The position numbers were made by a program, and so were the translations under genes. Of a stretch of 64,000 bases of DNA, positions 1 to 64,000 are shown in pieces. Position 1 is the stretch's first letter. Every line of letters begins with the position of its first letter. The notes beneath the pieces are model-generated. The model searched no databases, had not been told where the DNA came from, and saw only the letters and a list, made by a program, of their open reading frames with translations. The stretch is from assembly GCA_002224055.1 (NCBI GenBank), contig AZLU01000194.1:1-64000 (forward strand), written 5' to 3'. This stretch comes from Pezizomycotina sp. ARF18. Lineage: Eukaryota > Ascomycota.

Positions 1-2950
1 CACAAATCCCTTCTCTGCCGACCGAGGTCCTTCAACTCAGCCTAAAGATGCTAATCTGAATGGCCGAAGGCTTCCAGTCTAAGCTGCACAAAATAGAAAG
101 GTTCCGAAAAAATCAAAATAGGAAGGAAACTTATAGCCAAGAGCTTCTTGCTTTACATAGATAGACCTACTATCAAAGCTCGCCACGTTGTTATGTGTTC
201 CCGAGTCAGAGGAATATATATCGCTAGTGTCCCAGTTTCAATCGACCCGCTGCATAGCGACTAGCCAGGTACTTGATAAAACGTCTACACAGTTCTTTCG
301 GACAAACCTCTTTTTCGATCCCTAAGGCATCACATTTACGTCGTTAAAGTGTGCAGTAGTCAACCATTTACCGTACTAGAGGAAGTCAAAACAACCGATA
401 TTATTCCGGTAGCTATTCGTCCCATAAAGCCGACGGCACTGCCCATATCGAAGGTGATACCGTGAAAGAAAAGTGTAATATTGGCGGAAATAAGAACTAT
501 TTCATAGCGATGCAGTAAGCTATTCATTTTCTATATACTCTTTGTTACGCAGATAGTTCGATAGTTTTTAAGAATATACAATACCGTAAACTCCCAAAGA
601 CCGTGCTAACCAGCCTTAAAAATACGAGGTCTTCTTTCCGAGATTATTCGCCGACAACCTTCGTAAGATAATTAGTTACCTGCGTAATTAAAGAAGAGGT
701 TAGAAAACATTCCTAGATGATATACACCTGCAAGAGAAGAAACTAATATTATTCATAACATCTATATAGTAAGTGTAAAAAGATATATTCGTACTATATC
801 GAGAGAGGTAAAAGGATAATCTAGTTACGTTAAGATAAGATTTTACATAGTATTTTTCTTTTTCTAAGCCCTAGATATTTCATCGCTGTTGAGCTATCAC
901 TCTTTAAGATTCTAATATTAAAAACTCCGTGAATCAAGCTTTTTCCATACGAGTCTCTCACGGTTGCTGTCTACGATTCCATCTTTTTTTTTTTTTTTTT
1001 TTTTTTTTTCGCTTCAAATCTATGCCAAGCTTTACTGTTCGTCTCTCATTTTTCCTCGTATTGAATGTATCCCGAACGACTTTCAGCAGTTCCTAGCATC
1101 GTTCGAGTCTGGTCAGCTTATTTTTATCCCGGAAGCCCGCTCAATTCGATGACGCTAAGCGAGACTGAACATTCGCCACAACGCTGTGCCAAATGTACTC
1201 GCAACATATTGGGAGAGATGTTGATAGATCCGCTCGTGACTTCTTTCTCAAAGAGTTCTTATTCAGCAGCTTTTAATTGGCAATATCTTCCAAGAAGTGT
1301 AATAGAAGTACCGGCGATCTCTATAGAACCTATCGGGAGTTTCTTAGAAGAGATATTCTTACAAGGTTATTTCTAATCCCGGGAGAGTAGCCTATTACAA
1401 CATCGTCTCTCAATAACTAAGGCCCATCTACATATAGTTATTCGTCGGGAAATATAACAGTTCTTCACAGGCAAGTTATTAGCGTTTAACATTATAAAAT
1501 CTAGGAACTTAATCTTAAAGCCTTCTCCTAATATACCGTAAGTTATAAGAGCTTCAAAATTAACATCTTATACTTAGGTTTAATAACTCCGCCGTCTGGG
1601 TAATAGATTTAACGCTCTAAGGCGATATAAACTTTTTATAATAAAATGGACTAAATGTAAAAAGAGATATTTCTAGATCTTTGCGTTAGCCGTTATCGGA
1701 TATATATATCTGGAGGTGGATACTGAAGCGCTGACGGATTCGATAAGCGTATTAGAAAGTAATCAAACGTATTAATTAGCCGATACATTTACGCTTTTTT
1801 GTAGCCTGAATTGTTGTGAAGGTAAAGAAAGCATTTAGTTGATATTTAAAATATATCAAGCTATACTATCGCCGTTTAACGATAATCCTCGCTCTACCCA
1901 AGCTTAAGATAACTAATAGTTTCCGAAAGGCTTTAGGAAGTTAGAGCTAGTAATATAGTACTTTAATCTATAACGCTACCTATAGTATTTCTTTCTACCC
2001 GTTGTCGATTAGTATTATATAGCAGACTAATAAGATCTTAATAATATTTTCAAAATTACTAGAAATAAAAAGTTTAAATAGACTTTAATAATTAGAAGAA
2101 TCTTCCAACATTAGAATATAAAGTAGAACCGACCACGAAGACCTTATTATGATAATCAGAGAAATCTCATAGCCTAAATTAGGATATCAGAACCCTTAAC
2201 TACACAATATAGGGAAGGTGCAGAAGGCTTACCTGAAATTGCCCAAAGATAGTATAATACATACCCGATAATACTCTTATAAGCATGACGAACAGACTCA
2301 GTTAATAAGCAATAAGTAAACTTAATCTCGATCGCCTACACTACACTTATTAAATAAGTAAAGCTTTACACTCGTTATAGCTTTTACAAAATAGTACTTC
2401 GCTCGTCCTTATTAATTTATATCCTCTTCCTAAGTTTTCAATATCTCACCGCGGCCAGTAATTATGCTCTAACCGCGACGTATATATGAAAAACACGGAT
2501 AAATGTTAAACCCCTAGAGGATATTATTATCCGAAATATGAAGAGGGTCTAAAGTGCCGCCAGAGCTATGGTTCCGGCGGGATATCCTTTTATAGAAGAA
2601 ACCGTTGAACCGTAGCGAGGGTTGGGCGAGTAGCTTATGCTGAGATGCCGCCCCGGGAATTATTTAGGAATGTAGGTAACGCTCGGGAAAGATTGGTAGA
2701 CTCTGCTCGGGGAACTAGATTAGAATAAAAACGGCTTTCAAAATGCGATAAAGAACCGTATTCTACGTTTCTTAACTTGATGGATACCCCTTCCAATAAC
2801 GAAACGATATGCGTATTTCATTCGGTCCTATAAATTATAGGAGTATTCGTATAAGTCAATATCACATGGACAGAGGTATTTAAAAGTTTCGCGCCAGAGA
2901 AAAATACGTTAGCGCTCTACGTTATACTCAGGTGGTTCAAATTTAGGCGG
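1..2950. repeat. AT-rich tract with RIP-like wording, unclassified
   Basis: The stretch is poor in CpA and TpG and rich in TpA (tatata, ttaata), the pattern left by repeat-induced point mutation in ascomycetes, most clearly from about 700 to 2900. No frame of useful length, terminal repeats or recognisable transposase or polymerase motif was found. A run of about 22 T lies near 984-1008. It is probably decayed repeat DNA, but the family cannot be named from reading alone. Confidence 0.45.
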
Positions 2951-2972
2951 CCGACAAATCCAAGCCGAAACC

Positions 2973-3429
2973 TCAATCCAGCCCGACTTGGCTACTCTGA
3001 AGATCCTGCGACTCACCAATTCTACGATACACGAATATGCCAGCGAAATCCTTTTCCGCACCATCGTGCTCCGCCGTCACTGGAAAACACACTCTTAAGG
3101 GTGCAGAATCTCCTCCATTCTCTGCGAAACATCCTACGCAACGTGAGAATCTCTTTATAACATTGGATTGCACGGTCTCTGAGGAATATTTGGTGACGCA
3201 GACGGTCATTGATCGAACGAGTGCGCAAAGCTGGGCAAATCAGCTTTGCTTCTCTTCGCATTTCTTTAAGGCGTGCGGGGGACGCCGCGGCTGTTAAGCA
3301 ACCTCTTCGTGGGCGAAGTAAACCACAGGAAGAGTCTGATCTCGACATTCGCCAGAAGAGCCTTACTGCACGTTCTTCAATATAATTGGGACTATATTCT
3401 TGGTTTCTCCTTCTCAAGGTGGATTGCAT
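2973..3429 (-). other. Coding-like island, unidentified
   Basis: Base composition returns to normal here and two overlapping minus-strand frames stay open (135 and 78 codons). Neither protein matches a family I recognise, and the longer one has irregular composition (many Arg and Cys). It may be a gene relic bordering the AT-rich tract. No function is proposed. Confidence 0.2.
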
Positions 3430-4176
3430 TGAAGTTTGGGTGAGATATCTTGACGTTCGAAACTGCTTTGGAGGAATAACGTCTTGTAGACGTACTTTCC
3501 TCTTTCTGCTATGTGATTATTGAGAACAAATTCGTGCATTACGTTTAATGAGTATTCAGGATATGTTGCTAGAAATATAATATATAAAGTAGCGAGGTAA
3601 GGGCTTGATTGGAACCCAAACAAATACCAAGTTCTAGTCTCTTATTGTTTTCAATTCTTATATTGTATGAACTCCCGTAATGACTCCCTTCTTTAGTGTA
3701 ACGTCTGAGTTCATTCACACGGAGTTTTCTATCGGTGTTGTATTTCTTCGTTGTGGCATATTAATTCTAGACACGCGTGAACTTGATTATGAGGGCCGGA
3801 GATTCCCAGCTTCTTATACGGGAACAATGTTTATGGGAAGAATACACCCAATTACGATAATCTATAGAATACTATAAAGAGAAAAGACGGGAAAGGAAAG
3901 AGAAAAGAACGCCACAGGCTATAAACCAACAAGTACTAAGTTATAGCTGAAAAACGAAACAAAATTGAATCAGAAGTAATAAATATATGGATGAAAGTCT
4001 ATTCATACTCGTAATATTAAAGTTTAAATATAGGTTCAGTAAAAATTAAAAGCGTGTGATAGGGTACGAAGGCTGCTATTGTTCGTCATTGACCCTTTTC
4101 TTCAGCGAGCTGTAGAACGACCAATTGATATCGGTATTCTTCTACTATAAGAGACTCCGTGTATGTAGTGGAGCAT

Positions 4177-4943
4177 CTATTTGAAGAAAGTCGGGCCTTG
4201 ACCGGGCTCTCTGGTGTACATTGCTGGTTTGCGTTGCGCCGTGGGGAAACTGCCAGAGTCAATGGAGAATGCACGGGGCCGGTTGCCGGGACGTGCCGAA
4301 GGGGGAGGCCGCCGCATCTGCGGCCAGTTTGTGTTTGGCCTATGATTCTGATGGGAACTATACACAAGCTTAGTATTAGCTGGTCGATGAGGAACAAAAA
4401 GAGACTCTTTCTTCTTTCTATCCATCCAAGTCTTGCTCGCGAAACCAAAACTACTAATAAAAGTGATGGGGGTACTTACTGTCTGCATGCATATAAGGCA
4501 ACTTCGCATTGATGATCCAGGCAGGCTAGGCCCCGTGAATTGCCTCCGGAATTTGCTGTCCGATATAATCTCTCCGGCGCGGTGGGCCTGCTGCGAGGAT
4601 TCATATTACGGAACATTGGGGCATCCGCCGCGGAAAAGCCAGATAGGCTTCCGGCCGGAGGCATTTCAGCCATGTGCGCAGGGATCTTGCGGTGCGTGGT
4701 CTTGCCCCGTCGGCGCAACATGCGATTAGCCGGGTGTTTGCGCAGCGCGCTCCAGATCAAGAGCGGGCGTATGAACATTGACGCCGCCGGGCTGGCCGGC
4801 GGCTGGCACGGCCCCGGTACACACTGGTACGCCTGGTACAGCACCTGGTACAGCAGCGCCTTGTGGAGGGGGTGAGGAACAGGCAGCGCTGACACCGACG
4901 GTAACGTGCAGGTGGCGATGTAAGCAGAGGCAACGAACTTCAT
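4177..4943 (-). CDS. Possible small secreted protein, two exons
   Basis: The minus-strand ATG at 4943 opens a frame starting MKFVASAYIATCTLPSVSAL, which resembles a fungal signal peptide. The frame runs to a GTAAGT donor at 4479. A candidate intron 4358-4479 (122 bp) contains gctaatac before its TAG acceptor. Splicing restores one frame to a stop at 4177, giving about 214 residues ending PGQGPTFFK. The mature part is rich in Pro, Ala, Arg and Gly and I recognise no domain. A second frame over 4726-5028 is also open and low-complexity, so frame choice is uncertain. The segment is clearly more GC-rich than its surroundings. It could be an orphan secreted protein or chance. Confidence 0.33.
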
Positions 4944-5028
4944 GGTTTTTGGTAAATTGTGGACTAAAACCTGCTGAAATTATTTTGTAGTTGATTTGGC
5001 ATGATGTTTGCCTATCTGTGATCTCCAA

Positions 5029-6838
5029 GGTATTTAGGCGTGAATGAATGCTTTTGAGTGAATTTGCTGACTGCAGTTTAGGAAACGACGGTTTTACTCA
5101 GAGAATGTTAATTTAATGAGTGAGCAATTTTTAAAGATTGTTTGGTGTATTGAACGATTGTTGAAAGAGAGTATAGATTTTTTGAAGCGAAGATGATTGA
5201 TGTCTGTATGGAGGAAGAAAACTGTTCATGTTGAGGCAGGAACGGGCCATTATATTCGAAAGTTGATGTGTACATTACTACGTCCTCGCTTGCTTGTCCC
5301 TTAGCAAGAACTTGTTGTGACTGATGATGATGGCATATCTTCGGGCATATGTTCGTCCGCCCCCGTCTACCGCATCGTCGAGGAGGTTTCTGAAAAATGT
5401 TCTGAACGAGAATCGACATCACGATTCAGGACGTTTCAAATACGATGTATGAATGATGAACTTTCCGATCACTCTAGTCCTACAATGTAAATATGAAGAC
5501 TTTGAGCTTTCGAGTTGCAAGGTTCCTAAGTTCTCATACATGCATGCGATGGTTCATCCTGATACCCTCGAACCCGAGGTCGGCACAGCGTTCCGATGTA
5601 TAGATGCCAGGTTACTTTATTTCGCTTTTATTGGATAAGTCATGGCCTGAGACCAGAAAAGCGTTCATACCAGTAAATGATGCTTTCGTGATAAGGCTTT
5701 GTTTTTTTTTTCTTGTTTCAGTTTTGTGGCAGCAGTGATGTTAACTTTTCTAGGTGTCGTACCGTATTTCGCTTTGACTAACCGCATTACACAGCGTTAC
5801 CTCAAGTTGTGTGTAATAAGGCAGTATTACTGATAAGTGTCGTCGTATTAAAACACGAAATTTGCATTTCACGCGAAGGCTAGATTTTCATGCTATTAGA
5901 GTGACTTCAAGACAGGAGACGATCTCCACGACCTCCTGCAATCATATCGGCGATATTGGTGTAAATCTTAACGTCGCTTAGGCTCCTCCACACATATTAC
6001 GAGTTCTTGTGGCACCACATTCCTATTCATATACCTACTACGCGTATACGGACATTTTGTTATAGAAATCGTGGGACCTCGGCCCAGGTGTGCCGTCTCT
6101 AGTTATATGACCGTATCCCGGACGTCATTTAGTCATAAAGCGCCGACCTCCGCTCTTAAGGACAGAACCCAGACCCTTTTAGAAGCCCGGACTATGCAGG
6201 AATTCTCGCCCTTCCCATCTCGTAACCCGTTGCTTAGACGCGCCGCTTGCTTAACATCTTACAGATTCTGGATAATTTGGTTTTTGGAAAGGAGATACAT
6301 GGTTCATCTCAAATTTGTATTAGATAACCGAGAAGAACCATACAATGGGAGAATGCATAACTGATTATTAACTAAAATAAGTTTCTTGCATCTCTTGACC
6401 TCAAATATCTTATACCCACCGGTTCTGATCACTGCAGGATTATAAATCAAATTCTCTCGGAATTCTAACATGATCCTAAACATTTCTCAGATCTCTCAAT
6501 CCACACTTTGACTCTGTTCAGTGTTTTTTGAGAGGGAATCAAGTGGTTGATGTCTCTCTCGTGACTTTCACGCCGTTAAATAACACAATGTAGCTCTTCA
6601 TTCTTCATATATCAATACTAAAAGAACAAACTTAGATACCCACAAATGGGCGCGGAAGCTCAAGAACAGTCCATAAACGGTAATATTTTGGTGAAAGAAG
6701 ATTCTAGGTGTTCTAAATGCTTTCTTGCGAACGAGGCAGTGAACTTGGATAGACAGGAACCCGCCTATATAAGATATGAAAATTATAAATAACTGTTCGA
6801 GTACGAGAGTCAAAACTGATTCTTAACTTTTCGACTAT
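5029..6838. other. No gene identified
   Basis: Only short open frames (up to 104 codons) with no family resemblance occur here. No repeat ends, RNA gene or array was seen. Confidence 0.4.
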
Positions 6839-7231
6839 TTACTCGACTGAGGGACGTAAACACTCCGTCGTAACTAGGGCTTTTATATCACTTATCTCGG
6901 CGTGCTTCATCAACCTATTGCCCAACATTTCATCTCGTCGTAGTCTTCTGTTCTTGTAGAATAGCAGTTTTAACAGCTTTAGTGCTTCTCCTCCGGCCCT
7001 CTCCTGTCCAAGTGCATAAGGTCGACTTCTTACTCGAAGAGACACGTACGTCAAAATGAGACCTCTAGGTGCTGCGAATGCTCAAAAAGGTGAGTAGAAC
7101 TTCTCCGTTTATACGAAGTTTTGATGGCAGCAGCCGAGACTAACGCAGATGGAATCCGGAAGCCTGAACCTGATTCGTAAGCGGAAGTTTTCTTTCAAAC
7201 TCGCTTCGAGGACAGGCTCCTAAGAGCGATA

Positions 7232-7278
7232 CAGTCAGTGGACAAAAGTCTTGGGACACTTACTAATTTGGAAGCGAA
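7232..7278 (+). repeat. Left terminal inverted repeat of the Tc1/mariner element
   Basis: It begins CAGTCAGTGGACAAAAGTCT and continues to gaagcgaa at 7278. It matches the reverse complement of 8525-8572 with only a few differences and one single-base gap. TA precedes it at 7230-7231. Confidence 0.93.
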
Positions 7279-8524
7279 TTCCCCACCTTATACCGGACGC
7301 GTCTCATCCCAATATATCATAACAATAATAACCTTATAAAATACCGGGTAAACGCTTAGATATTAGCTAACGAGTAGATTTATTTATTATACGCTAGAGG
7401 ATACTCCTATCGCCAAATTTAAGGAATACTCGGTTACTTAAGTAATATATATTAGCGCGTCGTTTCCCGCTATATATATACTGGCTATTTAACGTCCTCT
7501 CTATAAGCGGTAGATCTTAACTACTTACTAAACACGACCTATGCCGTATTATATAATATACGGACGATTATCTATTTAATACGTTAGTTAAAATAGCGCG
7601 CCGTACTTATTTTAAGATCTCTTCGCGTACTATTAACTAAATATTATAAAGGTATAGTATTAACGTATAGATATCTATTAAAAAGTTATAGCTAAATATA
7701 GAGAAGGAGACGTCCGGCTTATCCTATACTTATAGTATAAGGACGATAATATAATAGATACTAGGAATATTATATAGAGCGACGAGGCAGCTATATATAG
7801 CTATTAAACTCGGGAAATTATACGTCGACGCGTTACAACGATATAATAAAAAATACTTATGCCGGCATTTAAAACGCTAAAAACGTCGATTATAATATAG
7901 ATATACATTACGTATAGCCGAAAGAGCCTATCGTACGCTATAGATAGCGTACGCCTAAAAAACGTACAAGTAAGAGCGATCGGCTCGGTTTTAATATATA
8001 ATAGTATATCGACGAGGTATTAGACCTGAATTTCTTCTATTTTACGACGATCTAGGCGTAGACAATATAAAGATACTATTTATAGACGATAATATATTAA
8101 TTTACCGCGAGAAGTATACATAAGAGTAGTTTAATAATAATAAGATTTTAAAGTTAGATTAAGTTACAAATAGCCTAGATCTTAATCTTATTAAGAACTT
8201 ACAAGCGATATTAAGGCGCGCCTACGCCGCGATTTAGGGCTTTAAATCCTTCTAAACGACCTTATATAGAGAACGAGCTATAAGAGGTAGTATAGGCCGA
8301 ATAGAAGGCTATTAATATTAAGGTAGTTAATAAGCTATACGATAGCTAGTTAAAACGGGTTAACGCCTATATAAAGAATAAGGGGGGCTTATACTAAGTA
8401 CTAAACTTATAAAATTTATAAATATATATCTAGACTATTTATATTTTAATTTTATAGCTATATCATAGCTCTTGGCTATATAATTAGACATTTTCTACAT
8501 CGTAGGGTTGATAGAATTAGGTGT

Positions 8525-8572
8525 TTCGCTTCCCAATTAGGCAAGTGTCCCAAGACTTTTGTTCACTGACTG
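8525..8572 (-). repeat. Right terminal inverted repeat of the Tc1/mariner element
   Basis: Read on the minus strand it starts CAGTCAGTGAACAAAAGTCT. TA follows at 8573-8574, completing the TA target duplication. The one G/A difference from the left end near the tip is of the RIP type. Confidence 0.93.
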
Positions 8573-9350
8573 TAGCTTTGCTAGGAGCGAAAGTGACGAC
8601 GTCGTCCACCTCATGACTTGTCATGAGTTTGTACCGGACCCTGTGACAGTAACAGAACCGGCCCCATTTGAAGCAGGTATATATTCTTGATCCTAATTAC
8701 ATTAATTGCTCTATCGTCTGTTAATACGCTATCTTCTCGTAGTTCCAAGAGGTCCAAGTATGAAATCAATATCGGTCAGGGAAGTGTATATTCTTAAATA
8801 CCTACTAAGAAAATCTGTCTGTGATAGCCGCTCCAAGACCCCGGCACAGTTTAGGCGGAGCTGCATACCGTGAATTATGACCCCGGAAGCGAAGAGCAGT
8901 ACCCGCTAATTATCCCGAAAAAGCTTCTAGTGGCTCGACAGAGGGTGCCGGTTGCCGCGGTTTCCTCGAAATCATCCCGGCGACCAACGACCAACTGTCC
9001 AATCGGCTGTATAAGCGCTTTTAAGAACGAGTTAAAAGGGCCTTCAAATGAATCTACCCAGGTCTTGCCGCTATGCTCGATATCAGACGGTTATACCGTT
9101 GAAACTGAAGTCCTCCTGGTTGACGGCCTCTACCGAGACAATGAGGATGTTCAGATATCGCACAAGTTTCGTGTCGGATAGTCGCTGCATTCTTATGACT
9201 GCGGTTTCGTTGGATGGAGGAATATCAACGATGTCAAAAATGTATTGTGTTGCGTAGTTCTTGAAAGTAGAATTTACTAATCAGAGAGTCTTAAAGAGTC
9301 AATGTCGCATCTGGAGTCAAGTCCAACGAGGCTAACGTTCTTGATAATCT

Positions 9351-10009
9351 AGTTATCACGAGAGAAGAAATTAGTTAAACAAGGAATTATAGCCGAACAG
9401 AGCACTAACCTCTAGCAAATAATTATTAACAAAAGAAATGCTGTGAAAATTTTACGGAAAAGAAAAAGGTTAGGAATGGAAGTACTATAGATTCCGTTTT
9501 GATTGCGCTGCAACAGCTTTCAAGATGATACCTACAAGAGTATCACGGCTTTTCGGGACTACGTCATTCTAGATGGACTTTAAGCATGCACATGAGCTAT
9601 ATTAGATTTACTTCATCAGCAGGTGAAACGCCATATCGAGATATACGTCTTAAAACACTAGAGAAGCCACTAGTGGTCTATGATTTCAGTAATACTAATT
9701 TCGCGAAATGAGTCGATTCAACTTTCAATAGTCCTCACCTTTGAGATGTAGGCTATTGAATGGTTTTTTTTTTCTTGGAAAGATCAAGATCATGAAAGCT
9801 CAATTTCACTTTTCCTTCCCGCATCTACATTGAACGCTTCAAACTTCGAGCGAGTTCTAAATTGTTTAGTTTTTAGCTGGCTATCACGCTCTCGAGATTA
9901 CGGGTTAAACTGTACATGACAATATTGAGTAATCAATATACTGTTATAAAGAGAGATGAATCCACCGTTGAATCCCACAAAACATTCTCGAATATCCTCA
10001 CTGATCCTA
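9351..10009. other. No gene identified
   Basis: The spacer lies between two F-box-like relics. No long frame or terminal repeat is visible; a T run occurs near 9764. Confidence 0.4.
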
Positions 10010-11480
10010 TTACGGACTAATCTTATAAGGCCGTAAGTTCTCCGGCTTAATATACGAACCCAAAGCGGATGCATACGATGGTTTCCTCTCCATTAGCGCG
10101 CTTACGAGCTCTTTCAGCGCGTCAAAATCTTCCTGATTCCTCGAAAAGAGCGCTCCACGGCAACGACTGATCGACTTCGAGAACCGCGCCGGACCGAGCT
10201 CCATCAGTTCATCGCCATAATACAGCCTCGAAAAGCAACCGACGTAAGTGATCCGATTAGCCTCAATCGCCTAACGTATTCTTCCATTCAACACTAGGCA
10301 CGCTGGTCACGCCGGTAAGGCCGACGCTCAGGAGGCACACGGCGGACAGGTGGTGCGCGTTTTCGAAGAGGTTTTCTAGTGTGCCGCCGATGATCATGGC
10401 GTCCTTAATCGCCAAGCACCGCAAGTTTTGGGCGAACGTTTCAGGAAAGTTGGTCCCGATCCTCAAAACCGCCCTCCGGGCTTGGTTTCGAGGGCTAAGT
10501 AACAGGCAGAAGTTGCTACAGGGAGGGCGGAAGTGATAAAGGTATCCGTCTCTAGTATAGCGGTCGTGACCTCGTCGTTGATATCACGGTCGGAAAGGCG
10601 GGTGAGTACTGCTCCTACAAGCTCGATGTGTAGATACTCGATCCTAGGAAGAAATATTGTTAATGGTTAGTTATAGTAATGAAAATGTATCAAAGAGACA
10701 ATATTTTCACAGTTCAAGCAGATATCCAGAATTCTTTCTCTATTTCTTTTCGTTGGAGACTTAGAAGGGAGTCAGTTTATCAATTACCCTCCAATGTTCC
10801 CCCCTGCCACAACATCTCCGCAACGCCAGTCCGGTTAACTCGCTGGTGCAAGATCTAACATCGAGGTTCGGCGCGGTTGAGATCGCCCTGCCAAGCATAC
10901 CGAAAAAGCTGCGTCCCGGCTCGAGAGAAAGCACCGGTATACCCCTGTTATTCCTTTCTCTAACCTGACGGCGATTAAACTCCGAATAGGCCGCTCTAAC
11001 TTCCCATGAACGAGCGAAGCGCTCCTTCAAATGCATCAATCCAGACTTTAGCGTTGAGGACAAGGTCTGACGAAGGGCTGCTGTCGTAGCTGTAGGCTTC
11101 GGAATAATGCACTCGATGGGAATACTGAGAGAGGATATATGCTTGACGAAGCCGCGTCCGATAACCGCTGCATCCTGAGTATGGCGTCTTCGCTGGATGG
11201 AGGAATCGTGACCGTATCGAAGACGTGCGGCGTTGCGTAGCTGTTGAACGTCGAGTCGACCATCCTGAGGTTTTTTAGGGCGTCGAGATTGTGTCCGGAG
11301 TCCGGGTAGCCAGAGTTTTCACGATCTACTGCTATCAGCATGCAGTCGCTAAGGTTTAGATTGTAGGTAATACGATGTGGGGACCGTGGTGGAAACTTAC
11401 TTCGAGCAGGACCTCGTTGGGCAGGTGCGACAGATCTGCGGGAGGCAGACTCCAACCCACTCTTCCCTACTGGTATCTAG
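10010..11480 (-). pseudogene. F-box-like family copy A, broken
   Basis: The first exon reads DLSHLPNEVLLE near 11412-11450, an F-box-like opening, followed by a GTAAGT donor. Exon 2 has LKNLRMVDSTFNSYATPHVF and IPPSSEDAILRMQRLSD (11130-11270), then matches such as WIDAFEGALRSFMG and SLEPGRSFFGMLGRAIST in different frames. An intron with a ttcctag acceptor near 10642 precedes exon 3 (RIEYLHIELVGAVLTRLSDR). The C-terminus is ALFSRNQEDFDALKELVSAL, ending at 10010. At least three frame changes are needed and no in-frame ATG precedes LPNE after the upstream stop. In intact family members the protein would probably be an adaptor of an SCF ubiquitin ligase, which is inference from the F-box-like start only. 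Confidence 0.65.
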
Positions 11481-12018
11481 TATATGTGAGGCGACCATCG
11501 GTAGATCTAGGCGTCGTGATTGCACGTTGACAAAACTGAAAGATACTAGCTTTATACTTGCGGTAACTGATGGCGTTTATTGTAAGCGACGGCTGCGACG
11601 ATCGTTTGGTAGATTGTTCGCGTTTTATAGAGAAAGAGTAGAGGTTTGCAAATAAGTGAAATGAATTTTATTTAGCAAAATTATTTATTAAAAAAAAAGA
11701 AAAGAAAAAAAAGGCTACGACTATTCGAGACTACATGCAATACTCTGCAAAGCTAGCAGTACAGTCTCCTTTACTGGACTGTGCTTAAAAATCCTTTTGA
11801 AGCAGGCTTTAAAGATAGCTATCGTCGATATTCACTTCCATCTTTTCCCCGTTGTTCTAGCAGTAGATATGTTAAAGCATAGCAAAGAAGGTCTCATGCC
11901 TAGAAACACAAATCAATAACAGGGAGGAAAATGTAGAATATTTTCGCAATAAGGTAATCGATAAATATCAGGACATGCGGAACCTCTCTTGGTCATAAAT
12001 GTACCGAGTCCATTGAAG

Positions 12019-13410
12019 TCAGGTTTTAGTCGCCGTTCGAAATCTGGCCGTACTATCGCAACTGCTCGGGGCGAGATACTGTTGCAAGGCCCTAGCATTT
12101 CCGGGCGCCTTGTTGATGGGCGTCAAGATCAGTTTCTTCAACGCATCGTAGTCTTCTTGGTCCCCGAGAAGACGTGCTCTTTCTTGCTGTGATTCTCCGG
12201 CCCATTCACCTTCTGGAGTCCCGCCAGCTCCCACTCGTAGTGAAGGCAATTAAACGAGACCTTACAAAGCGTCTTTATGCGACGCATCCGTCTGAAAAAT
12301 ATGCTTCCACCCAATGGCATGGTCCGGGAGGCAGATGTCTGACAGATTGATGCGGCAGAGCGTCTCGGTACTTTTCAGAAGGTGCAACAAGACGCTGTCG
12401 ATGATTAACGCACGTGTGAGGGAGAGGACTTGCAAATTCTTAATCACGGCTCCCGGGAAGTTGGACATAATCATCAAGCACGACCCTTCGTCGTATTTTC
12501 GAGATTGAGGGTGTTGCCGCTCTTGCGTCGGGAGCGTCCAGTTGATGAAAGAATCCACCTCGAGTCCGGTATTCGAGACTTCAATGTCGGCTGCTCCGCT
12601 TCCTCCCGGCGTGATAGTTTGTCACATCAATTTAATGTGTATCTTTATTTTAACAGCCGTAAAGAGAAGGTTTTACTATGGCAGCTAGAGGAACAGGAAA
12701 TGTTCATGATTTACCTTCCTAAGAGCGCGCTCCGCTTTAATCCATCAAGACTCCAAAACGGTCCACAACCAACTTCAGGCGCCAGACCCCAGTCATGATT
12801 TTGAGGAGAAGACTTGCCCGATTATTGCAAAGAATTTCTCGTTAGGCGGCGAAATATCATGGGAATGCCACGAAGTTACCAGTAAGTCTCCCAATGGTCA
12901 ACCTCACAAGCGACTTCTCCAATTTTCCCACGAACGATCGAAGCTCTCCTTCGAAGGCGTCAGCCCAAGCCTCTGCATTGGTGATGGCTTAAACCGTGCT
13001 TTAACATATTGATAGCTCTCTGGGGTTATACTCTCCACCGGGGGAGTAAGGTAAGCAGGTGTTGGAGGTTTTCGCCGGCTAGCTGTTGCATTCTAAGCAT
13101 CGCTTTCTCGCTAGAAGGGGGAATGGAGATAGTGTCGAAGATATACGGCGTGGTGTAGTTGTTCAATATGGAATCCACGAGTCGTAGGGCTTTCAGGTGC
13201 TGAGATCGCGTACGGAATCGAGCTGGGGTCGAAATCGGGGGCAGCCAGGATTCTCACGACCTACTCAAGCTTCTCATCAGCAAGTGATCCGAAAATGAGA
13301 GGACGAAGATACGGTGAAGTTTAGTACTTGCCGCCAGCAGAACATCGTTTGGTAGGCACGGCTTTCTCCCACTAGTAACCTCCACCGCCTTGACAGAGGA
13401 ACGAAGCCAT
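12019..13410 (-). pseudogene. F-box-like family copy B, broken
   Basis: It starts near 13400 with LPNDVLLA before a candidate gcaagt donor. Exon 2 carries LKALRLVDSILNNYTTPYIF and SIPPSSEKAMLRMQQLAGE (13085-13200). Later pieces read SLTRALIIDSVLLHLLKSTE (12360-12430) and DQEDYDALKKLILTPINK near 12130, and the relic ends at 12019. Pieces lie in different frames and an in-frame stop follows the LRMQQ segment, so it is a pseudogene. It faces away from copy C only about 400 bp off, suggesting an inverted duplication. The minus-strand order and the intron site match copy A. Confidence 0.62.
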
Positions 13411-13799
13411 CGCTGTCAATAGATGCCATCGGTTCCAAATCATGCATGGAGAGAATTCGGTGTCTTTGGTTGGACTTCGAGTAGTTGAGGATGCAGACTG
13501 TACACCTGATCTTGGATATCTGTGAGAGAATTCCTTATTGGAGATTATAGGTCGATGTTGACGTTGATGGTGTTTATGGAGATGTTTGCTCGTTGAAGTT
13601 TCTTCGTGAGAAAGGCGAGCAAGAAAGAAAGAGAAAAGGAAAATAAATAAATAAATAAATCGCCCACCAAAACAGCGATCTCTTACGATCTCCACCTTCC
13701 TTCAAAGCTTCAAGAACCAGCTGTCATTACAGCAACTACGAGATCCATCACTCCCTCCAACTATTTTTCCTCCATTTGTCACAGACGCCGTCCATTCCA

Positions 13800-15204
13800 A
13801 TGGACGCTTCTGGTACTTCAGATATTGCGAAGGATCCTCATCGTAAGGCACCGCCCCTGCCGAACGAGATCCTGCTCGAGGTAGGTATCTTGTTGATCAG
13901 TTCCATCAGAGGGCTTCAAGTGATACAAACCAGATCGTAAGGCTCTTGCAGCTGCGAGTCAGACCGCGGCCTCGCTTAAAGCTCTCAGAATCGTCGACTC
14001 TACCTTCAACAGCTACTCAACGCCGTACGTCCTCGAGACTATCAGTATCCCTTCATCTAGCGAAGCCGCCGCTCTCAGGATGCAGCAGTTGTTGGATACG
14101 GGGTTGTTCAAGCATGTTCAGTCCTTGAAATTACCGACGGATTGCTTCATACCGGAGGAGTATAACTACAACCTGGAGGGTGAACGTCGAGCAATGGGTG
14201 AAAGACTTCAAAGCTCCATTTATGACTTTTCTGAAAAGCTGCCTTGGGGATTAAAGATTTTATCCGTCGGATGTTGTCTAACTCCTGCCGGGGAGTGCAG
14301 GTCTCGTCCCTTCAGCCTGCCTATAGCTTCTTCGACATGCTCGCTGAACCCCTCGCGGAAAGCGACGAAATGCATGTCAACATCCTAAGGCTGTGCGTCG
14401 GTCGCCTTAGGGTTACTAAGAACTTGTGGGATCATGGCTGCTTATCGAAGTATTTCAGCTCCTAAGTACCTTTGCCCCTTTGTGGCTGTTTTCATTCCCC
14501 TAATAGTCACTTCAATCCTGCGCGCGATCATATGAAAAGAAAGCTGATGATCAATCCATTGAGCATATCTAGGATCGAACGGTTGGAAGTCAACTTGAAA
14601 GGAAATGATTATCAGGATGTCGAGGACTACAACGAGGAAGGTCTTGACGCCGGAGATACGACAGATGCGATTAATGAGGAATTCAACAACTTCATCTCTC
14701 GCGGTCTACTTACAGCAACTGGAGTTTCAACTTTGGCCCTGGATTTTACTATGGCAAACAATTCATCTTCATCAAAAACAAATTTCCAAACCGTTCAGCA
14801 CTGGATTATTACTCATTTCTATGAACAACATGGCATTCCAAGGCGAGGTTATAGAAGATTTATTCCGGAATACCAAAACCTTGTGAGCGTGATCTTATCG
14901 AAAGTCTGCCCCAAAAATAATTCTGCGGGATGGAAAGATGTCTTCGGGGAGCTTGTTAAGCTTCAATCACTTGTCCTGGTTGAGTTTCAAGTCCTTTCGA
15001 CGCTATGGCTCTGGGCGAATTCAGCGAGGAACGGTGTCTTCCTTCGTCAATACCAGCAGGCCGCTGCTCTCTAAGGATCAAGACGATTTAACAAGACTAG
15101 TTTCACACCTTATCAAGAAGAATCCCACCCTTGCGTCGCATATAGGATTCCATCTCGCTGATGAAAATGTACGGGTTCCTGAAGATGCGGCGGAGGAAGA
15201 CTAA
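13800..15204 (+). pseudogene. F-box-like family copy C, best preserved but frame-shifted
   Basis: ATG at 13800 opens MDASGTSDIAKDPHRKAPPL followed by PNEILLE, then a GTAGGT donor at 13881. After a cag acceptor near 13933, the family segment LKALRIVDSTFNSYSTPYVL appears from about 13977, followed by SIPSSSEAAALRMQQLLDTG. Reading continues to about 14388 and then changes frame at CVGRLRVTKNLWDHGCLSKY. A second intron ending at an atatctag acceptor near 14570 leads to RIERLEVNLKGNDYQD and about 165 further codons. The tail RPLLSKDQDDLTRLVSHLIK lies in another frame and ends at 15204. At least three frame changes separate the parts. It is the longest and least eroded copy, so a gene model here guides the reading of the others. 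Confidence 0.65.
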
Positions 15205-17400
15205 ATTTTCTTCCAAAATAAATACTCATAAGAATTCAGTAAACATTCTTCTTTTCTTTTTAACGTCTCCAAACCAAAAGCCTATATCTAGCTCTATTAT
15301 TATGTTCTCTCCTTTCCCTTCAGACCCTTTGGAATACAATATAGCTGATGAGAAGATCCTCTACATTTCGATCTTGTCTCCTTTGTTCACTTCAACGAAA
15401 GCGTTCTTTAGTATGTAATTAGCTAAAATTAGCTAAATCGCAACCTCGCCCTGTCTAATAAGTTTTATGTCTTCAAAGCTATCCGTTTATGGCCTTGAAA
15501 AGCTGTGCGAATCCCCCCCCCCCCCCCAGCCTTCTTCTTTTCTCTTCTCTGGGTCCAGTATATCAACTCCAGCCTCGTTAATCCAACTAGTAGTAGCATC
15601 GCGCCGATAATAGCGTCATTGCGACTGTTCCTCACATTATATTTTATCCCAATTTCGTCCTCAAAGCAGTTGTAACAATACAACTTAGGCATATATATCG
15701 TCACCGAATTGATGTTTTCTCACATCCTTTCCCCCAAGACCCACTCTTGTAGAGATGGAATCTGCGTATCAGACAGCGCACATCTACAAGGTCCCTTCGA
15801 GTAGAAAGAAAGGCCTCAGGCTTTATACCTCACTCGGCCAAGGAAGATATGTCTATGTAGTTGGGAGACCTCGGACCTTCTTGTCCTTTGCCTTATATTC
15901 TTCTTGATTATGGTTTGAATTCAATCAATGCAACAGATCTAGAGTATTAGACCACGATGGACATGGAGCCGATATCTCGTTCCTGAACAGAAATGAAAAG
16001 CGACGCGAATGCTTTCATCTTTAAAAAAAGAGCCCCATACAATAGCACATAGCAAGGGCCTATAATTATATGAAGCTGGTTTAGAATATGGAATTGGGTT
16101 TGAAGTCTCAAGTCCTAACAAGAGCAGTGTTCCAATGAACTACGGTCGTTTTACATCGTTATTATTATTAATTACTTTGCGTAACTATGCCATGCTGCAT
16201 TTTCTGCAACCATCCGATGACCCGCTCGCTGAGGGTACACGGGTCATACTGATCAATAAGGGAAGGCTTATCCGCTCAGGTATATACTTTTGCCGTTAGG
16301 CTTATTCTTTCTGTTTTTAACCAACACCTTGCTTTAACAGTTCTTCTAATTCATCCAGGACATGTTCCTGGTAGAGTTGTCTGCCTGTCTGTCTCAAGTA
16401 GCGTTGTCATTCTGTTTAATGGCGAAGAAACTTTTTTTTTCTCTGGAACTGGGTAGGATTAATTACCTAAAGTTTAGATAGAACATTGTTCACAAAAATA
16501 CTATGAGCTACGAGAATCCACTGATAAGACTTATCTTTTGGTCCATTATCATCATCAATACCGCTATGGTTAGCAACGTTGTACTCGAAAGCCTCTTAAT
16601 TACATCCGCGACTTTCGTTCTTGAAGTCAGCACAGGTCGTGCTAAACATCCATATACCGGAAGACGCTCATGCATTCTAACAGGAAGCCCTTCACACCTC
16701 AGAGTCATCGCCCCGAAACAACCAGCCTCCACCCCCAACGGTTATCCTCTCTCAGACACCAAGAAATTGTCAATATCCATATCTAATTTGGTCTATGCCG
16801 TAGATGCATACACGAAACGGTGAATAAGAGGTAAATTTGCATAGTTTGTATATGCAAATTCATTTTCGTTTGAGATAACCTTGATTTTACCCACCATGCG
16901 ATGAATCCATACGTCTGCCACAATAACGGAGACTGGAGATGGGATTATTTTATGAGAATTTTGAAGCCAAGGGTCTATATATAGCGTGCTGCAAATCAAC
17001 GAATGACAAAAACTATGCACGACGATAATTTGTCATAGAGCTTAGTAAATGGATCCCCTCTTCACGTAAATCTAACCCCGCTTAATTACTTCTTTTGGTG
17101 AACTTGGCTAGAATACGATCCTGTGTTCCATTCTGGTTTCCTCTTTTACATTCCGTTCGATATATCACCAGCTTTAGAAGAACCACAGCCTTCTAGCATT
17201 ATGGCATGCTTTTCCTTTCATTCTTAAAAAAAGAGACTTCTGGTCGACGCTATAAATTGATTTTCTTTTTTTTTTTTCTCTCTCTTCCTTTTTTCCTTTT
17301 TTTTGTGTGTTTTTTATCTTGGCTAATTTTTGGTTATTCGTTATTTATTTTTATTTTTGACTTATAAGTAAACCAAGCAAACTTTGGTTTCCTTGATCAT
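15205..17400. other. Intergenic, no supported gene
   Basis: A plus-strand frame at 16503-16823 (106 codons, hydrophobic start) has no recognised family and no support for splicing. A run of C lies at about 15513-15527. Nothing else stands out. Confidence 0.35.
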
Positions 17401-17487
17401 CCCAAGCATGCGCCCACTTGGCTTTATAAAGTCTGGGAGAGTTACTTGCCCACCGGCTTTATAAAGCCAAGTGGGCGTATGCTTGGG
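17401..17487. repeat. Long near-perfect hairpin (foldback or MITE-like)
   Basis: The arms 17401-17431 and 17457-17487 are 31 bp each and complementary except for one base, separated by a 25-nt loop. The inner end ggctttataaagcc is itself a palindrome. ccttgat occurs just outside both arms (about 17392-17398 and 17491-17497) as a direct repeat, which could be a target duplication. No coding sequence is associated. It could be a small foldback element or a cruciform-forming site. Confidence 0.75.
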
Positions 17488-17599
17488 TGTCCTTGATACA
17501 AATTAACCACCACAAATTTCTTACTTCGCTTAATTAAACAAGCATCTGCCATTGGACATAACGATTCATCTAGCCACTTTTGCGTTGGGCCTAGGATAC

Positions 17600-18070
17600 C
17601 CGCTATCTCGTTTCCACCGTGTTTGGGTAGTCACATCGAACACTTAACCCTCGCCACATTAAGTAGACGCAGATCCTTTTGCGCCTTCATGCTAGAACTT
17701 AAGCACATTCGCATCTTTACTTTAAACCAAGTAGGTCTAGAAAGTAAGGTAGTGCGCTAGAACACATCTTGGCTCAGTTAACAGTCCACCGCAGCCTTAC
17801 CGCGGTCCGCTTCTAAAGAATTTCGTATTTTGGTGATCTCTTCGATATAAAGTTCCATTATAGGATATATGGCAACAGGCGACCGTTGTTCTCTACAGAT
17901 CGGTGGATTTCAGCGCGCTCAAAGACTTGGTCGACGTTATTTTGGAAAAGGGGCCGGATGGAAGTGCACCGCGGAACAAATTCTGAGAATATCGAAGAGA
18001 TGCGCACATACCTCACGCCGCGCTTCCTATTACCATTCACCGACCCGCTCGTCCAACAACAGACTAGATA
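17600..18070 (+). pseudogene. F-box-like family, C-terminal fragment H
   Basis: In changing plus-strand frames the segment reads FCAFMLELKHIRIFTLNQVG near 17675-17735, RPLLF-type sequence RPLFSTDR near 17880 and VDFSALKDLVDVILEKGPDG at 17905-17965. These resemble the C-terminal part of copies A to C (LFSRNQEDFDALKELVSALM). No N-terminal half is visible upstream, so it is a truncated, frame-shifted fragment. Confidence 0.42.
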
Positions 18071-18189
18071 ATAACATCAAAGAAGGAAAAATTCATGGTC
18101 CTCACCTGTACATCAGTGAGGTTCCGTCAGATAGATATCTTTTCAGTATTGCGGAGTACGATTTTATATGGGCTAGCACAGAGAACTAG

Positions 18190-19234
18190 TGCTAAGAGTC
18201 CTAGAGTTGTGGACAATATCCTTTTCAGTCACCCTGTGTTGCATAAGATTATTACTATAGTTGGATCAATGTAAGCTCCCGCACTATCTGTTCCTCTTGT
18301 TATTTGTTTTCTAGCTCTCGTTATAGAGTAAAACTTTTTTTACTATCGGTAAATCAAAAGAGTAATTCAGATATAGTTCTCTCCAATCATTGGGTTCCAT
18401 TAAGTCCAATAGCAAACACTAGTATCTTTCCTATCATATTATTCGGCATGCAAACGATTGTTTTATTGGTCACGTAGTTCATTTCCCGAATGTTGTCAAC
18501 GAAGAGCTCGAGATAATGCCATTCTTGCGAGCATCGGGGGTTACGTCAAACTTCCGCAGATTCTGCCTCAATCGAAAATAAAAATAAAAATAAAACAACG
18601 GCACCACATTATAGCGTTTGATAGAATTATCGCCATGCTCACTCCTGTTCGCTCGATCAGACGACGAGTACTTAAGTATTACATGAATACATCTAAGGTA
18701 TATACTGGCATTCTCGGGCTTTACGAGAGGCTAGCTAACGATTTTCGAAGAATTACAAAAACCCTGAAAAGAAATGGTTTATTATTCAGACGTTGCTAAT
18801 TTATAATTACTCAACTACTTCCGTCCATTTCCTTGAAGCATCGTCGTTCGTTTTGCTAACCGGGTTCTTGAATCACGATACTATGCCATTAACTGTTCGA
18901 TCAATCGCACACAAACACTAAACTCTTCTGTTTTTTTCCATCCCTAAAAAACCCCCACCCTTTTGCCTACTCGTAATAGTAAGCCTTGAACCGCGCACTG
19001 CATTCTAAAATGAACAATCTGCTTTCTCATCCAATAATTCCTCGTGGGTCCTGTACTCAGTGTCTAGATAGAAACTACAAGGACTTCAAAAACCTCGTTA
19101 TAACTTTTTTCAACGTCTCAAGGAAGAGTGAAAAGACAAACTCTAACGAGCCAACCACGGATCACTTTCTCTAAACACACGATGCAACAGCGCCTAATCC
19201 GTATAAAATTTCGACAGCAAACAGTCTTCTATCG
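18190..19234. other. No supported gene
   Basis: Short unrelated frames only. A small aaaata microsatellite lies at about 18577-18595. Confidence 0.35.
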
Positions 19235-21800
19235 ACAGCTGTTACAGCTTCCTCCACCAAACCGCTTCTCAACAGTAACTTCGCCTTCCAAGGGTGATCG
19301 TGATCGACCTTACTGCTCTTCGCTGATGACAACATCGTAGGACCCAGCTTCATACACCACTGATCCTTGTCCTCATCCCAATAACTCAACGCGAACTTCT
19401 ATCCATCTCAATCTCAACTTTCTCCGAATGTCCATTCTTCACAAAAACCTTCTTAAACCCTTTCAGCTCCTTGACCGGCCTCCTCACGCTCGCCTCCCCG
19501 GCGCCACGTACACCTGCCACAACCTCCGCACCGTCCCTGTCCCCTGAATTCCTGACATCCAGTTCCACCTTCACCCTATCCTCCACTTCCTGGTGTATCT
19601 TGACGTTCTCGAACTCGAACGTAGTGTAACTCCCTCCTTCACCAAACCTCCACCAAACATCCCTTTCGACCGTATCATGTACCTATAACCCACGAACACG
19701 CCTTCGCCGTAATATACTTTCCCCTTTCACTTCCGAAGTTCAAGTACGCGGATTATCATTCACACCGTAGCGGAAGCTAAGCGGTAACCTGCCCGAGGAT
19801 TTACATCGCCGAATAATACGTCCGCAATTGCATTTCCAGTTCGTTACCACCGTACACGCTACTTGTACACACCTTTCACCTTTTTCGCCAAGAAGACGTA
19901 GGAGACGGAGTTACAGGCGCACGGATTGTATCACGACCACAGCGTTGGTTTACCTCGAGTATAGCGTCGATGAGCTCGTCCGTATGTTCCGGAGCGCGGT
20001 TGTATCCCTATCGTACCCTTCTGATTCGTAGTCCGCATTTAAGCCAACACAGAGGACTACTTGTCCGCTTCCTTCGCGAGGTTTACCGCGCGCTGTATTT
20101 CATCTTATGTGAAATCTTTAGCGCGCCGCCGACGCGGAAACGCCGGATCCCATGGTCGTCGAACCCGGAGGTTGAGTTTACTCGTGGGTCCGGTTGCGAA
20201 TTGTACCATACTTCGTACTTTTCATCCTTCTGCAGGACTGCGGAGCCGATCTCTTCGACGGACCAACGCCTAAAAAGCTATCCCCGGACGTTGGGTCGTT
20301 TCGTTATCAATCAGTAATTTTCCGTTAATATACAATTCGCCGTTCCATGCACCGTAAGACCGAAACTATATTCCCCGTCCTCCTCCGGCGTAAACGTCCC
20401 CACAAAATCGACGTAAAAGACCGGCTTCGTTAAAGCGCATTTTTGTAGTCGCGAGTACACGTTCGAGTCGTCCAGATATAGTGTATCAACGGGTACCCTG
20501 TCCTTCGGCGTCGTCGGCGGATCTGTGTAAAACTTCAATACGAAACCCGTGCTACCGTCCGGCGCCGTTAATTCGCGCCCGAGCATGGAAGCGCTTTGTG
20601 AGCTGCGGCGCCAAGGGTGTATTTAACGTTCACATCGGGAGGACGGCGGATTTGATACCCTCTAGCGGAGAAAACGGCGTAGTAAGGCGTAAAGACGCAG
20701 ACCCGCACCGCAGTAACGGGATACCTGGCGTTCGGGCCAATTACTGCGGTCGACTTCGATTTAGAAAGCGGCAGGACGTGATCTTGGTTGTTTAGCAGGA
20801 CGATACTACTAGAAGCGATTTCGCGGAGGAGGCCGCAGTTTCGGGCGTATTATTTGTTCCTTCCTCCGCGTTTCCGGCACGCCCGAAGCGTGGACATTAT
20901 TAATCAGGTTCAGAACCGCACGCACACGTCGTCTATTACGTCCTCCGAAATCTTCCCGCAGTTTATCGCCAGCGGAACCAACTTTCCCGATGAATCGTCG
21001 GTCAGGCATTTCAAATCTAACCCTGCCTCCAGCGCCTCCGTAGTTCGTACGTCCCGAACCAATCGTCATAGCCAAACCTTCAAACCCCATCCTCCCTCAT
21101 ATATCCTGAACAAGCCATGAACACTCCGACGGGTGTGTTCCATTTACCCTGTTGTACGCCGTCATCAGCGCCATCGGCTGCTTCTTCCCTTCCCATTTCT
21201 TTCCCCTTTGCAATGGGCAATAGCCATTTCAAACGGCCGCATGTAAACCTCTCTCATAGCCCGTTGCTTGACCTCACTGCTGCACGACATTCTCTCGTGC
21301 TCCTGGTCGTTACACACGAAATGCTTAATGCACGCCGCCACACCGCTTTCCTGTATACCGCTTATTATAGCGGCAGCGGCTTTACCAGAGAGGTACGGAT
21401 CCTCGGAGAACGATTCGAAACCGCGACCGCCGAGAGGAGAGCGTTGCGTGTTGACGGTTGGGGCGAGGACTACGTGGACACCTTCGCAAGCGCTTCGCGG
21501 AGACGAGTTGCCCGCGCAGCTCAAGGAGGGATGTATCGAAGGTTGCAGCGAGGCAGTACCGCAGGGAGACAGCTGAGGGGACGGAATTGAAGAAGCGTTA
21601 CCGCGGAGACCATTTGGTCCATCGGAGAAGCGCAAAGATGGGATGGAGAGACGCGGAACCGGGGAAGTGTGCCAGAAGTCTTTACCGGACAAGAGGCTTA
21701 TCTTTCGTCAAGGGTCATCGGAGAGTGTTTCCTCGACGTCGAAGTGCGGCCACGGGGATGATGACACGGTGGCTGCTGGGTAGGTTGTTGCTGTGATTGT
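19235..21800 (-). pseudogene. Beta-glucosidase, glycoside hydrolase family 3, broken
   Basis: Domains run in the normal GH3 order on the minus strand. FDVEETL and then LLSGKDFWHTSPVPRLSIPS, RFSDGPNGLRG lie near 21580-21760. NTQRSPLGGRGFESFSEDPY and ACIKHFVCNDQEHERMS follow at 21290-21470. The nucleophile region reads DDWFGTYE near 21042-21070 (the usual motif is SDWFGTYS), a PA14-type insert (KFYTDPPTTPKDRVPVDTLY) lies at 20311-20586, and the Fn3-like end (VKVELDVRNSGDRDGAEVV, ALSYWDEDKDQW) lies at about 19300-19590. Pieces lie in all three frames with many indels, so it cannot be translated whole. The intact enzyme would release glucose from beta-glucosides. No RIP pattern is evident; decay is by indels. 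Confidence 0.88.
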
Positions 21801-24249
21801 TGCTGCTGCTGGAATAGAGAAGGATGAGGTTACGTTGTCATCCTTAGGTGGAGATGGTTTTCATCGTCATGGATACTTTTGATCTTGAACTTTTGTTGAA
21901 CGACTAAACTTATATTTCAGACTTTGAAAAGTGTAGAACTTGAAACAAATAAATGAAGAAATAATTTGATTTATTTTATTGCGAACCGAGTTTTACAGTA
22001 GTATCTAGACGTCTCGCACTCTAGATCTATACGAAGGAGAACATATAGCTCAGATCAGATCTCATGAAAATCAAAAACCAGGATTTCAACAGGCTTATTA
22101 AACGCGCTTTAGCTGGCTGAGAACTACCAATGAAAGAGCCCAGAAGATTGTAGAGTTCTGATTCGTCGTCTCCTCCGAAGTGAAAAAAGAATATAGCGAC
22201 GGACAGATTGCCTACAGATCAGACAGATAGACATGCATACATCTGCATTGTATAAACTTATTATAAGCCTATTTGTTTTGCATACTATGCATTATGGCCA
22301 CATGGGCATTCGTGGCGTCCTGGTAGCCCGAAAGATTTCTAGATTTCTTCAGACAAAGGTCCTTTGATTCCTTGCCCTTTTGTACAACACACGAGGGAGC
22401 AGCAAGATGACGACATCGTTAACTATTCGGTGGTTCCTTGTCATGGTCGCAACATCCCCGAACGAGAAGACTCCGGCATCGCAGCTATGACCGAAGCCTA
22501 GGCTTCCCACGGTAAGGACAAAATAGTCCAAGAATTTCTGAAAGCTGAACAATGGCTTTGATTATCCGGTATATCTTCGGAAAGACTGTTTTTTGGTGGA
22601 GGCTTGAGCATATAAGCTTTGTACGGGATGCGGGGCTGAAGTATCGGCAGTGGAGCTGCGGAGGTGATATCGATATCCGACCCCCAAAAATTCTGCCGTG
22701 TTCCCCGCCATGATCGCTCTGATGCTAACCTCGGGGGAGCTCACAGGACTTTCGCAAGAAAAACTCGGGGGAGTCGTCGGCGGCAGATACCACTATGGCC
22801 GGAAGCAAACCATCTAAATTATCGTTATTTCTGCCACTTTCTGCTATTACGGCCATGGTAAGACTTGTTAAAATAGAACAAGATAGTGGACCACGTCCCC
22901 TTTTATTTCCCGGATTTGCCGACATGACTTTGTGTCACGCTCTGTCTGGCTGTATACTAGCTCTAATATACCCTCTTTTTGTCATAGTCCTACTCTGCTC
23001 CCCACAACCGCCCTTCAGGCAAAACAGACCGCGATTAGCTCGCTGTATGTCCAGGCTAAATCTTCCTATTTGTTGCCCTTTCGAGAGCATGTGCTGCTTC
23101 GCGAAGCAGGACACCCCCTTAGCACTCGCATACGGAAGCAGGTGAAGGATCCGGTAGGTTCACCCAAAGAATATGCGAGTGATTGTCGGTATCCGCGCCG
23201 TCCACGTCATTTATATTGCAAGTTTGTAACTAACAGGTTTAGGAGGATTTAACCGACTTTTTTCTTTCTATCACCCTTTTTCCTTGATTCCTTGATTCTT
23301 GTTTTTCTTTTTTTATCATTTTTTTTTCTTCTGGTTTCTTTCTGTCTCTCTTTCTTCAAATGGCCTGAGCTAACACTGCCAACGCACCGACCAACCCCGC
23401 TAATGGTTAGCGGCAAATTCAGCAACTTGGTTTCCTTTCCCCCAATCTTTGCAGCAGAAAAGTAAAATTGAACGGAAAATGTGTGAGTGGATCACCCGGT
23501 CCCGTTCTTACGTCTTGGTCAAAGCGTCAATATCAGGGAGAGTGTAGAAAAAGCACTGCCATCTCGTACTATACTGTATATGAAAAATTTTCGATCGGGG
23601 AGCGGGTAAGTTCCTATTTCAAAAAATTTAGGAACTTCTCCCGTTTCCCCGTCGAGGGCTACCCGCTTCCCCGATAATATAGTTCAAAGGACCGGAGCGC
23701 TAATGTCGTGATAATGGCGACATTCGTGTTTTCCGTTGCGCTTTATGCGGGGGAAGATCCCGTCGTAATTTTAAAATTTTTGAAACCCTGCTTTTCGTGA
23801 TGATGAGTAAACGAACTTTCTAACAGTATAGAAAGAGAAGTGATATTAAAACGAACGGTATGAGCTATTTTATAGATAAGATTAATGAAAACCAGGTATA
23901 TATTTTCGAAGATTCATGGATTAGAAAAGTCCTTCTTTGACTATAATCATAAGAATATTACCATTCCCACCTTTTTTTTTCTCTCGCTTCAGCCAACGCC
24001 CCCCCTTTGTTTCTTCATAGAAATGTCACCACGTGATATACCGAGAAGAAACCAATATCCTTTCTTCAAGATTTTAGTCGTGTTATCTTTGTTTGCGTTT
24101 ATTATGTGGCTTCACTCATTTCCCCGCATTGCAGCATCTGGATTATAAATTTTTGGATGTTTTCTAAAGCAGCCAGTCACAGATCGCTCTTGCCCCGAAC
24201 GTTCTTTCATCCTTTTCTTCGTTTATCTACTTCGTTTCCTCGTTTCCCT
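21801..24249. other. Mostly non-coding; one doubtful minus-strand frame
   Basis: At 22725-22925 (-) a 66-codon frame begins MSANPGNKRGRGPLSCSILT and the neighbouring frame at 22562-22744 continues open, but no family is recognised and no clear splice join was found. The rest holds T-rich and C/T-rich tracts and nothing identifiable. Confidence 0.3.
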
Positions 24250-25370
24250 TGATGTCTTATTTTGTTGAACTCTCTCTCGATCCTTCGCTGTCCTTTGATA
24301 TTACACTCCGACCGACGCACGATGAACTTCGACTATCCTCTTAACCCGACCGGCCTTATCCTTGGCCCATCCCGACCGCTCAAGTCCTCCATCGCCACCG
24401 TAACAACTATACTGAAGACCTCCGAATCCCCGCCTTGCATTTTTCCGCGCTAGTCTTAACTTCGCTCCCTCCCTTCCTGGGTAACGTAGTGGAACTCCGC
24501 GCGCTCAAAACCAAAGCACACCCGGTACATTCACCTCACATTCAGTCTCCCACTTAGGGTCCCCCTCTCAAGTTACGACCTGTACAGATAAACCCGCATA
24601 AAAACGTATCCGACTCTCATCTTCATCGTTTGTCGTGGTCCGGGTTTTATCGACAGACAGGACAAGCGATGTAGCATCGGAGGATACGGAGGGCGTAAGG
24701 CGGTCTGAAGAAACTTGGTACCTATTACGACGCGGGAGGGCTGAGCGGCACGGGTTTTCATACGTACGCATAGCGGAGATGGAAGTTGAAAAGAGAAGCA
24801 TGTTTCGGGCGGATGTTGAGGAGTTAGTTATGGGAAACGGGTCGTGAGACGGTCCATAGATGTTCACAGAGAGACTACGGAGCCATGCCTAGGGTTTCGC
24901 GGAAGGACGGTACGACGTCAGGGTTCAGGGTCTTATCTCGGTTCCATTACGTCAACACCTAATTCTACGTATAACAAAAACTGGGCAAGAGAAATAGGAA
25001 GGGGGACAATTGTACGCTACTATCAACTCCCATGCCTGCTCAAACCAAGACCATTTCTTCTCATCTTATCGTTGCGCTTTTCTATTCTCCGACAAACCAC
25101 TTCACACCAACGACTTTTTCCCTCTTCATTGCTTCCCTTCGTTTTCTCATTCTGTACCATTTCCCTTCCGATCTTATATTCTTAACACCTCTGTATCCCG
25201 AAAAGCGCTACGATACATCCCGTTTTCCCGCTCATCGAGCAGCTACATTCCACTTTCTGTTAACCCATCCATACCGATCGCAATACCCCTCGAAACGACC
25301 ATAGTCTGCTGCGTCCCTCAGTCAGCCTTCAAGGCCCCTCAAAATATACTCGGAATGTGAAGGCGAGGAA
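24250..25370. other. Coding-like, unidentified gene relic
   Basis: Composition is GC-richer than the flanks, and frames on both strands stay open for 60 to 116 codons with interruptions. One minus-strand frame (24568-24867) is 99 codons. I could not match any of it to a protein family or decide the strand. Probably a decayed gene. Confidence 0.25.
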
Positions 25371-26529
25371 CTCTCGGGCACAGTTATACGCTTTGCCGCG
25401 CTTCTCGCAAAGCGGTGGTAGATATATATAACTGGTACTAAATACTACGTTGCATGAACTTCGCGATGGCGACGGTTTGACTAATCAGTAGGAGCGTTGG
25501 AGGTGATTTTGTGTAAATTGCCTGTGGTGGTAGATTGATTAGTGGGGAGATGATATTATAGCGATGGCAAGAAAAAAAGAAAAAGCAAGATGGAGTTTAT
25601 AAGAGGACAGGGTAAATGATCTTAGTTATGTCCCACCGCAGCCTATTAGCGCGATCCTCTCGTGAGTATGTGCGGCCGTGGATATTTTGCCCGTTGGCTT
25701 ACTGGCCCGGCAGCGCCACCATTGTCTCTGTCGCCGTTGATTTTTGAACGGAGCAGGAACAGGAGCGATGCCCTCTCTCAGCTCTAGTTCTTTCAAGCGT
25801 CGTCCGGAGACGTGCTTTCATAGGCCGATATGCGATGTGTGTTGCTGGTGACCGCCGAACAAAACAACAAACATCCAGCTAGTGAGATTTGTGTTGTTAT
25901 CAGATTGAACGTTCCTCCAGGGAGTCTTTCCCTTCCATGATCAAAAACTCCCCAGTTCCAAGCGCGATATACTCATATGCATTTTTCCTATGGAACGACG
26001 AAAAAAAAGACAGTTAATCGTGAGAAAAAACCGTGGCGGCGCAGAACATGTCTCTGCCGCAGCAAGAAAAAACTGAAAGCTCGTCGTCCGATTCAACGAA
26101 TAAGGAGCCGTTGTCTAATACGTGCCAGTGAGACAAAATGACGGTAGCTTTTGAAAGCTGACCAGTAGCGTGAAGTCATGCGACACCTAGTCGTCGAACT
26201 TGGACGGGGATGAGTTTTAGCGGGCGTCAGAGGGATTTAGGCTTATAGCTGGCTGTTGCGGAGCTTTCTACCAACCTCCGATGCTGCAATTACTTGGAGG
26301 CCTGGGATGCCCGAAAATACATTAAGAGGAATGACGATGCGAAAGCAAAAGATATTTACGTCTCAAAAAGAGTAGAAGTGAGAAAGCGAATAATATAATT
26401 GTTGTCGAAGAGCTCATGTGGGCATCTACATACTGATATACCGGTTAGCAGCGGTCTAGAACTACCTATTTTTACCCTACCCTTATTATCGCCTGCGCAA
26501 ATGCAATAGAGACGGCAGTACGATTTACA
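25371..26529. other. No supported gene
   Basis: No frame above 60 codons, terminal repeat or RNA-like structure was noticed. Confidence 0.35.
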
Positions 26530-28110
26530 CATTAATTAACCGATGCAAGAGAAGAAAGACGACAAGGAGAAGTCTTTACATAGGCCTCGATACTAAATTC
26601 TTCTCCGCTACACCGAAACATCTTATTCATCGAACGGAAGCAGGAAGTGTGGTTCAATAAGCCTCTGCAGCCAGCCAATGTAGTAACCATTGGAGAGGTT
26701 GCTTCTTCAGCAAATGATAACAAGCTGTTTGAGCACGTCAAAGTCCTCCGGATGCCCTGAGAACAGTGGTCTTTCCTTTCCCTACTCCGTGCCGCTAAAC
26801 TAGCCCTCGAAATCCCCGTCGTAGATCAGTACGCGGAAGGTAACCACATCAAGGCTTTCGATGAGGCGGAGCTGCCGAAGACGTCTCCCCAGCGCGTTTC
26901 TGAGCCGGTGTCCCCGCTATCCAGGCTGACTGGAAGAGAAACGTGGCTCAGGCCTTTTAGATTGCGAAGGAAGCGGACGAAGGATTCGCCGTGGAGTTTA
27001 AGGGCGGTGAGGCAGAGGCCTTTGAGGTTGGCGCCGAGGTTTGGGGCGAACCTGAGGGAAGTTTCCGCGCCTGAGCCAGGCGTCGGGACAGCGGTAAGAG
27101 AGCAAGGGCGTATGACTCCCGCCAGCTGGGGGCTTCGACGTGAACCATTGCGACTCCCGTGACAGGTCGGAATAGGTTACGCTGCCGAGCGGGCCGTATA
27201 TAGTCGTAAAGTCGACATCCAGAGCCTTTAAACTGTCGACGGAAAAATATTCCGGAGACTACAATGTTAACGAACCACATAGCGGAGAATTTGAACATTA
27301 TCCATTGCATATTTTTTTTTTTTTTTTTAAAAAAAAAAAAAGATGCAAGACTGCGAGAAGCACCTCCTAGGTGCTTTTCCATCTTACTCTGAGAGGAAAA
27401 GATGAAGGAGAAGAAGAGAGGAAAAGAAAAAAAAAGCAAGAGTGTGTGTGAAAACTTACTTGTCAAATAAAGGAGAGCGAAATAACGGCGCTGTAACGCT
27501 GGGACGGCAAATGCACAGTTGCAGACTGCTAATCTTTAAATCCGCCGTCACTGGGAGAGCGCACCTTACCATACCGAAGAAGCTGCGCGCGGGCTCCAGT
27601 CTCAAGCCGCGGGAATCGCACTATTAACCCTCTACTCCTAGTGTTAGAGCGCAGATGGAGTACTCCAGTGTTCCATAAACGCCTGAAATGTTTCCGGCAT
27701 ATGACCGCCCATACCATGGCCTGCTCAGTCTGTATTATAATTTAATCGGGGACCTTAAGATGCTGCGAGTAGTCCAGTACTTGGAAAGGCGAGTCCATGA
27801 GTTGCGTTATCCTCTCCTTGGCGGCCTCGCTGCTGGGCGGCAGAGCGATGGTGTCGAAGACGTACGGACTAGCGTAGGTGTTAAAAGTGCTGTTAACGAG
27901 CCTCAGCATTTCAATGTCGCCATGTCGTGGTCGTTGGGGAGGGTGCCCGGGTAGGTACAGGTAAGCGACTTGACGACCTAATTTAATGGCTAGCTATCTC
28001 AAGAAATGTAGGAGTCGTCTAGGGACTATAAGCCTGAGGATACAATATAAGGTCGCCGGCCACGGTGCTCACCTAAAGGAAGATCTCGTTTGAGAGATAC
28101 GGTATCGTTG
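26530..28110 (-). pseudogene. F-box-like family copy D, broken
   Basis: Exon 1 survives as IPYLSNEIFL followed by a stop and a GTGAGC donor at 28072 (compare LPNEVLLE in copy A). Exon 2 has MLRLVNSTFNTYASPYVFDT and ALPPSSEAAKERITQLMDS at 27800-27910. Further on are YGPLGSVTYSDLSRE near 27165-27215, HGESFVRFLRNLKGLSHVSL near 26930-26990 and the C-terminal LFSGHPEDFDVLKQLVI near 26715-26765. Frame changes and stops are frequent, and a T17/A13 tract near 27309-27342 interrupts the middle. Gene order and intron position match copies A to C. Confidence 0.6.
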
Positions 28111-28929
28111 GATTCCTTCTATCCTGTACGATTCGTCTTCGTGGCCGTTCTCAGTGGTTACAAGCGCGGGGCGGCCGGTGGAAGCCACGAAGAGGATTAG
28201 CTGCTTGGGCGACTCTGATACAGCGACATGCAATTTAAGTCTATTAACCAAAGAAAGGATATAATTAACGGATTAGTGATGCTTGATGACGTAGATGGTC
28301 CGTCTCTTAAACTTGGCTCTGATTGTTCTTGATGTTGGTTGATTATAGAGAGTAATTTGTAAAATAGACCTTGGAAACAGTGGTAAATAAAAATAAAATA
28401 AAAATAAAAATAAAACATTCCTTGCTCGCCCTGCCATAACTATGAAGAACGCTTTCGCTGGCAAAAGAGAAGGCTTGCTCACGCTTATCACTTCACAGGG
28501 TTTCTAATTTTATCCCAATCATTACCATTAACAGAACTGATCATTCCCGTTGAACTTGTTAAGCCGAAAAGACAGAGAAATTCAGCTTAAACAGGAGATA
28601 GGTACAAAGATTCCTCGATGCATATAGGATATTTTAAGCCAGCTAAGTAGATTACACACACTAGTTTAGGACCATACGGCCTCAAGTATACGCCACCGTA
28701 ATCTCCATGGCCAGGAATTATAGTTCTTATTATTGAGATCATCTCCAGGACACAATTTTCTATTCAAGATAGTTAGGTTCTATTAATATATGGTGCATCC
28801 TTCTTCTTATAACCTTTAAAACGATCGTGGTTAGTATAAAGATTCGGCGCTCAAGGACTGAATTTGCGAGTAGGATCTAGTATTTGTGCTATTGTTCTAC
28901 TTAAGTTAAGCGACGGGTAGTAATAAATG

Positions 28930-29340
28930 CCACGAGAGGTACCCGCGCAGAAAGCAGCTGTCCAGCTCCAGACTAGACCTATCCACCGGATACGACTCCG
29001 CCTTACATTTTTCCACGGTGATTTGCTGGATGGTTCTGCCGCAACATTGCGACAATCTTCGGATATACGGAGAGATTTTATCGGCCTAGGCCTCGGCGTC
29101 CTTCAAATCGATAGGACCGATTCGTTATTCTTAGTAGTTTTTAAGTAATACCATTTGGAGCGAGACTTTGAGGTGCCTCCGATGGCCCAGAGTTACAAAC
29201 GGAGATTGGATCGGGTTTTCTACCCTCTGGGTCGCCGCTTCGCTGTAGCTTGGTATCGCCAGAGTCTAAGGTCCATTCACTGGCATCCTTATTCAACGTT
29301 GAGTTCACAAGTCGTAAGGGTTTCAACGTTGCCATGTCGT
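28930..29340 (-). pseudogene. F-box-like family, N-terminal fragment E
   Basis: The minus strand from about 29335 reads MATLKPLRLVNSTLN, matching LKALRIVDSTFN of copy C. Similarity fades quickly, leaving a 64-codon frame without the IPPSSE segment. It is a short truncated relic beside copy D. Confidence 0.4.
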
Positions 29341-29629
29341 GTTACTGCTATCATCTAGGTCGTGACTGTATAGACACTTTACTATATGTAGGGAGTTAAG
29401 ATATACTAGTTAATAACGATAATACGAATGGGAAGAAAGGGTAGGAAGAAGTGATAGGAAAGAGTGTAGGATCATACTAGCTCTCACTTGCAGTGCGGTG
29501 AACTGCTCTTGGGAGCATCTATTCTTTCAGCAAAGCCTGATGCTGAAGGAGCTCTAAAGCCGGAGAAATCCATGAAAGCCGTTTCGGAAATTTTCCCGGA
29601 TTAAAACGTTATTATCTGTCTATTATGGT

Positions 29630-29810
29630 AACTTGATATGACACCTTTTGTGATAAACGGGATTCTATACTAGGATGTAATGTGTAAGTCTGTAGAAGGG
29701 CTCTTACGGATGATGAACTTTTTAAAGCTAATTTGATATAAAAGTCTCTCATAGACCGAAGAACTTGAAGGTTTAGTAGACATAATGCCTGAGGCCCATG
29801 AATTCTTTCT
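29630..29810 (-). pseudogene. F-box-like family, possible C-terminal fragment F
   Basis: A minus-strand frame reads LNLQVLRSMRDFYIKLALKS then SVRALLQTYTLHPSIE, which resembles the family tail (LKELVSALMERKPSYASALG). The order relative to fragment E is wrong for a single gene, so it would be a separate piece. Weak evidence. Confidence 0.3.
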
Positions 29811-30437
29811 AGAATGTACTCCATATGATGAGAACCAGGAGATTGGTCATCAGAAAACCTAGTAATGGAAAATAGAAGGACATAATACACCGGAGGAGTG
29901 TAATTATTGTTCTTAAGGAGAAAAAAACGCAAAAGATAAATTTCCAATGAAGAGTAACCGGAAGAAAATAGATAGAAAGTATTCCTTGTGTTGTTGCTAA
30001 GTCTCAGGATTCCTTGGAGTTGGAAATTGCCCCGGCGTCATACCCTCGCTGTACTGGATAATTGCGGCACTATGATTTATTGAACCAAGTTATAATCATA
30101 AGGTAGCATAGTATACAAGCATAACTTATACTACATGTGTAGAGCAAGAGGCCAAGCAGATCCGAAATCGCATGAATTGAAGAAAGAGGTTTAATAACGA
30201 AAAGGTCAAAGAAAAGGAGGGGAGGGAAAAGGGAGGGGAAGGAAAAAAAAAAAAAAAAAGCAAGAGCAACAGAAAAATGTAATAGAATAAAATAGAAGAA
30301 AATGGTAGACAATAAGATACTCCAACCGAGGGATAAAAGGCTGTTCTCGCAATACTAGAATAATAATGTAAAGAATCAACTAATATCGTCCAGATTTTAT
30401 ACTTGGCATTGTTAGTGAATGCACATGGACACCGCGC

Positions 30438-31928
30438 CTAAGCCACAACTCCCTCCGCCTTCATTGTATCAATAGCATCTCCAAAAACGTTGCCACTTGG
30501 CAAGACGGCCCCAGCTGCTGTTAAGCCGTCTATAGCCTTGCCAAAATTTTCATCGACTGGTAGAACGACGCCCGATCCCTCCAACCCGCTGACTGCCTTC
30601 CCAAAATAATCGGCTCCGGACCCGGGAGTTATGAGTACTCCATCTCGTTCCATACCATCTATCGCGTCTGACAAAGAGGCACTACCACCGGACTCGCCGG
30701 CATTACCGTTCTGTAGTTCCGCCCACGGATCCTCCTCCGTATTGTCGGCTGCGGAGGCGGTCTGACCGCCCCAGCTATCACTGTTGTCTTCTTGTCCCTG
30801 GTAATAGCTTGGATCGGTATCTTGCTCCGCGGAAGTTTGTCCGCCGAAGCTACCGTCCCCGCTCATCGTATTCTGCCCACCGAAACTGCTGTTGTCCGTT
30901 GCAACATTATCTTCCGCTGGCGCTGCAACATTACCTTCCGTAGGCCCACCATCTTGTGCCGCATGTTGTCCGCCGAAGCTATTACCATCCCTCTTTACTT
31001 TCTTATCCGAGGAAGTAGTGCCCATAATACCACCACTGCCATCACTACTACCCATACCTTGGCTATCTTTATTACCTTCCCCGAGGATTTCTCCGATGCG
31101 ATCATCCATAGCCATAGTATCCATCTGAACGTCCCAGCCGTCCATCCGACTCTGCTGTTGACCCGAATCCCATCCATCCCTTTTAACTTTATTGGAACCC
31201 AGCGTTCCGTCTTCAAGGGAAGGATCAGGCTCAACGCCGATGGTAATCGGCATGATCAACGGACGTCCGTGGAAATGGGGTTCTCGTATTCATCGCCGTC
31301 ATCTTTATCTTCTAACTCACAGTCTTCTCCAACTTGGCGCTTCACTTTTGCGGCGGTATTAGCCGAAGCGACGGTGATGATGGTTGTATGGTTTTATGTC
31401 CAGGTAAAATAAGCGGATGAGGGAACGTGGAGATCGGCGGCATACGAACGTGATCGGGCCAGGAATGAGACCCGCTTCCCTGATCTTTACCACTTTTGGA
31501 ACCAGTAGATTTACTACCACCACTCTCACCGTAAGTATTACCATCCATGTGGTGGAAGCGATACCCGCGACTGCCTCCCCTCCTATCAGCGTTATCGCTG
31601 GTGTTGTCGGAAGAAGAAGCGGAGACGCCAGAGTCATCGACGGAAGTCTGCGCCGAATCAATTCGCACAAACCTCGCGGCATGCTTCGACTGTGGCTTCA
31701 GCGCACCCGCGACCTTCGGTGCCGATTTTCCAACTTTGGAAGGGTCACGCCTTTGAATTGCGGTACCGACGAGCATGACGGGGCCTGATACGCCGGACAA
31801 CTGCGGGCTCTCCTTTTCTGGAGCCCAGATGGTACCCAGATGCGCGTTGCCGCTCCAGCGTATTGGCGCGCATTCGATCGAGGAGATCGCAGAGAGAGTC
31901 AGGATAAGGAGGGTGCCGGTAGCTTCAT
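30438..31928 (-). CDS. Secreted repeat protein with Kex2-type sites; one frame break
   Basis: The coding frame begins with a hydrophobic stretch (GTLLILTLSAISSIECA) like a signal peptide; the nearest ATG (31928) is one base out of frame with it. The first exon is Gly/Ser-rich and runs to a GTATGC at 31445. A candidate intron 31345-31445 (aataccgcc before an AAAAG end) joins HV to LKRQVGEDCELEDK in frame. A further frame change near 31262 leads to the last 273 codons. Lys-Arg sites occur before QVGED, before DGWDSGQQ and before DGNSFGGQ. Four SFGGQ or SWGGQ units follow, then about three and a half 20-residue repeats of the form FGKAIDGL..GAVLPSGN. The layout (signal, spacer, KR-bounded repeats) is that of fungal Kex2-processed repeat proteins, which include RiPP precursors, repellents and pheromones. 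Which of these applies is unknown. Confidence 0.6.
30445..30690 (-). repeat. Tandem 20-residue protein repeats
   Basis: The C-terminal end of the Kex2-site protein has successive units beginning AIDGMERDGVLITPG, FGKAVSGLEGSGVVLPVDEN, FGKAIDGLTAAGAVLPSGNV and FGDAIDTMKAEGVVA. The units are similar but not identical, so the repeat is old or under selection. Confidence 0.75.
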
Positions 31929-34145
31929 TCTGACCGTCTGGATACAGAATTTGTGTTACGGTGTTTTAGGAAGTTTCAAAGTCGGAAGTAGCGTAGATAA
32001 CGCTGGATTTTCAAGAGAGTTCAGTAGTAAGGTATAAGAGTAAAAAAGCTTTTTTCGAAGTATGAGGACCGGCCTTATGAAGTGAAGGTACAAGATGTTA
32101 TTATGGTTATGGAAGTTTATGGGTTTAAATTGTTCTACGCTGTATTGCTTGTGCACTCCTCTTCTCAAGCAAGAGACAGAGGTAACTTAAATATCCCATT
32201 CCATCTTGACGTTCATATCGTAGAGTATACCGCATACCACACTTGATCTTGCTCCCAATACCTGTCAGTAGCTCATAAGCTATCGGTCCACATTATTGTG
32301 TGTCACGATGATGACAATTACGCCCGGTAATGATGATTCAGCTCGTCATCCCACGCAATGTTGATAAAAGCTCTTAATCTCGCGACTGTAAGCTGAAGTT
32401 CACAGCCTAGGTCTTCCCTCAGGAACGTTTCATTATCGAAAGCACTTGCATTCTTATCGGTATCATGATAACCTTAAACGGATGACATAACCACCGCTAC
32501 ACTCTCCTGGATCATTCAGCAAGGCTAAAATTGCCCTGACAGGTACCTCATCGCCGGGATCTGTCTTCGGTTACCTCCACGCGGATATCGATAGACATTC
32601 TGCCAGGGACAACAGTCTGATAGCCACGGTCGCTGATGACCGGGACAAACGCACAGACTCTACCCGATATGGAGCAAACGACAGCAATTTGCTGTATCGA
32701 CCACATCGCATTCACCTCCTTTCCTCAGAAGCTGCTTGAAAGTCCTACAGAAGGCTTCTACTATAAGAGATAAAAATAGCATAAGTGGGGGGACGAGTGA
32801 TTTCTTGCTCAGCGCTTTGCAGGTCCAAGAAAAATAAGCCATCTGGTGCGGGGCTTCCCGCCAAGACCTCCGACACTCCCGAAATCTGATTGGCCCGCTT
32901 GCCGCGTTCCTTTAAGCGAATCGGTTCGTTTTGAAATACGCTTTCCATCTTGAAACTGGAGGTGTTGCTGACCGAGATTCCCCTGCAGATAGGGACGAGA
33001 CTTTAGACTTCTAATCATAGCATAAAACAAAACCCCCTCCAGAATCATTGTACATAGAAGCTATACTGCCGGTCCCGATGCCTAGAACGTGTTTAGAATC
33101 TTGACCAAAGGCAGCAAAGGTCGAGCGGTGCAGTCTAGAATAGGAAATGGAGCTATGAAGCAGGTGCTTACTCGTCTGATACTGTAATAACAGAAGAAAT
33201 ATGGATTTATATTGTTGGTAATTCTACAAGAAAACCCTTTTACGAGCCACGTAGAAAGGAAGAAAATTTTAGAGTCTAGCAATGCGAGTCTTCAGCGCTG
33301 CTTCCGGAATAATAGAGTGAGTTTATTTGAACTATCTGCTGTCTTGATCTGGTGCTTCCTATTGATTTTGAGCCTCTGTCAAATCTAACCGGTATCAATT
33401 GGATCGAAATGAAAATCAGGAAATGGAGGAAATCCATGATGCCAATTGATGCTTCCGCTCTCTTACCAACCAATTCTTCTCTGGTGTCAAAAGGATTTGT
33501 TCTAAGCGCTGGTTTAATATTGATACCTGAAGAGTAAACGAGGCTGAGGTCTTGGCAAGATTCACGCACGTCTACAAGCGCAAGGACAACAAAGACGGAG
33601 ACCGTGTGAAAAGAGATAAAACAAAAACTTGTTTAGTAGCGTTCGTTTACTAGGAGGAGCCAATATAATAAGAATTTGGTGTTGGCCATCGATTTCAAGT
33701 CTAGGAGCTGGTTGGTTTTGATTACCAGAGGCGAAATTAAATCTTCTGCTTGAGGATACCCGGGCGCCTATTGTGAAGAGAAAGGCTGAATAATTATGGC
33801 AAGGAATCGCCATACACATGTCTTGTATCCGTTTAGACACCCGATAGGGCATTCTAAGGGTGTATTGAGTTCTCATTTATCAGAGTAATGAATTACAATA
33901 ATTTTCCGTATGGCGGCTTCGCTGTCGGTAAGAGTATGCCTCATATAGAACGTGTCTTCCGGAGTATTAGGGACGAGGGATACGTGATATATAAGGGATA
34001 TGGAAAGGTTATTTCTAAGGATAAGGCAATCTTCCAAAACTCATGCTTTGCTATGTTTCTTTTCTGCATATTAGTCCGCTCCGTATTTTAGCATTCTAAT
34101 TTAATTCTTTTTTTTTTCATTCCCTTATCTTCCGAATCAAACGTG
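31929..34145. other. No supported gene
   Basis: Minus-strand frames at 33276-33569 and 33562-33876 (97 and 104 codons) have no recognised family. The second contains MCMAIPCHNY but lacks the cysteine core of the cluster at 45-63 kb. Confidence 0.3.
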
Positions 34146-36372
34146 ATGCGGAAACATCGAGACCTTGTCCTCGCTCCATTGGCAAACATTCCGATGGCTC
34201 CTAATCACTCAAGCCTACCTCACTACACAGCCCCGGCGTCTCCTCCCGATTACAAAAGGATTGATTCTGTGTGGGAGTGTGATACATTAGGGATTTATAA
34301 CGCACTGTCAACAAGAGATGGCTCCGATTCGGACTATTCGAGAAAGACGAAGTCACGGCGCTCACGATCCTCATGTGGCTGGAGCCAGGTTGCAATCGTG
34401 GCCACAGCCATATATTCCACACTTGCATCTCTACTATTCATCGTAATCGCTCTTACCCGTATCCATTGGGGCATAGTGCCATTTTCAATCCGTACAGCGT
34501 CCTTCATATCGGCCATTATTTCGAAAACCATCGAAATATCCTTTGTCACAGTTTTCATTGCGTTTATGGGTCAATTCCTAAGCCGTAAGGCCACCAGCCC
34601 AAAAGACTCAGCAGGGGTCGATTTGTCCGATCTTCAGATGAAAATGTGGATTATTCAGCCTGGAAGCTTACTCAAAAAAACATCAAACATCCCAATAGCA
34701 GGGAAAAATGGCTAGGATTCTTGCTCTTTTTGTCTCCCTAATTTCACTACTCTATACTACGGCATCAGACACTCTCGTCTCACCTAAATTACAAATTTCG
34801 ACCGGCCGGCAGCCTTTGTATGGACTCGTCAAAAACGACTTCGGCGATCTTGACGAAATCACGAATAGTTGTCCGGCTATCCTGGCAAATAATGAAGATC
34901 CTGACTTTGACGATGGAGCCTCATCTCAAGCGTGTCTCGATGCGCAGAGTTCATACCTTGGCAACGCGGCTCTATCCGCTTTTTTCAGGCTTGGAATCAA
35001 TATCGGCCAGCGTATCATCGCGACCCTCGGCAAAGACCAGCTGCGCATGCTGTACTTGATACGACCTCCTACAGGGGCTCGTGGCTCGACATATCTGGGA
35101 AGGATGTGTCAACAACGTCACTTTGGCAATGCCACATGCCGGTTTAGCGGATTCCCTGAGGAACTCATCGATCAACAATATAATCCAGCCACCCCAGGTT
35201 GGAGTCGGAGAGTATAGCGTAACCGCGTCCGTAATTACTCCCGCTATAAATGTTTTATGTACTGCCTTGCTTGAAGAACAAACTAGGTGGTTTTTAGCGC
35301 CGCACAGGACTTACGATGACCTCCCCATGGCGAGCGGGTCAGACGTAATGGCACCCTAGATCCACAGATAGCTCGGATGTTCAACTTCGATCACAAGCCC
35401 GACTACACGACTTCTTCGGAGGACGCACTAACTAATATAACGACTTTCGAGTCTCCTCGGTTTGAACTACCTGAACGGGCAACGATGGCTGGTCAGTGCT
35501 TACCTGGGTGAATGACGGCGACTATGATCCGTCTATCTATGTGCTCACCACCAGAAATCATTACAGTAAAAAAACCGATGGATACGCTTTGTGTAGCATT
35601 AAGCCATTTATATCCTCTGTGTGCTCCTCAGAATATCAGAGCACAGGGCCTCAAGGGTATCGCGAGTTTGGACTGCTCAGAGGGAAACGAATTGGCGTAT
35701 AGATACGTAAAGGGCTCTCAATTTGCAAATGGAAATCAGCTCGTCTTAGACTGGATTCAGACGGCTAATTTCAGGATCTTAGAAGCTCAGGTTTCAATTG
35801 GATACTACCTGATAGTACGGTCTGGAAGATAGCACCTTAAACAATCTCCTATCCTATCTGGCACTTGATCTCCCGACTTCCCAGCTTAGCCATGGGTATC
35901 CTTCCTTGCAGAAACGGTCGCAGTCGCATTTGCGCATTCCCTTCTCCTTGGTCAAGAGGGTCCCCCTTCAATCATGACTATCATTATGACCCCCAATCGC
36001 CAAGCAAATTAGACAAATTTCACGCCGTTGGTAAGCAAACAGTCTATGCTTCCGGTGCGGCAAATCACTGGGAAGCGCTTTTTACGTTGTGCTGGTCTCC
36101 GTTTTTCTAATTAACCTTTCATGTCTGTCATATTTTACTCTCGCTAGTATCCCCGGCTTTGTCAAGATTGGACGGAATCGGAGAAGCTCTTAGGCTTGCT
36201 TCTTGACCCAGTTACCTCAAAAGATTTTCGGGGAGGTCATGGGAAGCCGATTAGGATCGAACTCGGCCAAAATCCGATTCACAAAGAACCGAGAAGTCTT
36301 CAGCAGTCCTGCATCAAGTACAAAATTATCATCCTGGACGAATCAAGGTCGAACAGCAGATTTGGCTCGTGA
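34146..36372 (+). pseudogene. Polytopic membrane protein, 'Mcm2-3-5'-like family, tandem copy 1
   Basis: ATG at 34146 starts a 190-codon frame. Its membrane segments are VAIVATAIYSTLASLLFIVI and FISAIISKTIEISFVTVFIA, and the conserved piece MWIIQPGSLL follows. The next frame from 34708 has ARILALFVSLISLLYTTASD and VSPKLQIS. Later pieces are MPHAGLADSLRNSS (35126), YDPSIYVLTTRNHY (35520-35565), LLGLLLDPVTSKDFRGG (36187-36237) and ILDESRSNSRFGS ending at 36372. The order fits a fungal membrane family that genome projects often name 'mcm2 3 5 family', unrelated to MCM helicases. At least four frame changes break it. Its role is not established. Confidence 0.72.
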
Positions 36373-38057
36373 AAGATGTTCATTATTGGCGTGCCACGCG
36401 CAGCAACACCATCAATATCCAATAGGTTTCTTGCTTTCTATGATTGTACATAAGCCACTTTTTTTCTCTTTCAAACCAGTTAACTCTGTCTGTCTGCCAG
36501 TTTCTTTCTTTCTTTTTTTTTCTTATCTCGAGCGGGTATTCGAAATAAATCATTAATGAAGGGCATGTAAAAGTCGCTTATACTCAGTTGTTTTTTTTCA
36601 ACGATTCCCCCGTGAACTAGATTCGTATCAGATATACCCAGATTTTTAAGTCGTCGGCCCTAACGTATATGTTTCCGCATGCTTTCATGACGCAATAGAA
36701 GGTTCTTTTGACCCTCCGATTTGTCTGATATCATATTACGTGATTGCTTTGAATCCTTAAATGAATAACAGCGTGAACAACTCCAGCCAGAGCTTCTGGT
36801 CAACCGTTTCCATTTTCGAAGTACAGCCGCCGTTTAGATCACTAATATGAAATATTTAGACTCGCCTCTGATTCGACGGATAAATTATAAATTTACATAT
36901 GGGAAATTAAGGCCCAAAGCTATTGTAGTTTGCAAGGGTAGTTCTGCACTGGCTTTTCCTTCCATTAATTTTTCCTCTTCCGGTAATTATCGATTTCCCG
37001 AATTCTGGGATAAAGAGACCGTGCGTTTTAGAGCCATAGTACAAAGCGAACAGTTGCGATTTCAAGTAATAAGCCATCATGCGAGTGTATCCATGAATTT
37101 AGAGGTCTGTTACCATGTTGAGACTTTCTTTTCTGTAATAAATTCGCGTTCTTGAGTATGATCGGACATTATTGAGATAACCCACCAATGAAATTCTAGC
37201 CGTCCCGATAACGCTACAGTAGAAGCTCAATCTAGAAATATTGAGACCTCGTTTAAAACCCCAGCGGGTTTTCGGGAAGAAACGCGAGATTCAGGATCTT
37301 GCTGTTGTTTTTCATCACGGCGGCAACTTCCTCCAAAAATACAACTCTGTCCAAATATGGCCTATGTTCCATTTCTGAAGATCGTGGATGTCAGGTATTC
37401 AGGGTAATCACACTTAGGCACGCGCTGGGGAGATCCTAAATATTAGACGAAGCTGAGGCTTTTATAGTGATGAACTTCGAAGAAAGGAAGCCAGAATAGA
37501 CCCGGAATATGATTAGACGTTAAAAAGAGTTGCCATCTATTGCTTCTCGCGTAGAAGATCGATTACAATTCCTTATAATCGTTGGGAATCCGCGTCTGCC
37601 TTTTCCTGCATATTTTGCCCTACAAGCGAGATTAAAGCCCGCTTGGGCACTATCGCGCGCCTAATTCTGGCTGTTGAATTGAGGAATCTTTCATATACTG
37701 AGTAAGGCTAATGCTCTCCGCCAGACAACAAAGATTGAAAAATCACAACAATCTGCAGATTGCTCCCGCTGGAATCCTATTATGTTGGCGCTGAAGAACA
37801 GGTTGCCGCTAATTTAATTATCGTTGTGGATTCTGTAAATTTGATATCCAGCGGTCTATTTTTATCCCCTAACATTGCTATTGCAAGATGGCAATTTCTG
37901 GTCAGAAAACAGGATGATGGAAGGATAACTAAATATATAGCCCTGGATAAGACCGTCTTCTTTGAAAGGACATACTGTGCCTTGGGACGCCTTTCTATCT
38001 TCGTTTATATATTACCTTTTTCTTTGTAACAGTCTATAGTTCATGATCGTTTCTTTA
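36373..38057. other. Spacer between tandem copies 1 and 2
   Basis: A 102-codon frame at 36847-37155 and an 89-codon frame at 37760-38029 are present, without family matches. No repeat ends are visible. Confidence 0.35.
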
Positions 38058-40371
38058 GTGAGGAAGGAAACGGAGCCTCATTCTTGCTCCACTCGCTTAC
38101 ATTCCCAAATACAATGATGGGTTTAGTCCACTTAGTATTCTACTACAAGATCCGATACCGATCTAAGAAGAACTCCGTCGTCTTCTTCCAATTCCTCCAG
38201 ATCTTCTAGCTCCTCGCGCTTCTCGTTTCAGGGCTATGAGTCGGTACCTACCGACGATCCCGATGTATCCGATTTGCCGTTGTATGAAAAACCGAATCCG
38301 CCTTCGAAAATCGAACGCCATTACAACTGGGTCCATGCTGCGATTATTATAGCGGCAGTATATTCAACCGTTGGCTCCCTTGCTTTCCTTATTATTGCTC
38401 TCGTCGGCGTTCAATGGAGCATTAGGCCCTCTTCCCTTCGAACTGCGGATTTTGGTGTGGCGTTCCTTGCCAAAACCATTGAAATCTCTTTCGTGGACAA
38501 CCTTCGTTGCCTTATCGGCCAAGTGCTGGCCGCAGGGCCACCAATATTCAATACTCCCAAGGTATTACCCTTTCCGAGCTTGCTCTAAAGATGTGGGTAG
38601 TACAACCTGGTAGCCTGTTCACAAAGCCTTCCCATTTTCCCCTAGCAAGGAAGAGTTGGTTGGGGCTATGGCTTTGTTCCTTTCGTCGATACCATTGGTA
38701 TACACCACAGCATGCAATACTATTGTCTCGCCTCGACTAAAAACGACAACCTCGTCAAGGCTCTGTCGGGCATTGTGCGGAACCCTTTCGCCAAACGCGC
38801 CTAGCCTTGATAATTATTGTCCGACGGTCAGCATATGGAATAAAGACGGTAGATCCGCACAGATGGACCCTGCTAATTGTAGCTCCCTGCAAAGGAGCTC
38901 CCTTGGTCCTGCCAACTTATACGCCTTCCTTCAAACCTGGAATGAATCTCAAATATCATACGAGGGTACGAAAAAAGCCGACCCCGGCCCATGTTGTCTA
39001 GAGTCGACGTCTTATACCGGTTCCTGGCTGGACTTATCAACAACCAAACCTGGGCTCAATAATGTCACTCTCGCCCTGCCGCATGCTGGGTTACCTGATG
39101 CTGCACGAAACAACTCCCTCAATCACATTATCCAACCATCACAGAACGGAATCGAAGGCTACACAGTTAATGCATCCATTCCGAACCCGCAATCAATGTG
39201 CTCTGTTATCCCATTGGTGATCCCACATGGTTCTGACAATGGATTCTGTGGACTGCCGGCGCGAGGGGTCCTTAGACCGAAGATTGCCCAGATATTCAAT
39301 TTCAACTCCAATGCTGCGTTCTCTTCTGAATCTAGAAATTCCATTCAATCCACTTTCGAAGCCCCAAGATTTCTAATCGACTCTGGCGCTTGTCATATAC
39401 CTGGGCAGATAATCTGTTCTTCGATCCTCATTCTATCTCCTCATGACGCCGCCAGACTCTGAACCCACAAAAATTACTGATGAGGGCTTCGTAATGTGCA
39501 GTATCAGAGGATTCCGTACTTCGGATTGTTCGACGCAGTACCAGAGTACTGTCCGATAGGGGCCTTGCCACACTGAACTGCCCTGAGAGCAATGAAATGG
39601 CTTTATCGCAACTCAAAACACCTGGTACCTCCGGCTCGAGGCTACGCATCGCAGAACCGAGGCCGTCCGAATAACCCTTTCCCTTTATCAGAAACATGCT
39701 CATGGAAAATTTAAAAGCCACAGGCCTGGGTGTTACTTATGAATATGCTCCTGATGTTTCCTTTCAAAGGCTGCTCAGTGAACTAGCAATCGATACTTTA
39801 AACTCAAAGTTAAATCCTCGTGCCCCTCTCTTTCAGAAGCACTGGCCGTCCTTTTAGCACACTCGCTTCCATTATTATCTCGAGGGGCGCCATTAAACCC
39901 GTGTACGAATACCATCAACCAGTATTATCTTACGACGATTACGACTTCCATATGTCGGATGATGCGTTAGGAAGAATCCCGTCGCCATTCGCGAAGGATT
40001 ATTTTACGCCACAGTCACGCAAAGCGGATACAGCTCCGGTGCCGCCAACTATTGGGAGGCATTGTTTTTTCTTTGTTATGGTCTGGGTATTTCTGGTCAG
40101 TGCTACATGCCTACTTTACTTCCTCCTCGTGCCTCGTACTAGAGGCTTCATTAAGGACTGGATAGAACCTGAAGAACTACTGGGACTTCTACTTGATCCT
40201 GTTACTTCGGAGGACATGCGTGGTGGAAGAGATGGGAAACCGGCAAGGATGGAGCCGGGCCCAAGTTCGTTGAACTCGCATAGGGATGGGAAATCGTGGG
40301 CTCTCCTGCGACCAGATACAAGAATCGTCATTCTTGACGAATCCCGGTCGAATAGCGGTTTTGGCTCTTAA
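38058..40371 (+). pseudogene. Polytopic membrane protein, 'Mcm2-3-5'-like family, tandem copy 2
   Basis: The position matching the start codon of copies 1 and 3 is GTG (38058). N-terminal LILAPLAYIPKYNDGF is followed by a Ser-rich stretch and membrane segments AAIIIAAVYSTVGSLAFLII and FLAKTIEISFV. MWVVQPGSLFTKPS lies in another frame. The longest frame (38656-39462, 268 codons) covers the extracellular-type loop with NVTLALPHAGLPDAARN and several N-glycosylation sequons. The C-terminal frame (39820-40371) has the last membrane segment FFVMVWVFLVSATCLLYFLL, LLGLLLDPVTSEDMRGG and ILDESRSNSGFGS. About four frame changes and the lost ATG make it a pseudogene. Confidence 0.72.
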
Positions 40372-42389
40372 AAAAGCCGCGACAGCAGCGTAGCAATCAC
40401 GACGCTAGACAATGCTGGCGTACAAGTTTTACAACGCTTCGTCTTCCCCAGTTGACATGCTTATTGCTTTGTATCTTATCTCCATGCGGAGTGTAGATTG
40501 TTTGGCTCATCACATGAGTTGCAGTGTGTGACCTTCAAGGCAGACTGTAAGCAGCCTAAGAGGTGGCGATTTATGCGTGCAAACTTCTCAAGCGTTCCGG
40601 TGATCAAGTAAAGGCTCGCAATTAGAACCGTGGCCCCTTTTTCTCCTTGGTGCCTCTCACATCTTTTCTTATCAATAATATCTGCAAATAATAAAGGATA
40701 ATTTAATGGATTTGTCGCACACTTTTCTAACGACGTTGTATAGGAACAGACTTAAATGTAAGATACAGCTCGTGGTTGTTTCTGGGTTACTTTCCTTTCG
40801 CAAAGACAGATACTACGGCCTCGCTTGTCAATATCTATCGGCTCTTCTCGAAATACCATTTTGACACACGATATTCGTCTCACCGACAGAATTTCTTCCT
40901 ACCTCTTCGAATAACTCTCTTGGCCCTTTAAGCGGGAATATGTATAGGACGTACAAATTTTTCTTCAAACTTAATGAGTCACCAAATAAGAACTAATGTT
41001 AATGTTGGGGGCTCCGTAAAGTCTCTAAGGCCCTTCTGCTCTCAAGGTGGCGAGCAAACCTCGAAAGAACGGAAGAATGTGGTCGGAAAAAGATCGCACT
41101 CATCGTGTCAGCACTATGAAAGTCTCCCATATGGGTGGATTGCTGGCGCTTTCCACAAGGTGAAATGGAAACCTGATCATATTGGCGAGTTTTTGAACGA
41201 GGCCTCAGGCTTTTACTCAATTATATGTATGAAGAAGTGACCTCGAACCTAACAGTGTTTTTCTAGATACACCTTCAACCACGTATCAAGAATTGAATTT
41301 GAAGGAGGAACTCCCCCCACTCGTGGTGGCAGCGAAGAAGTGCGACGAGGCTGGCTGCCACAAACTCAGAGAATTCAAATCAATTGCCCACACGCCGATG
41401 TCGTAGCAGTGTCTTAAAGCCTATTGGCGATGAATTCAGTAGCACTGTGCTTCAGTACGTGTAACGCATGCATATAACTAGAGACCATTGTAAATGACTC
41501 TACGGAGCAAAAGAATACAAGAAGAAGCAAGAATTGTAAAGCTTGGAGATTCTTTCGCGATTTGTCAGTAAACTACGATCATGGTGCATTAGGACGAGTT
41601 CTTTCAATGGCAGCACACACCTTTTGTGGTATCTATAGACTCTTAAAATTTATTGGGTCTTCATTAGAAGTATGAAATGTGCCTTTTTATGAGACAATCA
41701 TGATGAGTCGTTGGAAAGCGAGAGAAATCTCCCATACCTTAGCCTTGCGCTCTAAAATCTTAACACTTGATTAATTGCCTGTGTTCCGTAGAGGCTTCGA
41801 TGCCGCTATGTTGGCCTATAGGCTGAGTCAAGACTCACGGATTGCCTTGTGGTATCAGGTCTTCGTGGACGCGGATAGCGGAAAGGGCCCTAGACGAAAG
41901 CCTTCTTCCAACTGCTCGAGGAATATGGCTTATAAGCGCCGACTTGAAAGCCAAACAACTGCAGTAAACAAGGCTGAAGGCAACGAACAACAAATAGAAT
42001 CTGTGAAAACGAACGTGGAAAACATTGCTTTTACCTTGGACAACTAAAAAGAAATGTTTGCAATGTTACCACTCATTTCCTGCAGGCCTGGTGTCGAGAA
42101 TTTTTCATACGAGCTACGAGCCTAATTAAAATCTGCCTTGAGGTGGTTTTCACGCGGCTGTGGTGCCAAGGAACGTGAGGAGTCTAAAAACTTTTGACCA
42201 GCACTGCGTTATGGACATTGAAGACCTGAGTTTGCTGTAGTAAGTAGAGAAATTGAGATTGCCCACCCTACATTCTACTTTCTTAACTTCTGGAACCTGT
42301 GATAAACTATTTAGCGGATTAACGACGCTTGGAGATCTTTGTGCTAGCTTTACTCTCTATATCTAGGAAACTTTTATCTCGGATAATAT
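40372..42389. other. Spacer between tandem copies 2 and 3
   Basis: Frames at 40974-41240 and 41775-42047 (88 and 90 codons) have no recognised family. Nothing else identified. Confidence 0.35.
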
Positions 42390-42398
42390 TATATAAAG
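42390..42398 (+). promoter_or_regulatory. Candidate TATA box of tandem copy 3
   Basis: TATATAAAG lies 80 bp upstream of the ATG at 42478, a usual distance for fungal core promoters. Supported by position only. Confidence 0.35.
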
Positions 42399-42477
42399 CC
42401 CTTAAAGCCCGGTCTTCCGAGATCCTTACCGTCCCATATCCTCTATTTCTACCTCTCGAGTAAAGCTTAGAGACTTC

Positions 42478-44713
42478 ATGCGCAAATTACGTACCATCCT
42501 TCTCGCACCGCCGCCTCATATTCCGCTCGCGCCGAGAAGTTCCAACATTCCTAGACCTGAGCCCACAATGACCTCATCAATCGATAAAAATTTACCGCCG
42601 AAGTTGACTTACGATCCCCTTGGTGTCTATGATGCGTTTTCATTACAAAGCACGCCCGCTAAAGGACGTTCCAAAACTTCAACAAAGTCTGGAAGTATTC
42701 TAGCAAATTGTGGCTGGTCCGGGATTGCGGTTCTCCTTACGGCAGTGTATTCAACCCTAGCATCACTGATATTTGCCATCATCGCCCTTTTAAGGCTCCA
42801 ATGGGGCATTTTGCCTACCTCCGTTCGAACCGCGTCATTTTTATCGGCCCTTATTGCAAAAACCATTGAAATATCTTTCGTCACCGTATTTGTAGCGTTT
42901 ATGGGCCAAATACTGAGCCGAAAAACGATTAGTTTCAAGCCAAGAGTCCGCAGGAATCCGCCTTTCGGAGTTGGCTATGAAGTTTTGAATTATTCAGCTT
43001 GGTAGCTTGCTTACAAAGTTTTCGCATTTGTCCATAGCTGGAAGAAGCTGGCTCGGAATCATGGCACTCCTTGTCTCCATGTTGTCTTTGCTCTACACCA
43101 CGACCTCAGATACTCTTGTTTCGCCAAAACTGCAAACGTCCACTAAACATCGAATGCTATCTGGCCTAGTTCAAAATCAATTTGGAGATCTTGTTAGAAT
43201 TTTGTACAACTGTTCTGCGGCCATTACCTTGCAGGATGACGACACTAGCGAGACCTCCGCCTTTATGTCCTGTCTGAGTACACATGCGCTTCTACCGAGC
43301 TGTCTGCCAATGGCTTTACAGGCTTCTATAGCTATCTTCAGTTATGGAACGCTTCTAAAATTTCTTCCACCGGCAACAACGATCCTCGGGGAAGGCCTGC
43401 CCCGCGCACCACTCTGGACTCTGTACCCTTCAGTGGCACATGGATCGATGCATACGGGCAAAATGGTTTCAACAATGTTACCCTGGAGATGCCTCACGCT
43501 GGATTAGTTGATACCGCGAGAGATTCGGCGACAAATCATATTATTCAACCAATCCAGGCGGTATACAAGAGTATAGCATAAATGCTTCTATTCAAAGCCC
43601 TGCAGTGAACATTATGTGTACTGCACTGAGCGAGGAGCAACTTGAGTGGTTTCTCGCGCAAGATGACCCATATAACCTGAGACGCAACGGAACCTTGGAT
43701 CCAAAAGTCGCGCAATTATTTAATTTCGACCCTAGCTCCGAGTATGTTACTCCCAATGTCACTGTCACCAACATAACCACATTTGAGGCCCCTCGTTTCT
43801 CGACTTACAATACTTTCGCAATCAGTGCATGGGAAAATCAGGGCTTGTATGATCCATCTATTTATTTGCTTGGAGGGCGATATTTCAATGGCGACAACAC
43901 CAGAAGGTTTTGGACTCTTTGTAGCGTTAAGGGGCTACTTGTTGTAACCTGTTCGTCCGAGTATCAGACCGCTGGCCGGATGATGGGTTCGCTCGCACAG
44001 ATTGCTCCGGAGGAAATAAACAAGCATATGTACATGCCAAAAACTACCATCCCCCGGTTACCGATCTATTCAGCACGGATCATAATCCCAGCCGAAGTTT
44101 TAGAGGACTAACATTTGTGGAGGCAAGGCTATGCAAATCGCTAACGCCGATGAGAATTCCGCTAATCGAATATCAAACTTGCTAATGGAGATGGCGATAG
44201 TCACTCCGAAGTCTCAATTGGACCTCCATTGCCCTTCTCTTGCAGAAGCGCTCGTTGTCCTCTGTGCAAGCCCTCTTGCTCTGGCTTCGAGGGGTTCCCC
44301 TTTTAGACCTATTTTAATTATAGCTCCAGCACGCCAAATGCCATGGAGGACTTCTACGCTGTCATCACGCAGAGTGGTTATGTTTCTGGCGCCGCGAATG
44401 AATAGGAGGCACTTTTTATTTTAGTCTTGGCGGCCGTCTTCATTCTCAACGTTGTATGCCTGCTTTATTTTGCTATCGCAAGGCATCCCAGAGGTTTACC
44501 AGGGACTGGACAAAATCAGAGGAACTTTTAGCCGTTCTACTAGATCCTGGTACTTCAAAGATATCCGTGGCACCAATGGTAAATCAGTGAGGATCGAACT
44601 TTCGCCTCCTCTCCGATTCTCAGCGAATTCAAAAATCATCGAAAATCTTGGGCCTCAATGCGAAGATTGTTATGCTGGATAAAAAAAGGCCAAATAACGG
44701 TTCTGAGCAATAG
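42478..44713 (+). pseudogene. Polytopic membrane protein, 'Mcm2-3-5'-like family, tandem copy 3
   Basis: ATG at 42478 gives 175 codons including IAVLLTAVYSTLASLIFAII and KTIEISFVTVFVAFMGQILS. The next frame has IMALLVSMLSLLYTTTSDTL and VSPKLQTST (43007 on). The central loop shows NVTLEMPHAGLVDTARDS near 43474 in another frame. The frame 43605-44111 (168 codons) holds ALSEEQLEWFLAQDDPYNLR and YDPSIYLLGGRYFNGDN. The end reads VMLDKKRPNNGSEQ, matching the C-terminus of copies 1 and 2. About five frame changes occur. The three copies start at intervals of about 3.9 and 4.4 kb in the same direction, so they arose by tandem duplication and later diverged. Confidence 0.72.
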
Positions 44714-45617
44714 AAACCAGGTTTGCAAGGCAAAGGAGGTCGTGGGTAGAGAACTATCTCAGCGCAATTAGGCGTCAGCTTACCGGTATATGGCAATTTG
44801 GTGCATTTGCAATGTCAGTCTACATTTACTCATATGTATATGAAATATTTCAAGGGGCCCTATACTCATATTGTTGGGATATTTCTATCGGTTATATAAC
44901 ATTCCGTGTGGCCACGCAAGCTCTTCTTAGCAAACTATACGAAACAGACGGAACGCATTGACAGCCGTACTGATGCATCTCGGGAATGCATCGATTACAT
45001 TCTTGACAGATAGCAAAGGTGGCTCGTTGAAACATTGCTATTAACCTTATAGCCTCTTTTTATTAGCCATGTAGTGGAGCAACTTGAACGTGAGATGCGA
45101 GCAATCTTGCTCCTTTCTAATTTTTTAGCAGCCTAATATCTAACGATATCTTCACCTGAAACTTCAGGAATCATGAGTTCTTTTAACCTGAAACCCGAAT
45201 TGCTGTCCAATTGAAAGTTTAGCTTTAAATTTCATTATAGAGTTGTGGCAACAAAGAAGAAGGACTTTTCTATATTACCAGTTTATTACAGAGATTACTT
45301 TCACATCTGGAAGCCTGCTTCTGTCCTCCAAAGCTAAGCGTGAAGTGGCGTGATATCAAGGATCACCGCACTTGAGTTCGCCCTTCTAGGCATGCTCAAG
45401 CTTGTCACTCCACAAACCGTAAACCTCCGACCTCCGCTAGATTAGCTTCACTAGAAATCAATAATCTGTAGTTCTTCCCCTAATAACCAATTCCATATCC
45501 TTAGCCATTCCAAACAAAAGGAGAAAAAAAAAGCGCTCCATCAATCTATCAAAGAATCACTTTTCACACCAGAACTCACTTGGCTCTGTTATATCCCAAA
45601 ACTACAAAGTCTCAGAT
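44714..45617. other. No gene seen
   Basis: No frame over 60 codons and no repeat ends noticed. This is the border between the membrane-protein array and the Cys-motif cluster. Confidence 0.4.
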
Positions 45618-46148
45618 ATGTGTAACCATATCTGTCTCCGCGTTCACGACGCTTGCCGAGAGCGCTTCGGTAACGGGCAAGTCGAGCGCATTAGGTTCCC
45701 CGAGGCACCTTGCGACTGCAATGTCGAAAAGTTCTCAAGGGTAATACTCACGCGTTGCGACGAAGGTCCCGATGCACGTTACCCGCCTAAGTCTTGCAAA
45801 GACTGCAACATGATTAAGATAGCGCTGCGCGATATAAGCATACATATATTCGGTACGATGAGGCTCAGGGACATCAAGGCGTGCGAAAGTTACGTGTATG
45901 ATCAGCTGCGGGCACGGAAATACATTGGCTCAAGAGAAAGAGTATGGAGGTCGAGCATGAACAAGGATAATTCACCGGGGAGGTGCCACCTAGAAATGGG
46001 CCGTTCAGAGGCAGCAGGCAGAAGACGAGATATGTTAACGACGAGGAAGAGGGGGATGGCAATAGGAGACGAAGCAGCGATGAGGATACCCTGGTCGGCA
46101 GCGAAGACGAACAGTAAAGAGGGGGAAAAGTCAGTCAGATATTCTTAA
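45618..46148 (+). CDS. Cys-motif cluster member 1 (MC...CxC...C...CxxC), possibly broken in the tail
   Basis: ATG at 45618 begins MCNHICLRVHDACRERFG. The core is APCDCNVEKFSRVILTRCDE, then 12 residues from that Cys to CKDC, giving C-x-C-x(12)-C-x(12)-C-x(2)-C. The open frame has 176 codons. After about residue 110 the protein becomes Arg-rich, while the next frame is strongly acidic (NDEEEGDGNRRRSSDEDTL) and ends in its own stop near 46101, the sort of tail seen in other members. A frame change is therefore likely. No signal peptide or membrane segment. Function unknown; a small metal-binding or disulfide fold is inferred only from cysteine spacing. Confidence 0.6.
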   Translation: MCNHICLRVHDACRERFGNGQVERIRFPEAPCDCNVEKFSRVILTRCDEGPDARYPPKSCKDCNMIKIALRDISIHIFGTMRLRDIKACESYVYDQLRARKYIGSRERVWRSSMNKDNSPGRCHLEMGRSEAAGRRRDMLTTRKRGMAIGDEAAMRIPWSAAKTNSKEGEKSVRYS

Positions 46149-46379
46149 AGAGAGGAATCAAAACAACTGTTTGGCATTCATTATTAGCTGCATATTAATG
46201 GCGTCTCGGCGAATATTATATACTCTTACAATCACTTAGGCACACTCCCAAGGATCTCGATAGCTTCTAGTTAGAAGCTTAAAGGTTGAGAGGCATTGGT
46301 TCGGCCAACTAGATATGAACTTAATATTTTTAGTCTGAATTATTTTACCTTCGGATATCTTTACAAAAAAGCAAATAAA

Positions 46380-46779
46380 TTAGTTCAGCTTTACCTTGAC
46401 TTGGGCGTCTTGCGATTCACATAAAGGATGAGAACTCGCTCCCCCCCCCCGGGGGGGCGACTTACCAGAAATACGAAATATAGCACTTTCCCCTGCGTCA
46501 TCGTAACCAATACAAGATCCGTTAAGTAATAAAGCATAACGATCGTTGATAGTGGGTGCAACATTGTGAACCTTTCCCACGGAGATTGCTTCCGACAGGA
46601 GCGTCGTGTGGAAATCCCGACCGGAAGTCTTCCACGTTGATGCTAAAGTAATAACTTGATAGGGCCGAGCAGATACCAAAACCACTATAGTGATTCCCTG
46701 CCGCCTTGTCGAGCCATGAACAGAAAAACAACGCCATCAATGATCGTTTAGCTTTCACTCGAGAGGAACTTGTGCCCAT
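46380..46779 (-). other. Coding-like fragment, unidentified
   Basis: Two overlapping minus-strand frames (85 and 101 codons) occur. One ends NGSCIGYDDAGESAIFRISG just before a GTAAGT, so an exon ending near 46465 is possible. A C10G7 run lies immediately beyond at 46441-46457. No family recognised. Confidence 0.2.
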
Positions 46780-46989
46780 ATTAATGAAAGGAAGAGTAAT
46801 TGTAGAAGTTCCTTGGGGCCTATATTACCCACTGGAAACGGGTTTGAGCCATTGGTTTATTCAGACGGCTTCTTTTCTCCCGTGAGTGCGAATGTATGAG
46901 GTCGGTTAAATTGTCGGGATTTTCCAAGTCATTAAAATCATCGGAAACCCACCCAAGCCATGCTACATCGTAATGCCACTGTTAAAGCG

Positions 46990-47179
46990 CCTAATATGTA
47001 TTCTGCCTGACAGAAGTACGGCGGTTAGGTTTATCGAAAAACGTTTAAAAAAAAAAAATCGGGCGAAATTCCGGTTCACGATGCCAAGCGGCCCGTGCGT
47101 TTGTCAAAAGGAAACCCTGTATCTCTGTGAATTCATCGCTTATAATTTATGGCCAATTTTCAAGCTTCCTTTCGCCTAG
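46990..47179 (+). pseudogene. Possible Cys-motif cluster fragment
   Basis: The plus frame reads ICILPDRSTAVRFIEKRL and later PSGPCVCQKETLYLC. The C-x-C and the CIL start resemble cluster members (MCILRIIL at 60546), with ATA where ATG would be. The CxxC half is missing and the Cys spacing is shorter, so the link is weak. Confidence 0.28.
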
Positions 47180-49064
47180 TATCATGAATAGCAGTACCAG
47201 GGTTACAAGTCTACAGCTTAAACATGAAACAAGGAAATAAACGGCGAAGCTTCTTCCGGAACAGTACATGCGGGCATTAAGGATCGCCACTTTATGCCAA
47301 AGATAGATCTGAAACGCCTTTTTTATATCTGGTTGCTGGCCGAAGCCTGAAATTTGAATAGCCCCAGAATGAATTAAGTTCTAATTCATTGAGTTATCGG
47401 AATAATAACGATCATCAGAAGGGATCTTCTTAGTTATATCGTCGAAGATAATACTTTCTTGTTTGTGGACGCCGAGTAAGACGTCCAATTAATTATAACT
47501 GAGAAAGAGGAGTGGAACTGAACTCTTAGGAATGATCACAGTTGCAACGGTCCAGGGCTTACGGGAATTTAGAAGCTAATATCGTCGTATCGGACTGAAC
47601 TGCAAAGTAAACGCTGCTCATGAGCCGGTCAAAGCTCCCATTGGTGGTTTCGTCTGGCCTCGGCAGTAAAGTGCGGCGGTGGGAAGATATGATGATCAGC
47701 GGGCGATACGCTCCTGGGATCTCTTGGCCTAAGCGAAAAAGACACCAGCATTGACCCCTCGACTTGCTTAGGAACCTTGAGACGAGTTTCCTAATTCCGC
47801 AAGGATCTACGAAGTAAGAAGCCATGTGCTCTTACTCCAGAGCTTCCATGCACCCTCGAAACATCAAAAGGAATTTTTTACTGTTTTCTAGACGCTATAT
47901 TGAAGTGAGCAATCCGTTTTCTGCGTAGGCTTTTTACATGATCGTTTTATTTAGATTCAGTACAAGTCAGGCAATAAGCCAGAGAAAACTGAGAACCCTA
48001 AAAAGATTGGAAACCGGGCTGTAATCATAGCCAGAAAAAAAAAATTACACGCCTCCGGCTTTTTTTTTTGTTTTTTCTTGTTGAAAACCGCCGTATTTTT
48101 GCCATTAATGCCCATATCACGCTGGTTACCTAGTTCCTTATTACACCTGCATGGATACTGATTATGCGAGTGGAGAAGGTCTATACCCGGATTACCAATG
48201 TACTTAGATGTGAGGTGAGCTGCATAGCTTCTATAGCGACAGTTTTTAGTAACGGTGGTACCACTCTAGACCAAGCATGGGCATTTAGGCCAACGGGGCT
48301 GTCAATTAAACGTTCGGCGTGGGAAATGGCTTAGGGCATAACCTCGATTTCCTCTCCGTTTCTCTGGCCTTTCCAACTGATAACTTAAGCTATTAGTGCA
48401 GAGGCCTATTTAGCAAGATTCATGGCAATTCTTGCGTTACGTGCTAATTTCGGCATTTATGGACAAGATTTTGCGGTCAAAACGGGGACCTGTTTGGATT
48501 GTAGAAATATTCAAAGATGTTTGACACCCGCCTATAGGTAGACTGGATGTCAGAGATAATCGCAGCCTTATATTTGCCGAGCCTAGAAGTTATATAGCTT
48601 CTACAGACCTCGAAGGTGCATATGAACTCCGTCCCCCCCCCCCCCCCGGCGAAGGAAGTCTCTACGACGTCACTCGTTCTGAACCATATCGTATCCTAGA
48701 TAGTCTTACAGCGCGAACCTTGGCCACCATTTTATATTCCGATTGTCGTCGTTTTTGTACATCCGAATTTCCTCGAAATACTCCAGCCGTTTCGTCTCAT
48801 CTTCAACTGCGTATCTCTCTTCGTTTTTACTTATTTACCTCCCCGTTCTTTCTCTAATTTTCCAAATCTTTGTGGTTGCCTCGATGACGTTTGCAAGATC
48901 TCAATACCTCGATCCCGAACACATCAGTTGCTAATATATTGAACGACCCGATCAATTCTTTTTCGGTGCTCATTCTCGAATCCACATAGCTTCACATTGC
49001 TTGACAACTTCACTGATTTCTTCTTTTCTGGTAACGATATATATATCGACTTCGAATAACAACC
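47180..49064. other. No supported gene
   Basis: An 88-codon minus frame at 47559-47825 has no recognised family. A run of 15 C lies near 48632-48646. No mobile-element ends noticed. Confidence 0.35.
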
Positions 49065-51704
49065 ATGAAAGTCTCCACAAGAATTTGACACGGCTGGCCG
49101 CCGTTTCTCTCCTCTTCTTCGCGAACGATACCGCAGCTTTCTTCCCGACGAATCTTCTCTCCGGTGCCGGCCTGTTGGGTCACTCCCACACTCAGATTAC
49201 CCGGGACGCCTTATCGAAGCTATACTTGGAGCTCTTCCAGGTTCCGCTAGGAGACACTCCCAAGTCAATGGCGCAGGCTCGCGACGCTATCGCTGCCGCC
49301 AACGCCGACGTCGACAAAGACCAAGAACACGGAGCGAAGCATTTCGACGGCGAGTCATTTCCTGAAGGCCAAGACCGCCTTATAGAGTTAAGGCAAAGTG
49401 CATCTTCAGATGGTGAGAAACAACGACGTTAATGGCGCGCAGACGAGCCTTGGGCAGGCGCTCCATACGTTGCAAGATTTCTATAGCCACAGCAACTACT
49501 TTGAGATGAAGGAGGCGCACGCACCCTTCCTGCCTCTGCCACATTTAGGCATGGAGGCTATACCATTGCTCGATTAGCCGAATCGGTCAATACCTGCACG
49601 GACTGCGATGACGACAGTGGTATTCTAGGCTTCCTGAAGAAGCTTGTTACTTGCCCCAATTGCGCAAAGAATGTCGAACAGTCTAAACTTACGAGCGGCT
49701 ACTATTCCGGTGAGGATAGGGTCAAGACAAACACCCAAAGTGCTCACACGGCGGACCCTTCGACGGTAGCAGCGGCGAGGATATAACAAGTCGTGGACAA
49801 GGGATCAACAAGGACAGCTCCAGTTGTAAATTTAGTCCGCACTACCATTTGCACGTGCAAGTTGCGACTATGGCGGAACAAGCATCGATAATGTTCATCA
49901 AGGACGCTCTCACACGTTTTAACGACGAGCATGTGCGGGCTTTTTTCGGTGCTGATGGAAGCGCGACGGTTGTACGGAGTCCGGAGTCGAACAGCCAATT
50001 CAACGAGTCGCTGGTTGACGAAATTCCGACTACTACTCCGACCACGACATCACAGAAGCCTAGGAAGACCATCAACGTCGCGAAGCGGGGAGCTTCAAGT
50101 TATGAAAAACCGCACTGGTCCTTCGATAGCGTGGCGAACGTTCCGAAGGGTGGTCGCGTCTTCCTAGATGCTACCGCTGACCAGAGTCATGTTAGCGAGC
50201 ACACGCAGCGCATGTAGCTCACATGGCAGCCCACCATCAGGTGAAGGTTAGTGCTGTTGTAGCTGCAGGGTCCGCTGGAGCGGCGGCATACAGTGCTATG
50301 ACGCACCATTCCGGTGGACACTTGTTCAAGGTTTACGGTGATGAAGAGCAGCATATCGAACATTTCAGTAATTCCGTTGCTGCACCGCATACCGTTGACA
50401 TCGCCTTCATTCACGACGCCTTTACCGACGCGAAAAGGTCGTTCGAATTCGAAATACCTGTAGATTCTACGGTCGGGAACGTCTCCTTCATCGCCAGCGG
50501 CGTTGATAAGCTTACCGTCATGGCTCCAAACGACAAGACTTATTCCTCCGCGGCTGGTTCTTCTACGGAAGGACCGGTCAAAATTGTTGATTTAAAAACC
50601 AACAAGATGATACAGATTGGCCTAACCACGCCAGGCAACCACAAAGTCATCATATCGGCTTCTTCCGCGTGTTTGGCCTCTGAGTTTACTCTAACCGTCA
50701 CCGGCACTTCCTACTGGACCTCACTCACTTCCACTTTGTTGAATTAAATGGGCGACCGGGCCACATGGTTACTACCGAATCGAAGGGGCACCGGTAGCTT
50801 CACCAGGCGATTTAACAGTCGCATCGGCACTCATGTCCGGGTCGTACACGACCGCTTCCTTTTCTTTCCGCACGCCCTCCGGAGAAATCCTCTACGATAA
50901 CGTTCTCTCAGACCCGGAAGTGGTCTGGAAGGGGAGCAACCTTCCGACGAGTTCCTCGCGCCGTATGCTCAGGATGATGTATCTTTTTCGTTCCCTATGG
51001 ACCTCATGGATGAAATCATGGCGTACGACCCTTCCTTTCTGAACATGACATCCCTGGATCCACATTTTCCAGCATGCCGTTGCCCGAGATCCAACAGCCG
51101 TTTGTAGTCCACGTCACCGGACGCGATGTATCTGGATCGACCTACCAGCGCGTGGTACCGCGAACATATACCCCAGCGAGCATCCTCATTCAAGCTCAGA
51201 ATCTCCCGGAGACCTTCGCCACGACAGGGAAACGGTCTACAATTTCAGGATAACCAACGCCGGAGATTCAGATATCGTTGACCTTACAGCGCGGACAACC
51301 ACGGCCTTTTCTCTCGAGTATCTCCATCGACAATTCAGCTCGCAAAGGTGCCAGCAAGCTTGTTCAAGTCACGATAAGGCCACACGAGGGCGATGCCTCA
51401 GGAACAAACAATCTGATCGTCACGGCGACGAAGAGGAAAGGCGGATGCAAGAATTACGTGGTTATTAGCAGTCACACAAGACCAGAAAATCCAGAGTACG
51501 AGGATACGGACGGTAGTCGGAGAGCAAAAGGTGGAAGTTGACGTGATGAACGCACACGCCGAATTTGAGAAAACGGCCAACAACTCTGCTCCCACGGCGA
51601 CCCCTGTGCCATACCAAAGCTCAAGCGCGCGGGTTTCATCCTTCACGTCGAAAGCTACCATTTCAGCTGTGGTCATTCTATTCCTTATGTTCGCTTTCAT
51701 GTAG
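49065..51704 (+). pseudogene. VWA7-like secreted protein (von Willebrand A domain-containing protein 7 type), broken
   Basis: ATG at 49065 starts MKVSTR, and the following signal-like segment LTRLAAVSLLFFANDTAAFF is one base out of frame. N-terminal motifs are LLGHSHTQITRDALSKLYLE and DQEHGAKHFDGESFPEGQ (49170-49375), then DFYSHSN-type sequence near 49470-49500. At 49590-49710 come TCTDCDDDSGILGFLKKLVT and SKLTSGYYSGED. HYHLHVQVATMAEQASIMFI (49840-49900) and DALTRFNDEHVRAFFGADG lead into the VWA-like region, and a frame of 174 codons (50223-50747) covers later beta-sheet domains. The C-terminus has a hydrophobic tail (AVVILFLMFAFM) ending at 51704. Pieces lie in all three frames with several indels and stops. 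Fungal relatives are large secreted or membrane-anchored proteins of unclear role. Confidence 0.72.
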
Positions 51705-52104
51705 AGCTATACTTAGCCTTAGCAGTTTTTCGTCTTTTTTGTCTCTTTCGTTTTTAATATTGAGCTGTGTCACGGGACGGCGTTTTTGTTTCGGGAGTTT
51801 CTATTATAATAGCATTTCTTTTCCGGAATACCGGCCACTTATGCCACAGGGAGTTAGAATGTGTGTGCATTGTTACTTCACTAAAACTACAAGTTGCTTG
51901 ATAGCTCTTCTCATGTTCTGCTTTGCTTTTGTCTTGATTTTCTTCCCTGCTGTTTTCCAATGCTCTTCACCATATTCGAATTATCAAATGATGTATCTCT
52001 ATATTAGTGCTCTCGAATTAATACGTAATAATATTTGTAAATATACTCTTTCTTCAAGGCAATATAACTGATAACGATTATCACAGTAATAAAATGCCCC
52101 AAAA

Positions 52105-52470
52105 TTACTCCTTATTTTCAGTGGCCGGACTAGCCGCCAAAGCTTGCGTCATCCCTTCCCAAGAATCCTCCAAGTAACCCCACTCGACCAACATGGCGTG
52201 CATGTCCCACCACTTCTGCTGATAGTTCTTCGCGTCGACGCCCGACCACACCAGACAATCCAGTGTTCGGCAATCTTCCTCCACTATGTCGCACTCGTCG
52301 CAGTCTTGATCACTCGACAGTCTGTCGCAGCGCTGTGCTTCTATCGCGGCCCATATAATTTTGGGGCAGTCGCACCCGGCTATGCCTGAACTGGGGTCCT
52401 CGACGAGGGTACCTTTACCACCGCCGAGTCCGCAAGGACGCGTTAGTTTGAAGGTCATTCTAACGCACAT
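52105..52470 (-). CDS. Cys-motif cluster member 2, intact frame
   Basis: ATG at 52470 begins MCVRMTFKLTRPCG and runs 121 codons without a break to 52105. The core is GCDCPKIIWAAIEAQRCDRL followed by DCDEC, giving C-x-C-x(12)-C-x(8)-C-x(2)-C. The C-terminal half is acidic and rich in Trp (QQKWWDMHAMLVEWGYLEDS). There is no signal peptide. It is one of three members that read through in a single frame, and so the better target for expression evidence. Start chosen because all members begin Met-Cys. Function unknown. Confidence 0.68.
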   Translation of the reverse strand: MCVRMTFKLTRPCGLGGGKGTLVEDPSSGIAGCDCPKIIWAAIEAQRCDRLSSDQDCDECDIVEEDCRTLDCLVWSGVDAKNYQQKWWDMHAMLVEWGYLEDSWEGMTQALAASPATENKE

Positions 52471-53167
52471 CTTTGCGAGCCCGAATATATTCGTCTAAAA
52501 TCTAGGAGTTCGGTATCTTTCCGGCGTAGAACTTCGTGTTTTCGCAAAGGTAGCCAAAAGGCCAGCTGGGCACAATTGTCTTCGCGTTTATACACGATTT
52601 ATTGATTGTAGCTTGCTTGTAGGAGAAATGCTCGCGTAGGCTCGCGCAGTACAGTCTTCGGTCACTCTTTGGAGATCTGGTATCATGAACTGATTCAAGT
52701 TGTATCTGTACAATGTTGGTCAAACGGTATGTCAAGCGCAACATTGATTTGATACATCGATCCTTGCCTGAGAATGCGTGCGATATCAACATCCTTTTGC
52801 CATAATCCCAACGTATTTCACAATACTTTAAGTGAAGTAGCCTGGCTTTGTTGTCCTTCAATGAGTACATTCAGCTCTCGCACCTTTGTTTCCACTCATA
52901 TATTCGTTTCATCATTATCTAGGAAAGCTGACGTACGTATAGTTGAAAATAATTCCTGGAGCTTGAAACCTTTCGCAAACCGCGAACCTTTATCAAGAAA
53001 AAACGAGCAGAATTTTCACTACTCCTAAACAAAAGTTTTTCGTTTTTAAAAGCTGCCGAATAGATAATCCTAGCTAGCTTTCAAGCACTCCCGATAATCC
53101 ATCTCGGACCAGGATATAGCACCAAAACTCATACCCATAGCGAGAGCAACGTTAATTAAACCCCTAC

Positions 53168-53529
53168 ATGTGCCTCTGTATCCTTGTCACGATTTCTGAC
53201 GCCTGCGTCTGGGGATACTATTTTATTAAAGCTAACAAAGACGTTATCTACTGCTACCTGGGTTGTCGCTGCGCCAAATTAGCCTTCGATATCAGATTTG
53301 ATCGCTGCAACAAAACGTCCTGCACTGAATGCGACAAGTTAGAGAACTTCACGGAATCTTTCTACAAGAATCCACGGAAGAGACGGACGGACTCACCGAA
53401 CTCGATATCGCATACATGTTAAACATTCTGCCGCCACAGTTGAAAAAACATGGCGTTCTAGATAAAAGTCCGGACAAATTGTGGGAATCGTGCAGTATCG
53501 ATGGTGTTTCCTTCTCGAGAAACTTTTAA
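53168..53529 (+). pseudogene. Cys-motif cluster member 3, one frame change
   Basis: ATG at 53168 begins MCLCILVTISDACVWG. The core is GCRCAKLAFDIRFDRCNKTS followed by CTEC, giving C-x-C-x(11)-C-x(4)-C-x(2)-C. This frame stops at 53422 after a basic run. The tail expected by comparison (TDGLTELDIAYMLNILPPQL) continues in another frame to 53529, so a single indel near 53385 is likely. No signal peptide. Confidence 0.6.
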
Positions 53530-54013
53530 ATAAGCAAACCCTTGAATTTGATATTACTACGGTGATCAAAACCCCAAGTCTTATTTTGCATGGGCTTTGT
53601 GTCACCGCCTCTTAAAGTTACTCTCGTATTCTACCACTCGCTTGCTGGTTTAGCGGGGTTTTTGTGCGGGAGACGGTAAATTCGGAACTTTTGCACCATG
53701 GCTAAAACATCCACACCGCAATCCCTACCGAAACCACTGCGTTCTACATTCCCCAGCCAGAATTCCATCGTAATTTAATTCTCCTGCTACCTCAATCTCG
53801 CTACTTCAGGAGCGAAAATTATTACTCGCGATTTGACATTTCAATCCCCTGAATCTCACAATACAAACACTCAATCTTTTTCCCAAAGCTTCCTACTCAG
53901 TAATGTATCAAGTTCGTAACTCACAAAGTTAATAGCTGAGATTTTGGATAGAGATAATGTCACAAAGATGCACCTGACGCAAATTTCTTCCACAAGGTCC
54001 CGTCCCTCTGTTC

Positions 54014-54352
54014 TCAGTACCAATCGAGACGGATATAAATTCCTTGCGGCCCATGCCCGTACAGAACCGGTCCGGTTATCGCTAGAAGAATATCCTCGAT
54101 CCTTATTTTCTTCCTCCGGTGTTCCTCGTAGTCCATACACAGCGCGCCATAGCTATTGATCCGGTTGCAGAGCCCATGCAGAATAAAACATGGATGGCAG
54201 TAAGGGTTGCCGCAGAAGACTGGCTTGGCTTCGTAGACGTAGCCGCGATCGCAGGTGCAGAACGGGGTCTCGATTTTGAGCAGTGCATAGGGATGCCCGT
54301 TAGGTTTAGGAACGCAAGGGTGGAAAAAGGTGTAGTAGAAGAAGCGGCACAT
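54014..54352 (-). CDS. Cys-motif cluster member 4, intact frame
   Basis: ATG at 54352 begins MCRFFYYTFFHPCVPKPN. The core is FCTCDRGYVYEAKPVFCGNP followed by YCHPC, giving C-x-C-x(12)-C-x(4)-C-x(2)-C. The frame runs 112 codons to 54014. Two extra cysteines follow the core (HGLCNRINSYGALC). The tail is less acidic than in other members, so the true end could lie in another frame. Function unknown. Confidence 0.65.
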   Translation of the reverse strand: MCRFFYYTFFHPCVPKPNGHPYALLKIETPFCTCDRGYVYEAKPVFCGNPYCHPCFILHGLCNRINSYGALCMDYEEHRRKKIRIEDILLAITGPVLYGHGPQGIYIRLDWY

Positions 54353-56081
54353 TTTTGTTTTTGGAGACTCGAGGATGCGCTGCGTGTTTTTTTTTTTTTT
54401 TTTTCTAGGAGTGTATGCTGGAGTCTAGGACCGATCTAAGTAAGAGAAGGTACTGGAATTCTCTAAAATGCAGACGGTAGACTAGAATGACACCGGAAAA
54501 ATTTTCCGAAGGCTCACATAAAAGACTATGAGAATATAGGTTACCACGAAAAACGCGTTTGCTCGAAGAACGCAGCTTTGCTTCGGATTTGGACCATTTT
54601 GTTTCATGGTTTCAGTGTTTATTTCAATATCAATTCCGTTTCACGAATCAGAGCCCTTTTCTTTCGATCTTATTTTGAATCTCTGCTACGCAACATACCG
54701 TCTAGTCCAGGTTCAATTTCCGCCCATTTATCGCGGTCGAAGTGATACTCTCAATAGTTTCGATGGGCATTTGAAAGCCGAGAGGAGAATTTAGGCAGAA
54801 AATAGGTTATGTATCGGCATAGGACAAGAGTGAAACTTTCTGAATGATCGGTATGTTTCAAGACGTTAAGGCTGGTGCGAGCCTAACTACGACAATCATC
54901 TGTCAAGCCCCTAAAGCCATAAGCTCCGGTGCGGAAATCCGGCTAAGTTTCTGAGTTTTTGCGGTTAATGTATGAACTCGGAGGTGGGGAAACTGGAGAT
55001 TTCCCTTTTTTGATATATGAAGCTGGTATATGATTAGTCCCTAGATTTGGTTTTACTCTTAAGCTTAAGCTTACTTGCAGTTGATACGAAATAATATCCA
55101 CCAGCTCATAAAGGAGATTTGGTAGGAAAAGCAATAATTACCCCTGGAGCTATAGATTCTTAAAGTGCATCTTAATCTAACAAAATCGATTCTGCGGCGG
55201 ACAATTAGCTGTTTGAAGATATAATATCGCCGTGGTTGAGTTAAACTGGACCGGTGTATGAGTTGGCGTAATCTATCAGGTTGGATCTTATATTGCGACC
55301 TACTTCGTCTTTTGTAACCCTAATTTTTTTATTCAACTGACATTTGGATTTTTTTTTTTTTTCAAGCATGCCTGCTTTAGCAGCAGACTGTGATTCTGAG
55401 TATAATCAATTTTGGCATGATTCTAGTCCAAGCCCGCACGTTGTATAAAAGGTTCACAACGTTTGATAAAAAGAAAAGATTCCACAGGCTCCCCGAGCAT
55501 ATCATCGAGAGCTTCCTCTATCGCCCGATGCAAGAATGTATCCGTTCCGAAATCCCCTCATGCACCCTCTCCAGGTAGTTCTGGAGACCATTTTTGTGTC
55601 ATGTCGTTCTTAATTATAAATCTATTATTCCTCGTTCTCTAACGTAGTTATCATGGTACCATTATTCATGTCTGTTGGCCTAGACCAAAAAAAAAAAAAA
55701 AAAAAACATCAAGACTAGGGGAGTTCCCCTCCATACATGTAAGTTCTACACCAATAAAATAATTGAACTCTTTTCAACATTATTAAGAGAAAGGATTTTT
55801 ATAATTATCATTATTATCAATTATTTATTCAAGTTCCTGAAAGCGGTAAACGGTAGATATATATATCAATGGCACCTTGAATAATAATGGTGTTCAAAAT
55901 AAAAGACGTGCATGCGCGCACATGAAGATAAAAAAAGAGAAATTTTTACCCCAACTCCCCTCCCCTGGAAAATAAAGTTCATAGAGCAAGTCGATTTTGG
56001 ATTCTCTTAATACACCTAGTTGCAGACGGGAAAAAAGAAACGCTTTGCCGCAGTGTATCTTGAACTCTAACATCGAATTAC
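54353..56081. other. No supported gene
   Basis: Only short frames. A-rich and T-rich runs lie near 54388-54405, 55350 and 55687-55707. Confidence 0.4.
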
Positions 56082-56667
56082 TCAAGATTGCTGCTTTTGA
56101 TTAAATTCCCCAAACTTCTCAAACTCCCTCTCGCTAGCTTCATCAAGTATCTGATGCAAGACTCCGTTCCTTTCGAAATTTTCTCGGGCTGTTTCTCGGG
56201 CAGCTGCGGCCAAGTTCGATTCTACAGCCGATTTTTCAGCCCCCACATTTTCACAGATGGGAGTGACGTCTTTCGCGCTCGCGAGTTTATGAATAGGGTC
56301 AGCGATTTGTGAAATCTTGTTGTATTTGTCAGATGGAATTTTTTAAAACGTTTACCGCGATGAAGCGGGCTTATCATAAAGTATTTGCTGCCATTTCCGA
56401 TTCATTCGCATGTTTTCGAAACCGCTGAGCACTTATGACATTGGCTATTATCGCAGGAGACTAGGTTTGCCATGAGGGTAAGGACAACCAAATTACAATC
56501 TTCTCGAGGTTTAAACCGTTTGATTAATCTTGATTCTCATATCACAACACTCCTTCTCCTTTGAGAACTGCTGGGTATTCGATAATTCGGCTCAATAATA
56601 GCCATTGATCACCGTGAGACTTGCAAGGCTCGTAAAAAGTATATGTCGACCGAATGAGGTAACACAT
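56082..56667 (-). pseudogene. Cys-motif cluster member 5, degraded
   Basis: ATG at 56667 reads MCYLIRSTYTFYEPCKSHG. In the next frame near 56490-56410 the core PREDCNLVVLTLMANLVSCD then NSQCHKC appears: one Cys of the C-x-C is lost, then x(13)-C-x(4)-C-x(2)-C. A third frame carries an 80-codon charged tail (SQIADPIHKLASAKDVTPIC to FEKFGEFNQKQQS) ending at 56082. Too short to stand out in any single frame; recognised by comparison with its neighbours. Confidence 0.5.
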
Positions 56668-57858
56668 CTTAGCTAATCGACTACCGAAGATATTAGGGTA
56701 CTAGAATCAAAATGTCTTAGAATCGTCGGGTTCTGTGGTTGATTACCGCGGACTGGTGTTTGTTGGAACACTGAGAAGATGTGAGAGTTCGATATGTAGA
56801 TTGATGTATGTAGATGTGGTTGATGTCCATGGAGATGGATGGGGGGAACGAGGTCCCTTATATACACGGTGCTCTTACAGTGTTATCGTAAGCTATGCGC
56901 GGTCGAGCGTATACGTGTGCTCTAGAGTCTACCTCCGCCTCTTATATATCTCAGCAACATCTTGAGTTCAATTAATGCCCAATCATAGCAGGCCGATAAC
57001 TCCTATGACATAAATATATTAATATAGCTTGAGCTTCGGTGAGTATACGAATTTCAGTGACCGGTTCCAATGTCTCGCATCAGACTCGGTCCGTTCGTGA
57101 GTTCATATTGAGTATCGAGAATAAGGTCCATGATGTATTCTTAAACCTAGTCCTATTGTTCGTTCCCATTATCTCGCTCCCCAGCAGATATATTAGCAAT
57201 ACCACATTTTTACAAGCATAATTTCCATGCTTCATCTTAAGACCGCGAAAATTTACCATTTCGAATGGGCCTGGTCCTGAGAAATGGCCAGAGATAATTT
57301 CAGGGGATTGAAATACTTGCGCATGGCTATCGTGAAGTATTGAGCCACAAGTATTGAAAGCTCCTCTACTTTCTTCTCACTGTAGCAATCTTTCGACTAA
57401 TATAATGAGCAACAAACAAATTTGGGTAAATGTGATCTCCTTAATGCCGTCACCCTTGTGAAAGGATCAGTTAGCGAAGTTTTTGCGCCCTGAGCCCAAA
57501 AAATACATCGGATGGAAGTGATGCAACTGAGGTTCTTCGTTCAGGTTGGATGGACTGGCTCTCGTTCAGGTTGGATGGACTGGCTCTTTTTAAAAATCAA
57601 GTACCATTATTGACTACTATAGATTAATGAAAAGATTAGAAATATAGAAATATACTACTAATAGATGCCTTCTATCGACACGTGTTCGTACTTATATCAG
57701 CAATACCACACTTGAATCAATGGCGAAAATTACTATGACTATGCATTCTTCGTATGTACCTTGTAATCTGCCAACGCAAAAAGCTTCTTTAATCCTTTTC
57801 TATTGATTGAATTTTTAATTGGACCCTTTACACGATGCTCCATCAACAATAAGGTGCA
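56668..57858. other. No supported gene
   Basis: Short frames only, apart from a 25-bp tandem duplication listed separately. Confidence 0.4.
57538..57587. repeat. 25-bp tandem duplication
   Basis: Two identical units, cgttcaggttggatggactg plus gctct, lie head to tail at 57538-57562 and 57563-57587. No gene is associated; probably slippage. Confidence 0.85.
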
Positions 57859-58356
57859 CTACGAAAGGTGCCCACAAGGCGGACACCATTCTTGCGAAAT
57901 ACAGTCCGGATCCGAGTCAGATTCGTCCATATCCGGACCCATAGACTGACGAGTCCATAAATCTTCGTCTCCCGAGAACCGCTCTCCTCTAGCTTTTTAA
58001 TGGATGCTCCACGGAGTCGGGATAGAATTTCCATGTTGCTATCGAACTTGACTTGCTCCGGAATCCCTGGAAGCCTTACCTCCTCCGCAAGCAGAGGAAG
58101 GAAAGGGCCGCCTGTTCTGCAAACAAACCGCATGGTTTGCATTCCTTTTCAGACGCAAATAAATCCAGCTCCATATCGAAGGTGCTTATTATCGTCTCGT
58201 AATTCTCACACTTGCAACCTCAGGGGTTCTGGAGAACGGTATGGCGACTCCGAACGTATCACGATCTTGTTCCCCGTAGTAGGTCACTCCAATGACCCTC
58301 CATTCAAGCTTGCCGGCGTGATGAAAAAAGTATTTCCAGTGAATGCGTTGGCACAT
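57859..58356 (-). pseudogene. Cys-motif cluster member 6, frame-shifted
   Basis: ATG at 58356 begins MCQRIHWKYFFHHAGKLEW. The core GCKCENYETIISTFDMELDL then KECKPC lies one frame off from about 58222, without the middle Cys. Another frame continues KFDSNMEILSRLRGASIKKL. The last acidic tail reads DMDESDSDPDCISQEWCPPC and ends at 57859. At least two frame changes. The acidic tail resembles that of member 1. Confidence 0.55.
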
Positions 58357-58968
58357 CTTTTCCTGTCGGTGGCACGATTTTGAATTACCATTTCCGTTAA
58401 ATATCGGAGGAGCTGTTGGATTGGAATTTTCTCCGAATATGATATAGCAGATAGGTGATTATTATTTCTTAAAGGGGAAAGCACAGCTGTACCATTTATA
58501 TTCCCTATCCTCCAATTCAAGCTGATGATTTTACAGCTATTATGGGGTATCACACCACGAGGTGGTTGCGACAAATGGGCTCTAGGCATTTGCTATCATA
58601 CTGGCTCACCTCAGTTCTTTACTTGAATTTGGACTCCTTTTTAATACGATTTCAAGCTATCAAATAGACGACGATAAAGTCTAGAGGCAGTACTATTAAT
58701 GTTTTTTATCTCCGGTATAAATCAAGTTCAAAACTAGATTTAAAACTCATCTCAAGACATCTTTACGCGCTAGCAACGGATTCGTACTGCGTCGAGAGCA
58801 ATCACCCAGCCGAAATAAAAAGCTCGAAGATATTTCTGACAATCTAAGCTCCCGATTAGAATTTGGAAAGCACGGGGCGTGTCAAATTTACCAGAAACAT
58901 AATCTGTAGTCGCGAGAGAGTAATAAAGACGACAGAAACATGATTAGTTCTCCGATTGCTAAACATTT

Positions 58969-59656
58969 TCATCCAAACCTTCTCCAGTTCTCCCGACCGT
59001 TCCAGGGCCCTGGCCTAGGTCTACGATCTCGTCTCTCTCCGTCTAAAACTCGCGGTTGTACCCTTTCCTGCGCCTCACCCCACCCCCACGACCATCTTCT
59101 TGCCTTATGAATGGTAACCAATTTTCCTGCGGATAAACTGCGGAGGTTGCTGTTCGATAGCAGGTCGCTGCTTGGAGTCGGCGGCGGATGCTCATACCGT
59201 AGTATCTCGTCCAATGGCACGCCAAGCCCGGCTTGCGCACGCTGTAGTCTTCCATCCCCTCTCTGTCCGCGTTGATGATGACGGTTACCATTATTCTGCC
59301 TTAAAATCTCTTCTATGGGATGCGCCTCCGCGGGCCTCGGACGGTCCCTCCGTAAAGCCCCTCCAGAATTTCCCTTCTCCTATCTTCCATTTCTTTGAGG
59401 TCATCGCAGATATCTAATATATCTCTCCAGGTGACTGTTTCCGCCTGATCGGTTTCATCTCCCAGTAATCAGCGTTCACGTCGTTCGCTAATCGAAGGTT
59501 ACGGGAGCACGGGCGACACCACGCATCGCGGCACGGATGGACGACAAATTTTATGTAATTCTTTTCGGTGCAAGGGCAGTTGAAAAGGTTTCTGCGGATA
59601 TCTGCCAGCCTCGGTGTACGGCAGTTCGAACACTCTAGCTTCATATAGATACACAT
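58969..59656 (-). pseudogene. Cys-motif cluster member 7, intact core, shifted tail
   Basis: ATG at 59656 begins MCIYMKLECSNCRTPRLA. The core is NCPCTEKNYIKFVVHPCRDA followed by WCRPC, giving C-x-C-x(12)-C-x(4)-C-x(2)-C. The first frame ends at 59414. The next frame continues TWRDILDICDDLKEMEDRRR, and a third continues EAHPIEEILRQNNGNRHHQR to 58969, so the original protein was probably longer. The core itself is uninterrupted, so a truncated product remains possible. Confidence 0.55.
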
Positions 59657-60177
59657 TTTTTTTCTCTTTCTGAGTTACGAAATGCTTGCCGCTCTGAGCT
59701 TTACCAATCCAGCAAACTACTTATCACTCTAGGACACTCTATAGCCAGAAAATTGAGACTTTTCGATAATCCGAATGCTGCTGCTTATATATCTTATTTT
59801 CTTGATTTATACTGTTTATCTCGGTGGCCTGTCAACCTGGAATTCTTCTCTTGCATGAATTCATGCTGTTGAAAAATCTGCAAAGCTGATTTGCTGGTTT
59901 CCAAGACCTTCTAAATCAATATATTAATATTATTTTTAATTATTAATTATTCATGGATTTATGTGTCTCAGACGCAATAGTGCCTTGTGCAGTAATTAGC
60001 ACCGTCCATTGGTATTCATTAGTTGACATCCCGCGAAGTTAGACGAGAAAATACTATATTGTCGCAAGTTCTCTCGCCTAAGCATAAAAAATATCGTACG
60101 CTCAGTTATAATCGTACCAAGACGAAGATTGAATGTCCCGCCGCTGTCACTCCCTGAACCCAATTTCTATCCTCGCC

Positions 60178-60546
60178 TCACGAGTCAATAAGCCCATCCT
60201 CGGCCTCATACTCATCACAGGTCCAATCCTTCAACTGCTCCGCAACTTCTTCATCTCCGATAAGGTCATCAAACTCTTCCCACAGCTCGTCACCAATCAC
60301 CCTCCTTGCTCCTCAAGCGCGCTTTTGAACTTGAGAACGAGTTCCTTCGCGGGTCGCATATAGCGCAATCCCTGACATCGCGTCCCGTGGATGACGGCGG
60401 GAGGAGCTGGTAGAAAACTTTATCCTTGCATGGGCAGTCCTTGTGTCCGAGCTTGCTTTCGTCAAGCCGGTGTACGGGCCGCCAAGATCAGAGCCTGCGG
60501 GGTCTAAATGGTCAAAGTCCAGGAGGATGATGCGTAGGATACACAT
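60178..60546 (-). pseudogene. Cys-motif cluster member 8, frame-shifted
   Basis: ATG at 60546 begins MCILRIILLDFDHLDPAG. The core HKDCPCKDKVFYQLLPPSST then RDCAICD lies in the next frame; the middle Cys is absent. The tail GDELWEEFDDLIGDEEVAEQ then WTCDEYEAEDGLIDS ends at 60178 in another frame and is strongly acidic. At least two frame changes. Confidence 0.55.
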
Positions 60547-61282
60547 CCTGTTTGACTTTTGGGAATTTCTTGAGCGAGAGTGTCTTTTTGATGTGGATTT
60601 GTTATTCTAATAATGCTGAAGGCCGTCCGGGACAATGATAGTATAGTGTTAACTCGGCTTGCTCTTTTCGGTTTTTGTGCAAAGTTGTGTATGATTCCGC
60701 TTAATAAGTGTTAGATTAAGGATCAAGACCAGCCGCGAAAGTTTTTTTTATCGTAGATTTTCGTTATTATCGCATCCAGTGCTTTTGAGATGTATACAGA
60801 AACTCGAACGTGAACGTAGGAGCACTTATATAACCTTCTTCATCAGGAGCTCCGTTAAATTCAAAGCCATTCATCTCCAGCAACTTGAATATCCTTATTT
60901 CAAATCTCAAAGCTGGCATCACGAACTTTTTGTAACATGTTCCTCACATGATAATTCCTCTAACAAATACAGCTGCCGTTTTGTTTCCAGCGTTGACTCG
61001 TAACGAGGTCTTTGTCGTACTTCAATGTGTTTTGACCCCCGTCGGTCCTATCTTCGGAGAGAATTGTTGACAATCACGAAGCTCTTTGTCCTCAAGTGTA
61101 TAGAATCTGACCAATGATACAGCAGTCGAGACGGCTGCTGCAGCGGTCAAGAGATATTCAGAAAATTCCTGATCGCTCGAGATTTTATTCATGATAAAAC
61201 CTGAATCAAGTTTGAAAAAAAAAAAATTTTTTTTTTTTTGAAAGAATGTGCGTTATGTCAGAGAATCAAGATGAATAAAGTT
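60547..61282. other. No supported gene
   Basis: An A12/T12 inverted run lies near 61217-61240 just beyond the 3' end of member 9. No other structure noted. Confidence 0.4.
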
Positions 61283-61692
61283 CTACCGGTCCGGCAAAAG
61301 CCTATCTAGAACCGCAGCGTTTCTGTTCCAATGAGTCTTTGTCATTATCAAAGCGTCATTGCCCGACCGTCGCATCCTATCTCGATCCCCACTCCGGCAT
61401 CGCTTCCACCGGCACAAATCCACCCAACAACCTCGAAACACTCCCTCTTCCGCCCTCGGAATATTCATCTTGCACTCAGAAAAAAGATTAATCCTCGCCG
61501 CCATGCTTTTCACAGCAGTACAAGCATCGCAGTTCGGCCATATACACCCCCGAAAGCCGACGTAAACGTACGTTTCTCCGCACTCCGCGTTCTGACAAAC
61601 TGCGCAGCTATCTACCGTAGTTTTTCGCGCGGGGAGTTTGCCGTATTGCCCGCGGCGGCATGAGGTAATATGATTCTTGTGAAGCGGCACAT
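61283..61692 (-). pseudogene. Cys-motif cluster member 9, frame-shifted
   Basis: ATG at 61692 begins MCRFTRIILPHAAAGNTAN and meets a stop. The core continues in the other frame as AECGETYVYVGFRGCIWPNC then DAC, giving C-x(11)-C-x(4)-C-x(2)-C with the first Cys of the C-x-C replaced by Ala. The tail (VDLCRWKRCRSGDRDRMRRS) ends at 61283. One frame change lies between the start and the core. Confidence 0.52.
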
Positions 61693-62542
61693 CGCGAAAA
61701 AACTTTCTGATCATAAAGCTAATTAATTTCTTTCTTTCTTTCTTTTTTTTTTTCTTTTGCTTAATGTCAGTATAACACAGTTTTAGTAGCGGGGGAAATT
61801 TTGCTCTTCGTTCAGACCTCCGAAGAATACCTTATTGGGATCCTATTGTTGACTTTTGACTACTCCCGATTCTCTTTGTTGTCTCGGTTTGGAAAGCTAT
61901 TTTTCGAAAACAATCAGGTTTTGGAGTTCGATGCGCTGAAATGGTGAAATTGATAGTCAAAGGGTTACTATTTATTAATTAGTTCCGGGCATGCTTGATC
62001 GTCCATGGGAGTCAGTGCCGGCGTTGAATTGATCAATTCAGCGGTAACACATTTCATCATGAGTCTAATGATTGTATGCGTTGAGATCCAATAGACCACA
62101 TCAGATCCATTCTATCCCATTCTAGATGAATAAAATGTACCCGAAATTATAACGGCACTTATCCTGATATCGTGATTGAATACAGTTAGTTATATTAAAC
62201 CTATGAAGCAGCATATCACTAAAATAGAAAAGCAAGTCCTTCTCTACAACTTAACTTCAACGCTGAAATAGAGAAGTCGACAATAATGACATAACGAAGT
62301 ACATTGAATCGGGTTATAGCACCTCCGACCAATAGCCAGGCCGATTTTGCGGTATAGAATCTCTCCGAGTGATCCCCGAAAATCGCGAGGACTTCTTTTT
62401 CGAGATCATGATGTTCCCCAATCCCCTATAGCTACAATTCACCATCACGCCGAAACACTTGAAAGGTAAACCGAAAGGAAGAAAAGATCTAGGACGTCGA
62501 GGCAAAAGAGAAGATAACCCGATAATCAACCGCTTAAAAACA
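61693..62542. other. No supported gene
   Basis: A 78-codon minus frame at 62314-62550 has no recognised family. A T/C-rich run lies at 61728-61757. Confidence 0.4.
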
Positions 62543-62854
62543 ATGTGCATAAAACGTCACATAACCCTCGACTTCTTTCACACCCGAGCTGGAAAGGTGA
62601 GCGCTTCTGCGGCCGCGCCAGGAACCTCTCCACGGGTCCTTGCACCTGTGACAAGAAGCTCCTCCACCGGATCACCGTGAACACCTGCCGCAACAAACCT
62701 TGCAAACTTACTGCGACCCGCCGTAGGCTTCGCCGCCAGGTTTAATAGGTTCTGGGATAGAGAGTTGGAGGTCCCGCGGGATAGCTACATGTGGGACTAC
62801 TTGGCTAGGATTGTTGGTAGCAAAGATGGGGTTAATAAGTTGAGATACGCTTAG
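62543..62854 (+). pseudogene. Cys-motif cluster member 10, frame-shifted
   Basis: ATG at 62543 begins MCIKRHITLDFFHTRAGK. The core GPCTCDKKLLHRITVNTCRN then KPC lies in the next frame, giving C-x-C-x(12)-C-x(4)-C. The last Cys is displaced by an indel (YCDPP in the third frame). The tail FAARFNRFWDRELEVPRDSY to NKLRYA ends at 62854. About two frame changes. Confidence 0.53.
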
Positions 62855-63131
62855 ACTTTTGTGAGAGGGAGAGTTGTCTAGGATTTCTTTTAATGAAGGA
62901 GTTGTAATATGTTTGTGCTTTCCTCACTCAGCGTTACGATTTGTTAAATAGCAATATGAAAAACGGCTTGAGCGGCCGCTGTACGATAAGATAAAGTGTT
63001 GGCTAGTCATCGAGCCTTCAGAGTAGCATCCGTTCCGGTGTCTAGAAGACACATGCCTAATTGCTGAAATCTTGGTGTTTTATATTGCCCTTCTCGTACG
63101 ATTTAAAAAAAAAAAAAAAAAAAACTAACTC

Positions 63132-63521
63132 TCAGAAATACCCCTTCCTCCTGATCTCCTCAACATCATCCCACCCCTTGACATCGTAAAACATCGAAAG
63201 ATACCCCACGAACTCCCTCTTTGCAACTTCATCTATCGGCCAGCCCCAGTACCTGCGCTCCTCGAACCACTCCTCGAGGTTCTTCAACCGCGCGCAGAGC
63301 TCGCATTCGAAATCGCTGTAATGCTCCGCGTACTTGCCTTCGCAGGTATCATCGTGATCGACCCTGAGCAAAAGGTATGTTTTTTCGCACTCACATGTCC
63401 TCCCTTCCGTAGAATCCCAGTTTCCCACGTCCGCTTCTTCGACGGTCCAGCTGTGGCCTTCGGCTTTGTGAATAATTCGGGGTTCGCGGCGGGTTAGCCT
63501 GATTGTTCTTTCGATGCACAT
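63132..63521 (-). CDS. Cys-motif cluster member 11, intact frame, best reference
   Basis: ATG at 63521 begins MCIERTIRLTRREPRIIHKA and reads 129 codons to 63132. The frame is open further upstream, but the Met-Cys start agrees with the rest of the cluster. The core is RTCECEKTYLLLRVDHDDTC, then 12 residues to CELC, giving C-x-C-x(14)-C-x(12)-C-x(2)-C. The tail is acidic and aromatic (LEEWFEERRYWGWPIDEVAK), ending RRKGYF. There is no signal peptide or membrane segment. The protein looks complete and is the best member for a structural model or search. Function unknown. Confidence 0.72.
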   Translation of the reverse strand: MCIERTIRLTRREPRIIHKAEGHSWTVEEADVGNWDSTEGRTCECEKTYLLLRVDHDDTCEGKYAEHYSDFECELCARLKNLEEWFEERRYWGWPIDEVAKREFVGYLSMFYDVKGWDDVEEIRRKGYF

Positions 63522-64000
63522 TTTGCTCCTCTGTTTCTTTCTTTTTTTTTTTTTTTGAGTAATCTCAGGGGGAAGCTTTTGTCTAGATTTTACGATACTC
63601 TGAGCGGCTTCGTCTTTGGATGTCTTTTTCGCTGTTTTAGGATTTTCTTGGAGAGATTCTGTCGCTTTAGTCAAAAACTGTAAGGTAGGGAAAAACTTAA
63701 AATCAGAATTAGAAAAGGAAAATGTGACGGTTGTATAGATAAATACATCAAGACACACATGCATAGCTATAATAAAGGATACTTAACTGCAAGCGATCTT
63801 CAATCCTCTCGAAAACATAACAAGCTTGTCACTCGATAGCTTTGCATCTACTTGACACGCATCTCACCTCGACCTCCAGATCGTGGCTGGACCGAAGATA
63901 TACCCGAAAATTCTAACAGATTTACAAGACAGTAACAAAGGCTTCGTAAAGACCTAAGAAGTATTAGCATCATTATAAAAATTTTATCTTTCCTATTTGG
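63522..64000. other. Upstream region of member 11; nothing else seen
   Basis: An A/T-rich run (T14) lies at about 63543-63556, in the likely 5' region of member 11. No other feature. Confidence 0.35.

What the first reader, a model, noticed from the sequence alone, without database searches (positions are those of the whole stretch)
45618..63521. A cluster of at least eleven genes of an unrecognised small Cys-motif family
Seen directly: eleven loci in 18 kb, on both strands, start Met-Cys and carry, usually 20 to 60 residues later, C-x-C-x(11,14)-C-x(4,12)-C-x(2)-C or a version missing one Cys. In six loci (53168, 54352, 56667, 59656, 61692, 62543) the third gap is exactly four residues. Sequences between the cysteines differ greatly, so chance or a recent low-copy duplication does not explain the pattern. 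I know of no named family with this arrangement and no signal peptide is visible. Inference: a fast-evolving metal-binding or disulfide-stabilised small protein family.
Basis: partly seen in the sequence, partly recalled or inferred. Interest (0 to 1): 0.88.

Follow-up and report, generated by a model that had tools for sequence, protein, structure and literature searches.

The report
Unnamed cluster of small cysteine-rich proteins
Eleven neighbouring genes in what looks like a fungal genome encode very different small proteins that share one cysteine pattern and probably one layout, perhaps a zinc-held module inside the cell, and about half of them look broken, most likely because the sequence is missing single bases.

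Summary
Eleven ATG-Cys loci lie at 45.6-63.5 kb, each followed by a cysteine core. One rule applied to every ATG-TGY site finds 10 of 22 at or above 45 kb, 0 of 29 below it, and 0.04 expected in shuffles; the eleventh has a weaker core. In six loci the core is in frame with the start. In five it lies one frame back, always the same way. A beta-glucosidase gene in the same window needs 32 frame corrections, 31 of them for missing bases, with 2 stops in 742 aligned codons, so missing bases in the sequence explain the breaks better than decay.

Similarity beyond the cysteines is real, though too weak for leave-one-out profiles to recover an intact member. No Pfam, solved-structure or fold match was found. 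The better model (pLDDT 66) is three strands, a CxxC at a helix start, then two more helices. I read it as an intracellular zinc-binding module, partly because His stands near the second Cys position in three or four loci, all frame-broken, and because most starts are too polar for a signal peptide. Zinc and function are inferred. Fungal proteomes could not be searched.

The parts
45618..46148 (+). Locus 1: MC-x10-C, CxC-x12-C-x12-CxxC in frame; 176 aa ORF, C-terminal part uncertain
52105..52470 (-). Locus 2: MC-x10-C, CxC-x12-C-x8-CxxC in frame; 121 aa
53168..53422 (+). Locus 3: MC-x10-C, CxC-x11-C-x4-CxxC in frame; by eye the C-terminal part goes on one frame back (ORF 53329-53529)
54014..54352 (-). 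Locus 4: MC-x10-C, CxC-x12-C-x4-CxxC in frame; 112 aa
56402..56667 (-). Locus 5: Met-Cys and a second Cys (residue 15) in frame 0; Cx4Cx2C (56429-56455) one frame back; no clear CxC; the weakest member by motif
58130..58356 (-). Locus 6: Met-Cys in frame 0, His near the second Cys position; CxC..CxxC (58130-58216) one frame back, middle Cys not seen
59414..59656 (-). Locus 7: Met-Cys, C9, C12, CxC-x12-C-x4-CxxC in frame; by eye the C-terminal part goes on one frame back
60178..60546 (-). Locus 8: Met-Cys in frame 0, His near the second Cys position; CxC..CxxC (60356-60436) one frame back, middle Cys not seen; by eye a helix-like C-terminus back in frame 0
61283..61692 (-). Locus 9: Met-Cys in frame 0 with His near the second Cys position, but a Cys lies at the matching place one frame back; C-x11-C-x4-CxxC (61520-61582) one frame back, first Cys of CxC not seen
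62543..62854 (+). Locus 10: Met-Cys in frame 0, His near the second Cys position; CxC-x12-C-x4-C (62641-62703) one frame back; by eye C-terminus back in frame 0
63132..63521 (-). Locus 11: Met-Cys, CxC-x14-C-x12-CxxC in frame; neither Cys nor His at the second position; 129 aa; basis of the better structure model

Best explanation
Shown: eleven small loci on both strands share a start-anchored arrangement, Met-Cys, a stretch with alternating hydrophobic residues, in most a second Cys or His near residue 11-15, C-x-C, a stretch with column similarity, Cys, then C-x2-C before a stretch predicted as helix. Inferred: they are one tandem family that spread by duplication and diverged until almost only the cysteines and the secondary-structure pattern remained. 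The Cys/His set holds zinc and stabilises a small intracellular beta-beta-beta-alpha module with helices behind it, and the module acts by binding other proteins rather than as an enzyme. Fast divergence and clustering suggest, as the most likely use, a conflict role such as non-self recognition or defence inside the fungus; this last step is a guess. The frame breaks in five loci are most likely errors of the sequence (missing single bases), not decay.
For: Motif far above chance and confined to 18 kb. Column similarity beyond cysteines: start block of 11 loci, z about 5.4-5.5, none of 5000 or 3000 permutations as high, against a maximum z of 3.51 in 200 sets drawn from 228 other ATG ORFs and 2.02 in 100 sets drawn from 29 other Met-Cys sites; block after CxC, 10 loci, P 0.0018; block after CxxC, 9 loci, none of 5000. 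A profile of the six intact members ranks the ten start and core pieces of the five unused loci above the other pieces (Mann-Whitney P 1.6e-6, not corrected for piece length). Purine at -3 in 10 of 11 starts. Model of locus 11: strands 3-11, 25-34, 48-55, helices 70-90, 98-109, 117-126, pLDDT 66.1, with C73 and C76 at the first helix start. The weaker model of locus 4 (pLDDT 47.6) also has strands before a helix that begins at 53, beside C52 and C55. His near the second Cys position in loci 6, 8 and 10. Deletion-type frame breaks in an unrelated gene.
Against: Leave-one-out profiles did not recover any of the 6 intact members (best rank 9, E 0.73), and among the unused pieces only one reaches E below 0.1 (62543 core, E 0.043). 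The second hit outside the training set is a non-member piece (15614+, E 0.12). No DNA similarity among the loci beyond overlapping flanks, only 14-26 nt matches at E 0.011-0.46. The structure models are of low to middling confidence and match no known fold. The Cys-to-His argument is thin: the loci with His are all frame-broken, locus 9 has a Cys at the matching place one frame back, and locus 11 has neither. Metal binding and the conflict role have no direct evidence. Breaks in the glucosidase (about 1 per 75 nt) are denser than in the family loci.
Confidence: 0.52

Rival explanations
1. A disulfide-stabilised, secreted family (effector or antifungal type) that leaves the cell by an unconventional route or by a leader not recognised here.
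For: Small, cysteine-rich, clustered and fast diverging. Starts of 53168 and 60546 are fairly hydrophobic. Unconventionally secreted effectors of filamentous pathogens are reported (PMC4348438, seen only in the search listing and start of abstract).
Against: Charged residues break up most starts; a shared Cys at residue 2 would be lost if a leader were cut off (inference); His stands near one Cys position in three or four loci, a thin argument because those loci are frame-broken.
Confidence: 0.22
2. A decaying cluster: a former family of which five of eleven genes are now frameshifted pseudogenes.
For: Five loci have Met-Cys and core in different frames; similarity among members is weak.
Against: All five shifts go the same way, and a beta-glucosidase with 351 of 742 aligned codons identical to a solved enzyme shows 31 deletion-type to 1 insertion-type breaks with 2 stops, which fits sequence error better than decay.
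Confidence: 0.15
3. Introns, or programmed -1 frameshifting, join the two frames in the five broken loci.
For: Same direction of the shift in 5 of 5.
Against: Models with one GT..AG intron of 40-130 nt and a branch-like site scored at best 6.6 bits (56667), 2.5 (62543), 2.4 (61692) and 0.4 (60546), and no intron model was listed for 58356. The same type of break occurs many times in an unrelated enzyme gene. Two-intron models were not tried.
Confidence: 0.07
4. A metallothionein-like metal store rather than a folded module.
For: Small, Cys-rich, CxC and CxxC units.
Against: Only six or seven shared Cys in 80-130 residues, with column similarity outside the cysteines and predicted strands and helices.
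Confidence: 0.06

Closest known systems
Treble-clef and related zinc fingers (RING, zinc-ribbon and similar; recalled)
   Same: Two-cysteine knuckle, strands, and a CxxC at the first turn of a helix. The one chain listed for locus 4 in a permissive search was a RING finger protein 31 chain over residues 33-80, but at E 0.71.
   Different: Knuckle is C-x-C, not C-x2-C; the N-terminal Met-Cys and the third core Cys have no counterpart that I know of; no significant sequence match and no fold match.
Unnamed fungal predicted proteins that begin Met-Cys and carry C-G-H/C and a later C-x2-C (recalled, not checked by any search)
   Same: Met-Cys start, short strand, second ligand near residue 10, later CxxC before a helix.
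   Different: No record could be compared here; whether they are the same family is open.
Small secreted cysteine-rich fungal proteins (effectors, antifungal peptides; recalled)
   Same: Size, cysteine content, clustering, fast divergence.
   Different: No clear signal peptide in 9 of 11 by hydropathy; shared Cys at residue 2.

Membership tests
Treble-clef zinc fingers | Zinc knuckle, beta-hairpin, then two ligands at the first turn of a helix | tested here: inconclusive
   Order of elements fits in models of pLDDT 66.1 and 47.6; no model coordinates were among the files in the Python box, so ligand distances were not measured; Foldseek gives no PDB match (best E 4.9)
Treble-clef zinc fingers | Sequence match to a curated family | tested here: not met
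   Pfam rows for the intact proteins are far below cut-off (Mcm10 E 0.39, MGA_dom E 0.019 at 15.4 of 27 bits); six frames of 44001-63990 matched only the Het-C-like gene
Treble-clef zinc fingers | Binds zinc | not testable with these tools
   needs purified protein
Secreted small cysteine-rich proteins | N-terminal signal peptide | tested here: inconclusive
   Hydropathy only, no signal-peptide predictor: 9 of 11 starts have a best 10-residue mean below 1; 53168 (2.62) and 60546 (2.22) are exceptions
Recalled fungal Met-Cys proteins | Sequence relation to named fungal records | not testable with these tools
   no fungal collection is held; capped pattern scans of the viral and prokaryote collections showed nothing like it in the part returned

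The most novel reading that the evidence does not exclude
A new fungal protein fold family: a start-anchored zinc module (beta-beta-beta-alpha with a helical tail) without a known structural relative, diversified in a tandem array around a Het-C-like gene and used inside the cell for non-self recognition or another genetic conflict.
Probability: 0.15. Interest if true: 0.75.

Novelty: new variant of a known kind. Interest (0 to 1): 0.45.

Why it matters
If the family is as read here, it adds a class of intracellular, fast-diverging zinc modules to fungal tandem families, which to my knowledge have mostly been studied as secreted proteins. It also shows that families which profile searches nearly miss can be found from cysteine spacing anchored at the start codon. 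The case warns that frame breaks in draft sequence can pass for pseudogenes.

Tried and rejected
Leave-one-out HMMER profiles failed for all 6 intact members; I kept this as a negative result and added column tests anchored on the cysteines and a test on the five unused loci (run while checking this report). Single-intron models for the broken loci gave no convincing score. 44241+ (CRSARCPLC) and 11447- (CLPQICRTC) also show Cx4Cx2C, but no ATG-TGY site in that part of the window passes the rule, so I left them out. Homopolymers do not mark the glucosidase breaks (mean longest run 2.5 against 2.6 for all positions), so I name no sequencing technology. Literature: seven searches about such families listed no paper that appears to describe one; three of them returned no paper. 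One further search was about assembly errors. Only listings and starts of abstracts were seen and no paper was opened. Narrow term lists may have missed papers.
Full report
What was checked. The finding names eleven Met-Cys loci with a cysteine core between 45618 and 63521. A motif search that did not ask for Met-Cys found six strict cores in the six frames of the window, all in that interval and all with an in-frame Met-Cys upstream; 50 base shuffles gave a mean of 0.14 and at most 2. A frame-free rule starting from ATG-TGY, written after the loci had been seen but applied to every site, found 10 of 22 sites at or above 45 kb and 0 of 29 below it; 300 dinucleotide shuffles of 45-64 kb gave a mean of 0.043 and at most 2. 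Locus 62543 fails that rule by its last Cys but shows Met-Cys and, one frame back, CxC-x12-C-x4-C. With 58356 and 60546, which the finding does not name, the count is exactly eleven. Met-Cys is a condition of the second rule, but not of the first.

Frames. In six loci (45618, 52470, 53168, 54352, 59656, 63521) start and core share a frame. In five (56667, 58356, 60546, 61692, 62543) the core is one frame back, in the same direction each time. To see whether this is peculiar to the family, I aligned a GH3 beta-glucosidase gene in the same window (about 19.4-21.75 kb, minus strand; Pfam, solved relatives) to chain 3abz with a frame-tolerant alignment whose penalties are the same for missing and extra bases. 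It runs end to end with 351 of 742 aligned codons identical, 2 stops and 32 frame breaks: 28 single-base and 3 two-base deficits and 1 excess. Decay would be expected to leave more stops and more insertions, so missing bases in the sequence are the simpler reading; reads would be needed to prove it. The breaks are not marked by homopolymers, so I do not name a cause. Pieces of the neighbouring Het-C-like gene also lie in three frames, though introns may add to that. ORF ends and missing cysteines in this window should not be trusted.

Is it one family? HMMER profiles built from five of the six intact members did not recover the sixth above noise in any of six trials (two not listed at all, others ranked 9, 11, 230 and 307; best E 0.73). 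There is no DNA similarity beyond overlapping flanks, only matches of 14-26 nt at E 0.011-0.46. On the other side, a profile of the six intact members, run against 3186 stop-to-stop pieces of the window, places the core pieces of the five unused loci at ranks 1 (62543), 9 (56667), 48 (60546), 66 (61692) and 211 (58356) among the 3180 pieces outside the training set, and their start pieces at 59, 15, 1668, 360 and 252 in the same order; Mann-Whitney P is 1.6e-6, without correction for length, and only the first has E below 0.1. Blocks anchored only on Met, CxC and CxxC are more alike by column than their own permutations: start block of 11 loci, none of 5000 as high; block after CxC, 10 loci, P 0.0018; block after CxxC, 9 loci, none of 5000. 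For the start block, 200 sets from 228 other ATG ORFs of this window reached at most z 3.51 and 100 sets from 29 other Met-Cys sites at most 2.02, against 5.5 for the family. The other two blocks had no such control. By eye, what is kept is alternating hydrophobic residues after Met-Cys and, in most members, an aromatic residue at +4 or +5 after CxC. The -3 base is a purine in 10 of 11.

What it looks like. An alignment led by locus 11 gave a model of mean pLDDT 66.1, pTM 0.56: strands 3-11, 25-34 and 48-55, helices 70-90, 98-109 and 117-126, so that C2 lies at the first strand, C43 and C45 before the third strand, C60 after it, and C73/C76 at the start of the first helix (positions). The model led by locus 4 is poor (pLDDT 47.6) but also puts strands before a helix that starts beside its CxxC. 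Foldseek found nothing at E 0.001 or better in the PDB (13 rows up to E 10, best 4.9) or among viral protein models (47 rows, best 1.2); no library of predicted cellular proteins was on hand. Sequence searches gave no credible match: solved structures listed a RING finger protein 31 chain at E 0.71 for locus 4, phosducin-like protein at 0.83 and integrin beta-6 at 2.2 or more for the first alignment and nothing up to E 1 for the second; Pfam rows were below cut-off; NCBIfam gave one chance-level row.

How it may work. Near the second Cys position, loci 58356, 60546 and 62543 have His and no nearby Cys in another frame; 61692 has His in frame but a Cys at the matching place one frame back, so it should not be counted firmly. 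Exchange of Cys for His is common among zinc ligands and not expected of a disulfide (general knowledge), but these loci are all frame-broken and locus 63521 has neither residue there, so the argument is thin. Most starts are too polar for a signal peptide. I favour an intracellular zinc-stabilised interaction module (about 0.6 for zinc, about 0.25 for a conflict role; my own estimates). No step of function is shown.

Setting. The only gene that Pfam recognised in 44001-63990 lies inside the cluster at about 49.2-50.8 kb on the plus strand, with matches to VWA7_N, Het-C and a hemicentin domain.

Against known things. The layout resembles treble-clef zinc fingers but has no significant sequence or fold match, so I do not file it there. 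From memory, many fungal genomes hold unnamed Met-Cys proteins with a similar layout; if that is right, this cluster is a local expansion of something widespread and uncharacterised. No call could test it.

Noticed in passing
19400-21750 (minus strand): GH3 beta-glucosidase with PA14 and Fn3-like matches, collinear with 3abz, with 32 frame breaks of which 31 are missing bases.
   Followed up: yes
48900-51700 (plus strand): Gene with VWA7_N, Het-C and hemicentin-type matches spread over three frames, sitting between locus 1 and locus 2 of the cluster.
   Followed up: partly
34143-35217, 38656-39462, 42478-44111 (plus strand): Three tandem copies of a probable membrane protein, seen by eye from related stretches such as TASDTLVSPKL and TTSDTLVSPKL; no Pfam match at E 0.01.
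   Followed up: partly
1-32000: Dinucleotide indices TpA/ApT 1.0 and 0.93 with (CpA+TpG)/(ApC+GpT) 0.97 and 0.99, near the thresholds I recall for repeat-induced point mutation; 32-64 kb shows 0.8 and 1.1-1.2.
   Followed up: no
57903 (minus strand): A further C-x5-C-x2-C about 450 nt after the start of locus 58356; it may be that gene's C-terminus or a remnant of another.
   Followed up: no
30438-31259 (minus strand): Longest listed ORF of the first 45 kb (273 aa), Gly/Asp/Ser-rich with repeated FGGQ-type units, no Pfam match at E 0.01.
   Followed up: no
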